Translations under genes and position numbers: made by a program
Part shown: positions 1 through 64,000 of the stretch, piece by piece
How the letters are laid out: the number at the start of each line of letters is the position of its first letter
How positions within the stretch are numbered: the stretch's first letter is position 1
The notes under the pieces: model-generated
Told to the model about the DNA's origin: nothing
Databases searched by the model: none
Seen by the model: only the letters and a program-made list of their open reading frames with translations
Origin: Synechococcus sp. WH 8016
GTDB lineage: Bacteria > Cyanobacteriota > Cyanobacteriia > PCC-6307 > Cyanobiaceae
Assembly: GCF_000230675.1 (NCBI RefSeq)
Contig: NZ_AGIK01000001.1
Location: 744,001-808,000 of the forward strand
Length of the DNA stretch: 64,000 nt
Direction of reading: 5' to 3'

Positions 1-5
1 ATCAG

Positions 6-272
6 ATGGTTGATGCGTGGCGTCATTGGGTATCCAAAGGACATCACGGCAGTAAGCCAGCAAATCTGGATCCTTCACTGAAATGGAATGGCTTGACTTG
101 TGGCGGACCAGCCACGATCTTTAAGCACGCCAAGATGCAAGACAATAGGTGGTCATCATTCTTGCCTGAAGCACTTAGCTTCAATCCAGGCAGTGGTCAA
201 TCTATGGACTTAGATGCAATTCTTGCACAATCTATGAATACTGCACCACGATATATGTTCAGGAGGTCTTAA
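6..272 (+). CDS. hypothetical protein, probably the 3' part of a gene entering from the left
   Basis: An open frame of 88 codons begins at an ATG 6 bases into the window. The reading frame stays open to the window edge, so this may be only the C-terminal part of a longer island protein. The sequence has several Trp, Gly and Pro residues and no motif I recognise. It ends just before an operator-like palindrome and the primase-helicase gene. No function is assigned. Confidence 0.4.
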   Translation: MVDAWRHWVSKGHHGSKPANLDPSLKWNGLTCGGPATIFKHAKMQDNRWSSFLPEALSFNPGSGQSMDLDAILAQSMNTAPRYMFRRS

Positions 273-273
273 C

Positions 274-306
274 TGTCCGACAAATATTGCTACACTTAAG
301 TAGTTA
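274..306 (+). promoter_or_regulatory. TGTCNGACA palindrome plus candidate promoter of the primase-helicase gene
   Basis: The 9-mer TGTCCGACA lies at 274-282. It is followed after 8 nt by the -10-like TACACT (291-296). A second -10-like TAGTTA at 301-306 would give an 18-nt spacing from CCGACA read as a -35. The same palindrome precedes four other transcription units of the island, so it is probably an operator. The start codon at 344 has its own Shine-Dalgarno GGAG at about -10. Confidence 0.55.
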
Positions 307-343
307 ATAAAGACAAACGACTTATCACACTACGGAGATACTG

Positions 344-1987
344 ATGAATATCAGAATGAAACAAATAGATTTGCAGTTGGAACTGCTAGAAGGGCCAAAT
401 GCAGACGAAGAATTATTACTAGTATTAAGATCAGCGAAAGCAATATTGCTATCAAAGATTGAAGCAAATGAATATAAAGACGGATACCATGACTTAGCGA
501 TCAAGGGCTTACAAGATGAGTCGATGCAGGAAAGATATTTAGGTGTATCTGACAAGCACCCGTTTATCGAAGATTTTACTGTTGGTGAGTTTATAGTATT
601 TGAATCATCTCTTAAAGAGATGCTGGAGTCAAAGACTAAACGCAAGAAGGGACGCCCTCGTAAAACAGAAGAAGACCAAGCTAAGCAAATCCAAAACGAT
701 GTCCAAATCGTTAGTGAAAAGTTCCAAGGTTTGCGTCATAATCGTATGACTGACCAGTATGAATACTTAAAGATTCACGATCAGACTGGCAAGCTTGGGT
801 GGCATGAAACAGAAGGCGAAGAACTCAATCAACTGTCAGTTCATCTGGCAGTAGAGCACGGCGTCTTTATTCCTGCTCAACGAGCAAAGGATGCGTTCAT
901 CTTTGTAGCTAAGAAGAACCCTTACGAGCCTCAACTCGAAATGATTGAGTGGTGCCGTAAGCAGTACCCGACAATGGGTCTTGAAGAAGCACAGGAATTC
1001 CTGTTCTCTCTTGGAGAGCAGTTGCTTGGACACCACGGTGATGAGCCGATTATTTGTGGTGAATATCTTCGCAATAGATTCCTTGCTCGATTTTTAGTTG
1101 CGATGGCATTCCTTGCCAGGCATCCAGGTGAGACACTGCAATGGATGCCAATCCTGGTAGGTGCTCAAGGGTGTGGAAAGAGTCAATTCTGCACGCATCT
1201 TGTACCCCAACGATTTAAGGATTTGTTTCAGCAGATGACCTTGCCAATCGAGACCATCAAACGTGAGCCACACCAATTACATATTGGCTTCTTGCTTGAA
1301 ATGCCTGAAATTGATGCGCAGATGCGTAATCAACGATCAATTGAGCCAATGAAAAACATGGTGACGACTCGTATTGACAATTGCCGTAAGCCATACGCAG
1401 CGCAGCCTGTCAAATTACTTAGACGCTTTGCATTGATTGGAACTACCAATCGATCTGACCTCTTTCAAGATGGCACAGGTGAACGACGGTTTATGCCTAT
1501 CCTCATTCCACATGGGTGGGAAATCCCTTGGGAAGAGGTCCGTGATGGTCTAAATGTAAAGATCTGGGCTGCAGCTGACATCATCGCCGAGACATACACT
1601 GCAAATAGCCGTGAGATGCGTGGGTTCACTGATGAAGAACGCGAAGCACTGAATACTTGGCAAAGGAACTTTACTCAAGTAGATCCTTGGGAAACTAAGT
1701 TGCTCGACTTTGCACGATTAAGGCGTGAGTTCACACCAGGACTTGCTCTGTCTCAGATTGGTGTTGAAGATTCACGGCAAACAACGTCTGATGTAAAACG
1801 ACTCAACAACCTAATGCGACTGCTCTTCACAAGAGATCAAGCAGAATACAAGCAGGTGCGACGTGATAATGGTCGTCCATGGGTATGGATTATCCGTGAG
1901 ATGCCTGGTGGGTCAACAGATGATAAACCAACAGTCACAGATTTAGAAGAATTTGCAGCTCATTTGAAGGCAAAAGCGGACTTCTAA
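344..1987 (+). CDS. VirE/D5-like primase-helicase (P-loop NTPase)
   Basis: This 547-residue protein resembles the virulence-associated-protein-E / D5-type helicase family used by phages, plasmids and satellites to open DNA at a replication origin. A Walker A motif GAQGCGKS lies near residues 273-280. A Walker B-like LLEMPEID lies near 317-324, a sensor-like segment with IGTTNRSD near 365, and GERRFMPI near 380. The N-terminal 250 residues include a basic segment (KTKRKKGRPRK) and no primase motif I can confirm, so it may act as helicase only. The start at 344 is supported by GGAG upstream. It is the first gene of the rightward island block and presumably pairs with the T7-like polymerase genes at 5870-7695 as a replication module. 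Confidence 0.82.
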   Translation: MNIRMKQIDLQLELLEGPNADEELLLVLRSAKAILLSKIEANEYKDGYHDLAIKGLQDESMQERYLGVSDKHPFIEDFTVGEFIVFESSLKEMLESKTKRKKGRPRKTEEDQAKQIQNDVQIVSEKFQGLRHNRMTDQYEYLKIHDQTGKLGWHETEGEELNQLSVHLAVEHGVFIPAQRAKDAFIFVAKKNPYEPQLEMIEWCRKQYPTMGLEEAQEFLFSLGEQLLGHHGDEPIICGEYLRNRFLARFLVAMAFLARHPGETLQWMPILVGAQGCGKSQFCTHLVPQRFKDLFQQMTLPIETIKREPHQLHIGFLLEMPEIDAQMRNQRSIEPMKNMVTTRIDNCRKPYAAQPVKLLRRFALIGTTNRSDLFQDGTGERRFMPILIPHGWEIPWEEVRDGLNVKIWAAADIIAETYTANSREMRGFTDEEREALNTWQRNFTQVDPWETKLLDFARLRREFTPGLALSQIGVEDSRQTTSDVKRLNNLMRLLFTRDQAEYKQVRRDNGRPWVWIIREMPGGSTDDKPTVTDLEEFAAHLKAKADF

Positions 1988-2003
1988 ATACAGTCCACGA
2001 CAG

Positions 2004-2038
2004 TGAATTCCATTGATTATGATGGAATTCAATAGAAT
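2004..2038 (+). promoter_or_regulatory. perfect 10-bp inverted repeat followed by a TAGAAT box
   Basis: TGAATTCCAT (2004-2013) and ATGGAATTCA (2022-2031) are perfect complements around an 8-nt loop. TAGAAT follows at 2033-2038, the same -10-like hexamer that follows the TGTCNGACA palindromes elsewhere in the island. It lies between the primase-helicase and the gene at 2080. There is no T-run, so an operator or RNA hairpin is more likely than a terminator. Confidence 0.4.
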
Positions 2039-2079
2039 AAATATAGGCACGTCCTAGATCTACTTACATAAATAAAATC

Positions 2080-2619
2080 ATGACTACTAAATCAAAAGCA
2101 AAAACTCCAAATCCATTTGACGCAAGCATTCCACTCAGATCATCAGAAGGGCAAGTTGTTGCCATTACAGTTCCACATCAAGATGTGTCATTAATCTCAC
2201 GTTATCACCCAGTCTTTCATTCCAGTGATTTAAAGACATTCGTCAAAAGAGCAGTGAATCAAACTGTTCGATGGATGATGCGTATGATCAATGGCTCTGA
2301 AAGCTTTGAGCTTGAGACGATGGATCATTGGCAATATGATCCCAAGACGGAGACACTTAAATTAAGAAACCCAGGCAAGAAGCTTAGAGACTACGATCAG
2401 ATATTCTTGACAAACTTTACTCGTGGAAATGTCAATGAATACAACCAAGGAATGGGGCAAATACTCTCGTGTAGTTGGTACAAAATTCATATGACACCTG
2501 TGACTACAGTTGAATTGATTGCTTGCCTAGATATTCTCTATCGCAGGCATCACAATGGTATTTCACCTGCATCTGCGTCGGGTGTCTTTCATACAGATAT
2601 CGATGCAACACACCTGTAA
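2080..2619 (+). CDS. hypothetical island protein of 179 residues
   Basis: The protein has a short Lys/Ser-rich start, then a mixed region with aromatic residues (near 60-75: VRWMMRMI). No family is recognised. No purine-rich Shine-Dalgarno is visible before the ATG, as for several genes of this block, and the upstream sequence is AT-rich. Its TAA stop overlaps the first bases of the 56-nt leader element that opens mini-array A, so it is physically the gene before the CRISPR operon. It could be a replication or CRISPR accessory protein, but nothing in the sequence proves that. Confidence 0.6.
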   Translation: MTTKSKAKTPNPFDASIPLRSSEGQVVAITVPHQDVSLISRYHPVFHSSDLKTFVKRAVNQTVRWMMRMINGSESFELETMDHWQYDPKTETLKLRNPGKKLRDYDQIFLTNFTRGNVNEYNQGMGQILSCSWYKIHMTPVTTVELIACLDILYRRHHNGISPASASGVFHTDIDATHL

Positions 2620-2670
2620 CGCTTTTGCGGATAAAAGACATGCTTTAGTGGAGAGTTAAATCTCTCTTAT
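2615..2670 (+). repeat. 56-nt leader element, copy 1 of 4
   Basis: The element starts TGTAACGCTTTTGC and ends directly at the first repeat of mini-array A. It holds two predicted hairpins: CTTTT/AAAAG around a 6-nt loop, and GAGAG/CTCTC around TTAAAT. Copies of exactly the same length lie at 5502, 7700 and 10066, each placed the same way. It behaves like a CRISPR leader. The stop codon of the preceding gene lies inside its first bases. Confidence 0.75.
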
Positions 2671-2778
2671 ATCTACTACGGTAGATGTGATCCTTTCAGC
2701 GAGCATTCACATAGCTCACATACCGTGGGCGTGATCCACAGGCGATCGACCTTATTTACATTGCTCACTTAGGTGGGC
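2671..2778 (+). CRISPR. CRISPR mini-array A (3 repeats, 2 spacers) upstream of cas3
   Basis: The repeats are a 6-bp stem, a 4-5-nt loop and the handle GTGATCC. Repeat 1 (2671-2693) has stem ATCTAC/GTAGAT. Repeat 2 (2714-2737) has GCTCAC/GTGGGC with loop ATACC. Repeat 3 (2763-2778) keeps the stem but has lost the handle. The spacers are 20 nt (2694-2713) and 25 nt (2738-2762). The last hairpin ends 30 nt before the cas3 ATG. The second spacer resembles spacer 6 of array E at 18 of 25 positions. Confidence 0.8.
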
Positions 2779-2794
2779 GTTTTTTATGCACACT

Positions 2795-2800
2795 TATATT
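2795..2800 (+). promoter_or_regulatory. TATATT box just upstream of cas3
   Basis: TATATT ends 8 nt before the ATG at 2809. A matching arrangement is found before the exonuclease gene (TATACT) and cas8e (TATATT), each followed by a pyrimidine-rich stretch ending in TCTTATG. If it is a -10 box, the transcript would be almost leaderless. No convincing -35 box is seen. It may instead be a conserved translation-start context. Confidence 0.4.
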
Positions 2801-2808
2801 CCACTCTT

Positions 2809-5493
2809 ATGACATTTCAAACAAAACTAATCGGCAAACTCAATAAAGATTTTGAGTATGACACTGTTCTACAGCATTGCATAAATGCTGCTAATATGGC
2901 ATATCACCGTGTCATTAATCTCGATGACCGAAGGTTAAATCATCTAGCCAATCCAATAGGCGTATCCACTCAGTCATGCGCTCAACTGATTGCAATTATC
3001 GCGGGGTCACACGATATAGCCAAAATGGATATTGCTTTTCAAACGCAACGCGGCATATACGATGCGTATCAGCAGATTAATGATTGTCATTTCCCATCTG
3101 AAATTGTAGGAGCCGTTCAAGCATTCAAAGAACAACAATCAGGGATGAAGTTAAATCCCCTTCACCATGGACCAATGGCGGCGGTCATTCTGCCTCGACT
3201 CTTTAGTGAAGAATTTGGGGTTGATCAATCAACCGCAGTGATGATGGCGCATTGTGTTACAGCACATCATGGTCTGTATCCGTCACGAGAAAGAGTCAAA
3301 AATCTAAATGACTATTTTTCTCAATTAGAAATTCACGAGCCATACCGAGAATTCGAAGCACAGCGTCTTGATTTGCTCCATCAGCTCCGTCAAGAGATTG
3401 ACCCTGATAAGACAATGGAGATACCTGATGCTATTCCTGTTGCTTGGTCGCTGCTGGTAGCAGGGCTTGTTATCAATGCAGATCACAATGCCAGCCGCGA
3501 GGCAAACTTCAGACTCATCAATGGCGAACAAAAGCCTGCAGGCTTGTCTTCAGATGAAGCATCATCAGTAATTCATCGGTATGGAATACAAAAGCCTCAG
3601 GAGATTATTAACAAAACATTAAACGGTTTTGATATTATTGCTCGCCCTCATCAAGAAAAACTAGAGCAGTTAGGTAAGCAAGATGGGATGACTGTCCTTA
3701 AGATGCCGACTGGTTCAGGTAAAACAATCGCTGCATTTATAAGTGCGATATATCACGTATGTGGATTCTCATTACTTGCGAATCGACGATCAACAGCGAA
3801 TGGAATGTTTTATGCACTGCTGAGTTTTCTTAAACGTAACCCTGATGCAACTCAGTCAATACCAGCGTTGGCTCACTCTGATGCTGGCTGTATTTTTGAA
3901 TCAGCAATGGAGTCAGTCTTGGCTGACCCTGAAGCTTACCGTGATATCGATTGTTTTACTGATGTCTGGAAAGCAGCGCTTGCTCTGCAAGGCGAGTCGC
4001 TACAAGACTGCCTATCGGCACAGTATTCAGTAGCAACAATTGACCAAGCTTTGATGTCTGTAATTGCAGATGGCAAATTTGTAGGTCGTGGATATTGGCT
4101 ATTCAGCCGTCCAATCATTATCGATGAAATCCACTCATACGATGGACGGATGGATTGCATTCTGGAAAGACTGCTTTATTACTGCGGTTTCTTTGGTACA
4201 CCTGTTATCGCTTTGACTGCGACAATCAGCACAAACAAACTAACTAAGTTTCTGGAAGCGTACGCCGAAGGACAGCAAACAAAGCTTTCGTCTGATCTTG
4301 AGTTGACGGAGCACGCTCAAGCCATCATCCTTTCTCCCTCTGGGGAACTTAGGCAGGAAGATTTGCCGTGTGATGTTCATGACGCCAAGCAAGTAGAAGT
4401 CAAGTGGTTTGAACACGGAACTTGGTTTGAGACAATCAAGCAACTAGCAGCCGACAATGATCGTATTGCTGTTGTATGTGCAACGACTACTCATGTAAGA
4501 GAGCTAACGTCACAAGTACGAGCAAAGCTGGCATCAGTGGGATTCCATGTGATGTCATATCACAGCCGTCATCGCCCAAAAGATCGCAACGCAAAAGAGA
4601 AGACCCTCTTTGAATACTGCGGAAAAGATCCGTCAATGCAGGGCAAGATCATTGTGATAGCAACGCAAGTCCTGCGTGAATCACTCGATGTGGACTTTGA
4701 TGTTGTTGTAACTCACGTCCAACCAGCAGAGGATCTAATACAAATCATGGGACGAGTAGGTCGATTCAATCGATCTAACAAAATGCCTACATATGAATTG
4801 TATTTAGAAGAACCGTGCATCACTGAGGATGACAAGTTCTCTATTGGACAAGCGGACTTTGTATTGCTACCAAAGCGAATCCAAGGTTTCCGTGGAGTGC
4901 CTGTGCTTCAAACCTATGCTTATCTCAAGCAGGACAGCATACTGTTATTGCCTCAGCAAGCACAATTGTTTGTAGATACAGCACATCAAATGCCATCAAA
5001 CCTTAAGGATGCTCCTGTTCCAAAAGGATTGCCTGTGATTTATCACAGGTTCTGGCAAGCATTTGTTGATAAGCAAGCTCTCGTGCCCCGTGCTGAGCGG
5101 TCACAAGCAGAAGAATTTGTCATTCCTAAACTGCCAGACCCAATGGATACGTCTGTTCCAATCGATGGGTTATCAGGTTTGACACGCTTCAAAGAACAAT
5201 ACATTTCACACTCGCCACGTGACATTAATTGGACGATTCAAATCTTTGTGAGACCTGCGAATTACAAAGATGACTTTTTATATAAGTCCAATTTCTTGCT
5301 ATATGTCAAGAATCACTCGGTGTCAGTTTCCAATCGTCCTCACTTTTGGCAACAAGCGCAGGGATCAGTGATGAAACCTGATCATCCAGTCCTAGGTAAT
5401 GTGGTTGATATGACTGAGGGCTCAATCAAAATGATTGGTCCTTATGAGATTGTGTATACCATCGATGGGCTTGGCATACGTTATATCAGGTGA
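2809..5493 (+). CDS. cas3: Cas3 HD-nuclease/helicase, Type I-E CRISPR
   Basis: Cas3 is the single-strand nuclease and 3'-5' helicase that degrades DNA opened by Cascade. The product is about 894 residues. An N-terminal HD domain shows HD at residues 68-69 (SHDIAKMD), HGP near 126 and AHH in the following helix. Walker A MPTGSGKT lies near 299-306, the DEAD-type motif is IIDEIH near 437, and TAT (ALTATIS) is present. The helicase C-terminal motif is QIMGRVGRFNR. The ATG at 2809 is preferred over an upstream GTG at 2773, which overlaps the repeat, because the TCTTATG start context recurs at neighbouring genes. All expected motifs are intact. It is separated from cas8e by array B, two polymerase genes and array C, which is not the usual I-E order. 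Confidence 0.93.
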   Translation: MTFQTKLIGKLNKDFEYDTVLQHCINAANMAYHRVINLDDRRLNHLANPIGVSTQSCAQLIAIIAGSHDIAKMDIAFQTQRGIYDAYQQINDCHFPSEIVGAVQAFKEQQSGMKLNPLHHGPMAAVILPRLFSEEFGVDQSTAVMMAHCVTAHHGLYPSRERVKNLNDYFSQLEIHEPYREFEAQRLDLLHQLRQEIDPDKTMEIPDAIPVAWSLLVAGLVINADHNASREANFRLINGEQKPAGLSSDEASSVIHRYGIQKPQEIINKTLNGFDIIARPHQEKLEQLGKQDGMTVLKMPTGSGKTIAAFISAIYHVCGFSLLANRRSTANGMFYALLSFLKRNPDATQSIPALAHSDAGCIFESAMESVLADPEAYRDIDCFTDVWKAALALQGESLQDCLSAQYSVATIDQALMSVIADGKFVGRGYWLFSRPIIIDEIHSYDGRMDCILERLLYYCGFFGTPVIALTATISTNKLTKFLEAYAEGQQTKLSSDLELTEHAQAIILSPSGELRQEDLPCDVHDAKQVEVKWFEHGTWFETIKQLAADNDRIAVVCATTTHVRELTSQVRAKLASVGFHVMSYHSRHRPKDRNAKEKTLFEYCGKDPSMQGKIIVIATQVLRESLDVDFDVVVTHVQPAEDLIQIMGRVGRFNRSNKMPTYELYLEEPCITEDDKFSIGQADFVLLPKRIQGFRGVPVLQTYAYLKQDSILLLPQQAQLFVDTAHQMPSNLKDAPVPKGLPVIYHRFWQAFVDKQALVPRAERSQAEEFVIPKLPDPMDTSVPIDGLSGLTRFKEQYISHSPRDINWTIQIFVRPANYKDDFLYKSNFLLYVKNHSVSVSNRPHFWQQAQGSVMKPDHPVLGNVVDMTEGSIKMIGPYEIVYTIDGLGIRYIR

Positions 5494-5501
5494 AATATGG
5501 G

Positions 5502-5557
5502 TGTAACGCTTTTGCAGATAAAAGACATGCTTAAGGGGATAGTTAAATCTCTCCTAT
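5502..5557 (+). repeat. 56-nt leader element, copy 2 of 4
   Basis: This copy begins 8 nt after the cas3 stop and abuts the first repeat of array B. The first hairpin is identical to copy 1 (CTTTT/AAAAG). The second stem differs (GGGGA/TCTCC) but still pairs, which indicates selection on RNA or DNA secondary structure. Confidence 0.75.
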
Positions 5558-5841
5558 ATCCACTACGGTGGATGTGATCCTGCACTTGCTCACATACCGT
5601 GGGCGTGATCCCGAGATCACATACTCATCAAGTTGCTCACTTCGGTGGGCGTAATCCTTCAGTGATCCAACGACGCCACTTGCTCACTCTCGTGGGCGTG
5701 ATCCTGACATTTACGCTAGGCATCTATTGCTCATTTAGGTGGGCGTGATCCTCGGATGTTGAAGGCGTTGGTATCTATAGCTCACATACCGTGGGCGTGA
5801 TCCTCGGGCCAATGACTATCCACTTGCTCACTTCGGTGGGC
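5558..5841 (+). CRISPR. CRISPR mini-array B (7 repeats, 6 spacers) between cas3 and the exonuclease gene
   Basis: Repeats lie at 5558-5580 (stem ATCCAC/GTGGAT), 5588-5611, 5635-5657, 5682-5704, 5729-5751, 5780-5803 and 5826-5841. All but the first use GCTCAC/GTGGGC, or GCTCAT with a closing G-U pair, and the loops vary (TTCG, TCTC, TTAG, ATACC). The handle is GTGATCC, once GTAATCC, and is lost in the last repeat. Spacers are 7, 23, 24, 24, 28 and 22 nt. The 7-nt first spacer is too short for a guide and may be a deletion scar. The last hairpin ends 28 nt before the next ATG. Confidence 0.82.
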
Positions 5842-5854
5842 GTATTTATTCACC

Positions 5855-5860
5855 TATACT
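5855..5860 (+). promoter_or_regulatory. TATACT box upstream of the exonuclease gene
   Basis: TATACT ends 9 nt before the ATG at 5870, in the same CAC-TATA-T...TCTTATG context as cas3 and cas8e. It is a candidate -10 box without a clear -35. Confidence 0.4.
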
Positions 5861-5869
5861 TCTATTCTT

Positions 5870-6388
5870 ATGGAACTTTTATATGACATAGAGAGCACCG
5901 GACTTCTCCGGCAAGGCTCTCAAATTCATTGCATTGTCGTCAGAAATCTGGCAGATGATGAATCGCCACCACTAGTTTTTGATACTGTCAAAAACAACGT
6001 AGATGAAGGCGTCAAACTACTTGAAAGTGCTGACTTACTAGTGGGCCACAATATCATCTCGTATGATGAAGCGTTATTACATGAGCTATATCCAAATTTC
6101 AATCCACCGAAAAAGGTCCTTGATACTTTGGTGCTTAGTCGCTTGTACTATGCAACTTTAGCTGATAAAGATTTCACTCGCTCTCCTTACGGACTGCCAA
6201 AGCGACTTTATGGGTCACATTCATTAGAGGCGTGGGGACTGCGACTTGGAGAAGAGAAAGGTGACTTTGGCAAACAGAATGATTGGTCTACATACTCAGA
6301 TGCGATGCTTCAATACTGTATTCAAGATACTACGACCAACATTAAATTATACCGTCTAATGCAAAGACGAATGGAGGCAAACCAATGA
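5870..6388 (+). CDS. 3'-5' exonuclease domain protein, like the N-terminal part of T7 DNA polymerase
   Basis: The 172 residues align by eye with the proofreading domain of phage T7 gp5. The Exo I motif DIES supplies Asp6 and Glu8. GHNIISYD corresponds to Exo II. DTLVLSRL and GSHSLEAWGLRLGE match conserved T7-family segments. The C-terminal YCIQD (about 149-153) is Exo III. In T7 this domain is fused to the polymerase. Here it stops and the polymerase domain starts in an ATGA overlap at 6385-6388, so the two halves are separate, translationally coupled proteins. It presumably proofreads for, or assembles with, the next gene product. Confidence 0.85.
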   Translation: MELLYDIESTGLLRQGSQIHCIVVRNLADDESPPLVFDTVKNNVDEGVKLLESADLLVGHNIISYDEALLHELYPNFNPPKKVLDTLVLSRLYYATLADKDFTRSPYGLPKRLYGSHSLEAWGLRLGEEKGDFGKQNDWSTYSDAMLQYCIQDTTTNIKLYRLMQRRMEANQ

Positions 6389-7695
6389 TTATTCCTGATT
6401 ATGTCGAACTTGAGATGGATCTGGCACGGATCATGGCACGTCAAGAGGCATCTGGATTCCGCTTAGATATTGCTGCTGCTACTCGTATTCAAAAGATACT
6501 CTCAAGTCGATTCGAGAAGATACGCACGGGTCTGATCCATCGTTTTCCAGCGATGAAAGGCAAACTTAAGATACCCAAGGTTCGGTCATCCAAACGAAAC
6601 ACACAAGCAGGCTGTCCATTTCATGAGCTGTTGGAATTCAACCCAACTTCCCGTGTTCATATTGCCCATGCCCTGCAAACACTAGGTGTTGAGTTTGACA
6701 AGAAGACAGATTCAGGTCAGATCCAAATCGACGAAGACATTCTTGCTTCTGTTATGGAAGACCATGACTACTCACGTCGCGCTCGTAAATCCGCTCGACA
6801 CTTTCGGACACTACTGAAACTCCAGAAGTGGATGGGCCAGTTATCTGAAGGTGCAAATGCCTGGATCAAAAAAGTAGGCGATGACGGTTGTATCCACCAC
6901 AGTTGTCGCCTCGCTACTCAAACAGGACGCAATGCTCACTCAGGTCCCAACCTCGGGCAGGTCGTTTCTGCACCATGGGCTCGTCAACTATTTGTCCCGC
7001 ATAAAGGTCACGTTCTTGTGGGAGTCGATTTAGAAGGGCTGGAATTGAGGGCACTTGGGCACTTCCTCGCACCCTATGACGAGGGACGCTTTGCTCACAT
7101 TGTTGTCAATGGCGATATTCACCAGATCAACGCCGATTCTGTATCTACGCCTGAGACGCCAATCTCAAGAAAGCTCGTGAAAAGTCTCACCTATGGGTTC
7201 ATCTATGGGGCGGGCGATGTCAAGTTAGGCAAACTAGTTCACCCCACTTTATCTGAATCATCACAACGCATACGAGGGAAGGAGTTACGTCAGAAATTTC
7301 TTGATGCAATTCCTGGACTTGAACCATTGGTGGCTGCTGTAAAAGATCGGATCAGAACTGAAGGGCAACTCAAGGGTCTGGATGGTCGTCCTATCACTTG
7401 TACGGCGGAACATGCCGGACTGAACTACTGCTTGCAAGGGTCTGGTGCAGTCCTGAGTAAGCGTTGGGTTGTAATTGCTTACAACGATGTCATTGCTAAA
7501 TACGAGTGGGGTAAGGACTTCACTTTCTGTGTTTATTGTCATGACGAGATCCAAGCATCATGTCGCCCTGAGATTGCTGAAGATATCAAAACAATCATCG
7601 AAGCAGCTGCACTAAAAGCAGGCGAATACTACAACTTCCGCGTACCTATTACGGCAGCAGGGGAGATTGGGACATCCTGGCAAGATACACACTGA
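6385..7695 (+). CDS. T7-like family A DNA polymerase, polymerase domain only
   Basis: The 436-residue protein carries the polymerase motifs of family A. Motif A is DLEGLELRALGHF with Asp215. Motif B is KLVKSLTYGFIYGAG, residues 263-277. Motif C is HDEIQ, residues 386-390, with Asp387 and Glu388. FNPTSR, GDIHQIN and GLDGR are characteristic of the T7 gp5 branch rather than bacterial PolI. All catalytic residues seem intact. The upstream exonuclease is a separate overlapping gene. Its position inside a cas operon, flanked by CRISPR mini-arrays, is very unusual. It probably replicates the island, together with the VirE-type helicase. Confidence 0.9.
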   Translation: MIIPDYVELEMDLARIMARQEASGFRLDIAAATRIQKILSSRFEKIRTGLIHRFPAMKGKLKIPKVRSSKRNTQAGCPFHELLEFNPTSRVHIAHALQTLGVEFDKKTDSGQIQIDEDILASVMEDHDYSRRARKSARHFRTLLKLQKWMGQLSEGANAWIKKVGDDGCIHHSCRLATQTGRNAHSGPNLGQVVSAPWARQLFVPHKGHVLVGVDLEGLELRALGHFLAPYDEGRFAHIVVNGDIHQINADSVSTPETPISRKLVKSLTYGFIYGAGDVKLGKLVHPTLSESSQRIRGKELRQKFLDAIPGLEPLVAAVKDRIRTEGQLKGLDGRPITCTAEHAGLNYCLQGSGAVLSKRWVVIAYNDVIAKYEWGKDFTFCVYCHDEIQASCRPEIAEDIKTIIEAAALKAGEYYNFRVPITAAGEIGTSWQDTH

Positions 7696-7699
7696 TGGG

Positions 7700-7755
7700 T
7701 GTAACGCTTTTGCAGATAAAAGACATGCTTTAGTGGAGAGTTAAATCTCTCTTAT
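7700..7755 (+). repeat. 56-nt leader element, copy 3 of 4
   Basis: This copy starts 4 nt after the polymerase stop and abuts the first repeat of array C. It is nearly identical to copy 1, including both hairpins (CTTTT/AAAAG and GAGAG/CTCTC). Confidence 0.75.
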
Positions 7756-7862
7756 ATCTACTTCGGTAGATGTGATCCTGACACGACCCATTCATATCTG
7801 ATCACTTCGGTGGTCGTGATCCTACCAAAAATGGCGATTGCTAACTGCTCACTTAGGTGGGC
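7756..7862 (+). CRISPR. CRISPR mini-array C (3 repeats, 2 spacers) upstream of cas8e
   Basis: Repeat 1 (7756-7778) has ATCTAC/GTAGAT. Repeat 2 (7800-7822) has GATCAC/GTGGTC, a compensated change of the usual stem, with an intact handle. Repeat 3 (7847-7862) lacks the handle and ends 27 nt before the cas8e ATG. Spacers are 21 and 24 nt. Confidence 0.8.
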
Positions 7863-7872
7863 GATATTCACT

Positions 7873-7878
7873 TATATT
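7873..7878 (+). promoter_or_regulatory. TATATT box upstream of cas8e
   Basis: TATATT ends 11 nt before the ATG at 7890, in the same start context as cas3 and the exonuclease gene. It is a candidate -10 box without a visible -35. Confidence 0.38.
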
Positions 7879-7889
7879 CTTTCACTCTT

Positions 7890-9563
7890 ATGACTATGAC
7901 ACACAACAATCTTGTATCAGACCCATGGGTCGCTGCTTTATATACCGATGGTAAAAACCGATATGTCTCACTAGAAACACTATTTACTGACTGGAATCAG
8001 ATCGCTGATATCACAGGTGTAGATGGTATGTCCACTCTATGCATCATGCATTTCCTAAAGATAATCCTGATGCGTGTATCAGGTGGAGTCGCTAATGTCG
8101 CTGATGTAAGAGCTCTGCTTGACTCAAACGATCTACAGCAAAATGTCCTGCAATATCTAGCGGAGAATAAAGATCTCTTCAACGTAAGAGACGAAACAAA
8201 ACCATTCTTACAGATAGCTGAGATTGGGACTCTAAAAGCTTCCAATGGTTCGATGTTATGTCAGCCAGAAAATTTAAATGCCTTGCTAATTACAGGCAAG
8301 ACTGAGAAGGATCTGTTGTTTGGCTATCAGTATTTGATTGATGATGTTCCCCCATTTGAATTTATTGACATCGCTCAATTCCTATTGCGTGAAGCATTTG
8401 CTGGTAAATATGGCAGGTGCTCTTCCTTGTCTTCATCAAAGGTAGATGAGATGAGGAAGCTAGGTCAATCAAAGTTTGAAGCAAATGCTTCTAAATCATT
8501 GTTACCTAATCGCACACATGTGGTCGCAAAACTGCCAACACTACGAGAAACAATAATCGTCAACTTACCCAAGTGCCTCGTTGATGAGACTGAAGTGGCT
8601 CCATGGGAGAAGTCAAGACGACCGTTCCCTGTTACTGTAACGCCAGATAATGAGTTTCAGTTATTATCTACGCTTTCTAAATCAACATTGATTTTATGGA
8701 ATGGTGATGCACCTTATAAAGTATTCTCTGGTCCATCTGAGAAAATACAACGTGAGTGGATTGATGACACACTGCCTTTGCGTAATGATCTACTGCAATC
8801 GTGCCCACGAATTACAGCAGCAAATGTTTTGAAGTTCTTATCACCATCAAACAAATCATCTGATTGGTCTGATATGAGAACAATCTTTGAGACATTGGGG
8901 CATTCATCAATTCAGCCTGCACCAATCACAGAACACTGGCAAGACCTGCGTGATGCAGGACTCATGCCCGAATCCATCGGATATGAAGTGCTCGGCGTTG
9001 TGATGGCAGGTCTTAATAATCCTGCGATTGCATCTGTAACTCAAGCATCAATGACTGTTCCATCTAATGTATTTGAGCAGGGACTGGTAAGTAAGAACTT
9101 ACTTGGATTGCTTGCATTCATTTCTCGCATTAATCGTGAAGCGTTCTTGCCAGGCTACGACGATAGTAATGAAAAAGGAGATAAGAAAAAGCGTCTGTTG
9201 AACAAACGACCCCTTAATCTTCTTAATCAATTCGCACGATGGGCAAAGCCTGGACTTGGATCTGGCGATGCACTCAAGACACGCTATCCACTATCTGAGC
9301 AATACCTCGGCTTATCTCAACCGTTATTTGAGGAAGCAGTCCAGTGGATTATTGACAATCCAAATGCTGGATTGGTTGCTGTCTCTGATAAATTCAAGAG
9401 TTTAAAGAAACGGACTTTAGATATTGCTTTGGGTCTGTGGAACCAAACTCTTGGCACATTGCCTCTGACAACCATTGGCTATGTCCAAGCAGTGGGTCAC
9501 GCAAACGCAAAATTTCAATTCATCAAACGTAAATTAGAGGAAGAAATCAATGGCACTCGCTGA
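7890..9563 (+). CDS. cas8e: Cas8e (Cse1/CasA), large subunit of Type I-E Cascade
   Basis: Cse1 recognises the PAM and recruits Cas3 to Cascade. The product is 557 residues from the ATG at 7890; an upstream in-frame GTG overlaps the repeat hairpin and is less likely. The N-terminus (NLVSDPWVAAL) and length fit the Cse1 family, which is typically about 500 residues. Segments such as PFLQIAE and the helical C-terminal third are family-like. It overlaps cse2 by 14 nt, the usual coupling of these subunits. Identification rests on fold-level resemblance plus strict neighbourhood with cse2, cas7e and cas5e. The PAM-reading loops cannot be verified by eye. Confidence 0.85.
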   Translation: MTMTHNNLVSDPWVAALYTDGKNRYVSLETLFTDWNQIADITGVDGMSTLCIMHFLKIILMRVSGGVANVADVRALLDSNDLQQNVLQYLAENKDLFNVRDETKPFLQIAEIGTLKASNGSMLCQPENLNALLITGKTEKDLLFGYQYLIDDVPPFEFIDIAQFLLREAFAGKYGRCSSLSSSKVDEMRKLGQSKFEANASKSLLPNRTHVVAKLPTLRETIIVNLPKCLVDETEVAPWEKSRRPFPVTVTPDNEFQLLSTLSKSTLILWNGDAPYKVFSGPSEKIQREWIDDTLPLRNDLLQSCPRITAANVLKFLSPSNKSSDWSDMRTIFETLGHSSIQPAPITEHWQDLRDAGLMPESIGYEVLGVVMAGLNNPAIASVTQASMTVPSNVFEQGLVSKNLLGLLAFISRINREAFLPGYDDSNEKGDKKKRLLNKRPLNLLNQFARWAKPGLGSGDALKTRYPLSEQYLGLSQPLFEEAVQWIIDNPNAGLVAVSDKFKSLKKRTLDIALGLWNQTLGTLPLTTIGYVQAVGHANAKFQFIKRKLEEEINGTR

Positions 9564-10062
9564 TCATATTATTCGCGTTGTAAAAAATAAACCTGGAATG
9601 CGTATGCAGCTGCTTACGCAATGCGGCATCCAACCATCACCAGAAGTTATAGCCGATGTACAGAAATCATTTGGCATCAAAGGACCTGATGCGTTCCCAG
9701 CAATCGTCACCGTGGCACGTCTAGTAGCACAACATACGCCTGCTACTGGTCAATTCGAAGGACATAATGCTGAATCTAAAGCACTAGGACGTGTATTACG
9801 TCAGTGGGCTGATGCAACTGGAACAAAAGATCAAGTTCTCAAGAGGATTACTCGATGTGTGTCAATGGATCTTAAGTATTCACGTCCACATATTGAGTCA
9901 ATGCTAAATCAATTACTCGGCAAAGGTTATCAACTAAACATCGGATCTCTGTTTGGTGATTTGATGCATTGGGATGACAAGCCTGCTATGCCACGTATTC
10001 GTCTTGTAACTTCTTTCTCTCGTCTAAATGATGATGCCGAGGCTACATCAGAAGACACTTAA
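9550..10062 (+). CDS. cse2: Cse2 (CasB), small subunit of Type I-E Cascade
   Basis: This is a 170-residue, mainly helical, basic protein at the position always occupied by cse2, between cas8e and cas7e. Cse2 dimers stabilise the crRNA-DNA hybrid and displaced strand. It is within the normal family size (about 160-200). The ATG at 9550 lies inside the end of cas8e and follows a GAGGAAG Shine-Dalgarno. Its stop is followed by the fourth leader element. Primary sequence alone would be weak, so the call depends on context. Confidence 0.8.
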   Translation: MALADHIIRVVKNKPGMRMQLLTQCGIQPSPEVIADVQKSFGIKGPDAFPAIVTVARLVAQHTPATGQFEGHNAESKALGRVLRQWADATGTKDQVLKRITRCVSMDLKYSRPHIESMLNQLLGKGYQLNIGSLFGDLMHWDDKPAMPRIRLVTSFSRLNDDAEATSEDT

Positions 10063-10065
10063 GGG

Positions 10066-10121
10066 TGTAACGCTTTTGCAAATAAAAGACATGCTTTAGT
10101 GGAGAGTTAAATATCTCCTAT
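10066..10121 (+). repeat. 56-nt leader element, copy 4 of 4
   Basis: This copy starts 3 nt after the cse2 stop and abuts the first repeat of array D. The second stem changed to GGAGA/TCTCC, again with pairing preserved. The first stem CTTTT/AAAAG is unchanged, with one loop difference. Confidence 0.75.
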
Positions 10122-10192
10122 ATCCACTTCGGTGGATGTGATCCCTCACTTATCGCATCCGATCGGTCAAACCCTTGCTCACTTCGGTGGGC
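10122..10192 (+). CRISPR. CRISPR mini-array D (2 repeats, one 32-nt spacer) upstream of cas7e
   Basis: Repeat 1 (10122-10144) has ATCCAC/GTGGAT and the full handle. Repeat 2 (10177-10192) has GCTCAC/GTGGGC with a changed handle. The single spacer, 10145-10176, is 32 nt, the canonical Type I-E length and unlike the 20-28 nt typical elsewhere here. Its bases 2-5, 7-20 and 22 match cas7e at 10341-10361 (mismatches at 1, 6 and 21), so the crRNA would address the start of the next gene. Confidence 0.83.
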
Positions 10193-10195
10193 GTG

Positions 10196-10215
10196 CCTGA
10201 GATTTCAATCTCGGG
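10196..10215 (+). promoter_or_regulatory. 8-bp hairpin between array D and cas7e
   Basis: CCTGAGAT and ATCTCGGG pair over 8 bp around TTCA, immediately after the last array D repeat. It may be a highly diverged extra repeat hairpin, since its size and loop match, but the handle is missing. Confidence 0.45.
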
Positions 10216-10249
10216 CGTCGTAATTATAAACTTTCAATCCTTATTTCAA

Positions 10250-11692
10250 ATGTCTAATCAAAACAATACCGCTTTAGGAACAATCATGGATACCTCTCAC
10301 GTTACACCACCTGCTATTTCAGAAGATGTAGTACAGGAAATCACCTATCGCATCCGATCCGGTGCCAATCTTCGTGGTCGTCAAGGTGCTTATATCATCA
10401 ACTCAACGCTGAGGACTATTACTCATAACTACGGTTCACGCTCTGAATCAGGTCAAGCAAATATCACCTATATCGGTGGCACACCACGGGCAATGATCTC
10501 AAGCAATAGTCGGACACGAGCTCTTCGTCATCTTGCAGAAGAACTGACTGACATCGAGGAACTGACGGAAGAGCGTGATCGTTCTGTTTTCCGTCACTGC
10601 TTTGAAGCGATGACAGCTGCTGCACCTCAGTCCACAATTGATCTGAGGCTTGACCTTGCTTATATCGCTGCTTTTGTTGGCATCAGTCAGAAGCGACTGG
10701 ACACTGAACAAAAAGATGGACGATATGTATCTGCATTGATGCGAGACTACGTCAGTAATAAAGAGCAGATTGTTGGTATCTATCAAGCAGTTGCAGATGG
10801 AACTGCATTATCAGCTGATGACCAAGCTATTTACGAGAATCCTTGGCTGCTTTTCAAACGCAATGAGGATACAATCCAGCCAGTTTCTTACTATCAAAGA
10901 CAGTTCTTGGCTGAAATTGTCGCCGCTGGTGCTGTCAAAAAGACAGCGAAAGCAAAAGAACTGACGCCTCTAACAGAGATGAGTTTTAAAGAACTCAAAG
11001 ACTTTGTCGAACGCGAATATCGCAAAAAGTCCTTTGCTGGTCTAGGTGTCGCTTTATGTGGTGACACTAAATGCGATATGCCGGAGACATCAGTTACAGG
11101 TGCGCTGTCAGTCAATCATTCGTTCTCCACGGGTGAACTTCAACTGACAAATACGTTAGGTACTGCAAATGCAAAAACTCCAGATTGGGAAGATCATGCA
11201 GGTGCGGAACTAATGTTCAATCGTGAACAGACCTCCGGTGTGTTCTTTGAACCTAACCTCTGGGACATGGATCAGTTGCATCTAAATCTTCCTCATCTGA
11301 CAGAAGCGCAATTCTTGAAAGCAACTGCTGAATCGATGCGAGCACAAATCCTTGCAACGATTGATGGTGGTCAACGGTGCTCAAGCACTCGCTCTTTCCC
11401 TGATGTCTCGATTAACGTGGTGACGAGCTCCGTCCCAATTACTTTCGAAGGTGCATTCGTCCAACCTGTTCCATTTGGCACAGAAGAAGGAGATCAGGTT
11501 GCTTCTGCTAATCGATTGATCTCTCACATCGAAGATTTTCGTTCTATGTACGGACGAGAAGGATACATCCCTATCATTCTTGCGACACCAACCATCCGCA
11601 AGCAAGTGGAGATTCCAACAGATTGGGTAGTTTGTGAATCAATTGATGCATACCTGCAGACCACTCTTGAGATTGCTGGAGAGATCAAATGA
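10250..11692 (+). CDS. cas7e: Cas7e (Cse4/CasC), backbone subunit of Type I-E Cascade
   Basis: Cas7e forms the helical backbone that holds the crRNA. The family signature near the N-terminus appears as TPRAMISSNSRTRALRHL at residues 78-95 (compare the usual R-R-x-R-I-S-S-Q motif). The central segment LSVNHSFST corresponds to the conserved HAFSTH region. The predicted length from the ATG at 10250 is 480 residues, noticeably longer than the usual 350-380. About 75 residues precede the R-I-S motif, where about 30 are usual, and more inserts follow. The gene overlaps cas5e by ATGA. Codons around residues 31-37 form a near match to the upstream spacer. A TTG-initiated longer frame exists but would start in the repeat. 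Confidence 0.87.
   Translation: MSNQNNTALGTIMDTSHVTPPAISEDVVQEITYRIRSGANLRGRQGAYIINSTLRTITHNYGSRSESGQANITYIGGTPRAMISSNSRTRALRHLAEELTDIEELTEERDRSVFRHCFEAMTAAAPQSTIDLRLDLAYIAAFVGISQKRLDTEQKDGRYVSALMRDYVSNKEQIVGIYQAVADGTALSADDQAIYENPWLLFKRNEDTIQPVSYYQRQFLAEIVAAGAVKKTAKAKELTPLTEMSFKELKDFVEREYRKKSFAGLGVALCGDTKCDMPETSVTGALSVNHSFSTGELQLTNTLGTANAKTPDWEDHAGAELMFNREQTSGVFFEPNLWDMDQLHLNLPHLTEAQFLKATAESMRAQILATIDGGQRCSSTRSFPDVSINVVTSSVPITFEGAFVQPVPFGTEEGDQVASANRLISHIEDFRSMYGREGYIPIILATPTIRKQVEIPTDWVVCESIDAYLQTTLEIAGEIK
10340..10361 (+). other. protospacer-like match to the array D spacer inside cas7e
   Basis: The coding strand here agrees with spacer 10145-10176 at 19 of its first 22 positions; mismatches are at spacer positions 1, 6 and 21, and similarity ends after 22. 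In Type I-E every sixth crRNA base is flipped out and not read, so a position 6 mismatch is tolerated. The flanking PAM position reads GAA. The run 10346-10359 is a perfect 14-mer. This suggests partial, possibly non-cleaving, self-targeting. Confidence 0.6.
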
Positions 11693-12342
11693 CATATACA
11701 GGAATTGTCAATATCGCAGCAGTGAGAACGGGTGTTGGCGTAATTAACTCAAATTACAAATCACCTGGTGGTCAATCAACTCTCACGAAATCTGCAGTCA
11801 TCGGAATGATGGCTGCGGCTATGGGTCGCACAAGAGACCAATCGATTGATGATCTCAATGATTTGAAGATCGCAACTGTCGTCATCAATAGTGGCATTGC
11901 GCATAAGCAGTTCTCAACCATCTTTGGTGGGATGAAGATTGATGGGAAGATCCGTAAGGATCCTTGCATCCGGCGTAAAACGTTCTATCAATCACATGAA
12001 GCAGGACCTGCTGGCGATCATCTAATTCGTCATCTGGTTTTCTTTGAATCAGACAATAAAGAATTGATCGATGCTGTTCTGGCTGCGTTTACTGCACCGG
12101 TATTCCCTGTGTATATCGGACGCAAGACGTGTCTGCCTGTAGAACCAATGGCTGTTGGTTCAATTGAAGGTGATCTCAATGATGGCTTGGCTTTAGTCAA
12201 AACTCCTGCAATGGCTACGGTTGAAGTCGAAGCACGATCTGGCATTACACCAATGCGTCGTATTGCGGACGTGATCGATGGTCTAAAAACTAGACGGTCA
12301 CTATCTCGGATGGTGACAACGGTTGCTCTAAATTCTGCCTAA
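11689..12342 (+). CDS. cas5e: Cas5e (CasD), Type I-E Cascade subunit
   Basis: Cas5e caps the 5' handle of the crRNA. The characteristic segment TKSAVIGMMAAAMGR (about 33-47) and the YIGRKTCLPVEPM block in the second half (about 141-153) match the Cas5e family closely. At 217 residues the length is normal (about 220-240). It starts in an ATGA overlap with cas7e, so the two are translationally coupled. Its stop codon is followed, without a 56-nt leader, by mini-array E. Confidence 0.9.
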   Translation: MTYTGIVNIAAVRTGVGVINSNYKSPGGQSTLTKSAVIGMMAAAMGRTRDQSIDDLNDLKIATVVINSGIAHKQFSTIFGGMKIDGKIRKDPCIRRKTFYQSHEAGPAGDHLIRHLVFFESDNKELIDAVLAAFTAPVFPVYIGRKTCLPVEPMAVGSIEGDLNDGLALVKTPAMATVEVEARSGITPMRRIADVIDGLKTRRSLSRMVTTVALNSA

Positions 12343-12348
12343 GCAACT

Positions 12349-12838
12349 TGTCCCTACGGGGACGTGATCCTATCGCCGACATGGAGTTCAGCACCTGCTC
12401 ACTTCGGTGGGCGTGATCCACCCGATCCCTGCGAAGGCGTTGCTCACTCAGGTGGGCGTGATCCTGGTGGGATTGCTCCAAAACAGCTCACATCTCGTGG
12501 GCGTGATCCCATTGCGACCGCAAACGTCATTAGCTCACATCTCGTGGGCGTGATCCCTCAGGGGTTTTCAAAAACCAATTGCTCACTTCGGTGGGCGTGA
12601 TCCACAGGCGTATGACATCTCTTACATTGCTCACTTCGGTGGGCGTGATCCTTCGTATACAGCACGTGGTACCTGATCACTTCGGTGGTCGTGATTCCAT
12701 AGGCACTCTCAGGAACAAACTGCTCACTTAGGTGGGCGTGATCCTACTTGCAGCCTCAAGGTCCTCCGATCCACATTGCTCACTTTGGTGGGCGTGATTC
12801 TAGGTCGTATCGGTCATCTATTGCTCACTTCGGTGGGC
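12349..12838 (+). CRISPR. CRISPR array E (11 repeats, 10 spacers) between cas5e and tRNA-Arg
   Basis: Repeats start at 12349, 12397, 12442, 12486, 12533, 12581, 12629, 12675, 12722, 12778 and 12823. The first is diverged (GTCCC/GGGAC). The one at 12675 has GATCAC/GTGGTC, and the rest have GCTCAC/GTGGGC with loops TTCG, TCAG, ATCTC, TTAG or TTTG. The handle is GTGATCC, GTGATTCC or GTGATTC, and is lost in the last repeat. Spacers are 26, 22, 21, 23, 24, 25, 23, 23, 33 and 22 nt. Spacer 5 contains its own small hairpin (GGTTT/AAACC). This array has no 56-nt leader. Confidence 0.88.
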
Positions 12839-12844
12839 GCACAT

Positions 12845-12917
12845 GCCTTTGTAGCTCAGCGGAATAGAGCATTGCACTTCTAATGCATTGGTCGCTGGTT
12901 CGAATCCAGCCAAAGGC
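12845..12917 (+). tRNA. trnR-UCU: tRNA-Arg(UCU)
   Basis: The 73-nt sequence folds as a cloverleaf: acceptor stem GCCTTTG/CAAAGGC, D stem GCTC/GAGC, an anticodon stem with one terminal mismatch, loop CTTCTAA giving anticodon TCT, and T arm GCTGG/CCAGC with loop TTCGAAT. CCA is not encoded. It begins 6 nt after the last hairpin of array E and lies within the cas operon, ahead of cas6e. It reads the rare AGA codon (and AGG by wobble), used by the AT-richer island. RNase P and RNase Z processing here would also separate the array transcript from the cas6e message. Confidence 0.92.
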
Positions 12918-12919
12918 GT

Positions 12920-12949
12920 TGCCCATTCGGGCACTTGACCATCTTGGTC
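12920..12949 (+). promoter_or_regulatory. two small hairpins between the tRNA and cas6e
   Basis: TGCCC/GGGCA (12920-12933, loop ATTC) and GACCA/TGGTC (12937-12949, loop TCT) follow the tRNA directly. Their size resembles the repeat hairpin, so they may be decayed repeats or RNA structures in the cas6e leader. Confidence 0.45.
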
Positions 12950-12977
12950 GTTATTTATATCCATCGCAATTCATACA

Positions 12978-13583
12978 ATGTCTTTTCGTACAATCGCCAC
13001 AGTAGATACATCACGCATCGATGTCGCACGTGATATCGCAGATAGAGATAGATTACACAAGCGTTTGATGTCCTTGTACCCAGACAATCTGGGTTCTTCT
13101 CCACGTAAGAAAATCAATCTGTTATTCACAGTTGATGTACCATCATCAACAATTATTTTCCAAGCGGATATGCCGCCAGTGACCAGTCCTCTCAATGATG
13201 CACGCAATCAATACTTCACATCCGTTGATACGACTGAAGTTTTAACAGAAGTAACCCAAGGAGACACAGTTAAATTTCAACTGGTCTTGGCTGGGCTCAT
13301 TCGTCACTCAGGCACAGGCAAGCGAACAACTGTTCTTGACAATAAAGTAATGATTGCTAAAGCTAGAGGCAGTCTTGGCAAGAATGGTATCAATGTATCT
13401 ACTATTGAATGTATTGGGACTGATGAGGTTGTCAGTGAAAAACGTGGGATCCGTTACTACAACTACTTTCTCATTGGTGAAGCTACCGTAACTGATGCTG
13501 ATGCTGTAGCAACTGCTGTAAGGCAAGGTCTCGGGGCAGGTCGTCTTTGGGGCAGTGCAATGTTATTTGTATCTAGTGTCTGA
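12978..13583 (+). CDS. cas6e: Cas6e (Cse3/CasE), crRNA-processing endoribonuclease
   Basis: Cas6e cuts the precursor crRNA at the 3' base of each repeat hairpin. The product is 201 residues, normal for the family. The N-terminal helix DRDRLHKRLMSLYPD contains His27, in the position of the catalytic histidine. The C-terminal glycine-rich RNA-binding loop is GLGAGRLWGSAM, from about residue 184. It is set apart from cas5e by array E and a tRNA gene. Its substrate, GCTCAC/GTGGGC hairpins, also occurs before other operon genes, so it could cut operon mRNA as well. A TGTCNGACA palindrome overlaps its stop codon. Confidence 0.87.
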   Translation: MSFRTIATVDTSRIDVARDIADRDRLHKRLMSLYPDNLGSSPRKKINLLFTVDVPSSTIIFQADMPPVTSPLNDARNQYFTSVDTTEVLTEVTQGDTVKFQLVLAGLIRHSGTGKRTTVLDNKVMIAKARGSLGKNGINVSTIECIGTDEVVSEKRGIRYYNYFLIGEATVTDADAVATAVRQGLGAGRLWGSAMLFVSSV

Positions 13584-13597
13584 CAAGTTATTAGAAT
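13577..13597 (+). promoter_or_regulatory. TGTCTGACA palindrome and TAGAAT box
   Basis: TGTCTGACA at 13577-13585 overlaps the cas6e stop codon. TAGAAT follows at 13592-13597, 22 nt before the next ATG. This marks the likely end of the cas transcription unit and a new promoter. Confidence 0.58.
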
Positions 13598-13619
13598 AGA
13601 AGTAGTTTAAACCAAAGTC

Positions 13620-14048
13620 ATGGATAATCGTCAAAAGCTACTAGCTGGATTAGCTATAGGAACTGCTGCTGCTCCACATGTAGCTAGCGTTGGTTACGCA
13701 GCACACGACCTATTCAATGGTGAAGTGAAAAATAATGTTGGAGAAGCAGGACTTAATTACTTTGCAGCAGGCATACCTGCATTAGCTGCTGCTGGTGGTG
13801 GATTATTGGGATCAGCAATAGGACATGGAGCTTATCGTTTGAAAGGTAGACCACGAAATGAGCTAAGTGGTCATCGAGCAGCAGGAGCAATGATTGGTGG
13901 AGTTACAGCATCATATCCAGGCGCAGCTTACGCAATTGATTACATGGATGACTCAACCCCTGCTGATCCAGGAAGCATTACACAAAACATTCCTATGCAA
14001 GAAATGCAAGAGATCAGCGACCTACTTGGAGCAAATGGTGCTTATTAG
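13620..14048 (+). CDS. glycine-zipper protein of 142 residues with shared C-terminal tail
   Basis: The protein is rich in Gly and Ala and has two candidate membrane-inserting stretches (about 10-27 and 50-70). It starts MDNRQK and ends with a tail containing NIPMQEMQEISDLLGANGA. The gene at 14101 starts MDPRQK and ends with a nearly identical tail, so the two are paralogues or carry a common sorting signal. No family is recognised. Such proteins occur as minor virion proteins and as small membrane proteins; either is possible. A TGTCNGACA promoter lies just upstream. Confidence 0.7.
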   Translation: MDNRQKLLAGLAIGTAAAPHVASVGYAAHDLFNGEVKNNVGEAGLNYFAAGIPALAAAGGGLLGSAIGHGAYRLKGRPRNELSGHRAAGAMIGGVTASYPGAAYAIDYMDDSTPADPGSITQNIPMQEMQEISDLLGANGAY

Positions 14049-14053
14049 ATAAC

Positions 14054-14073
14054 TGTCGGACATTAGATAGAAT
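14054..14073 (+). promoter_or_regulatory. TGTCGGACA palindrome and TAGAAT box
   Basis: TGTCGGACA is at 14054-14062 and TAGAAT at 14068-14073, 27 nt before the ATG at 14101. The arrangement is almost the same as at 13577. Confidence 0.58.
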
Positions 14074-14100
14074 AGGCTTAATAGATACAAACATAGAGCA

Positions 14101-14811
14101 ATGGATCCTAGACAAAAAGAAGCTATTCAAAACAGACTTCGCGAGATTTGGGATAGCCTTACTCCTACAGAACGACGCAATATTCAGCTAGGTTCTGGTG
14201 GAGTTAGTGCAGCTGCTGCTTTAGGGGCTGGAGCCGGTGTTGTTGACTGGGCAACAGGAGAAGAAAATGTTCTTAATTCAGGTGAGCTACTAGCGAATGG
14301 AATTGCTGTTGGAGCAATCCCATTTACTGGTGGTATTGGCGGAGCTATTGGATACGCAGCATCTGATCGCTATCTGAACAACAACCCTGATGCGAGCAGT
14401 CAGTATTACAACGAACGAGTTTCTAACGCTAAAAAAGATTTAAGAGGTGGTACTTGGGAAACAACAGCTGATCGTGAGGGAGCTCAACAAAAGTTTGCCG
14501 ACGAAAAGAAAGCAGCTTCGTTCATTGCTAATGATGGTTTTATTCCAGAAATTGCAATGGCAGAAGCTAGAAGACAAAAGCCCGATCTTGTTAATCCTTC
14601 GTTATTCAAAGGATCGCGTCGTGCAATTGGTACAGCAGTTGGTGCTGGTATCGGAGCTGGTATTGGCGCACTTGGTGCTAGTGCATATATGTTCAACGAC
14701 TCCCAACCATCGGCTGATCCAATGACACAGCCTCAGTCCATCACGTCAAATATTCCAATGCAGCAATTGCAGGAAATCAGTGACCTACTCGGAGCAAATG
14801 GTGCCCTGTAA
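14101..14811 (+). CDS. glycine-zipper protein of 236 residues with shared C-terminal tail
   Basis: Two Gly/Ala-rich segments (about 30-50 and 80-85; and GAGIGAGIGALGASAYM near 180-200) look like membrane-spanning glycine zippers. Between them is a charged helical region. The last residues (NIPMQQLQEISDLLGANGA) repeat those of the gene at 13620. The N-terminus MDPRQK is also alike. Function unknown. The stop codon directly abuts the stop of the convergent gene at 14812. Confidence 0.7.
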   Translation: MDPRQKEAIQNRLREIWDSLTPTERRNIQLGSGGVSAAAALGAGAGVVDWATGEENVLNSGELLANGIAVGAIPFTGGIGGAIGYAASDRYLNNNPDASSQYYNERVSNAKKDLRGGTWETTADREGAQQKFADEKKAASFIANDGFIPEIAMAEARRQKPDLVNPSLFKGSRRAIGTAVGAGIGAGIGALGASAYMFNDSQPSADPMTQPQSITSNIPMQQLQEISDLLGANGAL

Positions 14812-15276
14812 CTAGAGCACCTCTTCTTCGTCTTCACCTGTGAAAAAGAATGGAGTAGTTAATGCAACTGCTCCTTGCGCTATATTATCTCCCCTACTGC
14901 GTCCATAAGTTGCAGCTAATTGTGTCGTAGGATTTAAATCTGCATATTGCCCAAACTTAGCTCTAACAATTGGCTGTAACGCTTCTGGATTAGAATTAAC
15001 AATAAAGTTGATTATTTGCTGTGATCTCTTATCAGCAGCTGGAGATCTTTCTGATATTTTGTTTCCAATAAACTTGCCAGCACGACCCCCTAAAGGTCTT
15101 CCCACAATTGCACTGCCGACACCAAACGATGTTGCTAATGCAATCTCTTCTGGTGTCATATCAGTAAATAATGCTTGCCCACCTGCTGCTATTACAGCTC
15201 CCCCTAATGTCTCAATAACATCATTACCAAGCTGAGTTCCATATATCTCTGAAAACTTATCCAATGCTTTACGCAT
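14812..15276 (-). CDS. hypothetical Gly/Ala-rich island protein
   Basis: This 154-residue product has a hydrophobic Gly-rich segment near residues 25-60 and an acidic C-terminus (GEDEEEVL). It is the last gene of a leftward block that also includes the giant protein (15422-21202), the gene at 21266 and the RHH regulator. The start at 15276 (MRKALDK) is a choice; an in-frame TTG at 15291 is possible. No family recognised. Confidence 0.62.
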   Translation of the reverse strand: MRKALDKFSEIYGTQLGNDVIETLGGAVIAAGGQALFTDMTPEEIALATSFGVGSAIVGRPLGGRAGKFIGNKISERSPAADKRSQQIINFIVNSNPEALQPIVRAKFGQYADLNPTTQLAATYGRSRGDNIAQGAVALTTPFFFTGEDEEEVL

Positions 15277-15364
15277 ACTTACTAAACCCAAACCTCTTAT
15301 AATTATATCTTTTAAGGAGACGTGTCAGTAAGAAGCACTTAACCAAAAGCGAACTACTGCTACA

Positions 15365-15403
15365 CCAACAGTTTCAACTTCAATATGTTGATAAAACTGT
15401 TGG
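15365..15403. terminator. 10-bp inverted repeat between two leftward genes
   Basis: CCAACAGTTT (15365-15374) and AAACTGTTGG (15394-15403) are perfect complements separated by 19 nt. It lies 18 nt beyond the stop of the giant gene. It lacks a T-run, so it could be a processing site or weak terminator. Confidence 0.4.
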
Positions 15404-15421
15404 CAGCTTGACGTTCATTGG

Positions 15422-18400
15422 TTATCGCATTGCCTCTTCCTGTCGACGCTCTCGTTCCCCAGCGATCATTGATCCAGCTCCGATACCAGCAAGACCTGCA
15501 GCACCTGCTCCATAAAGACCGCGTCGCTTGCTGATGTGTGAGCGAACACCTTCGAACATTTCGCGTGCTCTGCTTCTGGTTGATTGCTGCTGTCTTTGCC
15601 CTGGTCTTGAACTGGTCCGCCTGGATTGTGATGTTGGATTGATACGAGCCACAAGTGCACCAGTCGATTCATCAGATAATCCACTTGAAGTGGTCTTGCG
15701 TCTTACATCACTGGAATCGGTGTAACTCCCTTGCCATGGATCCTGTGTTCCACGCCTACGTTTCCTGCTTTCGCTCATCACTGGATTATCTACAGCTTCG
15801 CGTTGTGGGGCACTTGCTCTGACAATGTCAGCAGGCATTGCTCTAACTAATGCTCCATTAATTGCTGGTGCAGCTTCAGTATTAGGAATGCCACTTCTCA
15901 GCTGACTAGTAGCCACAGGTGCTTTAGCCATCTCGCCACGACGATAATCCTTTCGCTTACTCCATATGACGTCGCGTTTTCTTTGCCACGCGTTCCAATC
16001 AGTCGGAATCGGGGATTTACCATCACGATCCATAATCATAGCTTCGTTGAAGTTACGCTCATTAAGGATTGGTCCAACTAAGCCCCCAGCTTCAGCACCG
16101 GAGAAAGATCCCCGTGATGGAACAATGGCTGCTTGATTATCACCCATTTGCATGTTGCGTCCAGCAGTACCTCTTCTTGGAACGAATTCTGTAGGTGCTG
16201 ACTGACCTTGCTCCCGTGCTCGTTGCATACGTTCGAGGTTCAATAAATCAGCTGGCTTAAGACGTTCGCCAGGAGCCATTCTTCTTTGATTAACTGCTTC
16301 GGCATTTTGCACAAAGTCCTGCTCGTTCTGCAGATTCTGAATAAACTGTTGATTACCAGTTGTCAGTGGAGCAGTACCTAACTGACCATTAGCTTGCTCT
16401 TGATTATATTGAGCGGCCAGTTCGTTACCGAATTGAGCCATCACTTCTCCATCATTCATATTAGCTAGCTTATTTTGAAGCCAAGCATCGCCGTACTCTT
16501 GCTGTCTTTTGAAATTACCTCCTACTAGCAAGTGCTGATCATTTGCGTTCTTACGGAATCCACCACCTCTAGCATTATTACTATCAGTACCATGACCATC
16601 AAAGGCTCCAATAAACTTATTCCTTGCATCAGGAATCCACTTATCTGCCTCAACACCAGCGACTTCTAGTTGAATACGATCACGCGTCACACGACGTTGG
16701 GCTGCATTTATTGGGTCTCTGGCCTTGAGCTTACGACGAAGTGCTGCTTCATTAGTGATTGCAGGGATAGAACCGTTTGGATTCACTTCCTGCATTACTC
16801 GTTGATGCTGAAGCATTCGCTGATCAGTAGTAGCATTTGGATTCAATCCAATACGCTTATCTACCAAGCTCACTAAATTATTACGCTCTTGCTGGAGTTG
16901 AGCTTGCAAAGCATTTGCCTGTTTAGGATCAATACCCATGTCATTTGCATTAACTTCCAAGAAGCTAATAAGCTTACGTTTGTCTACAATCTCTTTGTTA
17001 ACTCGTTGCCTAATCTCTTTAGCAACCAAGCCCTCTTCATTCTTAAGTTGACGAGCAATTTCATCATTAACGTCTAGTTTTCTCAGCAAAGGTAATACTT
17101 CTTTTCTAAGAATTGCTGGTGTCCCATCTCTACCAAGAATTACATTACCTTCGGTATTGCGACGTTTAAATCCGACTTTAACGTTACCGATTTCGTTAAA
17201 CTTTTTATCAAGACCTTTGGTCTCTACATCAAACCCATCTTGGAAGATTTGTCTAGCAAGAATTGCTCGTTGATCGAATACTGAGTTAATGTCTGCAATT
17301 GCTTTATCAGCTTGCTGAGGATTGTTAATGAATTGGTTTCTAGCAATGCCAATTCTATTGTTACGCTCTTTCTCATCAACTCTAGGATCAAGGATATTAC
17401 CAACAATCCATTCAGCGTCTGCATCAGACAAATCAGGAACAACACCAGGGGTCTTGACACCCAAGACCTGTCGATACTTATCTGCTGCTTGCAGTGCAAG
17501 GTTTTCTGCTCTTAGTAAGTTACCACTAGGGTTGATAGATTTAAGTTCATCAGACAACAGATTGATATCTGGAGTTTTGACAAGCTGCTGCATGCGTCTC
17601 TTCATTAGGTCAGGATTTGTTCTGCCTTGAGCCCATGCTGCTTTCTGATCTTGATTGATATCAACTTGAGCACCTTTATCAACAATATCCATTGCTCTTG
17701 CAAAAGACTTACGCTCAGTTGCATTAAGTTTCAAATCTTGCATTGCTACATCAATTAACTGAGAACCACTAAGTTGATCCTTTCTAACTGTGATTCCACC
17801 ATTTCTATTGACCTTACCCTCTACACCTTCTGGTGCAGTTTGAATGTTGAAGACAGACTTCTGCGAAATATATTCATTAATAGCTGACTGGAATTCATCA
17901 ACACTACGAATAGAACTTTTACCTAATTTAGCAGCTACTTGATTCAATGGCTCATTGATTTGCTGTCCAATTCCCCAGTTTTTATCAGCGCTGTCACCCA
18001 TTTTAAGTGCATCATATTGATCAAAGACTGCCCCTTCTATCCAAGCTCTTGCTTGATCTTTAGAAGCATCTAACCTAGGGGCTTCCCATTTTTCTACAGT
18101 CTGTCCTAAAGCATTAACTTGTGATGGTGCTTGTTGACGTAGAAGATCCTCTCTACGACCTCCTAAAACCACATCTCTAATAGGAGCATTATCTCCTCTA
18201 TCTCTACGAGCAACGGCTTGATTAATAGCTTGCTTAGCTATTGCCGCTCTCTCAGACTCACCATTGAGCGTTGCCCCTGCCAAATTTTGTTGCAGTTCAG
18301 CTATCTTGCCACTAAGAGCTGGCTGATCATCAGCATAGATTTCACGTAAGATTTGAAATGACTCTGGTGTAATAACAGAATTACTATCGAGCAATTTATC

Positions 18401-21202
18401 TTTGAATGCTCGTTCTAATATTTGTGACTCGGTATTAAAGTTAGCAAGTGAATTATCAAGAGCACGATCATCACCAATGAAGCGAGCAACTCCATCTGCT
18501 CCAACAACTCTGAATGCTTCGCTACGAGGATTAATATCTTCTAACTTAAGGTTAGCTTCGAAGTCCCTCCCTGCTAGTTTGTAGCCCTGGCCGGGATCTT
18601 CGTTAATGCCTATAATTCTTTGATTTGGGAAGATCTCAGCATTCATTCGATTAAGAACATCCCTTCTATCAGCATCAGTTAAAGGTGCACCTTTTCTAGC
18701 TTGGGCATCTTGAAGAGCCTGCTGCTGCAATGCCAATACTTCTCTAGCAGCAAGTTCATCATTAATTCCTTGTCTTTGTGAAAGACGACCACCTACATCA
18801 AGTGCTTCAGCTGCACGTGCATCCACCTGACTACTAATAAGACTAGCTAGTTTTTGCTGCCCTGCTGTATTCAATCTTTCGCGTCTATCAGGTCGTCTCA
18901 GTTGATCTTCAGGCATATCTTCAACTTTAGGTAGCGCACCAAAGTAACCTTTTTTAGGGGTTTGCCATGCCATATTGTGGAACTCTTGATTGAAGTTTCT
19001 ATTAGTACCACCAGGTACTACACGACCGGGTATGGACCGACCATCACCTCTCTCAACCCTTGAAGCACCTTGTTTTCCTTGTCTTCTTCCAATAGCGACT
19101 TCCCGCATATTACGAAGAATTCTTTCTGCTTTTAAGGCACCTTCTGGAGTTGATGTATCAATATTATCTAGCCTATTCTGCCAAGCAATCATTCTTCGAT
19201 CTGGCTCTGTAACATCGTTATTGGGGGTAACTATTCTATCCAAGAAATCATTTGCTGGATGCGCTCCCTCGCCATATTTTTCACCACTGCCCATCAATAC
19301 TGCATTGAAGGCTTGGTCTTTTGCAGCTTTGATTTCATCATCAGTAAACACACCCCGCGCTCTTCTATTAGCAGCTTCTCTGACAGCAGCACCTGCACTT
19401 CTATCTTTCTGTAAACGAGTGCGACCATCTAACTGCTCTACCATCTGATCCATTAACTCACCTACAGTTCTTGGGGTGCTTCTTTCTGCTCTTCCCATAT
19501 CGCCAGATCTTCTGGCTGATTCAGCTTTAATAGGAATCCCTGATGTTAAAGCTCCCAAGCCTGGAAACTTTTCTGGTGTAATGGGATCATACTCCGAGAT
19601 AGTTCCCGCATTTACTGCTTTTTCTAATCGATTAAATGCATCTCTAAGACCTGCATTTCCTGCGCCTCCTCCATCAATTACTTGAGGAACATTTGGCCAA
19701 AATCTTTCATTAGGTGCAAGGGGTTGCCCTGGATACATCTGTTTGTATACTTCTTCAAGATTAACTAAAGTCCCTGAACTTGGAATTTTTTGCCCATTAC
19801 TATCTTTAGAGAAGCGTTCATAAGATCCTACGCTTTCATTAAACTCAATGATGTCGTCTGGAAATCTTTGAACCAACTGATCGTATGAGACTTGAGGATA
19901 TTTTCCATCTTTGTCTCTAAAGCCAATTGGATACTCTCCAAATACTTTTCCTGGTTGATGCCTCTGAAACACTTCCCGTTTAATACCATCATTTGCCGTT
20001 TCGGTAATAGGGTTACCATTAAAGTCTGTTAGTGGAGAGTCGTCCACCATATTTGATGGATTAGCGAATTCGTCCGCTTGATTTGCAGTTGTTCTAGCTT
20101 TACGCTCGCCTTTAATCAATCTTCTACCAAGTCCATCAGAAACTTGACGACCTCTACCGAAATCTTGTTGCTTCCACTCTTCACCTACAAGATCACTTGT
20201 ATATTCAATTCTTCGTCTGTCTTGAGGAGATAGTGATTCTAATGTGACACCACCTTTTGACACAGCATCCTCTAGATCAGATAACGCCATTCCAGGTGAT
20301 AGGTCTCTACTTGCTAATTGTTTAATTTCATCATCGGAGTAAAGAGATCTTGCGATAGATTCTAGAGCTCTGTCATATGCATCATTAACGGCTTTTATGT
20401 GCTTTGGACTATTAACTACACCATCTGGTGAATCAATAGTATTCTGATTAAATTTAAAGGCTAAATATTCTGAAATACTTCCAGGTCGTGAACCAACACC
20501 AGCTCTAGAACCATCAACACCAGGAGGAAGCATTGCCTCACCTTGTTGTTTATTCCTTGACTCGTCATAAGGAGTTAAGCCCCTTTCATTCTGAGCATTC
20601 AGCAGCTCATTACGGTAAGCATCTATTGCTGCATTATTTCTATTTCCAGCTCCACCAGCAACACCAACCTGTCCACCAAAGTTTTGGAATAGGTTTGGAT
20701 CCTCACCTCCATCAAAGTTCTGTTCAGCTTGCCGCATAAAGTTGCGGCTCCTGTCTTTACCTCCAACTTCTCCAGGGAACTCTTGGAAATTATCTGCTCC
20801 TTCGCCTAATTGGCGTTCAATATATACATCGGGATCAATACCCAACGCATCAAAAGCTGCCATCTCATCTGTAGTAATAGATGCACTGCCTTTGCCCCTT
20901 CTACCTTCTCTTTCTCTTACTGCACGTTGGTTATTAATATTGATCTTTCTTCTAATTTGTTTTTGTTCTTCATATATTTTTGACAACTCAACTTGGATAT
21001 TTCTCAATCTTTTATCAGTAGCAGGTGTATTACCTTCGTTTACTAAATCTGCTTGCACTTGTTCAAGCTGTTTGCTTCTCGTCTGCAGCTCTGCTGCACG
21101 TATTGCTTCATCATCAGACAAACCAGCTTGTCTGGCTTTGCCCATGATAAGTGCTGATTCAGTAAGAAACTGATTATTAATGCTTGACGGAGAAGAGTTC
21201 AC
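15422..21202 (-). CDS. giant 1926-residue island protein with C-terminal glycine zipper
   Basis: The single largest gene of the island is rich in Gln, Arg, Asn, Asp and Ala, with long helical and probably disordered stretches (for example LQAQLQQERNNLVS). I see no enzymatic motif. The last 45 residues hold a basic patch, a short Gly/Ala membrane-like segment (YGAGAAGLAGIGAGSM) and a charged end. Its size, composition and neighbours with glycine zippers resemble phage internal-virion or tape-measure-like structural proteins, but that is inference. A TGTCNGACA palindrome lies upstream at 21239. The frame is unbroken over 5.8 kb, so the gene is under selection. Confidence 0.75.
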   Translation of the reverse strand: MNSSPSSINNQFLTESALIMGKARQAGLSDDEAIRAAELQTRSKQLEQVQADLVNEGNTPATDKRLRNIQVELSKIYEEQKQIRRKININNQRAVREREGRRGKGSASITTDEMAAFDALGIDPDVYIERQLGEGADNFQEFPGEVGGKDRSRNFMRQAEQNFDGGEDPNLFQNFGGQVGVAGGAGNRNNAAIDAYRNELLNAQNERGLTPYDESRNKQQGEAMLPPGVDGSRAGVGSRPGSISEYLAFKFNQNTIDSPDGVVNSPKHIKAVNDAYDRALESIARSLYSDDEIKQLASRDLSPGMALSDLEDAVSKGGVTLESLSPQDRRRIEYTSDLVGEEWKQQDFGRGRQVSDGLGRRLIKGERKARTTANQADEFANPSNMVDDSPLTDFNGNPITETANDGIKREVFQRHQPGKVFGEYPIGFRDKDGKYPQVSYDQLVQRFPDDIIEFNESVGSYERFSKDSNGQKIPSSGTLVNLEEVYKQMYPGQPLAPNERFWPNVPQVIDGGGAGNAGLRDAFNRLEKAVNAGTISEYDPITPEKFPGLGALTSGIPIKAESARRSGDMGRAERSTPRTVGELMDQMVEQLDGRTRLQKDRSAGAAVREAANRRARGVFTDDEIKAAKDQAFNAVLMGSGEKYGEGAHPANDFLDRIVTPNNDVTEPDRRMIAWQNRLDNIDTSTPEGALKAERILRNMREVAIGRRQGKQGASRVERGDGRSIPGRVVPGGTNRNFNQEFHNMAWQTPKKGYFGALPKVEDMPEDQLRRPDRRERLNTAGQQKLASLISSQVDARAAEALDVGGRLSQRQGINDELAAREVLALQQQALQDAQARKGAPLTDADRRDVLNRMNAEIFPNQRIIGINEDPGQGYKLAGRDFEANLKLEDINPRSEAFRVVGADGVARFIGDDRALDNSLANFNTESQILERAFKDKLLDSNSVITPESFQILREIYADDQPALSGKIAELQQNLAGATLNGESERAAIAKQAINQAVARRDRGDNAPIRDVVLGGRREDLLRQQAPSQVNALGQTVEKWEAPRLDASKDQARAWIEGAVFDQYDALKMGDSADKNWGIGQQINEPLNQVAAKLGKSSIRSVDEFQSAINEYISQKSVFNIQTAPEGVEGKVNRNGGITVRKDQLSGSQLIDVAMQDLKLNATERKSFARAMDIVDKGAQVDINQDQKAAWAQGRTNPDLMKRRMQQLVKTPDINLLSDELKSINPSGNLLRAENLALQAADKYRQVLGVKTPGVVPDLSDADAEWIVGNILDPRVDEKERNNRIGIARNQFINNPQQADKAIADINSVFDQRAILARQIFQDGFDVETKGLDKKFNEIGNVKVGFKRRNTEGNVILGRDGTPAILRKEVLPLLRKLDVNDEIARQLKNEEGLVAKEIRQRVNKEIVDKRKLISFLEVNANDMGIDPKQANALQAQLQQERNNLVSLVDKRIGLNPNATTDQRMLQHQRVMQEVNPNGSIPAITNEAALRRKLKARDPINAAQRRVTRDRIQLEVAGVEADKWIPDARNKFIGAFDGHGTDSNNARGGGFRKNANDQHLLVGGNFKRQQEYGDAWLQNKLANMNDGEVMAQFGNELAAQYNQEQANGQLGTAPLTTGNQQFIQNLQNEQDFVQNAEAVNQRRMAPGERLKPADLLNLERMQRAREQGQSAPTEFVPRRGTAGRNMQMGDNQAAIVPSRGSFSGAEAGGLVGPILNERNFNEAMIMDRDGKSPIPTDWNAWQRKRDVIWSKRKDYRRGEMAKAPVATSQLRSGIPNTEAAPAINGALVRAMPADIVRASAPQREAVDNPVMSESRKRRRGTQDPWQGSYTDSSDVRRKTTSSGLSDESTGALVARINPTSQSRRTSSRPGQRQQQSTRSRAREMFEGVRSHISKRRGLYGAGAAGLAGIGAGSMIAGERERRQEEAMR

Positions 21203-21227
21203 TATCTTAATTCGCTAATCTTCTTTT

Positions 21228-21247
21228 ATTTTAGCGATTGTCCGACA
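21228..21247 (-). promoter_or_regulatory. TGTCNGACA palindrome and TAAAAT box upstream of the giant gene
   Basis: On the minus strand TGTCGGACA (21247-21239) is followed after 5 nt by TAAAAT (21233-21228). The start codon is at 21202. It is the same layout as the other four operator-like sites. Confidence 0.55.
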
Positions 21248-21265
21248 CTAAATATATTCAAGCTA

Positions 21266-21733
21266 TTACTGATATTGTCTGGCGATGATTTCTCTAATTG
21301 CTTCTTGTTTTGCTTCAGCCTTAATCTGTTGATACTGTTCTTCTTGCAATCGTTCCCATGGCGTCATTCCACCACCTTTGGCTCGGAGAACATTATCTGA
21401 TACAGATTGTCCAGCAATGTCACCACCGATAGATCCAACGTAGTCAATGCCTAGTCCAACCATTGGGTTCTTTACTCCTAGTGCACCACGCAATCCAACA
21501 CCACCAATTGCACCACCAAGACCTGAACCAACTCCGGCGACAATCTTGTCAGTCATGTCTCCAGGTGTTTGCATTCCATACATAGCTCCAAACATCAAAT
21601 CAGGAGCAAGCGACATTGCAAGTTCGCCTTTTCCCATCTGACCAATTGAGCGAGACAAGTTTCCACCTGCCTTAGAGCCAATTGTTTTTCCTAAACCAAG
21701 TAGAGCTTTACCAGCCTCAGTTATTAGTCGCAT
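21266..21733 (-). CDS. Gly-rich hypothetical island protein
   Basis: The product is 155 residues from MRLITEAGK. It has a strongly Gly/Ala/Val-rich central portion (VGSGLGGAIGGVGLRGALG) that could insert into membranes, and a Glu/Gln-rich helical C-terminus. The start at 21733 is preferred to 21787 because it follows the stop codon of the RHH gene (21735) directly, which implies translational coupling. No family recognised. It is the second gene of the leftward block. Confidence 0.65.
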   Translation of the reverse strand: MRLITEAGKALLGLGKTIGSKAGGNLSRSIGQMGKGELAMSLAPDLMFGAMYGMQTPGDMTDKIVAGVGSGLGGAIGGVGLRGALGVKNPMVGLGIDYVGSIGGDIAGQSVSDNVLRAKGGGMTPWERLQEEQYQQIKAEAKQEAIREIIARQYQ

Positions 21734-21734
21734 G

Positions 21735-21911
21735 TCAAGCAGCTTGAAGTGTGTTGTTCGTTGCGATTGACGCTGCATTAATTGCAAACCTTGCGACGTC
21801 GCTTGGCTTCACGTTCAGCTTCTTCGCTGTCTCTGCCAATAGACGCTGTTCTTCAGCAGTCATGCGAAAGCTAAAACGAACTGACTTAGTTTGACTTTCA
21901 GTATTCTTCAT
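21735..21911 (-). CDS. ribbon-helix-helix (CopG/Arc-type) DNA-binding protein
   Basis: This 58-residue protein is shorter than common gene-finding limits. A short beta strand (SVRFSFRM) precedes two helices (AEEQRLLAETAKKLN and KPSDVARFAINAA), the classical RHH layout in which the strand reads the DNA major groove. A Shine-Dalgarno AGGAGA precedes the ATG by 8 nt. A TGTCNGACA palindrome (21961-21969) with a TAGAAT box on this strand lies upstream. It is the first gene of the leftward block and a good candidate for the regulator binding all TGTCNGACA sites, including its own. Confidence 0.78.
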   Translation of the reverse strand: MKNTESQTKSVRFSFRMTAEEQRLLAETAKKLNVKPSDVARFAINAASIATNNTLQAA

Positions 21912-21951
21912 TCTTGAATCTCCTGTTGATATAACTATTTTAACAATACCA

Positions 21952-21975
21952 ATTCTAATATGTCTGACATAGAAT
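21952..21975. promoter_or_regulatory. divergent promoter region with central TGTCTGACA palindrome
   Basis: The palindrome at 21961-21969 sits between two TAGAAT boxes, one on the plus strand at 21970-21975 and one on the minus strand at 21957-21952. They point to the genes at 21993 (+) and 21911 (-). A factor bound here would control both directions. Confidence 0.62.
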
Positions 21976-21992
21976 ATATTTAAGACGATTTA

Positions 21993-22457
21993 ATGAATAT
22001 GCTTGCCTCATTAGAAGAAGCCTTTCTAGCACCAAATGTTGACGTATCAGAAGATGAACTTGACGCTCTACATTTAATAGCATCTAATTACACAAATCAT
22101 CTGCTCGATATTAGGGAGAGTACTGAAGTTCCCCCATCAGTTACAGACGACTGTTTATTTGCAATGGCTCACTGGGCTGCATTGTTGGAGCCACTGAAAA
22201 GTACGCACTACTTTCTTGCTGAAGCAATGGAAGCTCGCGATGACGCCAGCGATTTAGTTATTCATAGTTCTGAAATTCAGCAAGCCTGTAAGTCTGTCTT
22301 AAGTCAGATGTTTCTGATTTCTTGTAATATCTATCGCTTGCAGGATGACCTGGAACAGAACCCAGATCTTCTCAACCACATGACCTCAGTCATGGACAAA
22401 ATGTTTGAGGAAGCGGGTGTACCTCAAGGAGATATCCAACTTGAACTGTTCTCTTAA
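21993..22457 (+). CDS. hypothetical acidic, helical island protein
   Basis: The product is 154 residues, rich in Glu, Asp, Leu and Ser, mostly helical by composition and without membrane segments or a recognisable motif. The ATG is 18 nt after the plus-strand TAGAAT box, so the message would have a very short leader. It is transcribed divergently from the RHH gene and probably co-regulated with it. Function unknown. Confidence 0.65.
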   Translation: MNMLASLEEAFLAPNVDVSEDELDALHLIASNYTNHLLDIRESTEVPPSVTDDCLFAMAHWAALLEPLKSTHYFLAEAMEARDDASDLVIHSSEIQQACKSVLSQMFLISCNIYRLQDDLEQNPDLLNHMTSVMDKMFEEAGVPQGDIQLELFS

Positions 22458-22462
22458 TTCAG

Positions 22463-23152
22463 CTACTGATCTAACCACTTTTTCTTGAAGTTATTAGCAA
22501 GCTGATTCGAAGTCACGTCTTTCATCCAAAGCTTTGCTTTCTCGCTGAGTTCAACGAATGGCTTGGGTTGATACAAAGGCTTCTGAACCTTCCCATCGAT
22601 CATGAGCTCAGTGGCGTCATACACGATCCTCTGGCAGTTTTCTTTCCCGTGCTGGCTCGTGCTTTTCGCTGTATTCGTATGGCCAATGCTTTTGGTGAAG
22701 ACGAAGTAGAACCACTGCTCCAGTTGTTCGTCTACCTCCTCAAGGCTGTAATCACCGTTCGGCTCAACCTTCGCCTTCACTTCTGCCTTCACCTGGGCGG
22801 CAACGTCGCTAAACAGGCTTTTGGTCAGCTTCGCTCCCTGTAGTCCACCGATCTTTAGGTTCGTGACACTGATAGCTGACTTCAAGTCGCTTGCGATTAG
22901 CCAGCTGACATAAAGAGAATGCAGATCGCGAGGCGTGTTACTGACGGCTAAAAAGCTGCAAGCCTTACAAAGCAGCACAGTCATATCACTCATTGCTTCC
23001 GCAATGCTGCCGATTCCGTCTTGAATTAGCAGGAGCTTCCTTGCGTGAGCTTCTTGAAGAGCGTCTGGTGTTCTTGTCGCTTTCCATGCTTTGTCGATGC
23101 TTTCACCAAGCAGCTGCTCGTACCTCAGAACAAGGCCTAATTCCGCCGCCAT
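22463..23152 (-). CDS. hypothetical protein of 229 residues at the island edge
   Basis: This is a soluble, largely helical protein with Cys at LLCKACSF, an acidic Val/Lys segment (KAEVKAKVEPNGD) and several Trp. No family is recognised. It lies between the regulated island genes and the tRNA-Pro fragment marking the integration site. Its base composition looks more GC-rich than the rest of the island, so it may be a later cargo gene. Confidence 0.65.
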   Translation of the reverse strand: MAAELGLVLRYEQLLGESIDKAWKATRTPDALQEAHARKLLLIQDGIGSIAEAMSDMTVLLCKACSFLAVSNTPRDLHSLYVSWLIASDLKSAISVTNLKIGGLQGAKLTKSLFSDVAAQVKAEVKAKVEPNGDYSLEEVDEQLEQWFYFVFTKSIGHTNTAKSTSQHGKENCQRIVYDATELMIDGKVQKPLYQPKPFVELSEKAKLWMKDVTSNQLANNFKKKWLDQ

Positions 23153-23262
23153 CGCTTACGTCCTTTGATAAACCAGAATAGATCTCCGTGTGATATGCGT
23201 GTGAATATGTTTTTAAAATTTCCACAAGCGTTTGCCTGACTTGGATTAGAAAGAACGAAGCA

Positions 23263-23308
23263 CACTTTGGGGTAGTGGGGGTCGTGGGTTCAAATCCCGC
23301 CGCTCCGA
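23263..23308 (+). other. 3' fragment of tRNA-Pro(GGG), presumed island attachment site
   Basis: The stretch carries the 3' half of a tRNA: anticodon loop TTGGGGT with part of its stem, T arm GTGGG-TTCAAAT-CCCGC and the acceptor 3' strand ending GCTCCGA. No D arm or 5' acceptor strand precedes it, so it cannot be a working tRNA. Such partial tRNA copies are left by integrases that insert at tRNA 3' ends. The intact gene should be at the other island end, left of this window. Confidence 0.72.
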
Positions 23309-23340
23309 TTTCAAACAAAAACTCAAATCCCATTCATCAA

Positions 23341-23366
23341 GCCGGTCCTCTAGGGCCGGCTTTTTT
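23341..23366 (+). terminator. Rho-independent terminator downstream of the tRNA fragment
   Basis: GCCGGTCC and GGGCCGGC form a GC-rich stem around TCTA, followed by TTTTTT. It is probably the original terminator of the tRNA-Pro gene. The following 248 bases to 23614 show no gene I can support. Confidence 0.85.
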
Positions 23367-23614
23367 GTGATCTGGATTGACGTTGCATCAGCAGCATCGA
23401 TTCGCCAAGCAGGTTGATCCCATACACATCCGCTTGATCCGGAAGCAAATGGTCCTTGTTGAAAAGCAATGAAAACCGAGAAGGCCGCAAAGACAACCGA
23501 TCTGTCCCGCCAACACCAGTTTTTTAAAGCTCAATAGACAACAATCACATTTCCTGAAAACATAAATAACCAAACAAATTCATTGCGACAGAACAGATCG
23601 ACTCCATACCCCAC

Positions 23615-23791
23615 CTACTTATTCTCAAGCCGATGAATCCACCAAGAAAGCAAAACGTACAGAACAAGAGCGGCCACAAGAGTGACCCTCATCAAGCCAT
23701 AATGAGAAAAGCCTAAGAAATGAAGCACTTTTTCTATAACAACACCCAAAAGAAAATATCCCCCAAGATGATATGGCTTCAACCAGGTCAT
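23615..23791 (-). CDS. small membrane protein of 58 residues
   Basis: This short frame encodes two hydrophobic segments (about 10-25, YFLLGVVIEKVLHFLGF; and 36-51, VTLVAALVLYVLLSWW) with a basic end. Composition is typical of small membrane proteins common in marine picocyanobacteria. No Shine-Dalgarno is obvious. Function unknown. Confidence 0.5.
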   Translation of the reverse strand: MTWLKPYHLGGYFLLGVVIEKVLHFLGFSHYGLMRVTLVAALVLYVLLSWWIHRLENK

Positions 23792-23869
23792 AGAGCTTCA
23801 CGCCAATAAAATAGTTGATAGTCAACAATCACACCCTTGAGTATAGTATGAAATCAAGCAAGGGATGCC

Positions 23870-24334
23870 ATGAAATCGGTAAAAATACTCTTATTCATCC
23901 TCGCAATCATGGGCATGTCCGGATTTGAACTAGAACAAGAGAAAGACTTTTTTTCATCAAAAGCACGCGCATTTGAAAAATGCGAAGACTGGAAAGATGA
24001 AGGCAGAGTCCTAATTTACGAAACAAAGATAAACATCGCCGAAGAAGCCTCGAGGTTTGGGATTGAACACCCCGAACCTCATTCTCTGTTGTACGAAAAT
24101 GACAAAGACAAACTAAATTCGGCTAATGCTAGATATGAATGGAACAAAGCCAGGATGGATTTCGCAGCCAGCAATCCAAGCAAAAAAACAAAAGTCTCTT
24201 CACGCCTTTGCAAATACGTACCAAAGCAAAGATTATTTGAAGGCTATGAGAACAAACTCATACAGGATGGATCCTGGAAGGATGAAGAGGGCATGAGAGG
24301 CAAGATGCAAAAAGCAAAACAATTCCATTACTGA
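23870..24334 (+). CDS. small secreted hypothetical protein
   Basis: The product is 154 residues with a hydrophobic N-terminal segment (KILLFILAIMGMSG) that resembles a signal peptide, followed by a charged, Lys/Glu-rich soluble domain with cysteines at CEDW and LCKY. Likely exported to the periplasm. No family recognised. Confidence 0.6.
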   Translation: MKSVKILLFILAIMGMSGFELEQEKDFFSSKARAFEKCEDWKDEGRVLIYETKINIAEEASRFGIEHPEPHSLLYENDKDKLNSANARYEWNKARMDFAASNPSKKTKVSSRLCKYVPKQRLFEGYENKLIQDGSWKDEEGMRGKMQKAKQFHY

Positions 24335-24478
24335 TCAACCTCGAAAAGCATGACCCCAGCCTGCAGAATCACTCCACAAGCTTGGAGCAACAGCCCTTCG
24401 TTGCCGTTGGTCTCTATCAGCAAGCCAAAGACGCCGCCATCGCCAGAAGGCGTCATGCTGAACAAAGAGTGACAGCTT

Positions 24479-25669
24479 ATGGGCCGGTTCTCACGACATT
24501 CCCCGGATTGGTCACGCCAAGGATGGCGCCATCGCCGCAAGTTCATCATTTTGATTGTGCTTGCGGCACTGGCCATGGGCTTCGTGCTCACGAACCGAGG
24601 GCCTCTCATCCCCCCAAACCAGAGCGCAAGGCAACACCAAGCCACCGAAACCGCCACCAAACCCCCCATCGAAACCCCGGCGGGGCTGGAGGAGGTCACG
24701 ATGTCGGCGGAGCTACTGGAGCAGCACCCCTTTATCTACGCAGGAATCAATCTCGAAAAGATTTACGAGCTCAATCTGCACTCACGCACCTTCACCGCAG
24801 ATGGGGAAATTTGGCTGGAGTGGCTTCCGAATGTCGACAAGTTGCTCAAAGCCAACAACACAGATCCAGCAGAACTAATCCATCTAACAAACAGAATCGA
24901 AACCTGGGATTCCACATTCGAGCCAACAACCAAAACCCCAACGGAACTGTCTGGAGGGCGCCATCAACAGTCCTATCACTTTTCCAGCCGTTTCTATGAC
25001 GATGCGGTTGATTTCCGTCGTGATCCATTCGATGTACTTCGGCTCCCAATCATCGTTGAGCTCAAACCGCGCTGGACATCACAAAAATACGCGGACATTC
25101 GCCTTTTACCGGAACCAACCCCCTACGGATTAGTAGGTGCTCTGGGATCCCTCAGTGGTTACGAACTCAAAAGCGTTTCATTCACGCCATACCTTCGTCA
25201 GGCGACGAACCAACTCGGTACCTGGTACCGACCAACGCTCGCGCAAGTTCGATTAGAGCTGAACTACCAAACCAATCTTTGGCCCGGCATTGTGAATTGG
25301 ATCATCCCATTGATGATCATCAACTCAATCGTGCTGATGGCACCATCGGTGGAAGGAACGCTCTCCGACGTTCGCCTAGCCATCCCCTCCACAGCTCTGC
25401 TCACGCTGATTTTCTTGCAGCAGTCGTATCACGCATCCCTTCCCAAGATCCCCTACACCACCTTTCTCGACGACCTCTTCACAACGAGCTATCTGATCTC
25501 CATGGCGCTCTTCGCCTTATTCACGTGGGGATACAACAGCTTTGCAGCAGCATCCGAGGCCGACAAACCCAAGGCGATCAAGATGATCAATCGAGCCGAT
25601 TTAACCTTCCAGATCATCTCGCTCTCTCTTCTGGTTTTAACCGGATTCATTAGTTGGGGGGTGCGATGA
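24479..25669 (+). CDS. pentameric ligand-gated ion channel homologue (Cys-loop/GLIC-like)
   Basis: The 396-residue protein begins with a signal-anchor helix (about 22-38). An extracytoplasmic beta-rich domain follows, with family-like segments such as FTADGEIWLEWLPNVD and ETWDSTFEP. Four C-terminal membrane helices follow: NWIIPLMIINSIVLM, RLAIPSTALLTLIFLQQ, TTSYLISMALFALFTWGY and FQIISLSLLVLTGFISW. This is the layout of prokaryotic pentameric ligand-gated channels, which lack the Cys-loop disulfide. It overlaps the next gene by ATGA, a periplasmic amide/urea-type binding protein, suggesting that the channel responds to a ligand delivered by that protein. Ion selectivity cannot be read from the sequence. 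Confidence 0.75.
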   Translation: MGRFSRHSPDWSRQGWRHRRKFIILIVLAALAMGFVLTNRGPLIPPNQSARQHQATETATKPPIETPAGLEEVTMSAELLEQHPFIYAGINLEKIYELNLHSRTFTADGEIWLEWLPNVDKLLKANNTDPAELIHLTNRIETWDSTFEPTTKTPTELSGGRHQQSYHFSSRFYDDAVDFRRDPFDVLRLPIIVELKPRWTSQKYADIRLLPEPTPYGLVGALGSLSGYELKSVSFTPYLRQATNQLGTWYRPTLAQVRLELNYQTNLWPGIVNWIIPLMIINSIVLMAPSVEGTLSDVRLAIPSTALLTLIFLQQSYHASLPKIPYTTFLDDLFTTSYLISMALFALFTWGYNSFAAASEADKPKAIKMINRADLTFQIISLSLLVLTGFISWGVR

Positions 25670-26925
25670 AACGCCTGCTCTGGCTCGCCGGACTACTCGG
25701 GGCCTCGCTGCTGAGTTCTTGCAACAACTCGCCGTCGAGCCAACCTGTCAGCAGTGTGAATGTTGGGATTCTGCATTCACGCAGCGGCACCATGGCGCTT
25801 TCAGAAAACACGGTCGCTGAGGCGGAACGACTGGCGATCGAAGAAATCAACGCTGACGGCGGCCTCAACCTCAATGGGCGACGTGTCCTCCTGAGAGCGA
25901 TTGAAGAAGATGGAAGGTCGGATCCAGCAACGTTTGCGCGGCAAGCCGCCAAGTTGCTCGATACGCAAAACGTTGTCGCCGTTTTCGGTGGATGGACCTC
26001 CTCTAGTCGTAAGGCGATGATCCCTGTCTTCGAAGCGAGAGGTGGGCTGCTGTTCTACCCGGTTCAATACGAGGGGCAGGAATGTTCAGCATTTGTGGTC
26101 TATGGCGGCTCCGTTCCCAATCAGCAATCCACACCGGCCGTTGCATGGATGCTCGCCAACAAAAGCAAGCAATTGGTCTTGATTGGCTCGGACTATGTCT
26201 ACCCAAAAACCGCTAATCAGATCATCCGCGCCCAGGTCACTCAGGCAGGGGGCACGGTGATTGATGAGCTCTACCTACCCCTAGGGAGCCAAGCCGTGGA
26301 ACCACTCATTCAAGCGATTGCTAAGGCTCGTGCGACGAAGCCAGTGGTCGTCATCAACACACTCAATGGCGACAGCAACATCGCTTTCTTCCAGGCTCTC
26401 AACAAGGCTGGGCTCGTCGGCGATCCCAACCTGAGCGTGCTCAGCCTGTCGGTATCAGAGGAAGAGGCGATCGCGATCGGCTCTAACAACATGAGCGGAA
26501 GCTACGCCAGCTGGAGTTATTTCCAAAGCTTGGACAGCGAGGCATCCAAAGAGTTTGCTGCACGCTTTCGACAACGCTATGGCTTTCACCGTGTGATCAA
26601 TGATCCAGCAGAAGCGGGCTACAGCCTGGTGCATCTCTGGGCCAAAGCCGCTGAAGCCGCCAACAGCACCGATCCCGCCAAAGTGCGCAAAGCACTGATC
26701 GGCACTCGTTTTGAGGCCCCTCAAGGATTGCTTTCCATCATGCCCTCGCAGCATCTGCGCAAACGCTCTCTACTGGGTCGAGCAGATCCAAGCGGACGCT
26801 TCATCGTGCAAGAGAATTTCGGTGTAATCGATCCCATCCCTTGGAACCCCGCCCTAGCCGAATCGGCGGAACGGCAATGCGATCACAGCAAAACCCCCAT
26901 AAGAAAGCTGAGCGAATCGCGCTGA
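25666..26925 (+). CDS. UrtA/AmiC-type periplasmic substrate-binding lipoprotein
   Basis: The 419-residue protein has a lipoprotein signal (LLGASLLSSC, lipobox Cys about residue 17). The body is the type 1 binding-protein fold: VNVGILHSRSGTMALSE at the start, then AEAERLAIEEINADGG, and FGGWTSSSRKAMIPVFE. These match the urea/short-chain amide branch (UrtA, FmdD, AmiC). No permease or ATPase genes adjoin it. Its only partner is the channel homologue whose stop codon overlaps its start, so a sensory rather than transport role is plausible. Ligand not determined. Confidence 0.82.
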   Translation: MKRLLWLAGLLGASLLSSCNNSPSSQPVSSVNVGILHSRSGTMALSENTVAEAERLAIEEINADGGLNLNGRRVLLRAIEEDGRSDPATFARQAAKLLDTQNVVAVFGGWTSSSRKAMIPVFEARGGLLFYPVQYEGQECSAFVVYGGSVPNQQSTPAVAWMLANKSKQLVLIGSDYVYPKTANQIIRAQVTQAGGTVIDELYLPLGSQAVEPLIQAIAKARATKPVVVINTLNGDSNIAFFQALNKAGLVGDPNLSVLSLSVSEEEAIAIGSNNMSGSYASWSYFQSLDSEASKEFAARFRQRYGFHRVINDPAEAGYSLVHLWAKAAEAANSTDPAKVRKALIGTRFEAPQGLLSIMPSQHLRKRSLLGRADPSGRFIVQENFGVIDPIPWNPALAESAERQCDHSKTPIRKLSESR

Positions 26926-26990
26926 AACCTGTGGTGTCTGCCTAAGGCGCGCAGGCAAAAAAGACTTTTGCGGCATGCCTTGCTCTGGGC

Positions 26991-27215
26991 TCACTCCCAG
27001 GTCGCTGTGCAGCGATAAGAGGTTTCGCCCCCCATGCCGATCTCAATGGATCTGCATGAGGTACCAGTTACTTTTTTTCCCTCTGGCACTTTGGACAAGG
27101 CCCTATTGGTGGCAACCTCTTCATCCATCGCCTCTTGAGTTGCTGATCCGGCCCAGGCACCCCCGCAGGGACCGATCACCATGGTGGCAACTGCAAATAG
27201 AAGAATCGCTTTCAT
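26991..27215 (-). CDS. small secreted hypothetical protein
   Basis: The product is 74 residues from MKAILLFAV, with a clear signal peptide ending AWAG. The mature part has cysteines in SCRS and YRCT that could form a disulfide. The start at 27215 is chosen because the signal peptide begins there. No family recognised. Confidence 0.55.
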   Translation of the reverse strand: MKAILLFAVATMVIGPCGGAWAGSATQEAMDEEVATNRALSKVPEGKKVTGTSCRSIEIGMGGETSYRCTATWE

Positions 27216-27463
27216 AACGAAGAGCTGAGAACCATAAACACGCTTTAGCAACACATTCAAAAAATGCCCGAAAGCGAACCGATCTCTCCGATCTGAACGA
27301 TTGCCCTATAACAAAAGGATGTGTATACAACAAACAGACCAATCACTCCCAACAAAAAGATAAAACCGGAACGTTAATCAAAAACACCAATCAATCATCA
27401 AAAACAATCATTCGCACAAGGCAGATATCATCCATGCCCAACAACAAGTGAAATCTTGATGAA

Positions 27464-27934
27464 TTATTTAGTTACAAACAACTCACCTGCCATGGTTTTG
27501 TAGCGCTTGAGCGATGCACCTGGACGACGCCTCCGATTAGGCAAACCTTGTCCGGGCAACAACATTTTTGGTGCAAAATTAACCTGAGGAGCTGCATCAA
27601 GCAATTTTTGCGATTCCGCGAGCTCTTGGGCAATTGATTCTGCTGTTGTCAATGCTGACGCGGGAACAGCTTCAGTCGAGTCGGCATCCACGTCCCCGAC
27701 AAGAGTTTCCGTCTGAGAAGACGTTGAAGTGGTTGAGGTGGAAAGAGATGCCGGCGTACGAGCGAGCGGACGGAGAAGCACAAACCCCAGCATCAATGAC
27801 AGAAGAGAGGCCATCGTGCTGGGGAGACCAAGTGAACGCCCCAAGAAATTCCAAATGATTCCTGACCCCGCGAGACCAAAAACGCCAATTGCCGCAAAGA
27901 GCGGGCCAATGAGCTTGAAGAGTAAATTTTTCAT
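27464..27934 (-). CDS. membrane protein with a C-terminal module shared with the gene at 37229
   Basis: There are 156 residues. Two hydrophobic segments lie near the N-terminus (about 8-30 and 40-55), then a Ser/Thr-rich linker. The C-terminal module starts LTTAESIAQELA and ends SLKRYKTMAGELF. The gene at 37229 has the same layout: a disordered linker, then LTTAEAIAAELA ... NLKGFKDMASELF with a basic RRRRPG/RRRPG patch. The module is probably a binding or targeting domain; its partner is unknown. Confidence 0.6.
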   Translation of the reverse strand: MKNLLFKLIGPLFAAIGVFGLAGSGIIWNFLGRSLGLPSTMASLLSLMLGFVLLRPLARTPASLSTSTTSTSSQTETLVGDVDADSTEAVPASALTTAESIAQELAESQKLLDAAPQVNFAPKMLLPGQGLPNRRRRPGASLKRYKTMAGELFVTK

Positions 27935-28375
27935 CTCGTCATTTTGACGTGTTGCGACCCTTTGCCGTGAGTCATTTCACTCAGGAGCGCAGGAAAAGCT
28001 AGAGCACGTCGCAATCACCAATGCATGAACGAGAGTGATGACAGGTCTAAAAAAGTCCTGAGGACTTATCGATCAACACGACCACCCGAAAAAGGATCTT
28101 TCACCACATTCACTGAGCAGAAGTCGACTTACAGTTTTGAGACATGGTTCATCATCTGGATGTAACGTCCGCAGAACAAAGGAACAACAAAACATTCAGA
28201 GCTCTCGCAAAAGCGCGGAATCTATTCACTCTCCTAACCATCATGCATGGCAAATTCACCTCACAATATGAGCCGTTTCAAAACCTTTGCCACGAACTCA
28301 TTTCTGGAGTATCGAACCCACCCAACTTCTCAGCTAAATTATTATGCAGGACAAAGACACGGTATAGTTAGAAAA
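27935..28375. other. intergenic region, 441 bases, no supported gene
   Basis: It lies between divergently oriented genes and must contain their promoters. Several open frames cross it, but none has a convincing start or composition. I see no RNA gene, repeat or strong hairpin. Confidence 0.5.
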
Positions 28376-28693
28376 ATGAATTCAAAGATGATGCGCCTTC
28401 CAAAAATTGGACTGATGCTTCTTCTCGCAACAGCTTCACCATTGATAGCGGCTGAGACCAGTGAGTGGGAAAAGCGGGGGGAGAAGCTTTGCCGTGAAGA
28501 CACAGAGTTCTGTGAATTCTTCGCTTTGACCTCAACCCTTTCAGGCATTTGTCAAATCTACATGCAAGGCATCATCACCAAGGATCAGTACCTGAAAGCC
28601 ATCGATCTATACAGCAACCCACAGACACCAACAAAGAGTTCTAAAGAGGCCTTCAATACCCACAAAAGAATTGGCTGCCATTACGACAACTAG
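28376..28693 (+). CDS. small secreted hypothetical protein
   Basis: The product is 105 residues from MNSKMMRLPKIG. A signal peptide ends near LIAAETS, and five cysteines in the mature part suggest disulfides in the periplasm. The start at 28376 is chosen over an upstream in-frame ATG because it gives a normal signal peptide. No family recognised. Confidence 0.55.
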   Translation: MNSKMMRLPKIGLMLLLATASPLIAAETSEWEKRGEKLCREDTEFCEFFALTSTLSGICQIYMQGIITKDQYLKAIDLYSNPQTPTKSSKEAFNTHKRIGCHYDN

Positions 28694-29131
28694 GAATAAC
28701 AATATTATAAATACTACAATAACTTAAACCTTCAAAACAATTTTTATGCTCCAGAATCAATAGATCTAGACAGTGAACAAAATTTCACTCTGGAAATGCA
28801 TGTACGCAAAAGATGAGAACCAAAAGAGAATAAATTTAAAACTTTAACAATAAATCTTGATAGTGACAGTATCCACATCTCAAAGGCAAGCCCATGCCTT
28901 CGTTTCGTCAATCGCCCACATTAAGGTTGCAACTATTTTCAACAAAAGAAACAATCCGCACGGATATTTAAAAATATTTGCAAACAGCAAAACAAGATGC
29001 AGCCATCTTGAATCTATTTTTCTCATTCACAAAAAACTCCATCAAAAATCAATCCATCAAGTCGCTTACGAAAAATCTTTGGCCGAAGGAGTTAGGCGCT
29101 TGTTTTAAGGCAGTTGGAAGATTTTGGACGC
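28694..29131. other. intergenic region, 438 bases, no supported gene
   Basis: AT-rich sequence. An 83-codon open frame (28857-29108) has no clear ribosome site and an atypical composition. No repeats or terminator with a T-run were seen. Confidence 0.45.
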
Positions 29132-30394
29132 TCAGCGTTTGCCAAGCCCTTGTTGCCATCGATCAGCCAGTGATTCGATAGCCGCTTGTGGTCCACAGAG
29201 GCTGAGAAGGGGATCAGCCAGGTGACGAGAAGCCGCCAAGCGCAGTGCAGTGCCATCGAGAGTCTCCATAGCCTCCATGCAGCGATGGTCATGGTTATCG
29301 GGCAAGCCAAGGCCTCTGAGCTGGGCTCGCCGTTCGGCTCTCTGACCTGTTGTTTGCGAGGCATGGGCCAACTGACCACGAAATTTGGCACGCGCCAGAT
29401 TGAGGTCCGCGCTGACAAGCGTGTGTTCCATCAGTTCCTTCCAACTCATCATCAGCAAATCCAAGCTGGTTAAGGCCTTATCAACAGCGGTGGATGCATG
29501 CAGAACAAATGGTGAGGCTTTGGCCCTTGCTGGATGGTGAACGCCTACGTCGTAGGCCACGCCATGGTCTTCGCGAAGCCGGCGAAACAACAGACTCGAC
29601 ATGCCAGTAGCAAGATGGGTTTGCAACAAGCGCAGGGCAAGGTCATCTGGATGTCCGTGAGGAAGCGTTGGCTGACCCAGCATCAGCACAACCTGTTCGG
29701 TTGACTGAGGGTGGAGGTGAACGGTTTGTTTCGCACGCAGGGGTGGTTGATCAAGGGAATCTTGAGCGGCCAGATCCGATTCCATTGATTTGGATTGAGG
29801 GCAAATTCCATCCGCTTGAAGTTGATCCAACAATCCAGCTGGAATCGAACCCGACAACGCCAAAATCGCTCCCTCGGCGCTGAGCGATGTAGCAATCGGC
29901 CTTAGCGACTCAGCATTCAGTTGCTCCAACTCCTCCGCAACGCCCAGGGGGTCATGTCCATAGGGGCCCTCGCCATAGGCCAGATGCCGCCAGCCATCAA
30001 AGGCCACATGGAAAGGGTCTTCTCTTTGACGCTGCAACGCCTGAAGGCTCAACTCCCGCTCCAGATTCACCTGATCGGCTTGCAGATGGGGTTCATGAAC
30101 CATCGAGCCCAAGAGGGGAAGCAATTGGGAGCTATCGAGATCCCGGCATTTCATGCTGATCAGCAAGCCATCTTCGTTGGTGTCGCAGCGCAGGCCTGCC
30201 CCACAACCCTCCACTAGATCGGCCATTTGCATGGCATCGAGGGAGCCACAGCCGCGAGTCAAGACGGATGCCAACAGCTGATGCGCTCCCCTCTGGCCGA
30301 TTGGATCAGCAGCGCTTCCGCGTCCGATCCACAATTTGGCAGCCAACACACCTGGTGTCTGAACCGGATCCAAAACCAAATCGGTTGTGCTCAC
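29132..30394 (-). CDS. M16 family peptidase-like protein, probably non-catalytic partner
   Basis: The 420-residue protein has the M16 (insulinase/processing peptidase) fold pattern, but the zinc motif HxxEH is replaced (HQLLASV at the equivalent place), so it should not bind zinc. It pairs with the upstream gene at 30391, which has an intact HFLEH. The two overlap by ATGA. Such alpha/beta-like pairs act together, one subunit catalytic and the other for substrate binding. Confidence 0.8.
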   Translation of the reverse strand: MSTTDLVLDPVQTPGVLAAKLWIGRGSAADPIGQRGAHQLLASVLTRGCGSLDAMQMADLVEGCGAGLRCDTNEDGLLISMKCRDLDSSQLLPLLGSMVHEPHLQADQVNLERELSLQALQRQREDPFHVAFDGWRHLAYGEGPYGHDPLGVAEELEQLNAESLRPIATSLSAEGAILALSGSIPAGLLDQLQADGICPQSKSMESDLAAQDSLDQPPLRAKQTVHLHPQSTEQVVLMLGQPTLPHGHPDDLALRLLQTHLATGMSSLLFRRLREDHGVAYDVGVHHPARAKASPFVLHASTAVDKALTSLDLLMMSWKELMEHTLVSADLNLARAKFRGQLAHASQTTGQRAERRAQLRGLGLPDNHDHRCMEAMETLDGTALRLAASRHLADPLLSLCGPQAAIESLADRWQQGLGKR

Positions 30395-31620
30395 TCCGAG
30401 TCCTCCGGTAAGGCCAACAGAGTGAAGGCTTGATCAGGTTGCAAAAGCGGTAGCAAGGACTGTTGCAAGCGTTCAACCGTCCAGGTCTGCATATGGCTGA
30501 GCGGAGACAACAACGTTTGGGTTCGCCCCCATAGGGATTGGGATCCAGCAATGGCAGCCACGGATCCAGGCGCTTCCAAGCTGAAGCGCAGGCCATTTCC
30601 CACCAATTGCTGTGCCCGATGCAGCTCCTCACTAGCGATGGCTTCCAGCGAAGCCCGTTTCAATTCTTCCTCGATCACGGCTTCAACCTGAGCGATCTGG
30701 TCCTCTGGGCAGCAGGCTTCCAACATCACCACACTTCCCTGTTCCATCACCGTGACGTCCATATCAATGGATTCCACGATTTGTAGATCTTCCCTTAACC
30801 GTTGCACCAATCGACTCCGCCTTCCCTCGGCCAGAAGAGTCGTGGCGAGGTCTGCGCCCATCACGCTGTCTTGATCGTTGGCTGCCGCCATCGGCCATGC
30901 CATCAGCAACCGTGCTGCTTCCAGGCGAGGGAATCGGGTGCTTTGTCGTCCGCTTTGAAACGCAAGCGAACGAGAGGCGGATGCACGTTTGTCCCCCTGG
31001 TCAAGATCGCCTTGAAGCTCGGAGAGGCGGCTCGAGTGGATCTGCTCCAACAAACTCGCTGTCACAGCGCCACTGATGGCCAAACAACAGTTGGGGCCGC
31101 GATACCTCCTGCTGTGAAATTGGCGCATTCCCTCTGGAGTGCTATCGATCAAGCTCTTCTCCCAACCAAGAATGGGACGGCCGTAGGGATGCTGTCCAAA
31201 GCCTTGAGACAACAAGGTTTGGAACACCTGCTCGTCGGGTTGATCTCGGTACTGAGCGATCTCTTCAAGCACCACATCCCTCTCCATGCCGTAGGCGTCC
31301 TCCCTCAGCGCCGGATTCAGCACAAGGTCAAGCAACAGGTCGAGAGCGTTTTGAGCGCAGCTGGAAGGCACCAAAACGTGGAAGTGCACATCATCAAAAC
31401 CCGTAGCCGCATTGCTGCTGCCACCAAGGGCCTCAATCCGACGATCAAATTCGCCGGCCTGCAACGTTGCACTGCCCTTAAACACCATGTGTTCTAAAAA
31501 GTGGGCAAGGCCCTCTTCCCCTTGGTCTTCCCAGGTACTTCCGGCTCGACACCAAAAGTCGAGACAGGTGAGGTCTGCGTCTGGCATCAGGGCAGTCACG
31601 GTTCGACAACCGTTTTTCAA
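30391..31620 (-). CDS. M16 family zinc metallopeptidase, catalytic subunit
   Basis: The HFLEH motif (His40, Glu43, His44) followed by MVFKG is the zinc-binding signature of processing-peptidase-like M16 enzymes, and downstream Glu residues (EEIAQYRDQ) provide the third ligand region. It is translationally coupled to the partner gene at 29132. The start is uncertain: no ATG is available, TTG at 31620 gives 409 residues, and the frame is open for about 50 more bases upstream. Roles may include peptide clearance or protein maturation; no specific substrate can be inferred. Confidence 0.85.
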
Positions 31621-31707
31621 GAGCTGATGCTGCAGCCCAGGGCCGGAGGCGATCTCGTTCAGGGTCCCGTGTCAAAGTCCCATTCTGTTCTGTCCCTCGC
31701 TGGACTG

Positions 31708-32445
31708 ATGTCCGAATCCACCAACGGTCTTGAATTGCATCCGCTGGTGACCTCCCTAGCGGAGCAAATTCGCACGTGCCGGACAGCTCTCCCCGACCTC
31801 TCTCCTCTCGCTGTAGACCCAGCATTGGAGGCGATCAGCGGCATGCTGGATGGTGAAACGCTCTTCATTCGCAACGAGCTGCATCAATGCCTTGGTCTCC
31901 GCAAACTGCACCTTGAGATTGCTCGCCTAGGCATGGGATTGCAGATCCTCCACTGCGTCTTTTTTCCAGATCCGAGGTTCGACCTACCCGTATTTGGTGC
32001 CGATATTGTTGCCAGCAAAGCGGGCATTTCGGCGGCGATCGTTGATCTCTCCCCTGTCTGCGAAGCCTTACCAGAGGCGGTGAGTCAACCGCTCAGTGCT
32101 CTTCAATTGCCGCCGTTTCAGCAGGTAAGAGACCTGCCCGCGTGGGGAACCATTTTTTCCCCTTATGTGAAATTCATTCGACCCGTTGATCAGCAAGAAG
32201 AGACCTGGTTCGTTGACCTTGTTGCTGACTATCTCAACATCCTGCGCCAGGCGATTCTGGCAACCGCTCCCGATGCTCTTGATTCACTCCCTACGATCGA
32301 TCGTCATCAAGGCCAACTCTCCTATTGCCGGCAACAGAAACGCAACGACAAGACCAGACGCGTCTTAGAGAAAGCCTTCGGCAGCGCTTGGGCCGATCGC
32401 TACATCGAGGAAATGCTCTTCGACGATCCTCCACCTCTTCCATGA
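31708..32445 (+). CDS. pcyA: phycocyanobilin:ferredoxin oxidoreductase
   Basis: PcyA reduces biliverdin IXalpha to phycocyanobilin, the chromophore of phycobilisomes and phytochromes, with ferredoxin as electron donor. The 245-residue protein carries the family core [22 protein letters not shown] and [14 protein letters not shown]. The Asp and His of the active site appear to be in place (FGADIV and LHCVFF regions). The ATG at 31708 is chosen from the family N-terminus. Its stop overlaps the start of devB (ATGA). Confidence 0.92.
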
Positions 32446-33347
32446 AGCAATTACCTCTATGGGTGATGGTTGGGGTGCTCGGAGCTGCCGTTGTCGGAGC
32501 CGGTGTCTGGATCACGCGCCGGCCGGCAACGAAAGTCCAACCGGCTGCCGCGGTTCAAAAAGTACGTGCTCCGGAAGCGGTTGCTGCCCTCGGTCAACTC
32601 AAGCCAGCAGGAGAAGTCCGTCGCTTGGCGGCTCCGGCGAGTGGCTTTGGAGGTACGCCGCGCATTGCCGCCTTGCTGGTGAAGGAAGGGGACAAGATTC
32701 GCAAGGGTCAACCCTTGGCAACCTTTGATAACCGACCCCAAATCGAAGCCGAAATCGCTGAGGTGGACGCCCAAATCCAATCGGCTGCGCTCGAAGTGAA
32801 ACTGCAACAGCGAGAGGTTTCCCGCTATGCAGCCGCGGCCAAGGTGGGAGCAGCTGCCATGGTGCTCTATGAGGAAAAACAAGATGAGCTCAAACGCTTT
32901 CAACGGGAAGGCGTCGAGCTGAGCGCAAAGCGACGAAGCCTCGAGGCCGACCTTGCTGAAAGCGAACTGCTCTCTCCCATTGATGGCGTCGTGCTCAAAA
33001 TTCATAGCCGCGTCGGCGAGCGTCCGGGCAGCGACGGTGTGATGGAGGTAGGAGCCAGCCAAACCATGGAGGCCCTGGTGGAGGTGTACGAGTCGGATAT
33101 CAATCGAATTTCAATCGGCCAATTCGTCACCCTGACCAGCGAAAACGGCGGATTTAAAGGAACACTCGAGGGGCGTGTGGAGCGCATCACCCCGCAGGTG
33201 CGACAGCGAAAAGTTCTTTCCACCGATCCCACTGGAGATGCCGATGCCAGGGTGATTGAAGTGGATGTGGTTCTTTCTCCAGAGTCGGAAAAAAGAGTGA
33301 CGCAACTCTCTGGTTTGAAAGTGATAGCCCGCTTCAAGACCCCATGA
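32442..33347 (+). CDS. devB: DevB-like HlyD family membrane fusion protein
   Basis: The 301-residue protein has one N-terminal membrane helix (about 5-23), a lipoyl/barrel-sandwich region ([18 protein letters not shown]), a coiled-coil hairpin (about 100-170) and the closing half [19 protein letters not shown]. With devC and devA it forms an export ABC transporter of the DevBCA type, known in filamentous cyanobacteria for glycolipid export. Here the substrate is unknown. It overlaps pcyA and devC by ATGA at both ends, so pcyA-devBC are tightly coupled. Confidence 0.87.
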
Positions 33348-34516
33348 TCCGAGCCTTCTGGCAGCGGCGCAGGATTCCATTGGCATCCTTGATGCTGATC
33401 CGCCAACCCGTGCGTTTAGCGGTTGCTCTGGCAGGCATCAGCTTCGCCGGAATTCTGATGTTCATGCAGCTGGGCTTTCGCGACGGCCTGTTTGACGCCA
33501 GCGTCACCGTCCATCGTCTGTTCGATGCAGACATTGTGTTGATCAGCCCGCGCTCCACCAGTTCCGTGAGCATGGCCGGCTTCCCCCGCAGGCGACTGAT
33601 TCAGGCCATGGCCGCTCCTGAAGTGGAGGGAATTACGCCCGTCCACTGGAATCTGCTGCTTTGGAGAAATCCCGAAACCCTAGGGACACGATCCATTCTT
33701 GCGCTGGGGTTTGAACCCAACCATCCCCTCTTTACCGATCCAACATTGGCAGCAAAAGCCAAGCTGCTTACCCAGAAAGGCCGCGTCTTATTTGACGAAA
33801 AATCGCGAGCAGAATTTGGTCCTGTTGCTCAATGGTTTCGGGAGGGACGCACCGTTGAAAGTGAAATTGCTGGCAAAAGAGTTCGCGTAGCCGGTTTGAT
33901 TGGCCTTGGAGCGTCCTTTGGTGCTGATGGGAACTTATTAACGAGCAGCGAAACATTTCTGGATCTAATTCCAAATACCCCTTCGGGAAGCATCGAGGTG
34001 GGATTAGTTCGCTTAAAAGATGGGAGTGATGCGGAGCAGGTAGCGCAACGCCTCCAATCCCAACTTCCCGACGATGTCACAGTGCTGACCAAGCAAGGAT
34101 TCATCGATTTCGAGCAAAATTATTGGCGTACAAGTACATCAATCGGCTTCATTTTCACCCTCGGTGCCGCAATGGGCTTCGTGGTGGGCTGCGTGATTGT
34201 GTATCAGGTTCTTTATTCAGATGTCAGCGATCATCTGCCCGAATACGCCACCTTGATGGCTATGGGTTACAAGCTCAACAGCTTGCTCGGCGTAGTGGTC
34301 AGAGAAGGTCTGTTGCTGGCTCTGTTTGGCTATCTACCCGCTTATGCCGCGGGACAGGGCTTGTACTTGCTGGTGCGTAACGCCACCCAGTTGCCCGTGG
34401 CGATGAACACGGTGCGGGCCGTGAGTGTTTTCAGCATGATTTTGATCATGTGCATGCTCTCGGCTGGTCTTGCCATGCGCCGACTCGTGGATGCCGATCC
34501 GGCGGAGATTTTTTAA
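33344..34516 (+). CDS. devC: DevC-like ABC transporter permease (FtsX/MacB fold)
   Basis: The 390-residue protein has the MacB/FtsX permease topology: one N-terminal helix (about 27-46), a large extracytoplasmic domain and three C-terminal helices (about 264-290, 322-350 and 358-380). The start in an ATGA overlap with devB is typical for this operon. It is the membrane subunit of the DevBCA exporter with the ATPase at 34521. Confidence 0.88.
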   Translation: MIRAFWQRRRIPLASLMLIRQPVRLAVALAGISFAGILMFMQLGFRDGLFDASVTVHRLFDADIVLISPRSTSSVSMAGFPRRRLIQAMAAPEVEGITPVHWNLLLWRNPETLGTRSILALGFEPNHPLFTDPTLAAKAKLLTQKGRVLFDEKSRAEFGPVAQWFREGRTVESEIAGKRVRVAGLIGLGASFGADGNLLTSSETFLDLIPNTPSGSIEVGLVRLKDGSDAEQVAQRLQSQLPDDVTVLTKQGFIDFEQNYWRTSTSIGFIFTLGAAMGFVVGCVIVYQVLYSDVSDHLPEYATLMAMGYKLNSLLGVVVREGLLLALFGYLPAYAAGQGLYLLVRNATQLPVAMNTVRAVSVFSMILIMCMLSAGLAMRRLVDADPAEIF

Positions 34517-34520
34517 GGCG

Positions 34521-35213
34521 ATGGCAACGAGCTCACTCACCGTTGATATTCATGCGCTGAGCCATTGGTACGGCAAAGGCTCCACCCGCAGGCAGGTGCT
34601 GCAAGGGGTGGACTTGCAAATTGCTGCCGGTGAAGTGGTGCTGCTCACCGGTCCTTCCGGCTGCGGCAAAACAACCTTGCTCACCTTGATCGGAGCCTTG
34701 CGAAAGGTGCAGGAGGGGGACGTTGAGGTGTTTGGACAGCAGTTACGCGGAGCAGCTCGCGGCCAGCGTCAGCGGTTGCGCCGTCGCATTGGCATGATTT
34801 TCCAGGGCCACAATCTCTTGCGCTGCCTCACCGCTGAACAAAATGTGCAGATGGGCGCTGATCTGTTGCCCAATCTTGGCTACAGAGCACGCCGCGATCA
34901 GGCACGGGAATGGTTGCGCTCTGTGGGTCTTGAAGACGAGTTAGGGAAGCTTCCCCATGACCTTTCCGGGGGCCAAAAGCAACGCGTAGCGATCGCCAGA
35001 GCCCTGGCAGCCAAACCCCAGCTTTTATTGGCCGATGAACCAACAGCGGCCCTCGATAGCGGCACTGGCCGCGAAGTGGTGGAGCTACTGAAGCGCTTGG
35101 CGCGCGAACAGTCTTGTTCTGTGCTGATGGTGACGCATGATCCGCGCATCCTTGATGTGGCAGATCGTCTTGTTCGAATGGAAGATGGGCGTCTCTACCA
35201 GACGATTCGTTAA
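34521..35213 (+). CDS. devA: DevA-like ABC transporter ATP-binding protein
   Basis: The 230-residue ATPase has Walker A GPSGCGKTT, signature LSGGQKQR, Walker B LLLADEP and the switch His in MVTHDPR, all intact. Start at 34521 (MATSSLTV), 5 nt after the devC stop. It powers the DevBC exporter. Confidence 0.9.
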   Translation: MATSSLTVDIHALSHWYGKGSTRRQVLQGVDLQIAAGEVVLLTGPSGCGKTTLLTLIGALRKVQEGDVEVFGQQLRGAARGQRQRLRRRIGMIFQGHNLLRCLTAEQNVQMGADLLPNLGYRARRDQAREWLRSVGLEDELGKLPHDLSGGQKQRVAIARALAAKPQLLLADEPTAALDSGTGREVVELLKRLAREQSCSVLMVTHDPRILDVADRLVRMEDGRLYQTIR

Positions 35214-35251
35214 GTTGGTCTGAGTAAAAGAGTTGGAATCTTCCAAAACGC

Positions 35252-35407
35252 ATGGCTAAGCGCAGAAACCTCAAGAAGGAAAAGCAGGAGCGCAATCGCG
35301 CTTACGCCCGCAAATTCAAGAAGCGCAAGCTCCGCAATGACGGCCGTGGTGAAGGTGCTGGCAACGGCGTAACCGGAACAGCAAACAACGGTGGTGCTGC
35401 GGATTGA
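35252..35407 (+). CDS. small basic conserved protein of 51 residues
   Basis: Nearly half of the first 30 residues are Lys or Arg (KKEKQERNRAYARKFKKRK), followed by a Gly/Asn-rich tail. This suggests nucleic-acid or ribosome binding. A terminator follows at 35458. No named family. Confidence 0.7.
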   Translation: MAKRRNLKKEKQERNRAYARKFKKRKLRNDGRGEGAGNGVTGTANNGGAAD

Positions 35408-35457
35408 TCGCTTTGGCGTGACCCTGCACCGTTTGCATCAAAACTATTTGAATCCAG

Positions 35458-35482
35458 AAAGAGGGGGAGACCCCTCTTTTTT
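35458..35482 (+). terminator. Rho-independent terminator after the small basic gene
   Basis: AAAGAGGGG and CCCCTCTTT pair over 9 bp around GAGA and run into a short T-tract. It ends the rightward devBCA / small-protein unit. Confidence 0.88.
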
Positions 35483-35524
35483 GATGGCTTTAGGCTGAAG
35501 CCATCTTGCCCCTATTTCGCGCGG

Positions 35525-36457
35525 ATGTTCATCAGCGTCGTCATCCCCACCTACAACCGGCGCTCGATTCTTGAGAAGTGCCTGCTGGCACTGGAACATC
35601 AAGATCCCAGCGGGGAAATCGAAAACTACGAGGTGGTTGTCGTCGATGACGGTTCCAGCGACGGCACTCCCGACTGGTTGCGAAAGGACGCCGCTCGCTT
35701 CCCCCATGTTCGCCTTGTGGAACAACAGCATGGCGGACCTGCAGAAGGTCGTAATCGCGGCGTTGATCATGCCAAAGGAGATGTGATCGTCTTTATCGAT
35801 AGTGATTTAGTGGTCACATCAAGCTTTCTCGCATCCCATGCGCGCGCCTTAAGTCGTCGTTGGAATCAGCAGGGAAATCGTCTCTGTTTCACCTATGGCG
35901 CTGTGATCAATACAGCCAATTTTGATCAACCAACAGCGGAACGACACAAACTACGCGATCTCTCCTGGGCCTATTTCGCAACGGGGAACGTCGCGATCGA
36001 TCGGGATGTTTTAGAGCGTTCCGGATTATTTGATGTGGGCTTTCGCCTCTATGGATGGGAAGACCTAGAGCTTGGAGAACGGCTGAGGCAAATGGGCGTT
36101 GAGCTGGTGAAATGTCCAGAAGCGGTTGGATATCACTGGCATCCAGCATTTCGCCTAGACCAAATCCCAGACCTGATTCGCGTCGAGCGGGAACGGGCAC
36201 GCATGGGCTTGGTGTTTTATCGCAAGCATCCCAGTCGTCGCGTCCGGTTCATCATTCAATTCACCTGGTTGCATCGCCTGCTTTGGTCCTTGCTCACCCT
36301 CGGAGGTCTCCTCAATGAACGCAGCCTGCGCCCGCTGATGGCCTGGCTGATTCAACGGGGCCAACCATCCCTGGCTCTGGAGTTGTTGCGCCTACCCCTC
36401 AACCGGATTGGTGTGGAAGCGCTGTATCGCGAAGCCCGGCAAGCAGGATTGCACTGA
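35525..36457 (+). CDS. family 2 glycosyltransferase
   Basis: The N-terminus FISVVIPTYNRRSILEKCL and the VVVDDGSSDGTPDWL and DSDL motifs are the GT-A nucleotide-sugar binding core of GT2 enzymes. A WEDLELGERL motif supplies the later acidic residues. There are 310 residues, with a basic, partly hydrophobic C-terminal region that may associate with membrane. It probably builds a cell-surface polysaccharide; donor and acceptor are unknown. The next gene begins 5 nt after its stop. Confidence 0.85.
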   Translation: MFISVVIPTYNRRSILEKCLLALEHQDPSGEIENYEVVVVDDGSSDGTPDWLRKDAARFPHVRLVEQQHGGPAEGRNRGVDHAKGDVIVFIDSDLVVTSSFLASHARALSRRWNQQGNRLCFTYGAVINTANFDQPTAERHKLRDLSWAYFATGNVAIDRDVLERSGLFDVGFRLYGWEDLELGERLRQMGVELVKCPEAVGYHWHPAFRLDQIPDLIRVERERARMGLVFYRKHPSRRVRFIIQFTWLHRLLWSLLTLGGLLNERSLRPLMAWLIQRGQPSLALELLRLPLNRIGVEALYREARQAGLH

Positions 36458-36462
36458 ATCGA

Positions 36463-37221
36463 ATGGTGGCGGAGCTGCGTCGGCTACTGATCGAACCCTC
36501 CCGCATGGCCGACCGTGATGGCGATGGATGCCTTGTGCTTCGCCATGACGAATGTCATTACCTTCGCCGGGTGTTACGGCTGCGTCCTGGAGCACCTGTG
36601 GAGGTTGTCGATGGCCGCGGCCACCTTTGGGAGGGAGTGCTTCAGGAGAAGGGGCAACTCCTGCTTCCCGGCAGTTGTCACACCACAACCCCTGCCAGCA
36701 CCCCTCGGTTGGGCCTCGCGATTGCTCTGGTTCGACGGGGCATGGATGAGGTCATGCGCATGGCCTGTGAATTGGGCGTGGATTGCATCCAACCCTTGAA
36801 AGCAACGCGATCCACACCCCAAGCGGACTACAAACCAGACCGCTGGCAGCTGATCCTCAAAGAAGCGGTCGAGCAATGCGAGCGGCTCTGGATGCCCCAG
36901 CTCCTCCCGCTGACATCCACGGGTAGCTGGTGGACGCGGCCGGAAAGCAGGGACACGCTGGCCATTGCCACCACACGCTTAGAAGGGCTTCCTGCTTTAG
37001 AGCCTTGGTTGCAGCGCCAGACCCCTGGGAACAACTGCATCTGGCTTTCGATTGGCCCGGAGGGAGGCTGGGACCCTCAGGAGCAAGCGCAAGCCCTGAG
37101 GGAAGGATGGTCCGCGGTCAGTCTCAGTGAGGACATTTTGCGCTCTTCCACTGCAGCGATTGCCGGGGTGGCAACGCTGAGCAGTTGGCGGCGTACGACG
37201 CCAACTGGAGATCAGACCTGA
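36463..37221 (+). CDS. rsmE: 16S rRNA (uracil-1498-N3)-methyltransferase
   Basis: RsmE methylates U1498 of 16S rRNA. Family segments are clear: HYLRRVLRLRPG near the start, KATRST, the LKEAVEQCER region, and the C-terminal knot IGPEGGWDPQEQ followed by LSEDILRSSTAA. There are 252 residues, the usual size. Confidence 0.9.
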   Translation: MVAELRRLLIEPSRMADRDGDGCLVLRHDECHYLRRVLRLRPGAPVEVVDGRGHLWEGVLQEKGQLLLPGSCHTTTPASTPRLGLAIALVRRGMDEVMRMACELGVDCIQPLKATRSTPQADYKPDRWQLILKEAVEQCERLWMPQLLPLTSTGSWWTRPESRDTLAIATTRLEGLPALEPWLQRQTPGNNCIWLSIGPEGGWDPQEQAQALREGWSAVSLSEDILRSSTAAIAGVATLSSWRRTTPTGDQT

Positions 37222-37228
37222 AGCGGCG

Positions 37229-37729
37229 TCAGCTACTGAATAGCTCTGATGCCATGTCCTTGAACCCCTTCAAATTTCTTCCCGGACGGCGACGCTCAGG
37301 ACGCAGTGCACGACCGGGCTGGACCATCTCCGGAGCGAACGTGCTGAGCGTGACGACAGGACGCTCGGCTTCCGCCTTTGCCAGTTCCGCTGCAATCGCT
37401 TCAGCCGTGGTGAGGGAACCTGCTGCGGCCGCTGGTGTTGATGGCGCTGGTGCCGATGGAGCTGGCACTGAAGCTGCCGGTGCGGAAGCGACAGGGGCAG
37501 AAGCTGCAGGAGCCGAAGCCGTGGCTGGGGTGGTAACCGCTGGAGCTGGTTTGGCGATCTCAGTGGTGACATTGCCATCCGTTGTTTTGGAGATGGCGGG
37601 AATGGGGGCAAGAGCCTCCTCTTGACCGTCCTCCTCAGGAAGGTCTCGAACAGGCGCGATCTGAATCGCCTGGTCGCTCGAAGCGCCTTCCTCGAGGTTG
37701 AGGAAAAAGCCTTTGCTCTTCAGCGCCAT
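37229..37729 (-). CDS. Ala/Pro-rich protein with C-terminal module shared with the gene at 27464
   Basis: The 166-residue product starts MALKSKGFFLN, then has a low-complexity Ala/Pro/Ser region (about 60-110). It ends in a module LTTAEAIAAELA ... APEMVQPGRAL ... NLKGFKDMASELF. The membrane protein at 27464 has the same module. The start at 37729 is preferred over 37771. Function unknown. Confidence 0.6.
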   Translation of the reverse strand: MALKSKGFFLNLEEGASSDQAIQIAPVRDLPEEDGQEEALAPIPAISKTTDGNVTTEIAKPAPAVTTPATASAPAASAPVASAPAASVPAPSAPAPSTPAAAAGSLTTAEAIAAELAKAEAERPVVTLSTFAPEMVQPGRALRPERRRPGRNLKGFKDMASELFSS

Positions 37730-37815
37730 GCCAGGTTCCGGTGGACAACGTGGGCTGATTATCCAACCCAAACTGTCTGAATGGGCTGATGCTTAGGGCA
37801 GTGCAACACAGCTCG

Positions 37816-38568
37816 ATGGTTTTGCCAGACCAAAACATCACGATGTGGGGGATAGCCCTGCTTCTCAATGGCGTGCTGATTGCCCTTGCGCAGCGCCTCC
37901 CCCTTCTCACGCGCAAGGGTTGGGTCCATGCCGGAATTCTGGGAACGATCCTCTGGGGCTGCCTTGGCTGGAGAGGCTGGGTCGCCGTTGTGATCTACCT
38001 CGTGTTGGGGTCACTGGTCACGCGTCTCGGCTTTGCGCAAAAACAAAAGCAGGGGCTTGCGGAGGCGCGTGGAGGAAGGCGAGGACCCGCCAACGTTTGG
38101 GGGTCTGCCTTCACTGGCACCGTGATCGCTCTCTTGATTGGCGCAGGCATTGGCTCGGCAACGCTCTTGCTGATCGGATTCGCCGCCAGCTTCGCTGCCA
38201 AACTTGCCGACACCTTTGGCAGTGAAATCGGCAAACGTTGGGGACGAACCACCGTTTTGATCACCACCCTGCGCAGAGTGCCAGCTGGAACGGAAGGGGC
38301 TGTGAGCTTGGAAGGCACCCTGGCCAGCGCCGCCGGCAGCCTTGTGATGATGCTGGTGATGGCGGGACTGTCGTTCGTGACCACGCCCACGGCGATGGCC
38401 GTGGTGGCGATTGTGGGTCTCATCGCAACCCTGCTGGAAAGCCTGCTGGGAGCTCTGGCTCAGGAGCGGGTGCACTGGTTAACCAATGAAATCGTCAACG
38501 GATTGCAGACGGCCTGGGCTGCGGTTTTAGCCATGCTGGTCGCGATTCCTCTGGGTCTTGCCGGCTGA
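37816..38568 (+). CDS. DUF92 family membrane protein (phytyl-phosphate kinase VTE6-like)
   Basis: The polytopic protein has several hydrophobic helices and the DUF92 core GRRGPANVWGS, KLADTFGSEIGKRWGR and PAGTEGAVSLEGTLAS. In plants the relative VTE6 phosphorylates phytyl phosphate for tocopherol and phylloquinone synthesis, and cyanobacterial members are thought to do the same. The start is uncertain (37789, 37816 or 37843). The end overlaps the convergent sigma factor gene by about 74 bases. Confidence 0.8.
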   Translation: MVLPDQNITMWGIALLLNGVLIALAQRLPLLTRKGWVHAGILGTILWGCLGWRGWVAVVIYLVLGSLVTRLGFAQKQKQGLAEARGGRRGPANVWGSAFTGTVIALLIGAGIGSATLLLIGFAASFAAKLADTFGSEIGKRWGRTTVLITTLRRVPAGTEGAVSLEGTLASAAGSLVMMLVMAGLSFVTTPTAMAVVAIVGLIATLLESLLGALAQERVHWLTNEIVNGLQTAWAAVLAMLVAIPLGLAG

Positions 38569-39355
38569 TCGGAGTCCGTGCTGCCTGTCGCAGCAGGCTC
38601 AGCGCCTCTCGAATGGCTTTGCGTAGCAACCCTGGTGCCACCTTCTCTTTCAAAGCAAGATCTCTAATGGGAATGTTGTCGACGTAGCGAGCCAGAAGCC
38701 AGCAGCGCTGGCGTGGCTCGAGAGCCTTCAGTGCCCCCTGCAACCAGCGAAGCCTGGGTTCCTGCTCATCCGCTTCAAAGGTCGCTTCAAAGGTCGATGC
38801 AGACATGACTGGGGGAGCCTCGATCTGATCGAGCAGGGAGCTTCTCAACTCTCCCTCCACCGCCTGAATGGCAGGGGCAACATCAAGCGAATCCACATGG
38901 CCCAAGGCGTGAGCCATCAGGGCCTCCCGCCAGCGCTCAACAGTCACGTCGAGTGATGCAGCAAGGCCTGTCTCGTCCAGCGGTTCCAGCCTCTCTTGCA
39001 ACCGTTGAGCCTGAAGACGCATCCCCCGGCTGTGCAAGTCCTTCAAGCGCCAAGGAATCCTGAGCACGTGTTGGCGATCGCGACGGAAATGCAGGATTTG
39101 ACCGTGAACCCTTGCCAGCACGTAGGTGCTGATGCGACATCCACGTTGAGGGTCGAAATTGGCCAAGCCATGGATCAACCCCAAGCGACCCTCTTGCACT
39201 AACTCGTCCTGCTCCCCTGGATAGCGGGCCGCCTGACGAATGGCGGCATGGTGCGCCAGGCCAAGGTGTTCGAGCACAGCATCGTTGCGCTCAAGAATTG
39301 GCTTGGGCAACGATCGGCGCTGCTCGCGGCGTCGAAGGCTTTGAGAAGAAAGCAT
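38495..39355 (-). CDS. alternative sigma-70 family RNA polymerase sigma factor
   Basis: The 286-residue protein has region 2 (QDELVQEGRLGLIHGLANFDP, then a region-2.4-like QHVLRIPWRLKDL) and a region 4 helix-turn-helix (IPIRDLALKEKVAPG). It lacks the long region 1 of the primary sigma, so it belongs to the non-essential cyanobacterial group. Its promoters cannot be predicted here. Confidence 0.85.
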   Translation of the reverse strand: MLSSQSLRRREQRRSLPKPILERNDAVLEHLGLAHHAAIRQAARYPGEQDELVQEGRLGLIHGLANFDPQRGCRISTYVLARVHGQILHFRRDRQHVLRIPWRLKDLHSRGMRLQAQRLQERLEPLDETGLAASLDVTVERWREALMAHALGHVDSLDVAPAIQAVEGELRSSLLDQIEAPPVMSASTFEATFEADEQEPRLRWLQGALKALEPRQRCWLLARYVDNIPIRDLALKEKVAPGLLRKAIREALSLLRQAARTPISRQDPEESRPAWLKPQPRPSAIR

Positions 39356-39476
39356 GAAGCGTGGGTGTTAACGACCCTTTCAACGTCGCTTTCATCGCGC
39401 ATTCTCCCCTCCTTCTTTGCGATGAAATGCTCCACTCGAAAGGATGAAAGCCGGTTCATCTTTTCGAGTGGAAGGG

Positions 39477-40160
39477 TCAAGACATCAGCAAAGGTGTGCA
39501 TTGAGCGTGGGGCTCCAGACCAGCCCAATTGAGAAGGGGCTTCCAGTGCTGAAGACGCTGATAAATCCAGTGATGGCCTGTGCTGTTGAGATGAATCCCG
39601 TCGGGCTCCAACCAGGTGAGCCAATCAGGTTCTGCTGCCATCGCTCGATGCAGGCTTAAAAACGGAACATCAGCTTCCAGGCAGGTTTCCTCCAATTGCG
39701 CTTCATGGATGGCCACGGCCTCATTGCTGTACCAAAGGCAGTCAGCGAAAGGCATGACCGCTTCATCCACCACGCTGAGCCCCATCACCATGACGTTGGT
39801 GGCAGGAGTCATCACCGATAGCAATTGCTCCAACCCGAAGCGAAATGCTTCAGCCGTTAGTTGCTGCCGTCCATCGCACCTGCCAACACGGGCGCTGTCA
39901 TTGAGGCCCACAGAGAGGAGCAAGCCATCGGGCTGCTGACGACGGAGCTCTCCACGGCAACTCCATTCTTGTTGCCAACGCTGAGCAATGCGCTCCAGTC
40001 CATCTCCACGGACACCAAGCCCGTACACCACGGGGGCAGAGGGCAATGTCATCCATTGACGCCTCAAGCGTTCACACCATCCCCCCCCCTCTGGATCCCC
40101 CCATCCGTACACACCGCTATCACCGATCACGACAAGCTTGCGGGGCGCTGTTGTTATCAC
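39477..40160 (-). CDS. SGNH/GDSL-type esterase or lipase
   Basis: GDSG near the N-terminus (VVIGDSGVYGWGD) supplies the catalytic Ser. VGLND is block III. PDGIHLNSTGH provides the Asp-x-x-His pair of block V. These define the SGNH hydrolase superfamily. There are 227 residues and no signal peptide, so it is probably cytoplasmic. It lies 22 nt after the permease gene and may be cotranscribed. Confidence 0.85.
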   Translation of the reverse strand: MITTAPRKLVVIGDSGVYGWGDPEGGGWCERLRRQWMTLPSAPVVYGLGVRGDGLERIAQRWQQEWSCRGELRRQQPDGLLLSVGLNDSARVGRCDGRQQLTAEAFRFGLEQLLSVMTPATNVMVMGLSVVDEAVMPFADCLWYSNEAVAIHEAQLEETCLEADVPFLSLHRAMAAEPDWLTWLEPDGIHLNSTGHHWIYQRLQHWKPLLNWAGLEPHAQCTPLLMS

Positions 40161-40182
40161 TGGCGGTCACGCAATCCAGATG

Positions 40183-41712
40183 TCAGCTTTGCAGCCAGAG
40201 CGCGCGGCAGCGGTCACTGAGTGATTCCCCACTGATCGTGAGGGCGCAGTAACAACAAAGCACCAAGACCACAGCAGCCCAATGAAAAGAGCTGAGTGAT
40301 TCCAGCAGCTGCCAGCCCAAACCACTTCCACCAATCACCCCCACCACCACGGTTTCTCGGAGAATCACATCGCTGCGATAGGCCCCATAAGCCAAATAAC
40401 TGGGACTTTGAGGACTGAGCAGGCCATACAACCAACTCATCCGCTCTGAACTCCCCATCGCCCTGAGCGCTTCTTGACGCTGACCGCCTTGTTGCTGCAG
40501 TCCTTCAAGCAGCAAACGCCCCATCACTCCACTGTTGTGCAGACCGATCGCCAAGGCTCCAATCGCCAGGCTTGGCCGATTGCTGAGCAGCAGAAGGAGC
40601 ACCATCAACGGCGGTGGGATCCAACGCATGCAAGCCCAGAAGATCGAGCAACACTGATGCCACCTTGGCGAGGGCCATAGGAGCAAGGCCAGGGGGGGCA
40701 GTCCGATGGCAATCCCCGCAGCCAACCCGGCGAGAGCGAGCGTTTCCAAGATCATGCGCAACCAGGGCAGTTCCATGGCGGCGGCATTCAGCTGGGTCCA
40801 AGAAGGAACCTCCAACCCGAGCCAACTGAGGCCAAAAAACAAATCAGGCACGAGGTGTCTGAGCCAAACCGTGCCGATCACTCCCAAAACGGTCGCCAAG
40901 CTGACGAACAACAGCATTCGACGCTGACCATGAACGCCGACATCGGAACGTTCTCGCCAAACCCTCAACAGCTGCTCAAGCATCAGCATCACGGCCGCTA
41001 ACACCCACAAACCTGTCCAGAGCTCGCGGAACTGCAACGACTGCAAGGTGAGCTGCAGTTCGGTGCCGAGCCCCCCCAGACCAAAAACCCCGAGCAAGGT
41101 GGCGCTGCGCAAGGCACATTCGAGTCGGTACCCCCCGTAGCTCAGCAAAACAGGGCCCATCCCTGGGTTGAGAGCCGTCATCAAGGCGGACAGCGGATGC
41201 ACCCCAGCGCTGATCAAGGCATCGAGGGGACGGTGGTCAGCGCTATCGAGATGATCGCGCCAAATCCTGGCGACGAGAGCGCTGTAAGGAATCGCGATAG
41301 CCGCGACAGCAACATAGGGATGGAGCCCAAACACTTGCAGCAGCAACAGGCCCCAAACCAACTCATGCACCGCTCTCGGGATGGCGAGGGCGCTTCGAAG
41401 TCCTTTGGCTGGCCAGGAGGGAAGCGTCCAGCTTCTCCACACCACATCCGCGCAAGCGCTGCCTAGCAACACGCCAAACAGCAAGCTGAGACTCCAGCTC
41501 AATAGAGCTGTGGCCATGGTGACGCCAAGACCATGCCAAACCGCATGCAAAACATCGGGATCCATGGATGGATGCAGGGCGCCCGAAAGGCATTGCTGCC
41601 AAATCGACAGACCACCGCCATGCAGCCCTGTCCAGGTGACGATCAAAACGGGCACCAGCGCCATGGAAGGCAACAGGGTGAGAAGCGGTGCCGCTGGTTT
41701 CAGGCGGTTCAT
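40183..41712 (-). CDS. phosphonate/phosphite-type ABC transporter permease, two fused permease domains
   Basis: The 509-residue protein contains two copies of a BPD permease domain. Most transporters of this type use two separate 250-residue subunits (PhnE); here one polypeptide gives both. EAA-like loops are recognisable (ALRSALAIPRAVHELVWGL and EALRAMGSSERMSWLYGL). It overlaps the ATPase gene by ATGA. With 41709 and 42467 it forms a complete importer for an organophosphorus or phosphite ligand. No C-P lyase or ptxD adjoins. Confidence 0.85.
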   Translation of the reverse strand: MNRLKPAAPLLTLLPSMALVPVLIVTWTGLHGGGLSIWQQCLSGALHPSMDPDVLHAVWHGLGVTMATALLSWSLSLLFGVLLGSACADVVWRSWTLPSWPAKGLRSALAIPRAVHELVWGLLLLQVFGLHPYVAVAAIAIPYSALVARIWRDHLDSADHRPLDALISAGVHPLSALMTALNPGMGPVLLSYGGYRLECALRSATLLGVFGLGGLGTELQLTLQSLQFRELWTGLWVLAAVMLMLEQLLRVWRERSDVGVHGQRRMLLFVSLATVLGVIGTVWLRHLVPDLFFGLSWLGLEVPSWTQLNAAAMELPWLRMILETLALAGLAAGIAIGLPPLALLLWPSPRWHQCCSIFWACMRWIPPPLMVLLLLLSNRPSLAIGALAIGLHNSGVMGRLLLEGLQQQGGQRQEALRAMGSSERMSWLYGLLSPQSPSYLAYGAYRSDVILRETVVVGVIGGSGLGWQLLESLSSFHWAAVVLVLCCYCALTISGESLSDRCRALWLQS

Positions 41713-42470
41713 CCGGCCTCGTACAACCGCGAAAGATCAGCAGCAGTGAGTTGGTCTGAAGGTTGATCCATCACAAGTTCCCCATCCTGCAAACCGATCA
41801 CACGATCAAAGCGATGCACCAGTTCGGGTTGATGCAAGCTGATCACAATCGCCTTGGCGCCACAATTCAGCTGCCCCTCTGGCGAACGATTCAACAAGTG
41901 ATCCAATAGGTCAGAGGCGATGGCGGGATCCAAGTTCGCAATCGGTTCATCCGCAAGGATCAGTTGCGGTTGCTGACGCAGCAAACGAGCGAGCGCCACG
42001 CGTTGTCTCTGCCCCCCTGACAACTGGCGGATCGGAGCATCGATCAATCCACGCTCGATCAGATCAGCATCCAGCCCAGCTTGCTGAAGGCAATGCTTGC
42101 AGGCGGATTGATCCACGTTGAACAACAGATTGGCCAATCCCCAGATCAGGTTGTGACGGCCCAAAGCACCGCTGTTGACGTTTTGTCCAACGCTGAGCTC
42201 CTCGACAAGCAGCAAGTCTTGCCAGAGCATTCCGATCTCTCTTTTTTTGCGGCGAGGCAGGGTGCGAATCGACGCACCACACCAACGCACCTCTCCTTGT
42301 TCCACACGAAGACTGCCATTGGCGATGGCCAACAAGCTGCTCTTGCCAGCCCCACTCCGGCCCAACAAGGCGACCCGCTCTCCCTCGAAAACCGAGAGGG
42401 AAATCGAGCGCAGTCGATCGCCCCTCGGACCGCTCAGGCTGACATTGACCAACTCCAGGAGAGAGGTCAA
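41709..42470 (-). CDS. phnC: phosphonate/phosphite-type ABC transporter ATP-binding protein
   Basis: The ATPase has Walker A LLGRSGAGKSSL, signature LSGGQRQR, Walker B LILADEP and the switch His in SLHQPEL. There are 253 residues, the usual PhnC size. The start overlaps the end of the binding-protein gene and its end overlaps the permease start, so the three genes are coupled. Confidence 0.86.
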   Translation of the reverse strand: MTSLLELVNVSLSGPRGDRLRSISLSVFEGERVALLGRSGAGKSSLLAIANGSLRVEQGEVRWCGASIRTLPRRKKREIGMLWQDLLLVEELSVGQNVNSGALGRHNLIWGLANLLFNVDQSACKHCLQQAGLDADLIERGLIDAPIRQLSGGQRQRVALARLLRQQPQLILADEPIANLDPAIASDLLDHLLNRSPEGQLNCGAKAIVISLHQPELVHRFDRVIGLQDGELVMDQPSDQLTAADLSRLYEAG

Positions 42471-43381
42471 CGGATCTTGCCGAGCTGACGACCCACCTGC
42501 TCAATGGGTTGATATTGCGATTCCTGCGCTGGAATAAAACGCTTGGCAGCAAACAATTCCAAGATAGTTTTCTGCCGCTTGCTGGTGGGAGTCAAACCCA
42601 AAATGGACTGCTGGAGTTTGCTGGTGAATCCCTTGCCGAAACGTTGATCGAGATTGGGTCGCGCCACCCAGTGGTAATTCCCAAACGCAGGGGTTGTCCA
42701 AATCACCTTCACCTTGTTGGGGCTCACTTTCCCGTTCTTAACAGCCACATCCCAGACGGGCTGACTAAGCGCACCGGCCTGGTAGGAGCCGCTCTGCACT
42801 AATGCGATGGTGGCATCGTGGCTTCCACTGAAACCGGCTTGTCCACCTGCAAATTGCTTCGGGGTCACCCCTGCTTTAGCCAAAAAATGCTGCGGCATTA
42901 AACGTCCCGACGTGGAACTTTCTGATCCAAACGTGAAGCGCTTGCCCTTCAGAGCGTTCAGACCATCAAGGCTGCTAATGGGTTTTAAACCCGCTGAAGT
43001 ATTGGCAATAAAAACACTATTGAACTGTGCATCGATGGCCCGTTGTGCCAAAACCTGGGCGCCTGGCGTTTGAAGTCGAGCTTGAATACCTGTGAGTCCA
43101 CCGAACCAAACAAGGTCCAAACTTCCGGTCCTAAAAGCACTCACGGCTGCTGGGTAATTGCTAACTGGCACGTACCGCACTGGAACCTTGAGTTTGTCGC
43201 TTAATTCCGCGGCAAGTTGGCCGTAACGACGATTTAAACGTTCTGGGTTTTGATCGGGGATGGCTCCGATCCGGAGTGTTGCTTGCGCGTTAGAAGGAAG
43301 GACCGTTGCGCCCTGACTGCAAAGAAGAGCCAAAAGAACAACGGCCCCTTTTTTTCGGACCCGTGTCAAAGGATTGGTCAT
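42467..43381 (-). CDS. phnD: periplasmic phosphonate/phosphite-binding protein
   Basis: The 304-residue protein has a signal peptide (VVLLALLCSQGATVLPSNAQA). The PhnD-type core follows: IGAIPDQNPERLNRRYG, FGGLTGIQARL, and a Ser-rich ligand loop FGSESSTSGRLMPQHFL. It delivers its ligand to the transporter at 40183-42470. Paralogues in marine cyanobacteria bind phosphonates or phosphite; the specificity here is undetermined. Confidence 0.86.
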   Translation of the reverse strand: MTNPLTRVRKKGAVVLLALLCSQGATVLPSNAQATLRIGAIPDQNPERLNRRYGQLAAELSDKLKVPVRYVPVSNYPAAVSAFRTGSLDLVWFGGLTGIQARLQTPGAQVLAQRAIDAQFNSVFIANTSAGLKPISSLDGLNALKGKRFTFGSESSTSGRLMPQHFLAKAGVTPKQFAGGQAGFSGSHDATIALVQSGSYQAGALSQPVWDVAVKNGKVSPNKVKVIWTTPAFGNYHWVARPNLDQRFGKGFTSKLQQSILGLTPTSKRQKTILELFAAKRFIPAQESQYQPIEQVGRQLGKIR

Positions 43382-43397
43382 GTTTAAAAGAATGGAT

Positions 43398-44576
43398 TTA
43401 GGGACGAGTCAGCAATCTCTGAAACCGACTCAGCCCCTCTGAAATCGTCTCACGCGAGACGGCACAAGACAGCCTGACGCAACGATCATCGCCAAAGGCA
43501 CCACCGGGAACAATCGCCAATCCTTCCTCTTCGAGGGCACGTTCGCAAAAGGCCAACGAATCGGTAATCGCATCAGGCAGGCGAGGAAACGCATAAAAGG
43601 CGCCCCTTGGGGGCACAAGCGTGATGCCTTCCATCTGTTGAAGCCCACGACAGAGCTCAGCACGCCGCGTGTTGTAGCTAGCGGCCATCTCACGGACGCA
43701 GTCCCGTGATCCCTGAAGCGCCGCCAACGCTCCACGTTGAGCGAAACTGCACACATTGCTCGTGCTTTGGCTTTGTAGGGCAGCCGCGGCCTTAATCACC
43801 GTGCTGTCACCACTGAGATACCCAAGTCGCCAGCCGGTCATGGCCCAGCCTTTGGCAAATCCGTTCACCACAAAACAACGCTGTCTGAGATCTGGAGCGA
43901 CGGCAGCAAAACTGTGGTGAGATTCACCGTCTTCAAACAGATATTCATAGATCTCGTCGCTCATCACCATCAGGTTTGGATGCCTTCGCACCAGCTCTGC
44001 CAAGGCCTCGAGTTCACGGAGATCCAACACCCGACCGGTGGGATTCCCCGGTGAATTGAGCACCAAAAGCTTGGTGGCCGGTGTGATGGATTGCTCGATC
44101 AAATTCAGATCCAGTCCAAACCCATCGCTTGCTGACGACGCCACCGTGACCGGCTTCCCCCCGGCCAAGCGAACAATTTCTGGATAACTCAACCAATACG
44201 GGGCAGGGATGATGACTTCATCGCCTGGGTTCAACAGAACTTGGAACAGGTTGTAAATCGCCTGTTTGCCGCCATTGGTCACCAAGACCTGATCGGTTTG
44301 GGTGGGGATGTTGTTTTCAAGACTCAATTTCTGAGCAATGGCCGCGCGCAGCTCTGGATCGCCAGCAGCAGGGCCATACCGGGTGATGCCATCCCTGAGG
44401 GCCTGGATCGTTGCCTCAACAATGAACTCTGGCGTCCCGAAATCCGGCTCCCCTGCACTGAGGCTACAAACATCAACACCCTGTTGCTGCAGGGCTTTTG
44501 CTCGGGCGCTGATGGCAAGTGTGAGCGATGGCTGCAATGCCAAAGCTCGGTGCGAGAGAGATGGGGGGCCTGGCAT
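43398..44576 (-). CDS. aspC: class I aspartate aminotransferase
   Basis: The 392-residue protein shows the PLP-dependent fold I landmarks: SLSAGEPDFGTP, NSPGNPTGRV, SDEIYEYL, and the PLP lysine region NGFAKGWAMTGWRLGY. The start at 44576 (MPGPPSLSHRAL) is chosen by family length; a longer frame exists upstream. It interconverts aspartate and oxaloacetate, with 2-oxoglutarate and glutamate. Confidence 0.9.
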   Translation of the reverse strand: MPGPPSLSHRALALQPSLTLAISARAKALQQQGVDVCSLSAGEPDFGTPEFIVEATIQALRDGITRYGPAAGDPELRAAIAQKLSLENNIPTQTDQVLVTNGGKQAIYNLFQVLLNPGDEVIIPAPYWLSYPEIVRLAGGKPVTVASSASDGFGLDLNLIEQSITPATKLLVLNSPGNPTGRVLDLRELEALAELVRRHPNLMVMSDEIYEYLFEDGESHHSFAAVAPDLRQRCFVVNGFAKGWAMTGWRLGYLSGDSTVIKAAAALQSQSTSNVCSFAQRGALAALQGSRDCVREMAASYNTRRAELCRGLQQMEGITLVPPRGAFYAFPRLPDAITDSLAFCERALEEEGLAIVPGGAFGDDRCVRLSCAVSRETISEGLSRFQRLLTRP

Positions 44577-44688
44577 CAGCACGGCACCCCCTCGATGGAT
44601 GCTCGGATATGTGAAACAACATCCTGCCTGATGTGGCGTCAGTGACAACACCGATGTGCTGATGACAGCCTGGATCGAAATGTTGACC

Positions 44689-45102
44689 ATGCCGAACATG
44701 TCAGCTGGAACGACCTCGTTGAGTTGGGTGTTGGCAGCCAAGAATCCCCAAGCGCTCGCCGAGTTTTATGCGCAAGCTCTTGGATGTACCTGCCGATCAG
44801 GACTGTCTGACCAGCACTGGATGGTGGCTCTACCAACGGGAGGAACGCTTCAGATTTATCGCCCTTCGCGTCTACGGCCTTGGCCCATTCGCGGTGCGGC
44901 CCTCGCCCCTTGTTTTCAACGGGTCGGATCCGACCATCCAGAGACTGAGCTCGGCCATTGGATCGAACAACTGGAAGCGTTGGGGGCGCGGAGGCGCGAA
45001 GCAGCGCGTCTCGAATCGTTTGGAGCGGAATGCTGGATGGAGGATCCAGAGGAGCAGCCTTTTCTCACCTTGGTGCTGCCGCAAAGGTCCGTTGGCTCAT
45101 AG
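44689..45102 (+). CDS. glyoxalase/VOC family protein
   Basis: The protein of about 137 residues has the vicinal-oxygen-chelate beginning LSWVLAAKNPQALAEFYAQALG and a C-terminal LESFGAECWMEDPE segment. Several in-frame starts exist (44656, 44689, 44698). Catalytic metal ligands are not evident, so the reaction is unknown. Confidence 0.72.
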   Translation: MPNMSAGTTSLSWVLAAKNPQALAEFYAQALGCTCRSGLSDQHWMVALPTGGTLQIYRPSRLRPWPIRGAALAPCFQRVGSDHPETELGHWIEQLEALGARRREAARLESFGAECWMEDPEEQPFLTLVLPQRSVGS

Positions 45103-45122
45103 GGTTTTGAGCTGAGCTACCC

Positions 45123-45728
45123 ATGCGCGTGTCCTTAGAAGACTTCGAGGCATCCTGTCTCCAGTGCCAGCGCTGCGACCTGGCAAAGGAACGCCAGCAT
45201 GTGGTGGTCAGTCGCGGGCATCCTTCAGCGAGGCTGATGGTGATTGGCGAAGCGCCAGGGGCTGATGAGGATGCTCAGGGGCGTCCTTTTGTGGGGCGTT
45301 CCGGCAGGCTCCTGGACGAATGCCTGGCGGACGTCGGCCTGGATCAAGAAGAGGACGCGTATATCTGCAACTTGATCAAATGTCGGCCGCCTGGAAATCG
45401 ACGCCCATCCCCAGCTGAACTCAAGGCCTGCAGACCCTGGCTGGATCGTCAAATTCGTGAGGTCAATCCGGAGATCCTGTTCATTCTTGGAGCGACTGCC
45501 ACCGCAACCCTTCTCGAATGCCGCACACCGATTAGTCGCTTAAGAGGTGCTTGGACCGAATGGAACGGGCGTTATGTGATGCCGAGTTTTCATCCCTCCT
45601 ACCTGTTGCGCAATCCATCGCGGGAGCCAGGGAAGCCACGCGCGTTGTTCATGGCCGATCTGACCAGTGTCAAGCACGCTTTGAACGGGGTTGTGTCAGG
45701 GTTAGCTCCAGATTCGAGCGATCCTTGA
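45123..45728 (+). CDS. uracil-DNA glycosylase, iron-sulfur family 4 type
   Basis: The CLQCQRC cluster at residues 14-20 and further cysteines ([20 protein letters not shown]) fit the 4Fe-4S family 4 enzymes. The catalytic motif is [17 protein letters not shown], and the second motif is the [11 protein letters not shown] segment. It removes uracil from DNA. Its stop shares bases with the ispG start (TGATG). Confidence 0.88.
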
Positions 45729-46921
45729 TGACCGCCTCGCAGCGCTACGACACAAAGATTCATCGCCGGGTCACCCGCACGGTGATGGTTGGTGATGTGC
45801 CGATTGGAAGTGAGCATCCGATTGCGGTGCAATCGATGATCAATGAGGACACGCTGGATATCGACGGGTCGGTCGCAGGAATCCGTCGCTTGGCCGATGC
45901 CGGATGCGAAATCGTGCGGGTCACGACTCCTTCGATTGGCCATGCCATCGCGATGGGGAAAATTCGTGCAGCCTTGCGCGCTCAGGGATGCAACATCCCA
46001 CTCGTGGCTGATGTCCATCACAACGGCACGCGCATCGCCTTAGAAGTTGCCAAGCACGTCGACAAAGTGCGCATCAACCCTGGGTTGTTCGTTTTCGACA
46101 AACCGGATCCCGAACGCCAGGAGTTCAGCCAAGAAGAGTTTGATGCGATTGGAGATCGGATCAAGGAAACGTTTGCTCCTCTCGTGCGGGTGCTGAAAGA
46201 GCAGAACAAGGCCTTGCGGATTGGAGTGAATCACGGCTCCTTGGCTGAACGCATGCTGTTCACCTATGGAGATACCCCCCAAGGCATGGTCGAATCGGCC
46301 ATGGAATTCGTGCGGATCTGCGATTCACTCGATTTTCACAACATCGTGATTTCGATGAAGGCATCGCGTGCGCCCGTGATGCTGGCGGCCTACCGACTCA
46401 TGGCCGACACCATGGATCGGGAAGGGTTCAACTACCCCCTGCACTTGGGCGTCACCGAAGCAGGTGATGGTGACTATGGACGAATCAAGAGCACGGCCGG
46501 AATCGCAACCCTGCTGGCGGAAGGACTCGGAGACACCATCCGCGTCTCCCTAACAGAAGCGCCAGAGAAGGAAATCCCTGTGTGCTTTTCGATCCTGCAG
46601 GCGCTTGGAATCCGAAAGACGATGGTCGAGTACGTGGCCTGTCCGAGCTGCGGTCGCACTTTGTTTAATCTTGAGGAGGTCCTTCATCAGGTCCGAAACG
46701 CCACCTCTCATCTCACCGGTCTAGACATTGCTGTGATGGGTTGCATTGTGAATGGTCCTGGCGAGATGGCCGATGCTGACTACGGTTATGTGGGCAAAGG
46801 GCCTGGGGTGATCGCTCTCTATCGCAACCGCGATGAGATCCGAAAAGTCCCCGAGTCGGAGGGTGTAGCAGCCTTGGTTCAGTTGATCAAAGACGACGGT
46901 CGCTGGGTTGAACCCGACTGA
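45728..46921 (+). CDS. ispG: (E)-4-hydroxy-3-methylbut-2-enyl-diphosphate synthase
   Basis: IspG (GcpE) converts methylerythritol cyclodiphosphate in the MEP isoprenoid pathway. The 397-residue protein has [19 protein letters not shown] near its start and the cluster cysteines in [14 protein letters not shown] and [17 protein letters not shown]. Start at 45728 by family N-terminus. Confidence 0.94.
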
Positions 46922-46957
46922 TGTCGTTAAGGTGCTGAAAAGGTCCTAGTGGACGGC

Positions 46958-48310
46958 ATGCGCGCTAAAAAATTCGGCATCAAGGTCACGCAACGTCGCG
47001 GCTGGTTTGTGGCTCTGGGCGCAGGGGCTGTCACAGCTGCCGTGGTTGTGGCCAATCCTGGGTTGGGTTTGCCAAGCACGACTTCGTCGTCCATCACCAA
47101 CAGCCCGAAAGAGGTGATTGATCAGGTATGGCAGATCGTCTATCGAGATTTCCTGGATTCATCGGGAGGTTATGACCTCGATCAGTGGTCCATTCTTCGA
47201 AAGGATTTGCTCTCCAAGTCTTATGCCGGAACCGCGGAATCCTATGAAGCGATTCGCGGCATGTTGGCGAGTCTTGATGACCCCTACACCCGATTCCTAG
47301 ACCCGAAAGAGTTCAAGGAAATGCAAATCGACACATCAGGTGAATTAACCGGTGTCGGCATTCAAATTTCACTGGACAAAGACACCAAAGAGATCGTGGT
47401 GGTGTCGCCAATCGAAGGCACACCGGCCTCAAAAGCCGGGGTCCAACCCAAAGACGTGATCGTTTCGATTGATGGTCAACTCACCAAGGGGATGACCACG
47501 GAAGATGCGGTGAAGCTCATTCGTGGAACGGAAGGAAGCAACGTCGTCCTGGGCTTGCGCAGGAATGGCTCCATCATCGACGTGCCCCTCGTGCGGGCGC
47601 GGATCGAAATTCAGGCCGTTGACAGTCAGCTCAACACCAGTGCCAATGGCACCAAGGTGGGTTACATCCGCCTGAAGCAGTTCAATGCCAATGCATCGAA
47701 AGAGATGCGTGCCGCGATTCGCGAGCTTGAGAAGCAAGGATCACAGGGTTACGTCCTTGATTTGCGCAGCAATCCCGGAGGGTTGCTTGAAGCCAGCGTC
47801 GACATTGCGCGTCAGTGGCTGGATGAAGGCACGATTGTCAGCACTAAAACCCGTGAGGGCATTCAGGACGTGCGCCGCGCCACAGGGAATGCCTTAACCG
47901 ACCGTCCCGTCGTGGTGTTGGTGAACGAAGGCTCAGCGAGTGCCAGCGAAATTCTTTCAGGCGCTCTACAAGACAACGAGCGCGGGCTTCTGGTGGGCCA
48001 GAAAACGTTTGGGAAAGGACTCGTGCAATCCGTGCGCGGGCTCTCTGACGGATCTGGAATGACCGTCACGATTGCCAAATACCTCACACCCAAGGGCACC
48101 GACATCCACAAAAACGGCATTCGCCCGGATGTTGCGGTGGAGATGAGTGAGAAAGAAATTAAAACCCTCACTGTTGAACAGTTAGGGACCAACAAAGATG
48201 GGCAGTACCGCGTCGCGGAAACCACCCTGCTCAAAGCCTTGCAAGCTCCGAAAACAGGAAAAACCTATCAACCAGGAGCGGCCAACCTTCAGTCGGCACT
48301 TCAGCGATAA
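46958..48310 (+). CDS. ctpA: carboxyl-terminal processing protease, S41 family
   Basis: The 450-residue protein has an N-terminal signal/anchor segment, a PDZ domain (DVIVSIDGQLTKGMTTEDAV) and the S41 catalytic part: the Ser in VNEGSASASEIL and the Lys in VGQKTFGKGLV. In cyanobacteria CtpA trims the D1 precursor of photosystem II; other paralogues exist, so the exact role is open. ATG at 46958 is preferred to GTG at 46949. It overlaps the convergent gene at its end. Confidence 0.88.
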   Translation: MRAKKFGIKVTQRRGWFVALGAGAVTAAVVVANPGLGLPSTTSSSITNSPKEVIDQVWQIVYRDFLDSSGGYDLDQWSILRKDLLSKSYAGTAESYEAIRGMLASLDDPYTRFLDPKEFKEMQIDTSGELTGVGIQISLDKDTKEIVVVSPIEGTPASKAGVQPKDVIVSIDGQLTKGMTTEDAVKLIRGTEGSNVVLGLRRNGSIIDVPLVRARIEIQAVDSQLNTSANGTKVGYIRLKQFNANASKEMRAAIRELEKQGSQGYVLDLRSNPGGLLEASVDIARQWLDEGTIVSTKTREGIQDVRRATGNALTDRPVVVLVNEGSASASEILSGALQDNERGLLVGQKTFGKGLVQSVRGLSDGSGMTVTIAKYLTPKGTDIHKNGIRPDVAVEMSEKEIKTLTVEQLGTNKDGQYRVAETTLLKALQAPKTGKTYQPGAANLQSALQR

Positions 48311-48813
48311 GGGGCTAATCCAAACCCTTCGCGTTCACTTCGATTGCCTTGCGATTGGTTGCCTCCATAACGCGAGTCTCCATAGCGATTGCCTCCATAG
48401 CGAGTGCCTCGGTGGGTTGCTGGAATCGTGGCTGTCCGGGCTGGGGCCGCCTGGCGCGCCCTCTGGACAAGCGCATTGCAACCCCCCGCCGATTCAATCG
48501 CCTCATCCACGCTGCTCACCGGAATGCGTTGGCCCCAACTGCGAGGCCATCCCCAGGTTTGGCCTTGACGTTCCAACAGCGCGACCGCCTCTCCATGTCC
48601 GATCGAACCTGATCGCATCAAACAGGTGGTCGTTGCCAAGGTGGCAACCTGAAGGTTGGGCGCTTGAGACGAACGCGTGGGATACACAGGGCGGCTCTGG
48701 CGACCCACGGGAAAGGGCATCGAGGGAATGTTGAGCGGCCTTTGCGCGAGTCCGCCGCCTCCAGACATTTGCCCAAGGGCTGCCATCGCTAATTGGAGAA
48801 GAAGATTATTCAT
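48301..48813 (-). CDS. hypothetical protein with Gly-Tyr-Arg-Asn-rich tail
   Basis: The product is 170 residues with a short hydrophobic start, Cys at TTTCLM and a tail of RYGGNRYGDSRYGGN repeats (about 137-155). Such tails occur in RNA-binding or cell-surface proteins. It converges with ctpA, overlapping 10 bases. Function unknown. Confidence 0.55.
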   Translation of the reverse strand: MNNLLLQLAMAALGQMSGGGGLAQRPLNIPSMPFPVGRQSRPVYPTRSSQAPNLQVATLATTTCLMRSGSIGHGEAVALLERQGQTWGWPRSWGQRIPVSSVDEAIESAGGCNALVQRARQAAPARTATIPATHRGTRYGGNRYGDSRYGGNQSQGNRSEREGFGLAPYR

Positions 48814-48848
48814 CAGTCGGTTGGTCTTGGTAAGTAAGGGAGATGGTC

Positions 48849-49370
48849 TTAAACGCGAACGGTTGAGCCGCAGTAGCGATCGAAGAGCTTCAGGACATCA
48901 TTCGCGGGAAGCTTGGCCGTATAACGAGCCTCAAGTTCTGCCAGATGCTGACTACGGGGATACGCCCTAATCGATTTCCATTCCTGCGGTGTTTCTCGTC
49001 TTAAAACGCGAGACATCATCCGATGTTGGCTGGGAAGGGTGATCGATCCACCGGCGCAGCTCTGCATTCTGTGAGTCGCTTCGTGAGCCAGGGTGTTCCA
49101 AACTTGTGCTGCATTTCGGTGGGTGCGACACACAATCAAGATGTCATTTTTGGGGTGGTAAGCCCCCTGCAACCCCCGGGTCGAGCAATCGCGTTGAAGC
49201 ACCCTGACGCCATGGGAGGTGAGCTTGCTGCGCAAGGCATCAACCGCTTCCCACGATTGAGCGCGCACAGGTGCTGTTCCCAGCAGCGCAGGTGTGAAGC
49301 AAGCAATCAAGGTCCATCGTTGAACCTGGCGTCGAACCTGGCGTTGAAACTGATTCAGCGGCTTTGGCAT
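48849..49370 (-). CDS. secreted protein with HEATH zinc-peptidase-like motif
   Basis: The product is about 173 residues from MPKPLNQFQRQ. A signal peptide ends near APVRAQS. The segment NTLAHEATHRMQ carries HExxH, the zincin signature, and two or more cysteines could form disulfides. The HExxH and signal peptide support a periplasmic metallopeptidase, but the third ligand is uncertain. The start at 49370 is chosen because a longer frame would run into the terminator at 49414. Confidence 0.6.
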   Translation of the reverse strand: MPKPLNQFQRQVRRQVQRWTLIACFTPALLGTAPVRAQSWEAVDALRSKLTSHGVRVLQRDCSTRGLQGAYHPKNDILIVCRTHRNAAQVWNTLAHEATHRMQSCAGGSITLPSQHRMMSRVLRRETPQEWKSIRAYPRSQHLAELEARYTAKLPANDVLKLFDRYCGSTVRV

Positions 49371-49413
49371 GGTCCGCTCTCGGGGCACCTCACCAGAGTC
49401 AGGCATCAACGCA

Positions 49414-49440
49414 TAAAAAAAATCACCCAAATGGGTGATT
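49414..49440 (-). terminator. Rho-independent terminator, minus strand
   Basis: AATCACCC and GGGTGATT pair over 8 bp with a 4-nt loop and run into T residues on the minus strand. It ends the small gene at 49470. Confidence 0.82.
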
Positions 49441-49469
49441 CCTGTGACTAGATGTGAGCGAGGGGTCGC

Positions 49470-49634
49470 TCAGGCAACAGGCTGCATCAAGCCACCGCCT
49501 GGAGACGAGTCGTCGTCATCGTTTTCCGTATCGTTCTGCCACAAAGCAAAAATTCCGAGGGCGGCTGCACCAACCAAACTGCCTAGGAGACCGAGGGAAC
49601 TTCCCGTTGCAATCGGATCGATGAATTCGGCCAC
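49470..49634 (-). CDS. small membrane protein of 54 residues (GTG start)
   Basis: The frame begins GTG (VAEFIDPIATG), has one membrane segment (SLGLLGSLVGAAALGIFALW) and an Asp-rich stretch before a GGG tail. It is followed by a terminator at 49414. It resembles small conserved picocyanobacterial proteins of unknown role. Confidence 0.6.
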   Translation of the reverse strand: MAEFIDPIATGSSLGLLGSLVGAAALGIFALWQNDTENDDDDSSPGGGLMQPVA

Positions 49635-49718
49635 GGGGTATCACGTCGTATGGTCACATGGTAACGAAGGATTGCGAAATGTGTTGGGCTTTCTCATTTT
49701 TCCAGCGCAAGCGCGAGC

Positions 49719-52700
49719 TCAAACCCTCAAAACAGCCTCGTTCCGTTCTTTTTGCTGTTGGTCGCGCTGCTCAGGCGTCAATCCATCCGTATCCGGAATC
49801 TGTGATGCCATCTGCTCTAGCCAACCTTTGAGCTCATCCAATTGCCGATCCATGGGCAGGACGCCGAGGCCTCGTGCCAGGACCTTGGCAACGCTTCCAC
49901 TTCCTGCCTGGTACACAAGTCGTCCATGGAGATGTTGGGGCAAACCCTGACGAAGCAGACGAAAAGCAGGTTCCTCCATCGGTGTTTCGAGGGCAATATT
50001 TGGTTTTTCAGGGCGAATCCGCGCAAATCCGCAGCGTTTCGCCAGCAGCTTGAGTTCCATCAGCTGCAACAGGGATTGAACCGGTCCAGGCAGGGCCCCA
50101 TAGCGATCGGCCCAACCTGCCGCCAGTTCCACCAGGGCTTCTGAACTAAGGCACTCGGATGCAGCTCGATACGCAGACATTTTCTCGTCGGCATCGACGA
50201 TCCAGTCCGCTGGAATAAAGGCAGTGACCTGTAGATCCACCTGCGTGTCGTCCACAGCTGGAATGTCTTGTCCCTGTATTTCTGCCAGTGACTCTTGCAA
50301 CATCTCCATGTAGAGATCGAAGCCAATCGCCTCCATTTGTCCGCTTTGCTCCACACCGAGCAAGTTGCCCACTCCTCGTATCTCCATATCGCGCATCGCC
50401 AATTGGTACCCACTGCCGAGCTGAGCGAATTCCTGGATGGCGCGTAAGCGCTGACGCGCCGCTTCACTGAGCGAGGCATCTCCGGGGTAAAACAACCAGG
50501 CATGGGCTTGGACGCCGCTGCGGCCGACGCGGCCCCTGAGCTGATACAGCTGAGCAAGTCCAAACCGGTGGGCATCCTCAATCAGGATCGTGTTGACACG
50601 CGGAATGTCGAGACCGCTCTCCACGATCGTGGTGCAAAGCATGACGTCGGCTTCCCCACCGTTGAACGCCACCATGGCGCTCTCGAGCTCGCCTTCAGCC
50701 ATTTGTCCATGGGCGACGAGGAGCTTGAGGCCGGGAAGCATCTCACGAAGCTTGCCTGCGACGTCCTCGATCCCTTCCACACGGGGCACCACATAAAACA
50801 CTTGACCACCACGATCCAGTTCTTGGCGAATGGCGCTGCGCACGGCCTCATCATCCAGAGCCGCTAGGTGGGTTTTGATCGGACGGCGCAAGGGTGGTGG
50901 AGTGGTAATCAAGCTCATCTCACGCACGCCAGACAAGCTCATGTAGAGGGTTCGCGGGATGGGTGTCGCCGAGAGCGTCAAAACATCCACGTCCTTGCGC
51001 AAGGCCTTGATTTTTTCCTTTTGGTTCACCCCAAACCGTTGTTCCTCATCCACCACCAACAAACCAAGCTTGTCGAAGGCGGTGTTCTTGCTGAGCAGCT
51101 GGTGCGTGCCCACCACGGCATCGATGGTGCCCGTTTTCAACTCCTCAAGAATCGTCTTGCGCTCACCTGCCGTACGGAAACGATTGAGAAGGGCCACCTT
51201 GATTGGATAGGGGGCAAAGCGTTCCGAAAGCGTGCGCCAATGCTGTTGCGCTAACACCGTTGTGGGAGCCAACATCGCCACTTGTTTGCCAGCGGTGATC
51301 GCTTTGAAAATCGCTCGGATGGCCACCTCCGTTTTCCCGAAGCCCACATCACCACAGACCAACCGATCCATCGGCTCTGGTTTCTCCATGTCGCGCTTGA
51401 CATCCACCGTGGCCTTGAGCTGGTCAGAGGTTGGCTCGTAGGGGAAGGAATCCTCAAGTTCAACCTGCCAAGGCCCATCGATCGGGAAGGCAAACCCTGC
51501 CGCTTGGTGGCGTTCGGCGTACAGCTTCACCAAATCAAGCGCAACTTTGCGAACCGCCTTGGAGGCCCTCTCCTTCGCCTTCACCCAAGCGGAGCCACCC
51601 ATCTTGCTGAGCTGCGGCGGTGTATCGCTATTGGCGCGAAACCGTCCCAGGCTTCCGAGCTGATCGGCAGCCACTCGCAAGATGCCATCGGAATACTGAA
51701 CAACGAGGTAATCGCGAACCTCGCCACTAATCGCTAATTTTTCGAGCTTTTTAAATCGACCAATTCCATGGTTGCGATGCACCACGAAATCCCCTTGCTG
51801 CATCTTGTTGGGGTCAACGGTGCGGCTCGCGGCTTTGCGGCGCCGACGCACGTAACCGCTGCTCGTGAGCGACTGCTGTCCGAAAAATTCGCGATCGGTC
51901 AGCAGAACCACCCTCCAGGCGGGAAGCTGCAGCCCTTCGAGCTCGGCGGTTCCTCGCGTTTTCAAGGCCACAGGTGTGCCCTGCTCCATCAAGCGATCGA
52001 TCGCTTGTGTGTCCGCTGCATTGGGTACGAAGCGGGTGATGCAGTCGTGTTCCTCCAGCAAAGCCACAGCACGGCTGGGCTGCGCTGACAACAACCAAAC
52101 AGCCTGACGCTCCCGTTGGTGCTGTTTGATCATTTGGCCGAGTTTTCCAAATTGATTGGGGTAAGACGGAACCGGTCGACTGGCGAGATCAAACGCATTG
52201 GGGTGGCTGTCCTGTTCCTGAAGTTCTGCCAGGTCGAAGCCAGCAAACGCTTCGGCAAGCTCCATCGCCTCCTTGATCGGGCGATGCAAAACAGGAATGG
52301 GCACGGGAAGCTCTGCGTGCTGCTCTTCGGCGTGATCAAGCCACTGCTGACCATGGGCGCTGCCATGACGACGCTCATCGATGGCGATGCAGCACTTGGC
52401 AGGCAAATAATCGAGGAGGGAAGCAGGGGTCTGCCAAGCCAATCCCATCAATCGACGCATCCCCTCAGGGGTTCCGCCCTCCAACAACTCCGTGATTTGC
52501 GCCTCACTCAGCAACTGGTCAAGATCGTCAGGAACCTGCTCGCGCAGACGTTCAGCGATGAGGGGACTGAAGCCGGTGGGGGTGAGCTTGAGCGTGTCGA
52601 CGGTGTCGAGGGAGCGCTGGCTGGCCGGGTCAAATTCACGAAGCTTGTCGAGTTCATTGCCGAAGAACTCCAAGCGCACGGGGAGCTCACTACTCACGGG

Positions 52701-53261
52701 ATAGACGTCAACGATGTCGCCACGACGGCTCCATGTGCCTTCCTGATCAATGGTCGAAACGCGCTCGTAGCCAAGCTGGCTTAGGTAGGTCGATAGCTCT
52801 TCGAGATCCACAACATCGCCTTTCTTCAAAGCCCGGCAATGCTCTGCCAAGGCCTGCGGAGGCGGCAAGTGGGGCTGCAAGCAACGCTCTGTGGCCACGA
52901 TCGCGACGTCGCTTTTGCGGCTGTCTGTTTGAAGTTCGCTTAACACCTGGAGCTGGCCCCAAGTGATTTCGGTGGTGGCATCGAAGGGTTCGTAAGGAGA
53001 CCCTTCACTGGTGGGATAAAGCTGGGCGCTAGACCAGCCCATCAGCTCCAACAAAGCTGCCCAACGTCCGGCCTCTTCCAGGGTGGGAACAACCACCAAC
53101 AGGGGCTGATCCATCCGACGAGCCAGCGCACTAGCCACCAAGGCCCGAGCAGCTCTGCCAGCTCCGCGCATCAACAACCGCTGGTCCCGTTGGGCTCGTT
53201 CGCACAACTCACCGCTCAGCGCTGAGGTCTGCAGCAGACGCACCAAAGAGCTGAGGGGCAT
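49719..53261 (-). CDS. mfd: transcription-repair coupling factor
   Basis: Mfd removes RNA polymerase stalled at DNA lesions and recruits UvrA. The protein of about 1180 residues shows the RNA polymerase interaction region (GDFVVHRNHGIGRF), Walker A GDVGFGKTEVA, DEEQ (VVDEEQRFG), SATPIPRT and QLRGRVGRS. All helicase motifs are intact. Start at MPLSSLVRLL (53261) is chosen; a longer frame begins at 53297. Confidence 0.93.
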   Translation of the reverse strand: MPLSSLVRLLQTSALSGELCERAQRDQRLLMRGAGRAARALVASALARRMDQPLLVVVPTLEEAGRWAALLELMGWSSAQLYPTSEGSPYEPFDATTEITWGQLQVLSELQTDSRKSDVAIVATERCLQPHLPPPQALAEHCRALKKGDVVDLEELSTYLSQLGYERVSTIDQEGTWSRRGDIVDVYPVSSELPVRLEFFGNELDKLREFDPASQRSLDTVDTLKLTPTGFSPLIAERLREQVPDDLDQLLSEAQITELLEGGTPEGMRRLMGLAWQTPASLLDYLPAKCCIAIDERRHGSAHGQQWLDHAEEQHAELPVPIPVLHRPIKEAMELAEAFAGFDLAELQEQDSHPNAFDLASRPVPSYPNQFGKLGQMIKQHQRERQAVWLLSAQPSRAVALLEEHDCITRFVPNAADTQAIDRLMEQGTPVALKTRGTAELEGLQLPAWRVVLLTDREFFGQQSLTSSGYVRRRRKAASRTVDPNKMQQGDFVVHRNHGIGRFKKLEKLAISGEVRDYLVVQYSDGILRVAADQLGSLGRFRANSDTPPQLSKMGGSAWVKAKERASKAVRKVALDLVKLYAERHQAAGFAFPIDGPWQVELEDSFPYEPTSDQLKATVDVKRDMEKPEPMDRLVCGDVGFGKTEVAIRAIFKAITAGKQVAMLAPTTVLAQQHWRTLSERFAPYPIKVALLNRFRTAGERKTILEELKTGTIDAVVGTHQLLSKNTAFDKLGLLVVDEEQRFGVNQKEKIKALRKDVDVLTLSATPIPRTLYMSLSGVREMSLITTPPPLRRPIKTHLAALDDEAVRSAIRQELDRGGQVFYVVPRVEGIEDVAGKLREMLPGLKLLVAHGQMAEGELESAMVAFNGGEADVMLCTTIVESGLDIPRVNTILIEDAHRFGLAQLYQLRGRVGRSGVQAHAWLFYPGDASLSEAARQRLRAIQEFAQLGSGYQLAMRDMEIRGVGNLLGVEQSGQMEAIGFDLYMEMLQESLAEIQGQDIPAVDDTQVDLQVTAFIPADWIVDADEKMSAYRAASECLSSEALVELAAGWADRYGALPGPVQSLLQLMELKLLAKRCGFARIRPEKPNIALETPMEEPAFRLLRQGLPQHLHGRLVYQAGSGSVAKVLARGLGVLPMDRQLDELKGWLEQMASQIPDTDGLTPEQRDQQQKERNEAVLRV

Positions 53262-53352
53262 GGCAGAACAACTTTCGGCAACGCATGATTCTGTCAAGAA
53301 CGAGGCCCCAGATGCAGGATTTCCTCCCTTTACCTTTGCCTTTGCCTCCTAA

Positions 53353-53814
53353 ATGAATCGCTGCATTAATACAAAAGAGTATTTAGTGGTTTTCACAAAC
53401 AAAGAAAATTTCCAACATCAACTTAACTCTCTATTCGAGATCAACCAAATAAAGCACCTGCATCAACTCGAAGAGCTGGCACGACTTGCAGGCAGAGCCC
53501 TTAAAGAGCGTGACACGAAAGGACACCAAGATGCTGATACAAGATGATAAGCAGCAGAAGAATCAAGGTCTAAACTCTATGAATTATTGCCTGGTCTTTC
53601 AGCAGAAACAAGAGCCAAGAACACGGGAAAGACAGCACCATTCAAGGACGACCTCCTCAATCAACTATTGGCAATCTATCGGGATCTACTCAGACTCCGG
53701 TCACGAATCATTTCCGTAACGTTGCTCCAGCGTCGCAACTATTTTGCGTGCATTCATGCCATCAATCATAAAAAAGATGCCTTGGCTATCTATAAGAGTC
53801 AACGCGAGTCCTGA
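53353..53814 (+). pseudogene. short gene interrupted by two consecutive in-frame stops
   Basis: A frame from the ATG at 53353 runs 64 codons to TGA (53545-53547), followed at once by TAA (53548-53550). It then stays open in the same frame to a stop at 53814 (segment ending HKKDALAIYKSQRES). Both halves are charged and helical and read as one protein. It could be a decayed gene, two separate small genes, or coincidence. No family recognised. Confidence 0.45.
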
Positions 53815-53967
53815 ATAAGATGCAATCAAGCGATCCAGAGCGTAAAATTAGGATGTGAACGACCAACAGCCATCAACAAACGCTTGGATACAAAAGACTT
53901 TGACCACCCAACGTTGATCGTCACGATTAAATTTTCCGTGATACGGAATCATCTTTAAAACACAGCC

Positions 53968-54210
53968 ATGCCCCGTTTTCGCTGCCCCGAGTGCTGTTGT
54001 GGACCAGCCGTTGTCCTACACCCACCCCCTGGAGCAACCCCAATCTGTATTCGCTGCGGAACGCTTTTAGAGAAGCAGCCCCTGGTCAAACCCTTGCCAC
54101 TCCTCGTGTTGCTGGCCGTGGGTAGCGCGCTAATCACATTGTCCATACCGGCACTTTTTACGCCGCGCCCCTTACCGCCTCAAACCAATCCTCCAGGCAC
54201 AACTGTTTAA
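53968..54210 (+). CDS. small zinc-ribbon membrane protein
   Basis: The 80-residue protein has cysteine pairs CPECCC and CIRC that fit a zinc ribbon, then one membrane helix (LPLLVLLAVGSALITLSIPAL) and a Pro-rich tail. Similar small proteins are common in marine cyanobacteria. Function unknown. Confidence 0.65.
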   Translation: MPRFRCPECCCGPAVVLHPPPGATPICIRCGTLLEKQPLVKPLPLLVLLAVGSALITLSIPALFTPRPLPPQTNPPGTTV

Positions 54211-54229
54211 TTGCACCACGCATAAGTAC

Positions 54230-54784
54230 ATGATGGAACTTGAGATCAAAAAAAATCGCAGAGCAAGATTTGAATCACGTTTTGAACAGTTGCTTTGGAG
54301 ATTCCGATTAGTAACCATCCTGCCTGTTGTCATGAGCCTGCTGGGCAGTGTTAGCTGTTTCATCCTTGGCACCCAGGAGGAAATCCACGCACTCAACAAA
54401 CTTATCAACGGTCACCTGAATTCAGAAAACAGCATTTTATTACTCGGCAAAGTTGTAGGAGGCATTGATTACTATGTGATTGGAATTGCCCTTCTTATCT
54501 TCGGCTATGGCGTGTATGAGCTGATTATTTCTGATATCGACCCAAGGCTTCAAGACCTATCCCAAGAAAGACGAAACATCCTTAGCATTACATCACTAGA
54601 AGGCCTCAAGCAAAAACTAACCAACGTCATCATCGTTGCCCTAATCGTAACGGCTTTTAAGCTCATGATTAGCTTTCAAGTGCAATCAATTTCAGAATTA
54701 CTTCAATTCTGCGGCTGTGTCCTCATGCTTGCATTTAGCGCCTTGCTAGTTGGCAAAAATCATAAGGAATCATCAACCCCATAG
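54230..54784 (+). CDS. UPF0114 (YqhA-like) membrane protein
   Basis: The 184-residue protein has four hydrophobic segments (about 22-46, 75-100, 123-146 and 155-175) and the family segments YYVIGIALLIFGYGVYELIIS and LKQKLTNVIIVALIVTAFKL. The biochemical role of the family is not established. Confidence 0.82.
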   Translation: MMELEIKKNRRARFESRFEQLLWRFRLVTILPVVMSLLGSVSCFILGTQEEIHALNKLINGHLNSENSILLLGKVVGGIDYYVIGIALLIFGYGVYELIISDIDPRLQDLSQERRNILSITSLEGLKQKLTNVIIVALIVTAFKLMISFQVQSISELLQFCGCVLMLAFSALLVGKNHKESSTP

Positions 54785-54902
54785 CACAACCCATAGAACC
54801 AAAATCCATCCCTGGATAGCCTCAACTCAAAAGCTTTGACCCCTCATGGTTTACATCTTATTTTTAACACCCTAAACTTATTCAAGACATCAACGAAAAG
54901 CG

Positions 54903-55109
54903 ATGAGGCTGTATCCAAAAGGCACGGGAGCTGGAATTTCACTGTTCATCTTGATTGCCCTCGGTATTTATGCCGTCTCTCAAATCGAGGCCATGAAGCG
55001 CGCCGCCTTCCGCGAAGGCTTTAGCTGTGCCATCGATGCAGCCACTGAAAGCATTCACTCGTCTTACCAGTGCAGGGATTATAGAAAAATCATCAAAGAA
55101 AAAATCTAA
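54903..55109 (+). CDS. small membrane-anchored hypothetical protein
   Basis: The product is 68 residues with one membrane helix (about 12-27) and a C-terminal part with two cysteines (FSCAID, YQCRDY). No family recognised. The 316 bases to the rpe gene hold no supported gene, only the rpe terminator. Confidence 0.55.
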   Translation: MRLYPKGTGAGISLFILIALGIYAVSQIEAMKRAAFREGFSCAIDAATESIHSSYQCRDYRKIIKEKI

Positions 55110-55337
55110 TCATTGAATGAAATAACTGGACAATCATACGGGCATATATTCCTCAAAAAATCCAAGAAATTACCAAATACGTACCGCTTTAATCAACAAG
55201 GAGTCATCGGTAATCGTCTCGTAAATAAAGAATCACCTTTCATCACTAGCTACCAAATCAACTGAAACCAACGTCGATCTTTGCATTCTTGTCAGATCAC
55301 TCTGCGCAAGTCTCACCTTCATTTTTTCCAAAAGAAA

Positions 55338-55361
55338 AACCCCTGCCCTTAGGCAGAGGTT
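55338..55361 (-). terminator. Rho-independent terminator of rpe
   Basis: On the minus strand AACCTCTGCC and GGCAGGGGTT pair around TAAG and run into TTTTTC. It lies 64 nt after the rpe stop. Confidence 0.87.
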
Positions 55362-55425
55362 GAGAAGAGCACACAAAAAAAATCTATAGCAACAACAATG
55401 TGCTCGTTTGCTGCTAACCAGGAAA

Positions 55426-56094
55426 CTATGGGCGCTTGCTATTACGAATTCCCTGAATAGCCGCAGCATAGTCAGGCTGATTGAACACCCCAGAGCCACT
55501 CACGATTGCGTTAGCACCAGCTTCAATCACTTTCCATGCGTTTCCACCCTTCACGCCACCATCCACTTCAATCCAGGGGTCCAGGCCTTTTTCATCACAC
55601 ATACGACGTAGATCACTGATCTTCTTGACTTGATTATCAATAAAACTTTGTCCGCCAAAACCGGGGTTCACACTCATGATCAAAACAAGATCACACAGCT
55701 CTAAGCAGTACTCGAGCGTATCAAGTGGCGTGCTGGGATTAAGGACAGCCCCAGCCATTTTGCCAAGGTCTTTAATTTGAGCCAAGTTGCGATGTAAATG
55801 AGGACAAGCCTCAACTTGTACAGAAATAATATCTGCCCCAGCTTTCGCAAAATCTTCGACGTAATTCTCAGGCTGCACAATCATCAGATGCACGTCCAAA
55901 GGTTTTTTCGTCACCGGACGCAAGGCCTCAACAATCAGAGGGCCAATCGTGATGTTGGGAACAAATCGACCATCCATGACGTCGACATGAATCCAATCAG
56001 CACCTGCCTCATCAACAGCTTTGACGTCCTCACCTAGGCGAGAAAAGTCAGCAGACAGGATCGATGGAGAGATCACCAGGGGTTTGGTGCTCAT
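55426..56094 (-). CDS. rpe: ribulose-phosphate 3-epimerase
   Basis: Rpe interconverts ribulose 5-phosphate and xylulose 5-phosphate in the Calvin and pentose-phosphate cycles. The 222-residue protein begins with [17 protein letters not shown], then [16 protein letters not shown] and [12 protein letters not shown]. The start at 56094 follows the family N-terminus. It is divergent from glpX. Confidence 0.94.
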
Positions 56095-56232
56095 GGCGGA
56101 GTCGGCTAAGGGATCGGTCGATTGTAAAGAGCGCTGATACCACTGATACAGTGAGCCGCGCATATGAGACAGAAATCCCTGCTGTTGCAGGCTTTCTCCT
56201 CAAAGCCTCTCTTTAACCCCCGCAGCACTTAC

Positions 56233-57237
56233 GTGGATCGCACTCTCATCCAGGAAATTCTCGAGATCGTCGAGCAGGCCGCCATCGCTTCCGCCACGCT
56301 CTCCGGCAAAGGTCTGAAGGATGAAGCGGACGCTTTGGCTGTTGATGCCATGCGCAAGCGCATGAATCAAATCCAAATGCAGGGCCGCATTGTGATCGGG
56401 GAGGGCGAACGCGACGAAGCTCCCATGCTCTACATCGGTGAAGAAGTCGGAACCGGCACTGGTCCTGGCGTGGATTTCGCTGTTGACCCTTGCGAAGGCA
56501 CCAACCTTTGTGCCTACAGCCAGCGCGGCTCCATGGCCGTTCTCGCAGCCTCCGACCGTGGTGGTTTGTTCAACGCTCCCGACTTCTACATGAAGAAATT
56601 GGCTGCGCCACCAGCAGCAAAGGGCAAAGTTGACATTCGCAAATCTGCGACTGAAAACATCAAAATCCTTAGTGAGTGCTTGGGTCTTGCTCCTGATGAG
56701 CTCACCATTGTTGTGATGGATCGTGCGCGTCACAAAGATCTGATCACTGAAATCCGCGCCACGGGTGCTCGCATTCAGCCCATCTCCGATGGTGACGTGC
56801 AAGCAGCGATTGCCTGTGGTTTTGCTGGAACCGGAACCCATTGCTTGATGGGCATTGGTGCCGCTCCTGAGGGTGTGATCTCCGCTGCCGCCATGCGCGC
56901 ACTTGGCGGCCACTTCCAGGGACAACTGGTGTATGACCCTGCCATTGCTCAGACATCTGAGTGGGCAGACATGACGAAGGAAGGCAATCTCGCCCGTCTC
57001 GCAGAAATGGGCATTACCGACCCCGATAAGGTGTATGAGGCCAGTGAGCTCGCCTGCGGAGAGCACGTTGTGTTCGCCGGTAGCGGCATCACAGATGGTC
57101 TTCTTTTCAACGGAGTGAAGTTCGAAGCTGATTGCACCCGCACGAGCAGCTTGATCATCAGCAACCTGAACAACACCTGCAGTTTCACGAACACCATCCA
57201 CATGAAGGATGGAGCTCAAAGCATCGCTTTGAACTGA
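56233..57237 (+). CDS. glpX: class II fructose-1,6-/sedoheptulose-1,7-bisphosphatase
   Basis: The 334-residue enzyme starts (as GTG) [21 protein letters not shown] and carries the class II motifs [12 protein letters not shown] and [14 protein letters not shown]. It dephosphorylates both fructose- and sedoheptulose-bisphosphate in the Calvin cycle of cyanobacteria. The frame is open further upstream, but the family begins here. Confidence 0.93.
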
Positions 57238-57269
57238 TTCACGACTCGCAGCAACAGAGGGATTTCTCC

Positions 57270-58583
57270 ATGCATATCGCCGTCGTCGGCCTCAGTCATC
57301 GAACGGCTCCGGTCGAAGTGCGCGAAAAGCTCAGTATTCCTGAGCAAACCATGGAGGAATCCCTAGGAAACCTGCGAAATCATGAGCAGGTGCTCGAGGC
57401 TTCCATCCTCAGCACCTGCAACCGACTTGAGATTTACACCCTGGTGCGCAACCCGGATTTAGGGATTGCTGCCGTCCGCGATTTTTTGAGTGGCCACTCC
57501 GGCTTGGAAAGCCGTGATCTTTCTCCGCACCTTTTCACTTATCACCACGACGAAGCCATTGCGCATCTGATGCGCGTGACGGCAGGGCTCGACAGCCTCG
57601 TTCTTGGTGAAGGACAAATTTTGTCCCAGGTCAAGAAGATGATGCGCCTGGGCCAAGAGCACAAATCGATCGGCCCCATCCTGAACCGTTTACTGACACA
57701 AGCTGTCAGCACAGGAAAGCGTGTCCGCTCGGAAACCAACCTCAGCACCGGAGCTGTGTCCGTGAGCTCCGCAGCCGTGGAATTAGCTCAACTCAAGCTT
57801 GGGCAATCGCGCGGCCAGGATGCCCTGGTCACGCTTGAAACCGAGCAGATCGCCGTTGTTGGTGCTGGACGGATGAGCCGTTTGTTGCTCCAACACCTCC
57901 AAGCGAAGGGAGCCTCTGGAGTGGTGTTGCTGAATCGCACCATCGAGCGGGCCTCAGCCCTCGCAACTGATTTTCCAAACCTGCCCATTCAGTGCCGGGG
58001 ACTCGACGCCCTTGATCAGTGCTTGAGCACCTGTTCGTTGGTGTTTACGAGCACGGCAGCCGATGACCCGATCATTGATGCCAGCCGATTGAACGGTCTC
58101 AATCGCCGCAGTTCATTGCGACTGATTGATATTGGTGTGCCCCGCAACATCGCCTCCGATGTGCGCGATGTGTCTGGGGTGGAATCCCACGATGTTGACG
58201 ATCTTCAAGAGGTGGTAGAGCGCAACCAAGAGGCGCGGCAGCAGGTTGCACGGGAAGCTGAAGGATTGCTCTTAGAGGAGGGACGCCTCTTCCTCGAATG
58301 GTGGGACAGCCTGGAGGCCGTGCCCACCATCAACCGGTTAAGAGCCTCGCTCGAGGAGATTCGGGTCGAGGAACTCACCAAAGCGCTGAGCCGTATGGGT
58401 CCTGATTTCTCAGCGCGAGAACGCAAGGTGGTGGAAGCGTTAACCAAGGGAATGATCAACAAGATCCTCCACACCCCTGTGACCCAGCTCCGCTGTCCCC
58501 AGCAACGCAGCGAACGTCAACAGGCTCTTCAGGTGGTGGAAAAAATCTTTGATTTGGACTCTGGAGCAGCCGGTCAAGATTGA
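57270..58583 (+). CDS. hemA: glutamyl-tRNA reductase
   Basis: HemA makes glutamate-1-semialdehyde for haem and chlorophyll. The 437-residue protein starts MHIAVVGLSHRTAPVEVREK. The nucleophilic Cys50 lies in ILSTCNRLEIY. Its NADPH domain (VVGAGRMSRLL) and C-terminal dimerisation helices follow. The glpX-hemA order is shared by marine Synechococcus. Confidence 0.95.
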   Translation: MHIAVVGLSHRTAPVEVREKLSIPEQTMEESLGNLRNHEQVLEASILSTCNRLEIYTLVRNPDLGIAAVRDFLSGHSGLESRDLSPHLFTYHHDEAIAHLMRVTAGLDSLVLGEGQILSQVKKMMRLGQEHKSIGPILNRLLTQAVSTGKRVRSETNLSTGAVSVSSAAVELAQLKLGQSRGQDALVTLETEQIAVVGAGRMSRLLLQHLQAKGASGVVLLNRTIERASALATDFPNLPIQCRGLDALDQCLSTCSLVFTSTAADDPIIDASRLNGLNRRSSLRLIDIGVPRNIASDVRDVSGVESHDVDDLQEVVERNQEARQQVAREAEGLLLEEGRLFLEWWDSLEAVPTINRLRASLEEIRVEELTKALSRMGPDFSARERKVVEALTKGMINKILHTPVTQLRCPQQRSERQQALQVVEKIFDLDSGAAGQD

Positions 58584-58677
58584 TTCCCTTTCAATCTCCA
58601 CGATCTGGCCCAAGGGTTGGTTTTGAGAGCGAAAAGTCCAGTAAGTTTGCAACGCATAGCCGAAAGGCGGGAGCGGC

Positions 58678-59973
58678 ATGAAGCGAGTACTGGCAATCAT
58701 TCTCGGGGGAGGGGCTGGAACCCGCCTCCAACCACTCACAAAGATGAGAGCCAAGCCAGCTGTGCCCTTGGCGGGCAAGTATCGCCTTATTGATATTCCA
58801 ATCAGTAATTGCATCAACTCCAGCATCAACAAGATGTATGTGTTGACGCAATTCAATAGCGCTTCACTCAATCGCCACCTCAGCCAGACGTACAACCTCA
58901 ATGCCGGATTTGGGCAAGGATTTGTTGAAGTCTTAGCGGCCCAACAAACCCTCGATAGCCCCTCCTGGTTTGAAGGAACGGCTGATGCGGTGCGGCAGTA
59001 CCAAACCCTGTTTAGCGAATGGGATGTGGATGAATATCTGATCCTCTCCGGTGATCAGCTGTACCGCATGGACTACAGCCGTTTTGTGGAGCATCACCGC
59101 AGTACCGGCGCCGATCTCACCGTTGCCGCACTGCCCGTAGACGCTGCCCAGGCCGAAGCGTTCGGTTTAATGCGAACCGATAACGATGGGAACATCAAGG
59201 AATTCCGCGAGAAGCCCAAAGGCGATTCCTTAAAGGAAATGGCCGTTGACACGTCCCGTTTTGGCCTCAGCGCTGAGTCCTCTAAGGAGCGCCCCTACCT
59301 CGCCTCCATGGGCATTTACGTCTTCAGTCGTAAAACGCTTTTCGATCTGCTCGACGCCAATCCCGGCCATAAGGACTTCGGCAAAGAGGTGATCCCAGAA
59401 GCGCTATCACGGGGTGACGTCCTCAAGAGCTATGTCTTTGATGATTACTGGGAAGACATCGGTACCATCGGTGCCTTCTATGAAGCCAATCTGGCCCTAA
59501 CGCAGCAGCCAACCCCTCCATTCAGCTTCTACGACGAAGCATTCCCGATCTACACCCGCCCGCGGTATTTGCCCCCAAGCAAGTTTGTGGACAGTCAGAT
59601 CACAGATTCGATCATTAGTGAGGGATCGATTATCAAGGCCTGCAGCATTCACCACTCCGTCCTTGGTGTGCGTAGTCGCGTGGAAAACAATGTGGTCCTC
59701 CAGGATTCGTTGTTGATGGGAGCTGACTTCTTTGAATCGCAAAGCGAACGCGAAACCCTGAGAGCGCGAGGCGGTATTCCTGTCGGCGTTGGAGAGGGCA
59801 CCACTGTGAAGCGCGCCATTCTTGATAAGAATGCCCGTATTGGTAAAAACGTCACCATCGTGAATAAGGATCACGTGGAAGAAGCTGATCGTCCTGAACA
59901 CGGCTTCTACATACGTAATGGCATCGTCGTTGTCGTTAAAAATGCATCGATTGCCGACGACACAGTGATTTGA
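58678..59973 (+). CDS. glgC: glucose-1-phosphate adenylyltransferase (ADP-glucose pyrophosphorylase)
   Basis: GlgC forms ADP-glucose for glycogen. The 431-residue enzyme has the nucleotide motif [15 protein letters not shown], the GDQLYRMDY site, and FREKPKG with the sugar-phosphate Lys region. It ends with the left-handed beta-helix ([16 protein letters not shown]). Length and motifs are complete. Confidence 0.95.
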
Positions 59974-60088
59974 GGACAAAGTGAACGAAGGATTGGCGCT
60001 TCCATCTCTTATTCCTGACAGAGATGGGCCAATTCGCAGCCGATTTTTGATCCTGTGGTCACACTGACTTCAGTGAACGCAGTTTTGG

Positions 60089-61507
60089 ATGTCCAAGTCT
60101 CACTTTGGTCTTATCGGTCTAGGCGTGATGGGCGAAAACCTTGTTCTCAACGCTGAGAGCAACGGTTTTTCGAGTGTTGTTTACAACCGCACTTATTCAA
60201 AGACGGAAGACTTTCTGAAAGGTCGTGGCGCTGGTAAAAACATTCAAGGTGCCACCGACCTTCAAGATTTTGTCAACAAATTAGAAAGACCTCGCCGCAT
60301 CTTGATGATGGTGAAAGCGGGGGGTCCTGTTGATGCCGTCATCGAACAGATTTCTCCCTTTTTAGATGAAGGAGATCTCTTGATTGATGGGGGCAACTCG
60401 GAATATCGCGACACAGAGCGTCGTGTGGCCGAATTGGAAAGCAAAAGCTTCGGCTTCATCGGCATGGGCGTGTCTGGAGGTGCCAAAGGCGCTCTAGAAG
60501 GTCCGAGCATGATGCCCGGCGGCACCAAGGCCTCTTACGACGCGATCGAGAGCCTGGTCACCAAAATGGCGGCCCAAGTCGAAGACGGTCCTTGTGTCAC
60601 CTACATCGGCCCAGGCGGATCAGGACACTTCGTCAAAACAGTCCACAACGGCATCGAGTACGGCATCGAGCAAATCCTTGCCGAGGGTTATGACCTCATG
60701 AAGAGAGTTGGGGGCATGAATGGCACCCAGATGGCCGACGTCTTTGCCCATTGGAACAGCACCGAGGAACTCGCCTCTTACCTCGTTGAGATCACAGAGG
60801 TCTGCTTGCGCACCAAGGATCCCGATGATGGGAGCGATCTGATCGAAAAGATTCAGGACAAAGCTGGGCAAAAAGGCACGGGTTTATGGACTGTGGTGAG
60901 TGCCTTGCAGATGGGTGCTTCCGTACCAACCATCTATGCAGCCCTCAATGGCCGCGTGATGAGTTCGATGAAAGATCAGCGCGTCAAAGCGGAAACCATC
61001 CTCAAAGGTCCCGCGGTCAAACCCTTTGATCTCGGTACCCCTGCCGATGGAATGGCACCGCTGATGGATGCGATGGTGCTCGCTTGCATGGCCAGCTACG
61101 CCCAAGGCATGGAGCTTCTACGGATCGCTTCCGCAGAGCATGATTACAACTTGAACATGCCCGCGATCGCTCAGATCTGGAAGGGTGGCTGCATCATTCG
61201 CGCCCGACTTCTGAAGCGTATTCAGGATGCCTTCACAACCGATCCGCAGCTGAACAATCTGCTCATTGATCCTTGGTTTGCCAATCAGGTCAACACCCGA
61301 CTTCCTGGTTTAGCCAAAGTTGTTGCAGGTGCAGCTGAAGCGGGAATTCCTGTGCCCTGCCTCAGCAACACCCTCGACTACATCAACAGCTACCGCACCG
61401 CTCGTCTGCCTCAAAATGCAGTTCAAGCCATGCGTGACTGCTTTGGCTCCCACAGCTATGAACGGGTGGATAAGGAGGGTAGTTTCCATACCGAGTGGTT
61501 GGATTGA
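60089..61507 (+). CDS. gnd: 6-phosphogluconate dehydrogenase, decarboxylating
   Basis: Gnd oxidises 6-phosphogluconate to ribulose 5-phosphate. The 472-residue protein has the NADP fold GLIGLGVMGENLVLN, GMGVSGGAKGALEGPSMMPGG and the active-site region GSGHFVKTVHNGIEYG. It is followed 8 nt later by pgl. A hairpin (60003-60028, CCATCTCT/AGAGATGG) lies between glgC and gnd. Confidence 0.95.
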   Translation: MSKSHFGLIGLGVMGENLVLNAESNGFSSVVYNRTYSKTEDFLKGRGAGKNIQGATDLQDFVNKLERPRRILMMVKAGGPVDAVIEQISPFLDEGDLLIDGGNSEYRDTERRVAELESKSFGFIGMGVSGGAKGALEGPSMMPGGTKASYDAIESLVTKMAAQVEDGPCVTYIGPGGSGHFVKTVHNGIEYGIEQILAEGYDLMKRVGGMNGTQMADVFAHWNSTEELASYLVEITEVCLRTKDPDDGSDLIEKIQDKAGQKGTGLWTVVSALQMGASVPTIYAALNGRVMSSMKDQRVKAETILKGPAVKPFDLGTPADGMAPLMDAMVLACMASYAQGMELLRIASAEHDYNLNMPAIAQIWKGGCIIRARLLKRIQDAFTTDPQLNNLLIDPWFANQVNTRLPGLAKVVAGAAEAGIPVPCLSNTLDYINSYRTARLPQNAVQAMRDCFGSHSYERVDKEGSFHTEWLD

Positions 61508-61515
61508 ACGAACCG

Positions 61516-62232
61516 ATGGCTTCCTATCGCATTGAACGGGCCCGAGATCCCCAGGATCTAGCCCTGCGGGCCTCTGAATACATCGCCACAGCCATCCAGC
61601 TAGCACTCGATCAACGGGATCGTGCTCAGATTGCTCTATCTGGAGGGACCACTCCCTCCCCGGCCTATCAGCGGTTGGGGCAGCAACACCTGCCCTGGAA
61701 TCGTGTGGATGTGTTTTTAGGGGACGAGCGCTGGGTGTCTGCTGATGATGCGTCCAGCAACGCCCGCATGCTCCGCTCCACCTTGCTCCAACCCGGTGAG
61801 CCCGGTGCAGCGGCCTGTTTTCACCCTGTTCCAACAGTGGAGCTTCCCTCAGCAGAAGCCAGCGCCGAGGCTTTCGCAGAGCTGATTGCCAAGCATTGCA
61901 GTGGCGAACCACCGATCTTCGACATGATGGTGTTGGGTCTTGGGGATGACGGTCATACCGCCTCACTCTTCCCGGGCACTGAGGCTCCTAACGTCCGTGA
62001 TCGTTGGACCACGATCGGGCGGGGCAAGGGATTGGAGCGCATCACCCTGACCGCTCCGGTGCTCAGCGCTTCTCGAACAGTGATGTTCCTCGTGAGTGGT
62101 GCCAATAAACAGGAAGCCCTGCGTCGCTTGCTCGATCCAGCTGAGTCCGCACAACGAACGCCTGCGAAGTTGGTCCAACCCGAGGCAGAAATCATTGTTC
62201 TTACCGACGAAGCTGCCAGCGAAGGTCTTTAA
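61516..62232 (+). CDS. pgl: 6-phosphogluconolactonase
   Basis: Pgl hydrolyses 6-phosphogluconolactone, the step just before Gnd in the oxidative pentose-phosphate pathway. The 238-residue protein has LSGGTTPSPAYQRL, FLGDERWVS and GLGDDGHTASLFPGT. Start at 61516 (MASYRIER). Confidence 0.93.
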   Translation: MASYRIERARDPQDLALRASEYIATAIQLALDQRDRAQIALSGGTTPSPAYQRLGQQHLPWNRVDVFLGDERWVSADDASSNARMLRSTLLQPGEPGAAACFHPVPTVELPSAEASAEAFAELIAKHCSGEPPIFDMMVLGLGDDGHTASLFPGTEAPNVRDRWTTIGRGKGLERITLTAPVLSASRTVMFLVSGANKQEALRRLLDPAESAQRTPAKLVQPEAEIIVLTDEAASEGL

Positions 62233-62258
62233 ATAAGCATTCCTTGTGCAGGGTTGAG

Positions 62259-62795
62259 ATGACCATCCCCCGTGTCTCATTCGATTCGTGGGCCACGCTC
62301 AACGACACGATCATGGGGGGGAGAAGCCAAGCCGGCTGCCGCCTCACGCCTGAAGGCCTATTGCTGGAAGGTGAGGTGATCGCCGATGGAGGGGGGTTTG
62401 TGAGTTGCCGCTCCCCGCTGTTGCGACCACCACTCGATCTTTCGGCGTTCAGTGGGTTGCGCTTAACGATTGCAGGGGAGGGGCGAACCCTGAAATTTGC
62501 AGTGGCCTGCGCTGATGGATTGATGGGACTCACAGAGATGATTCCAGGGGGGCTGCGCTGGGTGATGCCCGTGCCAACGGAAGCGGAAGGAACCACCGTT
62601 GCCGAGATTGCATTCAAAGATCTTCAGCCCGTGGTCCGTGCCAAACCGGTTGGGCTGCCTTTGCGCTTTGATTCTTCTGCGATCACTCGCTTACAAGTGC
62701 TCCATTCCCGGTTTGATGAAGCGGGATCGGCCAATCCAGGCTTCCGTGCGGGTGCAATCCGGATTCTGATTCATTCCATCGAAGCCTACAAATGA
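62259..62795 (+). CDS. CIA30 family protein
   Basis: The 178-residue protein has the CIA30 core: FDSWATLNDTIMGGRSQAGCRL at the start, GGGFVSCRSP and the later LRLTIAGEGRTLKFAV strands. In eukaryotes CIA30 helps assemble complex I. In cyanobacteria the family is a carbohydrate-binding-like fold of unknown role. It overlaps the next gene by ATGA. Confidence 0.82.
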   Translation: MTIPRVSFDSWATLNDTIMGGRSQAGCRLTPEGLLLEGEVIADGGGFVSCRSPLLRPPLDLSAFSGLRLTIAGEGRTLKFAVACADGLMGLTEMIPGGLRWVMPVPTEAEGTTVAEIAFKDLQPVVRAKPVGLPLRFDSSAITRLQVLHSRFDEAGSANPGFRAGAIRILIHSIEAYK

Positions 62796-63181
62796 TTGAT
62801 TTAGCTGTTGTGATTGCCCACACGGCTGATCTCTGCCGCAAGCCTTATCAACATGCTGTTGTTCCGATTCACGCGGACGAAGATGCGTCAACGTCCAGCA
62901 TTGACGATCTCTTCGTTCGCATCGAAACCCGTGATGCATCCGGCTCTCGCATGGAGGCCATGGATCTAGAACTCGAGATCTATCGGAGCGGCAATGATGT
63001 GAATCTCATGCTCAGTTGGTGTGATCAAGCTGAGCGCCCCATGCTTTGGCAGGGACAACATCCCGTTTGGATGCATGGAGACAACGGCATGCGCTGCACG
63101 GCCCCAGCCGATGGCCAACCATTGGAAGCGATGGCACGCAGACTGAGGGCACAACTTGTCAATCAATCCCATGGGGATTGA
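62792..63181 (+). CDS. conserved hypothetical protein
   Basis: The 129-residue protein is soluble with an acidic and Trp-containing body (MLWQGQHPVWMHGD). It is coupled by overlap to the CIA30 gene, so the two probably work together. No family recognised. Confidence 0.65.
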   Translation: MIDLAVVIAHTADLCRKPYQHAVVPIHADEDASTSSIDDLFVRIETRDASGSRMEAMDLELEIYRSGNDVNLMLSWCDQAERPMLWQGQHPVWMHGDNGMRCTAPADGQPLEAMARRLRAQLVNQSHGD

Positions 63182-63208
63182 TGATGAATCCACCGCTCTA
63201 AAAGTGCC

Positions 63209-64000
63209 TTAATCAGGCTGATCGGTTACCGCACCTAGGCTCGAACTTGAAACAAGTCGAGCGTATTTGCCAAGAATTCCGGTCTTGTATTTGGGCGTGT
63301 GACCAGACCACATGCGACGGCGTTGGTCGAGTTCAGCGTCATCCACATTGAGTTGAAGAAGATTCTGATTGGCATCCACGGTGATGCTGTCCCCCTCCAT
63401 CACAAGACCGATGGCTCCGCCAACGGCCGCTTCTGGTGCCACGTGGCCAACAACCAAGCCATAGGTTCCACCGCTGAATCGGCCATCGGTGATCAAGGCC
63501 ACTTTGTCCCCTAATCCCTGCCCAACGATGGCAGCGGTTGGTGCCAACATTTCACGCATTCCAGGTCCTCCCACTGGACCTTCCTGGCGAATCACAATCA
63601 CATCACCTGGGTGAATGTGTTTCCCAATAATCGAGGACAAACAATCCTCTTCGCTTTCGAAAACGCGGGCAGGACCCGTTAAGACGGGTGTTTTAATCCC
63701 GCTAATTTTGGCGACAGCTCCTTCACTTGCCAAATTTCCCTTCAGGATCGCCAGGTGACCTTTTGCATAAAGAGGATTGCTCAAGGGCCTAATCACTTCT
63801 TGCCCTTCAGGAGGTGTTGAGGGGATATTTGCCAACAATTCCTCCAATGTTTTGCCTTCAATCGTGCGGCATTTCCCATGGAGAAGTCCCGCATCCAAGA
63901 GCAATTTCATCACCTGTGGAATACCGCCAGCCTGATGAAGATCCACGGTGACGAAACGACCGCTCGGTTTGAGGTCGCAAATCACAGGCACACGCTCTCT
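63209..64000 (-). CDS. ilvD: dihydroxy-acid dehydratase, C-terminal part (cut by window end)
   Basis: IlvD makes 2-keto acids in branched-chain amino acid synthesis. This part (264 or more residues) contains [61 protein letters not shown] and the final region. The iron-sulfur N-terminal cysteine lies outside the window to the right. Confidence 0.93.

Follow-up and report, generated by a model that had tools for sequence, protein, structure and literature searches.

In type I-E CRISPR-Cas systems, cas1 and cas2 are usual but not obligatory. The minimal CRISPRs of the creA type (CreTA) are two-repeat genes in which the handle is kept upstream and the stem downstream, and their RNAs have been sequenced (PMC8501985). 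Leader-bearing mini-CRISPR arrays have been described for the viruses SPV1 and SPV2 (PMC6858448), and components of CRISPR-Cas systems are also carried by plasmids (PMC9071438). In marine Synechococcus, CRISPR is absent from nearly all surveyed genomes (PMC11316352). The mobile elements of picocyanobacteria include tycheposons, which integrate at a tRNA gene beside a recombinase gene. A preliminary description of the locus presented here claimed that no described system has its layout, which is too strong, as both the split repeat design (PMC8501985) and leader-bearing mini-arrays of viruses (PMC6858448) are known. The combined arrangement, in which the supply of crRNA would be coupled to gene modules of an element, was not found in the literature searched.

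The locus, a cas operon, is part of an element of 80.4 kb that has inserted at tRNA-Pro(GGG) in the chromosome of Synechococcus sp. WH 8016. Coordinates refer to the window, which is the whole stretch of 64,000 nucleotides that was analysed, unless they are given for the contig (G000:C1). Direct repeats of 49 nt lie at both ends of the element, 80,398 nt apart; the right one is a copy of the 3' part of tRNA-Pro(GGG) at 23263..23311 (+), and the left end is found beyond the window at G000:C1:686865. Together with an integrase gene, the tRNA site and these repeats meet the criteria for an integrative element, the integrase being recognised by weak matches only (PHROG 1e-05; Pfam 17.6 bits, below the cut-off of 27.1). 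As in tycheposons, a tRNA gene with a recombinase gene beside it has served as the integration site. The replication genes of the element resemble viral contigs. The VapE-like P-loop replication protein (344..1987, +; PF05272, E 1.1e-34) matches, at about 36%, the same gene as does the helicase of the element in 38 of 38 related viral loci. The 3'-5' exonuclease of a split family-A DNA polymerase (5870..6388, +; NF011539, 6.8e-06) has matches in 30 of these loci (best 60%), and the polymerase itself (6385..7695, +; PF00476, 3.4e-32) in 25 (best about 55%). The replication genes are virus-like in this sense, and the element is probably virus-related. A search of viral contigs that sees only close relatives returned no relative of the VapE-like protein or of an 864-aa protein of the element, and virion families (capsid, portal, terminase) were not detected among the scanned part of the element's proteins, apart from one weak small-terminase match (4.5e-4) on a protein that has a better match to a regulator.

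Six interference proteins are encoded in the order cas3-cas8e-cas11e-cas7e-cas5e-cas6e, all on the + strand and all matching I-E models. Cas3 (2809..5493) is supported by PADLOC Cas3e (2e-87), by TIGR01587 and TIGR01596 above cut-off, and by Cas3 structures; its reading frame opens at a GTG at 2773, inside the last hairpin of the first array, and the ATG at 2809 is the likely start. The signature genes cas8e (cse1; 7890..9563; PF09481, 97 bits, 1.9e-27; PADLOC Cas8e, 7.3e-19) and cas11e (cse2; 9550..10062; PF09485, 26.9 bits with a cut-off of 24.6; PADLOC Cas11e, 4.4e-09) both exceed the Pfam cut-offs and stay under those of NCBIfam (70.05 and 28.5, respectively). They are followed by cas7e (480 aa; 10250..11692; PF09344, 1.2e-22; PADLOC Cas7e, 6.3e-22), cas5e (11689..12342; PF09704, 1.5e-11; PADLOC Cas5e, 1.5e-18) and cas6e (12978..13583; PF08798, 5.2e-13; PADLOC Cas6e, 2.6e-16), the presumed crRNA-processing nuclease, in which a histidine is aligned with five Cas6e proteins of related genomes. 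As all five Cascade proteins remain under the NCBIfam cut-offs, activity is not assured. The six interference genes, and hairpin repeats of the Cas6e type with a 3' handle, are what the element shares with type I-E systems; it differs from them by the lack of Cas1 and by the insertion of exonuclease, polymerase and tRNA genes. No match to Cas1 (PF01867) was obtained in the own genome at E <= 1 (16 contigs, 99.5% complete) with a search that was positive in 10 of 14 control genomes, and no Cas2 was seen among the operon proteins scanned, for which no Cas2 model search was made. The inserted tRNA-Arg (anticodon TCT; 12844..12919, +; ARAGORN; RF00005, 68.9 bits) is simply explained by codon usage, because AGA makes up 24.7% of the arginine codons in the element and 5.5-7% in the host flanks.

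The gaps between the gene blocks are occupied by short arrays of hairpins, for which the preliminary description had counted five arrays with 26 repeats and 21 spacers in the window. These counts held, as did the placement before cas3, the exonuclease gene, cas8e, cas7e and the tRNA/cas6e segment. Arrays 1 (2671..2778; 3 hairpins, 2 spacers), 2 (5558..5841; 7 hairpins, 6 gaps), 3 (7756..7862; 3 hairpins, 2 spacers), 4 (10122..10192; 2 hairpins, 1 spacer) and 5 (12350..12838; 11 hairpins, 10 spacers) all lie on the + strand. One correction concerns the first gap of array 2 (5581-5587), which with 7 nt is too short for a guide, so that 20 usable spacers remain in the window. The start codons of cas3, the exonuclease gene, cas8e and cas7e begin 27-57 nt after the respective last hairpins, and the tRNA-Arg begins 5 nt past the last hairpin of array 5. 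The claim that the pattern starts at 2615 was too narrow, since hairpins extend over G000:C1:706139-756838; the interpretation as a type I-E cas operon in which mini-arrays separate the gene blocks is supported, and is refined to a layout of the whole 80-kb element, which contains 71 hairpins within 50 kb, forming 16 arrays and, with a grouping distance of 45 nt, three solitary hairpins. Unlike the CRISPR-Cas components of plasmids, which also have a mobile carrier, these arrays are seeded between genes and not only placed beside the cas operon.

A leader shared by four arrays had also been claimed, and this held, with a length of about 56 nt: copies precede arrays 1 to 4 (2615..2670, 5502..5557, 7700..7755 and 10066..10121, all +), and array 5 has none. 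The element contains 12 copies with a 33-nt core showing 0-3 mismatches; an intact first hairpin is missing after three of the 12, and one more is followed by a hairpin with a changed handle. No sigma-70-like promoter was found in the leaders of the window, and the leader had no matches in viral contigs, where only close relatives would be seen, or in 298 other genomes. The sequence of a leader and few spacers on a virus-like element is reminiscent of SPV1 and SPV2, whose arrays, however, come without cas genes and resemble host repeats, whereas this element carries the cas genes itself.

The hairpins show a polarity along each array. Every last repeat had been described as having a lost or changed handle, and this is the case in five of five arrays of the window and in 16 of 16 of the element: the handle GTGATCC (up to one mismatch) is present in 49 of 52 non-last hairpins and in none of the 16 last ones (Fisher 6.6e-13). 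The GCTCA-type stem shows the opposite distribution, being absent from all 16 first hairpins and present in 32 of 36 internal and 15 of 16 last ones (47 of 52 non-first). Exactly those repeat halves that are absent from a mature crRNA are lost, by position, which suggests, as an inference from sequence alone, that selection acts on the crRNA unit. The element thereby resembles creA, where a handle part remains in the first and a stem part in the last repeat, and it fulfils the criterion of degenerate flanking repeats, but unlike creA it has multi-spacer arrays (2 to 11 hairpins), complete internal repeats and many copies, and no creT was recognised with the crude scan that was made. There are 52 GTGATCC motifs on the + strand of the element and 3 on the - strand, with 3.8 expected from 20 first-order Markov sequences, and a perfect 6-bp hairpin directly precedes 43 of the 52 (0.0 expected). 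The stems covary, with two-sided changes in 27 cells against 6.2 +/- 2.3 in shuffled data (0 of 500 shuffles reach 27), and 99.4% of stem cells are paired; one of five covariation measures, the number of further pair types, was not above shuffles (9 against 8.2). A covariance model found 69 hairpins in the element, 38 of which had been its training set, all on the + and none on the - strand. Folding of one array was only moderately better than that of shuffles (z -2.28), and some hairpins are absent from the minimum-energy fold. Covarying stems and position-specific loss are taken to indicate that the repeats behave like Cas6e-type hairpins, which again has been inferred only from the sequence. 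Compared with ordinary type I-E repeats, they are not copies of each other, their stems vary, and the criterion of near-identical repeats is not met. The start-to-start spacing is mostly 43-56 nt (mode 47) with variable gap lengths, as opposed to about 61-65 nt in the canonical arrays of four related genomes that have I-E genes, and many arrays are spread over 50 kb.

A source could be traced for a single spacer, and it is the host itself. The first spacer of array 5 with the next hairpin (12372..12417, +) is derived from, and antisense to, a host arginase/EF-hand gene (94% over 47 columns, G000:C1:633756-633802(-), E 2.5e-12), with 25 consecutive identical nucleotides (12376-12400) that were checked against controls. 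The source site itself resembles the repeat, and thus a capture without Cas1-Cas2 is suggested by this single case. Searches of the whole host genome and of phages took in four of the 16 arrays and left out the other 12; that unit was the one host match in total, host targets of the three further arrays being at chance level, and nothing above chance was found in 50,697 phage records. For 49 spacers compared with the 38 related viral loci, the top score of 28.3 bits lay within controls (25.6-31.9). Two arrays searched against 399 genomes, with only two candidates scored per genome, gave weak matches in about the number expected by chance, except for the orthologue of the host arginase/EF-hand gene in one genome (G018). 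Self-targeting of the element was rejected, as seed matches are no more frequent than with shuffled spacers. A spacer match to cas7e (18/19 nt, 31.0 bits) is weak and within the control.

The search for the same arrays in relatives that had been suggested found no cluster of the repeat in the other genomes searched. With contig searches that detect close relatives only, the exact repeat occurred in neither viral nor genome contigs, Cas8e and Cas3 were not found in viral contigs and Cas7e not in genome contigs; phages and plasmids also gave no Cas7e. Across 399 genomes of the order, Cas7e retrieved itself and five weak matches, and in the examined stretches of four of these five genomes there are long ordinary arrays. 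Cas3 matches were present in five records of the phage collection. In another genome (G222), a two-hairpin look-alike was taken up as a candidate relative, one hairpin of which matched the covariance model weakly (22.7 bits), its surroundings having been judged by eye only.

It is likely, with a probability of about 0.68 and without any RNA data, that this is a virus-related integrative element with a divergent, interference-only type I-E system, whose guides are kept in mini-arrays between gene blocks and are processed and used. The sequence itself shows the layout, the copies of the leader, the covariation of the stems, the polarity, the short spacing, the lack of Cas1 and the integration site; the leader as a promoter, processing by Cas6e, a short Cascade and the class of targets are inferences from sequence alone. 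The many mini-arrays directly 3' of a conserved leader and between gene blocks would be co-transcribed with the next gene, and Cas6e would cleave 3' of each stem. A crRNA would then comprise an 8-nt handle (GUGAUCC and one more nucleotide), about 20-30 nt of guide and a stem-loop that is mostly of the GCUCAC type. The Cascade loaded with such crRNAs would have about two Cas7 subunits fewer than the canonical complex, and the cut at the last hairpin would give the downstream mRNA a defined 5' end. The guides would most likely be retained against competing mobile DNA, and recombination at sequence resembling the repeat may bring in new units without the help of Cas1-Cas2, as inferred from one case. 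A bolder and less likely reading is possible, in which the arrays are processed leaders of the element's genes, one promoter class and Cas6e serve crRNAs as well as mRNAs, and Cascade is short. New guides would then be gained, in the absence of Cas1-Cas2, through recombination at host sequences that happen to look like the repeat, the adjacent 20-25 nt becoming the spacer.

Among the alternatives, the hairpins could be mere punctuation, with Cas6e cuts separating or trimming the mRNAs of the element, the stretches between hairpins being filler and a guide complex irrelevant. The closeness of last hairpins to start codons (27-57 nt) and to the tRNA (5 nt), the varying gap lengths and the lack of foreign targets in the arrays searched fit this view, but it is unlikely, as cutting alone leaves unexplained that handle loss is confined to last hairpins and the absence of the usual stem to first ones, and it accounts neither for arrays of 7-11 hairpins nor for six recognisable interference genes. 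Also unlikely is a creA-like regulation, in which Cascade, guided by the short crRNAs, would repress genes of the host or of the element, or a toxin, and would thereby bind the host to the element. It is supported by the divergent design of first and last repeats, which is that of creA (PMC8501985), by the short guides, by the one array 5 unit antisense to the host gene, by the weak match to cas7e, and by the tRNA-Arg(UCU) adjoining array 5, as this tRNA is sequestered by the CreT toxin of H. hispanica (PMC8501985). Against it, seeds match the element no more than shuffled spacers do, the cas7e match does not exceed its control, there is a single host match among the four arrays searched genome-wide, and AGA usage is the simpler explanation of the tRNA. 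Short frames with tandem AGA, looked for only crudely, occur seven times in the element, and none of them has been shown to be a toxin.

The remaining explanations are very unlikely. A cellular immune system that has lost cas1-cas2 and is breaking up would agree with the missing Cas1 match, and cas1 was absent in 40.7% of CRISPR-bearing picocyanobacterial genomes in one survey (PMC11316352), but a decaying system would not keep pairing via two-sided changes, alter handles almost only at last positions, or retain 12 near-identical leaders. The hairpins might be decoys, serving as RNA anti-CRISPRs (Racr) that counter other CRISPR systems, given that three are solitary and that solitary viral repeats, often located just 3' of a predicted promoter, are capable of this (PMC10651486); however, cas genes are present on the element itself, and arrays contain 68 of the 71 hairpins. 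Unrelated repetitive elements, that is REP sequences, attenuators or terminators, are suggested by arrays 1 and 2, in each of which the last hairpin has a T-rich tail and was classed as terminator-like, but no Rfam family matched the hairpins (window 2000-14000), and strand bias, handle, polarity and a cas6e in the same operon speak against them.

If the interference-only type I-E reading is true, the supply of crRNA would be coupled to how single gene modules of a mobile element are expressed, and the position-specific loss would be natural evidence on which parts of a repeat are needed by a type I-E crRNA. The element would also provide a natural short-guide Cascade, and it would make spacer acquisition by systems without cas1 testable, for which a single unit hints at capture where the source resembles the repeat.

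The preliminary description had claimed five mini-arrays in a type I-E interference operon, and this held on inspection of the sequence, open reading frames, repeats and protein families. Its counts are exact: the arrays before cas3, the exonuclease gene, cas8e, cas7e and the tRNA/cas6e segment (arrays 1-5, window 2671-12838) have 3, 7, 3, 2 and 11 hairpins, which makes 26 hairpins and 21 gaps. The leader that it had placed ahead of four arrays, a conserved stretch of about 56 nt, is found at arrays 1-4, and array 5 has none. The first gap of array 2 is only 7 nt long and therefore cannot serve as a guide. Cas6e is encoded within the operon, and one of its histidines, the presumed catalytic residue, is aligned in five Cas6e proteins from related genomes. 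A tRNA-Arg(UCU) gene (window 12844-12919) separates array 5 from cas6e; AGA makes up 24.7% of the Arg codons in the integrated element that bears the operon vs 5.5-7% in the host flanks, and tRNA-Arg(UCU) is the tRNA sequestered by the H. hispanica CreT toxin (PMC8501985). The spacers at window 2738-2762 (array 1) and 12604-12628 (array 5) have an ACAGGCG start and TTACAT near the end in common, and possibly one diverged from the other.

On contig C1 of the source genome (2.69 Mb in 16 contigs) the window spans 744001-808000, and the element lies between tRNA-Pro(GGG) (C1:686837-686910) and a 49-nt copy of the 3' part of this tRNA at C1:767263. It is 80,398 nt long between these bounds, with a G+C content of 44.2% vs 54.8% and 54.7% in the flanks examined. 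A tyrosine integrase just inside the left end is only weakly recognisable (PHROG 1e-05, Pfam below cut-off), and other genes encode a DNA ligase, a helicase, a RecE-like exonuclease, a primase-like protein, a VapE-like protein and a split family-A polymerase. Relatives of the helicase, 47-57% identical, occur in 38 IMG/VR viral contig loci, where the primase-like protein (31 of 38), the exonuclease (30 of 38) and the polymerase (25 of 38) have relatives too; these loci represent a virus group with a common primase-helicase-exonuclease-polymerase set that is related to the element. In their examined stretches, no match to the cas genes and no hairpins of this kind were found (a single match, E 0.44). 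As no virion protein was recognised among the part of the element proteins that was scanned, it is undecided whether the element is a virus or a satellite. Large minus-strand proteins are encoded at both ends and would be neighbours if the element circularises: one of 1926 aa (window 15422-21202) at one end, and three of 649, 864 and 1029 aa at the other (5912-7861, 8683-11277 and 13077-16166 of the examined locus L009). None has a Pfam or PHROG match save for a BRCT domain in the 1029-aa protein, and they may, tentatively, form a virion module. Two intergenic clusters of TGTCTTA/TAAGACA-type repeats (L010:6914-7330 and L011:6906-7450, C1 about 710914-711330 and 730906-731450) possibly resemble iterons or replication origins. 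At C1 about 703831-727000 (L010 and the left part of L011), small genes are separated by many near-identical modules that resemble terminators (GCCACC..GGTGGCTTTTT, often then CGTGTCC) and that give way to the mini-arrays further right.

The hairpins span C1 706139 to 756838 and number 71, in 16 arrays of at least two hairpins and three solos. The patterns behind this list were devised with the sequence already inspected, and a covariance model (the array model) was built from 38 of the listed hairpins as a check. It finds 69 hairpins in the element, all on the plus strand; 38 of them match by construction and 31 do not. The exact handle GTGATCC occurs 52 times on the plus and three times on the minus strand, vs 3.8 expected, and a perfect 6-bp hairpin directly precedes 43 of the 52 plus-strand strings. 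The leader core has 12 copies in the element with 0-3 mismatches over 33 nt: nine are followed by a whole first hairpin (with a changed handle in the one at 736561), two by a degenerate hairpin (733848 and 736458), and one, at 711620, has no hairpin and ends 22 nt before an ATG. This last copy makes it likely that the core is a promoter, an inference from sequence alone, although a search of the window's four leaders gave no sigma-70-like site. A second motif, GTAAGTCC, perhaps another promoter or signal, stands ahead of several hairpins without an adjacent leader (C1 about 709035, 712910, 713000, 733970 and 742855).

The stems covary: 27 cells show two-sided changes, whereas shuffles average 6.2 and not one in 500 reaches 27, and slid alignments score far lower. 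One of five covariation measures, the number of further pair types, was not above shuffles. The rows were hairpins chosen for a good handle, a choice that favours pairing, not compensatory change. With at most one mismatch allowed, 49 of 52 non-last hairpins keep the handle and none of the 16 last ones does (Fisher 6.6e-13). The usual GCTCA-type stem is absent from all 16 first hairpins and present in 32 of 36 internal and 15 of 16 last ones. A mature type I crRNA consists of the handle from the upstream repeat and the stem-loop from the downstream repeat, and the released parts, first stem and last handle, are thus those that enter no crRNA. The same release has been reported for creA, the minimal CRISPR of CreTA modules, in two-repeat units, where sRNA-seq gave an 8-nt 5' handle and a 22-nt 3' handle (PMC8501985). 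With covarying stems, polarity and a Cas6e in the operon, it can be inferred that the arrays are crRNA units, and crRNA production is likely.

The guides would be short. Between the 7-nt handle and the following stem, gaps measure 20-33 nt, and the median of all 52 is 24; three abnormal gaps of -4, 1 and 7 fall outside this range. Starts of neighbouring hairpins are most often 47 nt apart, as against about 61-65 nt in the arrays of four related genomes that carry I-E genes, so that the unit is about 14 nt or more shorter. With a Cas7 step of 6 nt, the shortening would correspond to roughly two steps. As I-E Cascades whose spacers were shortened by 6 or 12 remain able to support Cas3 degradation, albeit slower (PMC7296934), defence by such guides is possible; in type I-B, crRNA length is tied to repression (PMC10551041, PMC10989794).

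The target of the crRNAs has not been established. Four of the 16 arrays were searched against the own genome, where an arginase/EF-hand gene was the only match above chance, and against 50,697 phage records, where the best E was about 1 and no hit carried the name of a cyanobacterial phage. When two arrays were searched against 399 genomes of the order (E <= 0.005, two candidates per genome scored), hits beyond the own genome fell in three and five genomes, with about two each expected by chance; one of these genomes is G018. Matches of 49 spacers to the 38 related viral loci stayed within control, and guide seeds did not match the element itself above control. The sole spacer of array 4 (window 10146-10164) agrees in 18 of 19 nt with the coding strand of the directly following gene, cas7e (10341-10359), which is within control over all DNA stretches examined.

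The array design is possibly rare or undersampled. The array model, run under stricter filters and with scoring of only 19 candidates in each genome, found no hairpin cluster among 398 further genomes of the order, three of which gave single matches (E 0.02-0.1), and the leader was not found in 298 other genomes. In G222, of the same genus, two hairpin-like stretches of similar sequence lie 50 nt apart (L037:19900-19967, G222:C3:47401-47467); the second matches the model at 22.7 bits, and the surroundings were read by eye only. WH 8016 has been named a marine exception with CRISPR-Cas (PMC11316352, citing Cabello-Yeves et al. 2018), and the cited study may describe this operon. Such a layout was not found in the literature searched on cas-gene mini-arrays, picocyanobacterial systems and WH 8016, short spacers and cas1-independent acquisition, which does not prove its absence.

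No Cas1 match was found in the whole source genome, by a search whose control was positive in 10 of 14 genomes. The first repeat of an array does not duplicate the one after it, as it would following leader-end insertion. One unit nevertheless appears to have come from the host recently: the first spacer of array 5 and the following hairpin match the antisense strand of the arginase-family gene with EF-hands (C1:633756-633802) at 94% over 47 columns (E 2.5e-12), with an identical run of 25 nt, 21 of spacer and 4 of stem. In 20 control sets with hairpins kept and spacers shuffled, scores peaked at 37.4 bits vs 68.9 for the real unit (DNA stretches examined only). G018 carries the same gene, but its stretch is only 85% alike and shares at most 11 identical nt in a row with the unit; the unit is thus closest to the present host, which indicates a direction from host to element. 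When 182,530 windows from 91 kb of host DNA were scored for resemblance to the repeat, the host flank aligned with the hairpin ranked first, and all ten windows at the top score overlap there. Spacer match and top repeat-likeness coincide at one place, which suggests, from this single case, that repeat resemblance guided the capture; RecE-type recombination and template switching are possible routes. Alternatively, the match that extends beyond the spacer may reflect selection for longer antisense pairing. A related but not identical idea has been voiced for phage mini-arrays without leader, which might acquire spacers when they recombine with arrays of the host (PMC6858448). The host sequence just before the match reads GATGATCC, which is handle-like and, by analogy with I-E rules, would spare the arginase/EF-hand gene from cutting. 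The mini-arrays are a real, non-random and functional-looking feature, in which type I-E interference is combined with mini-arrays in an unusual, element-wide placement.
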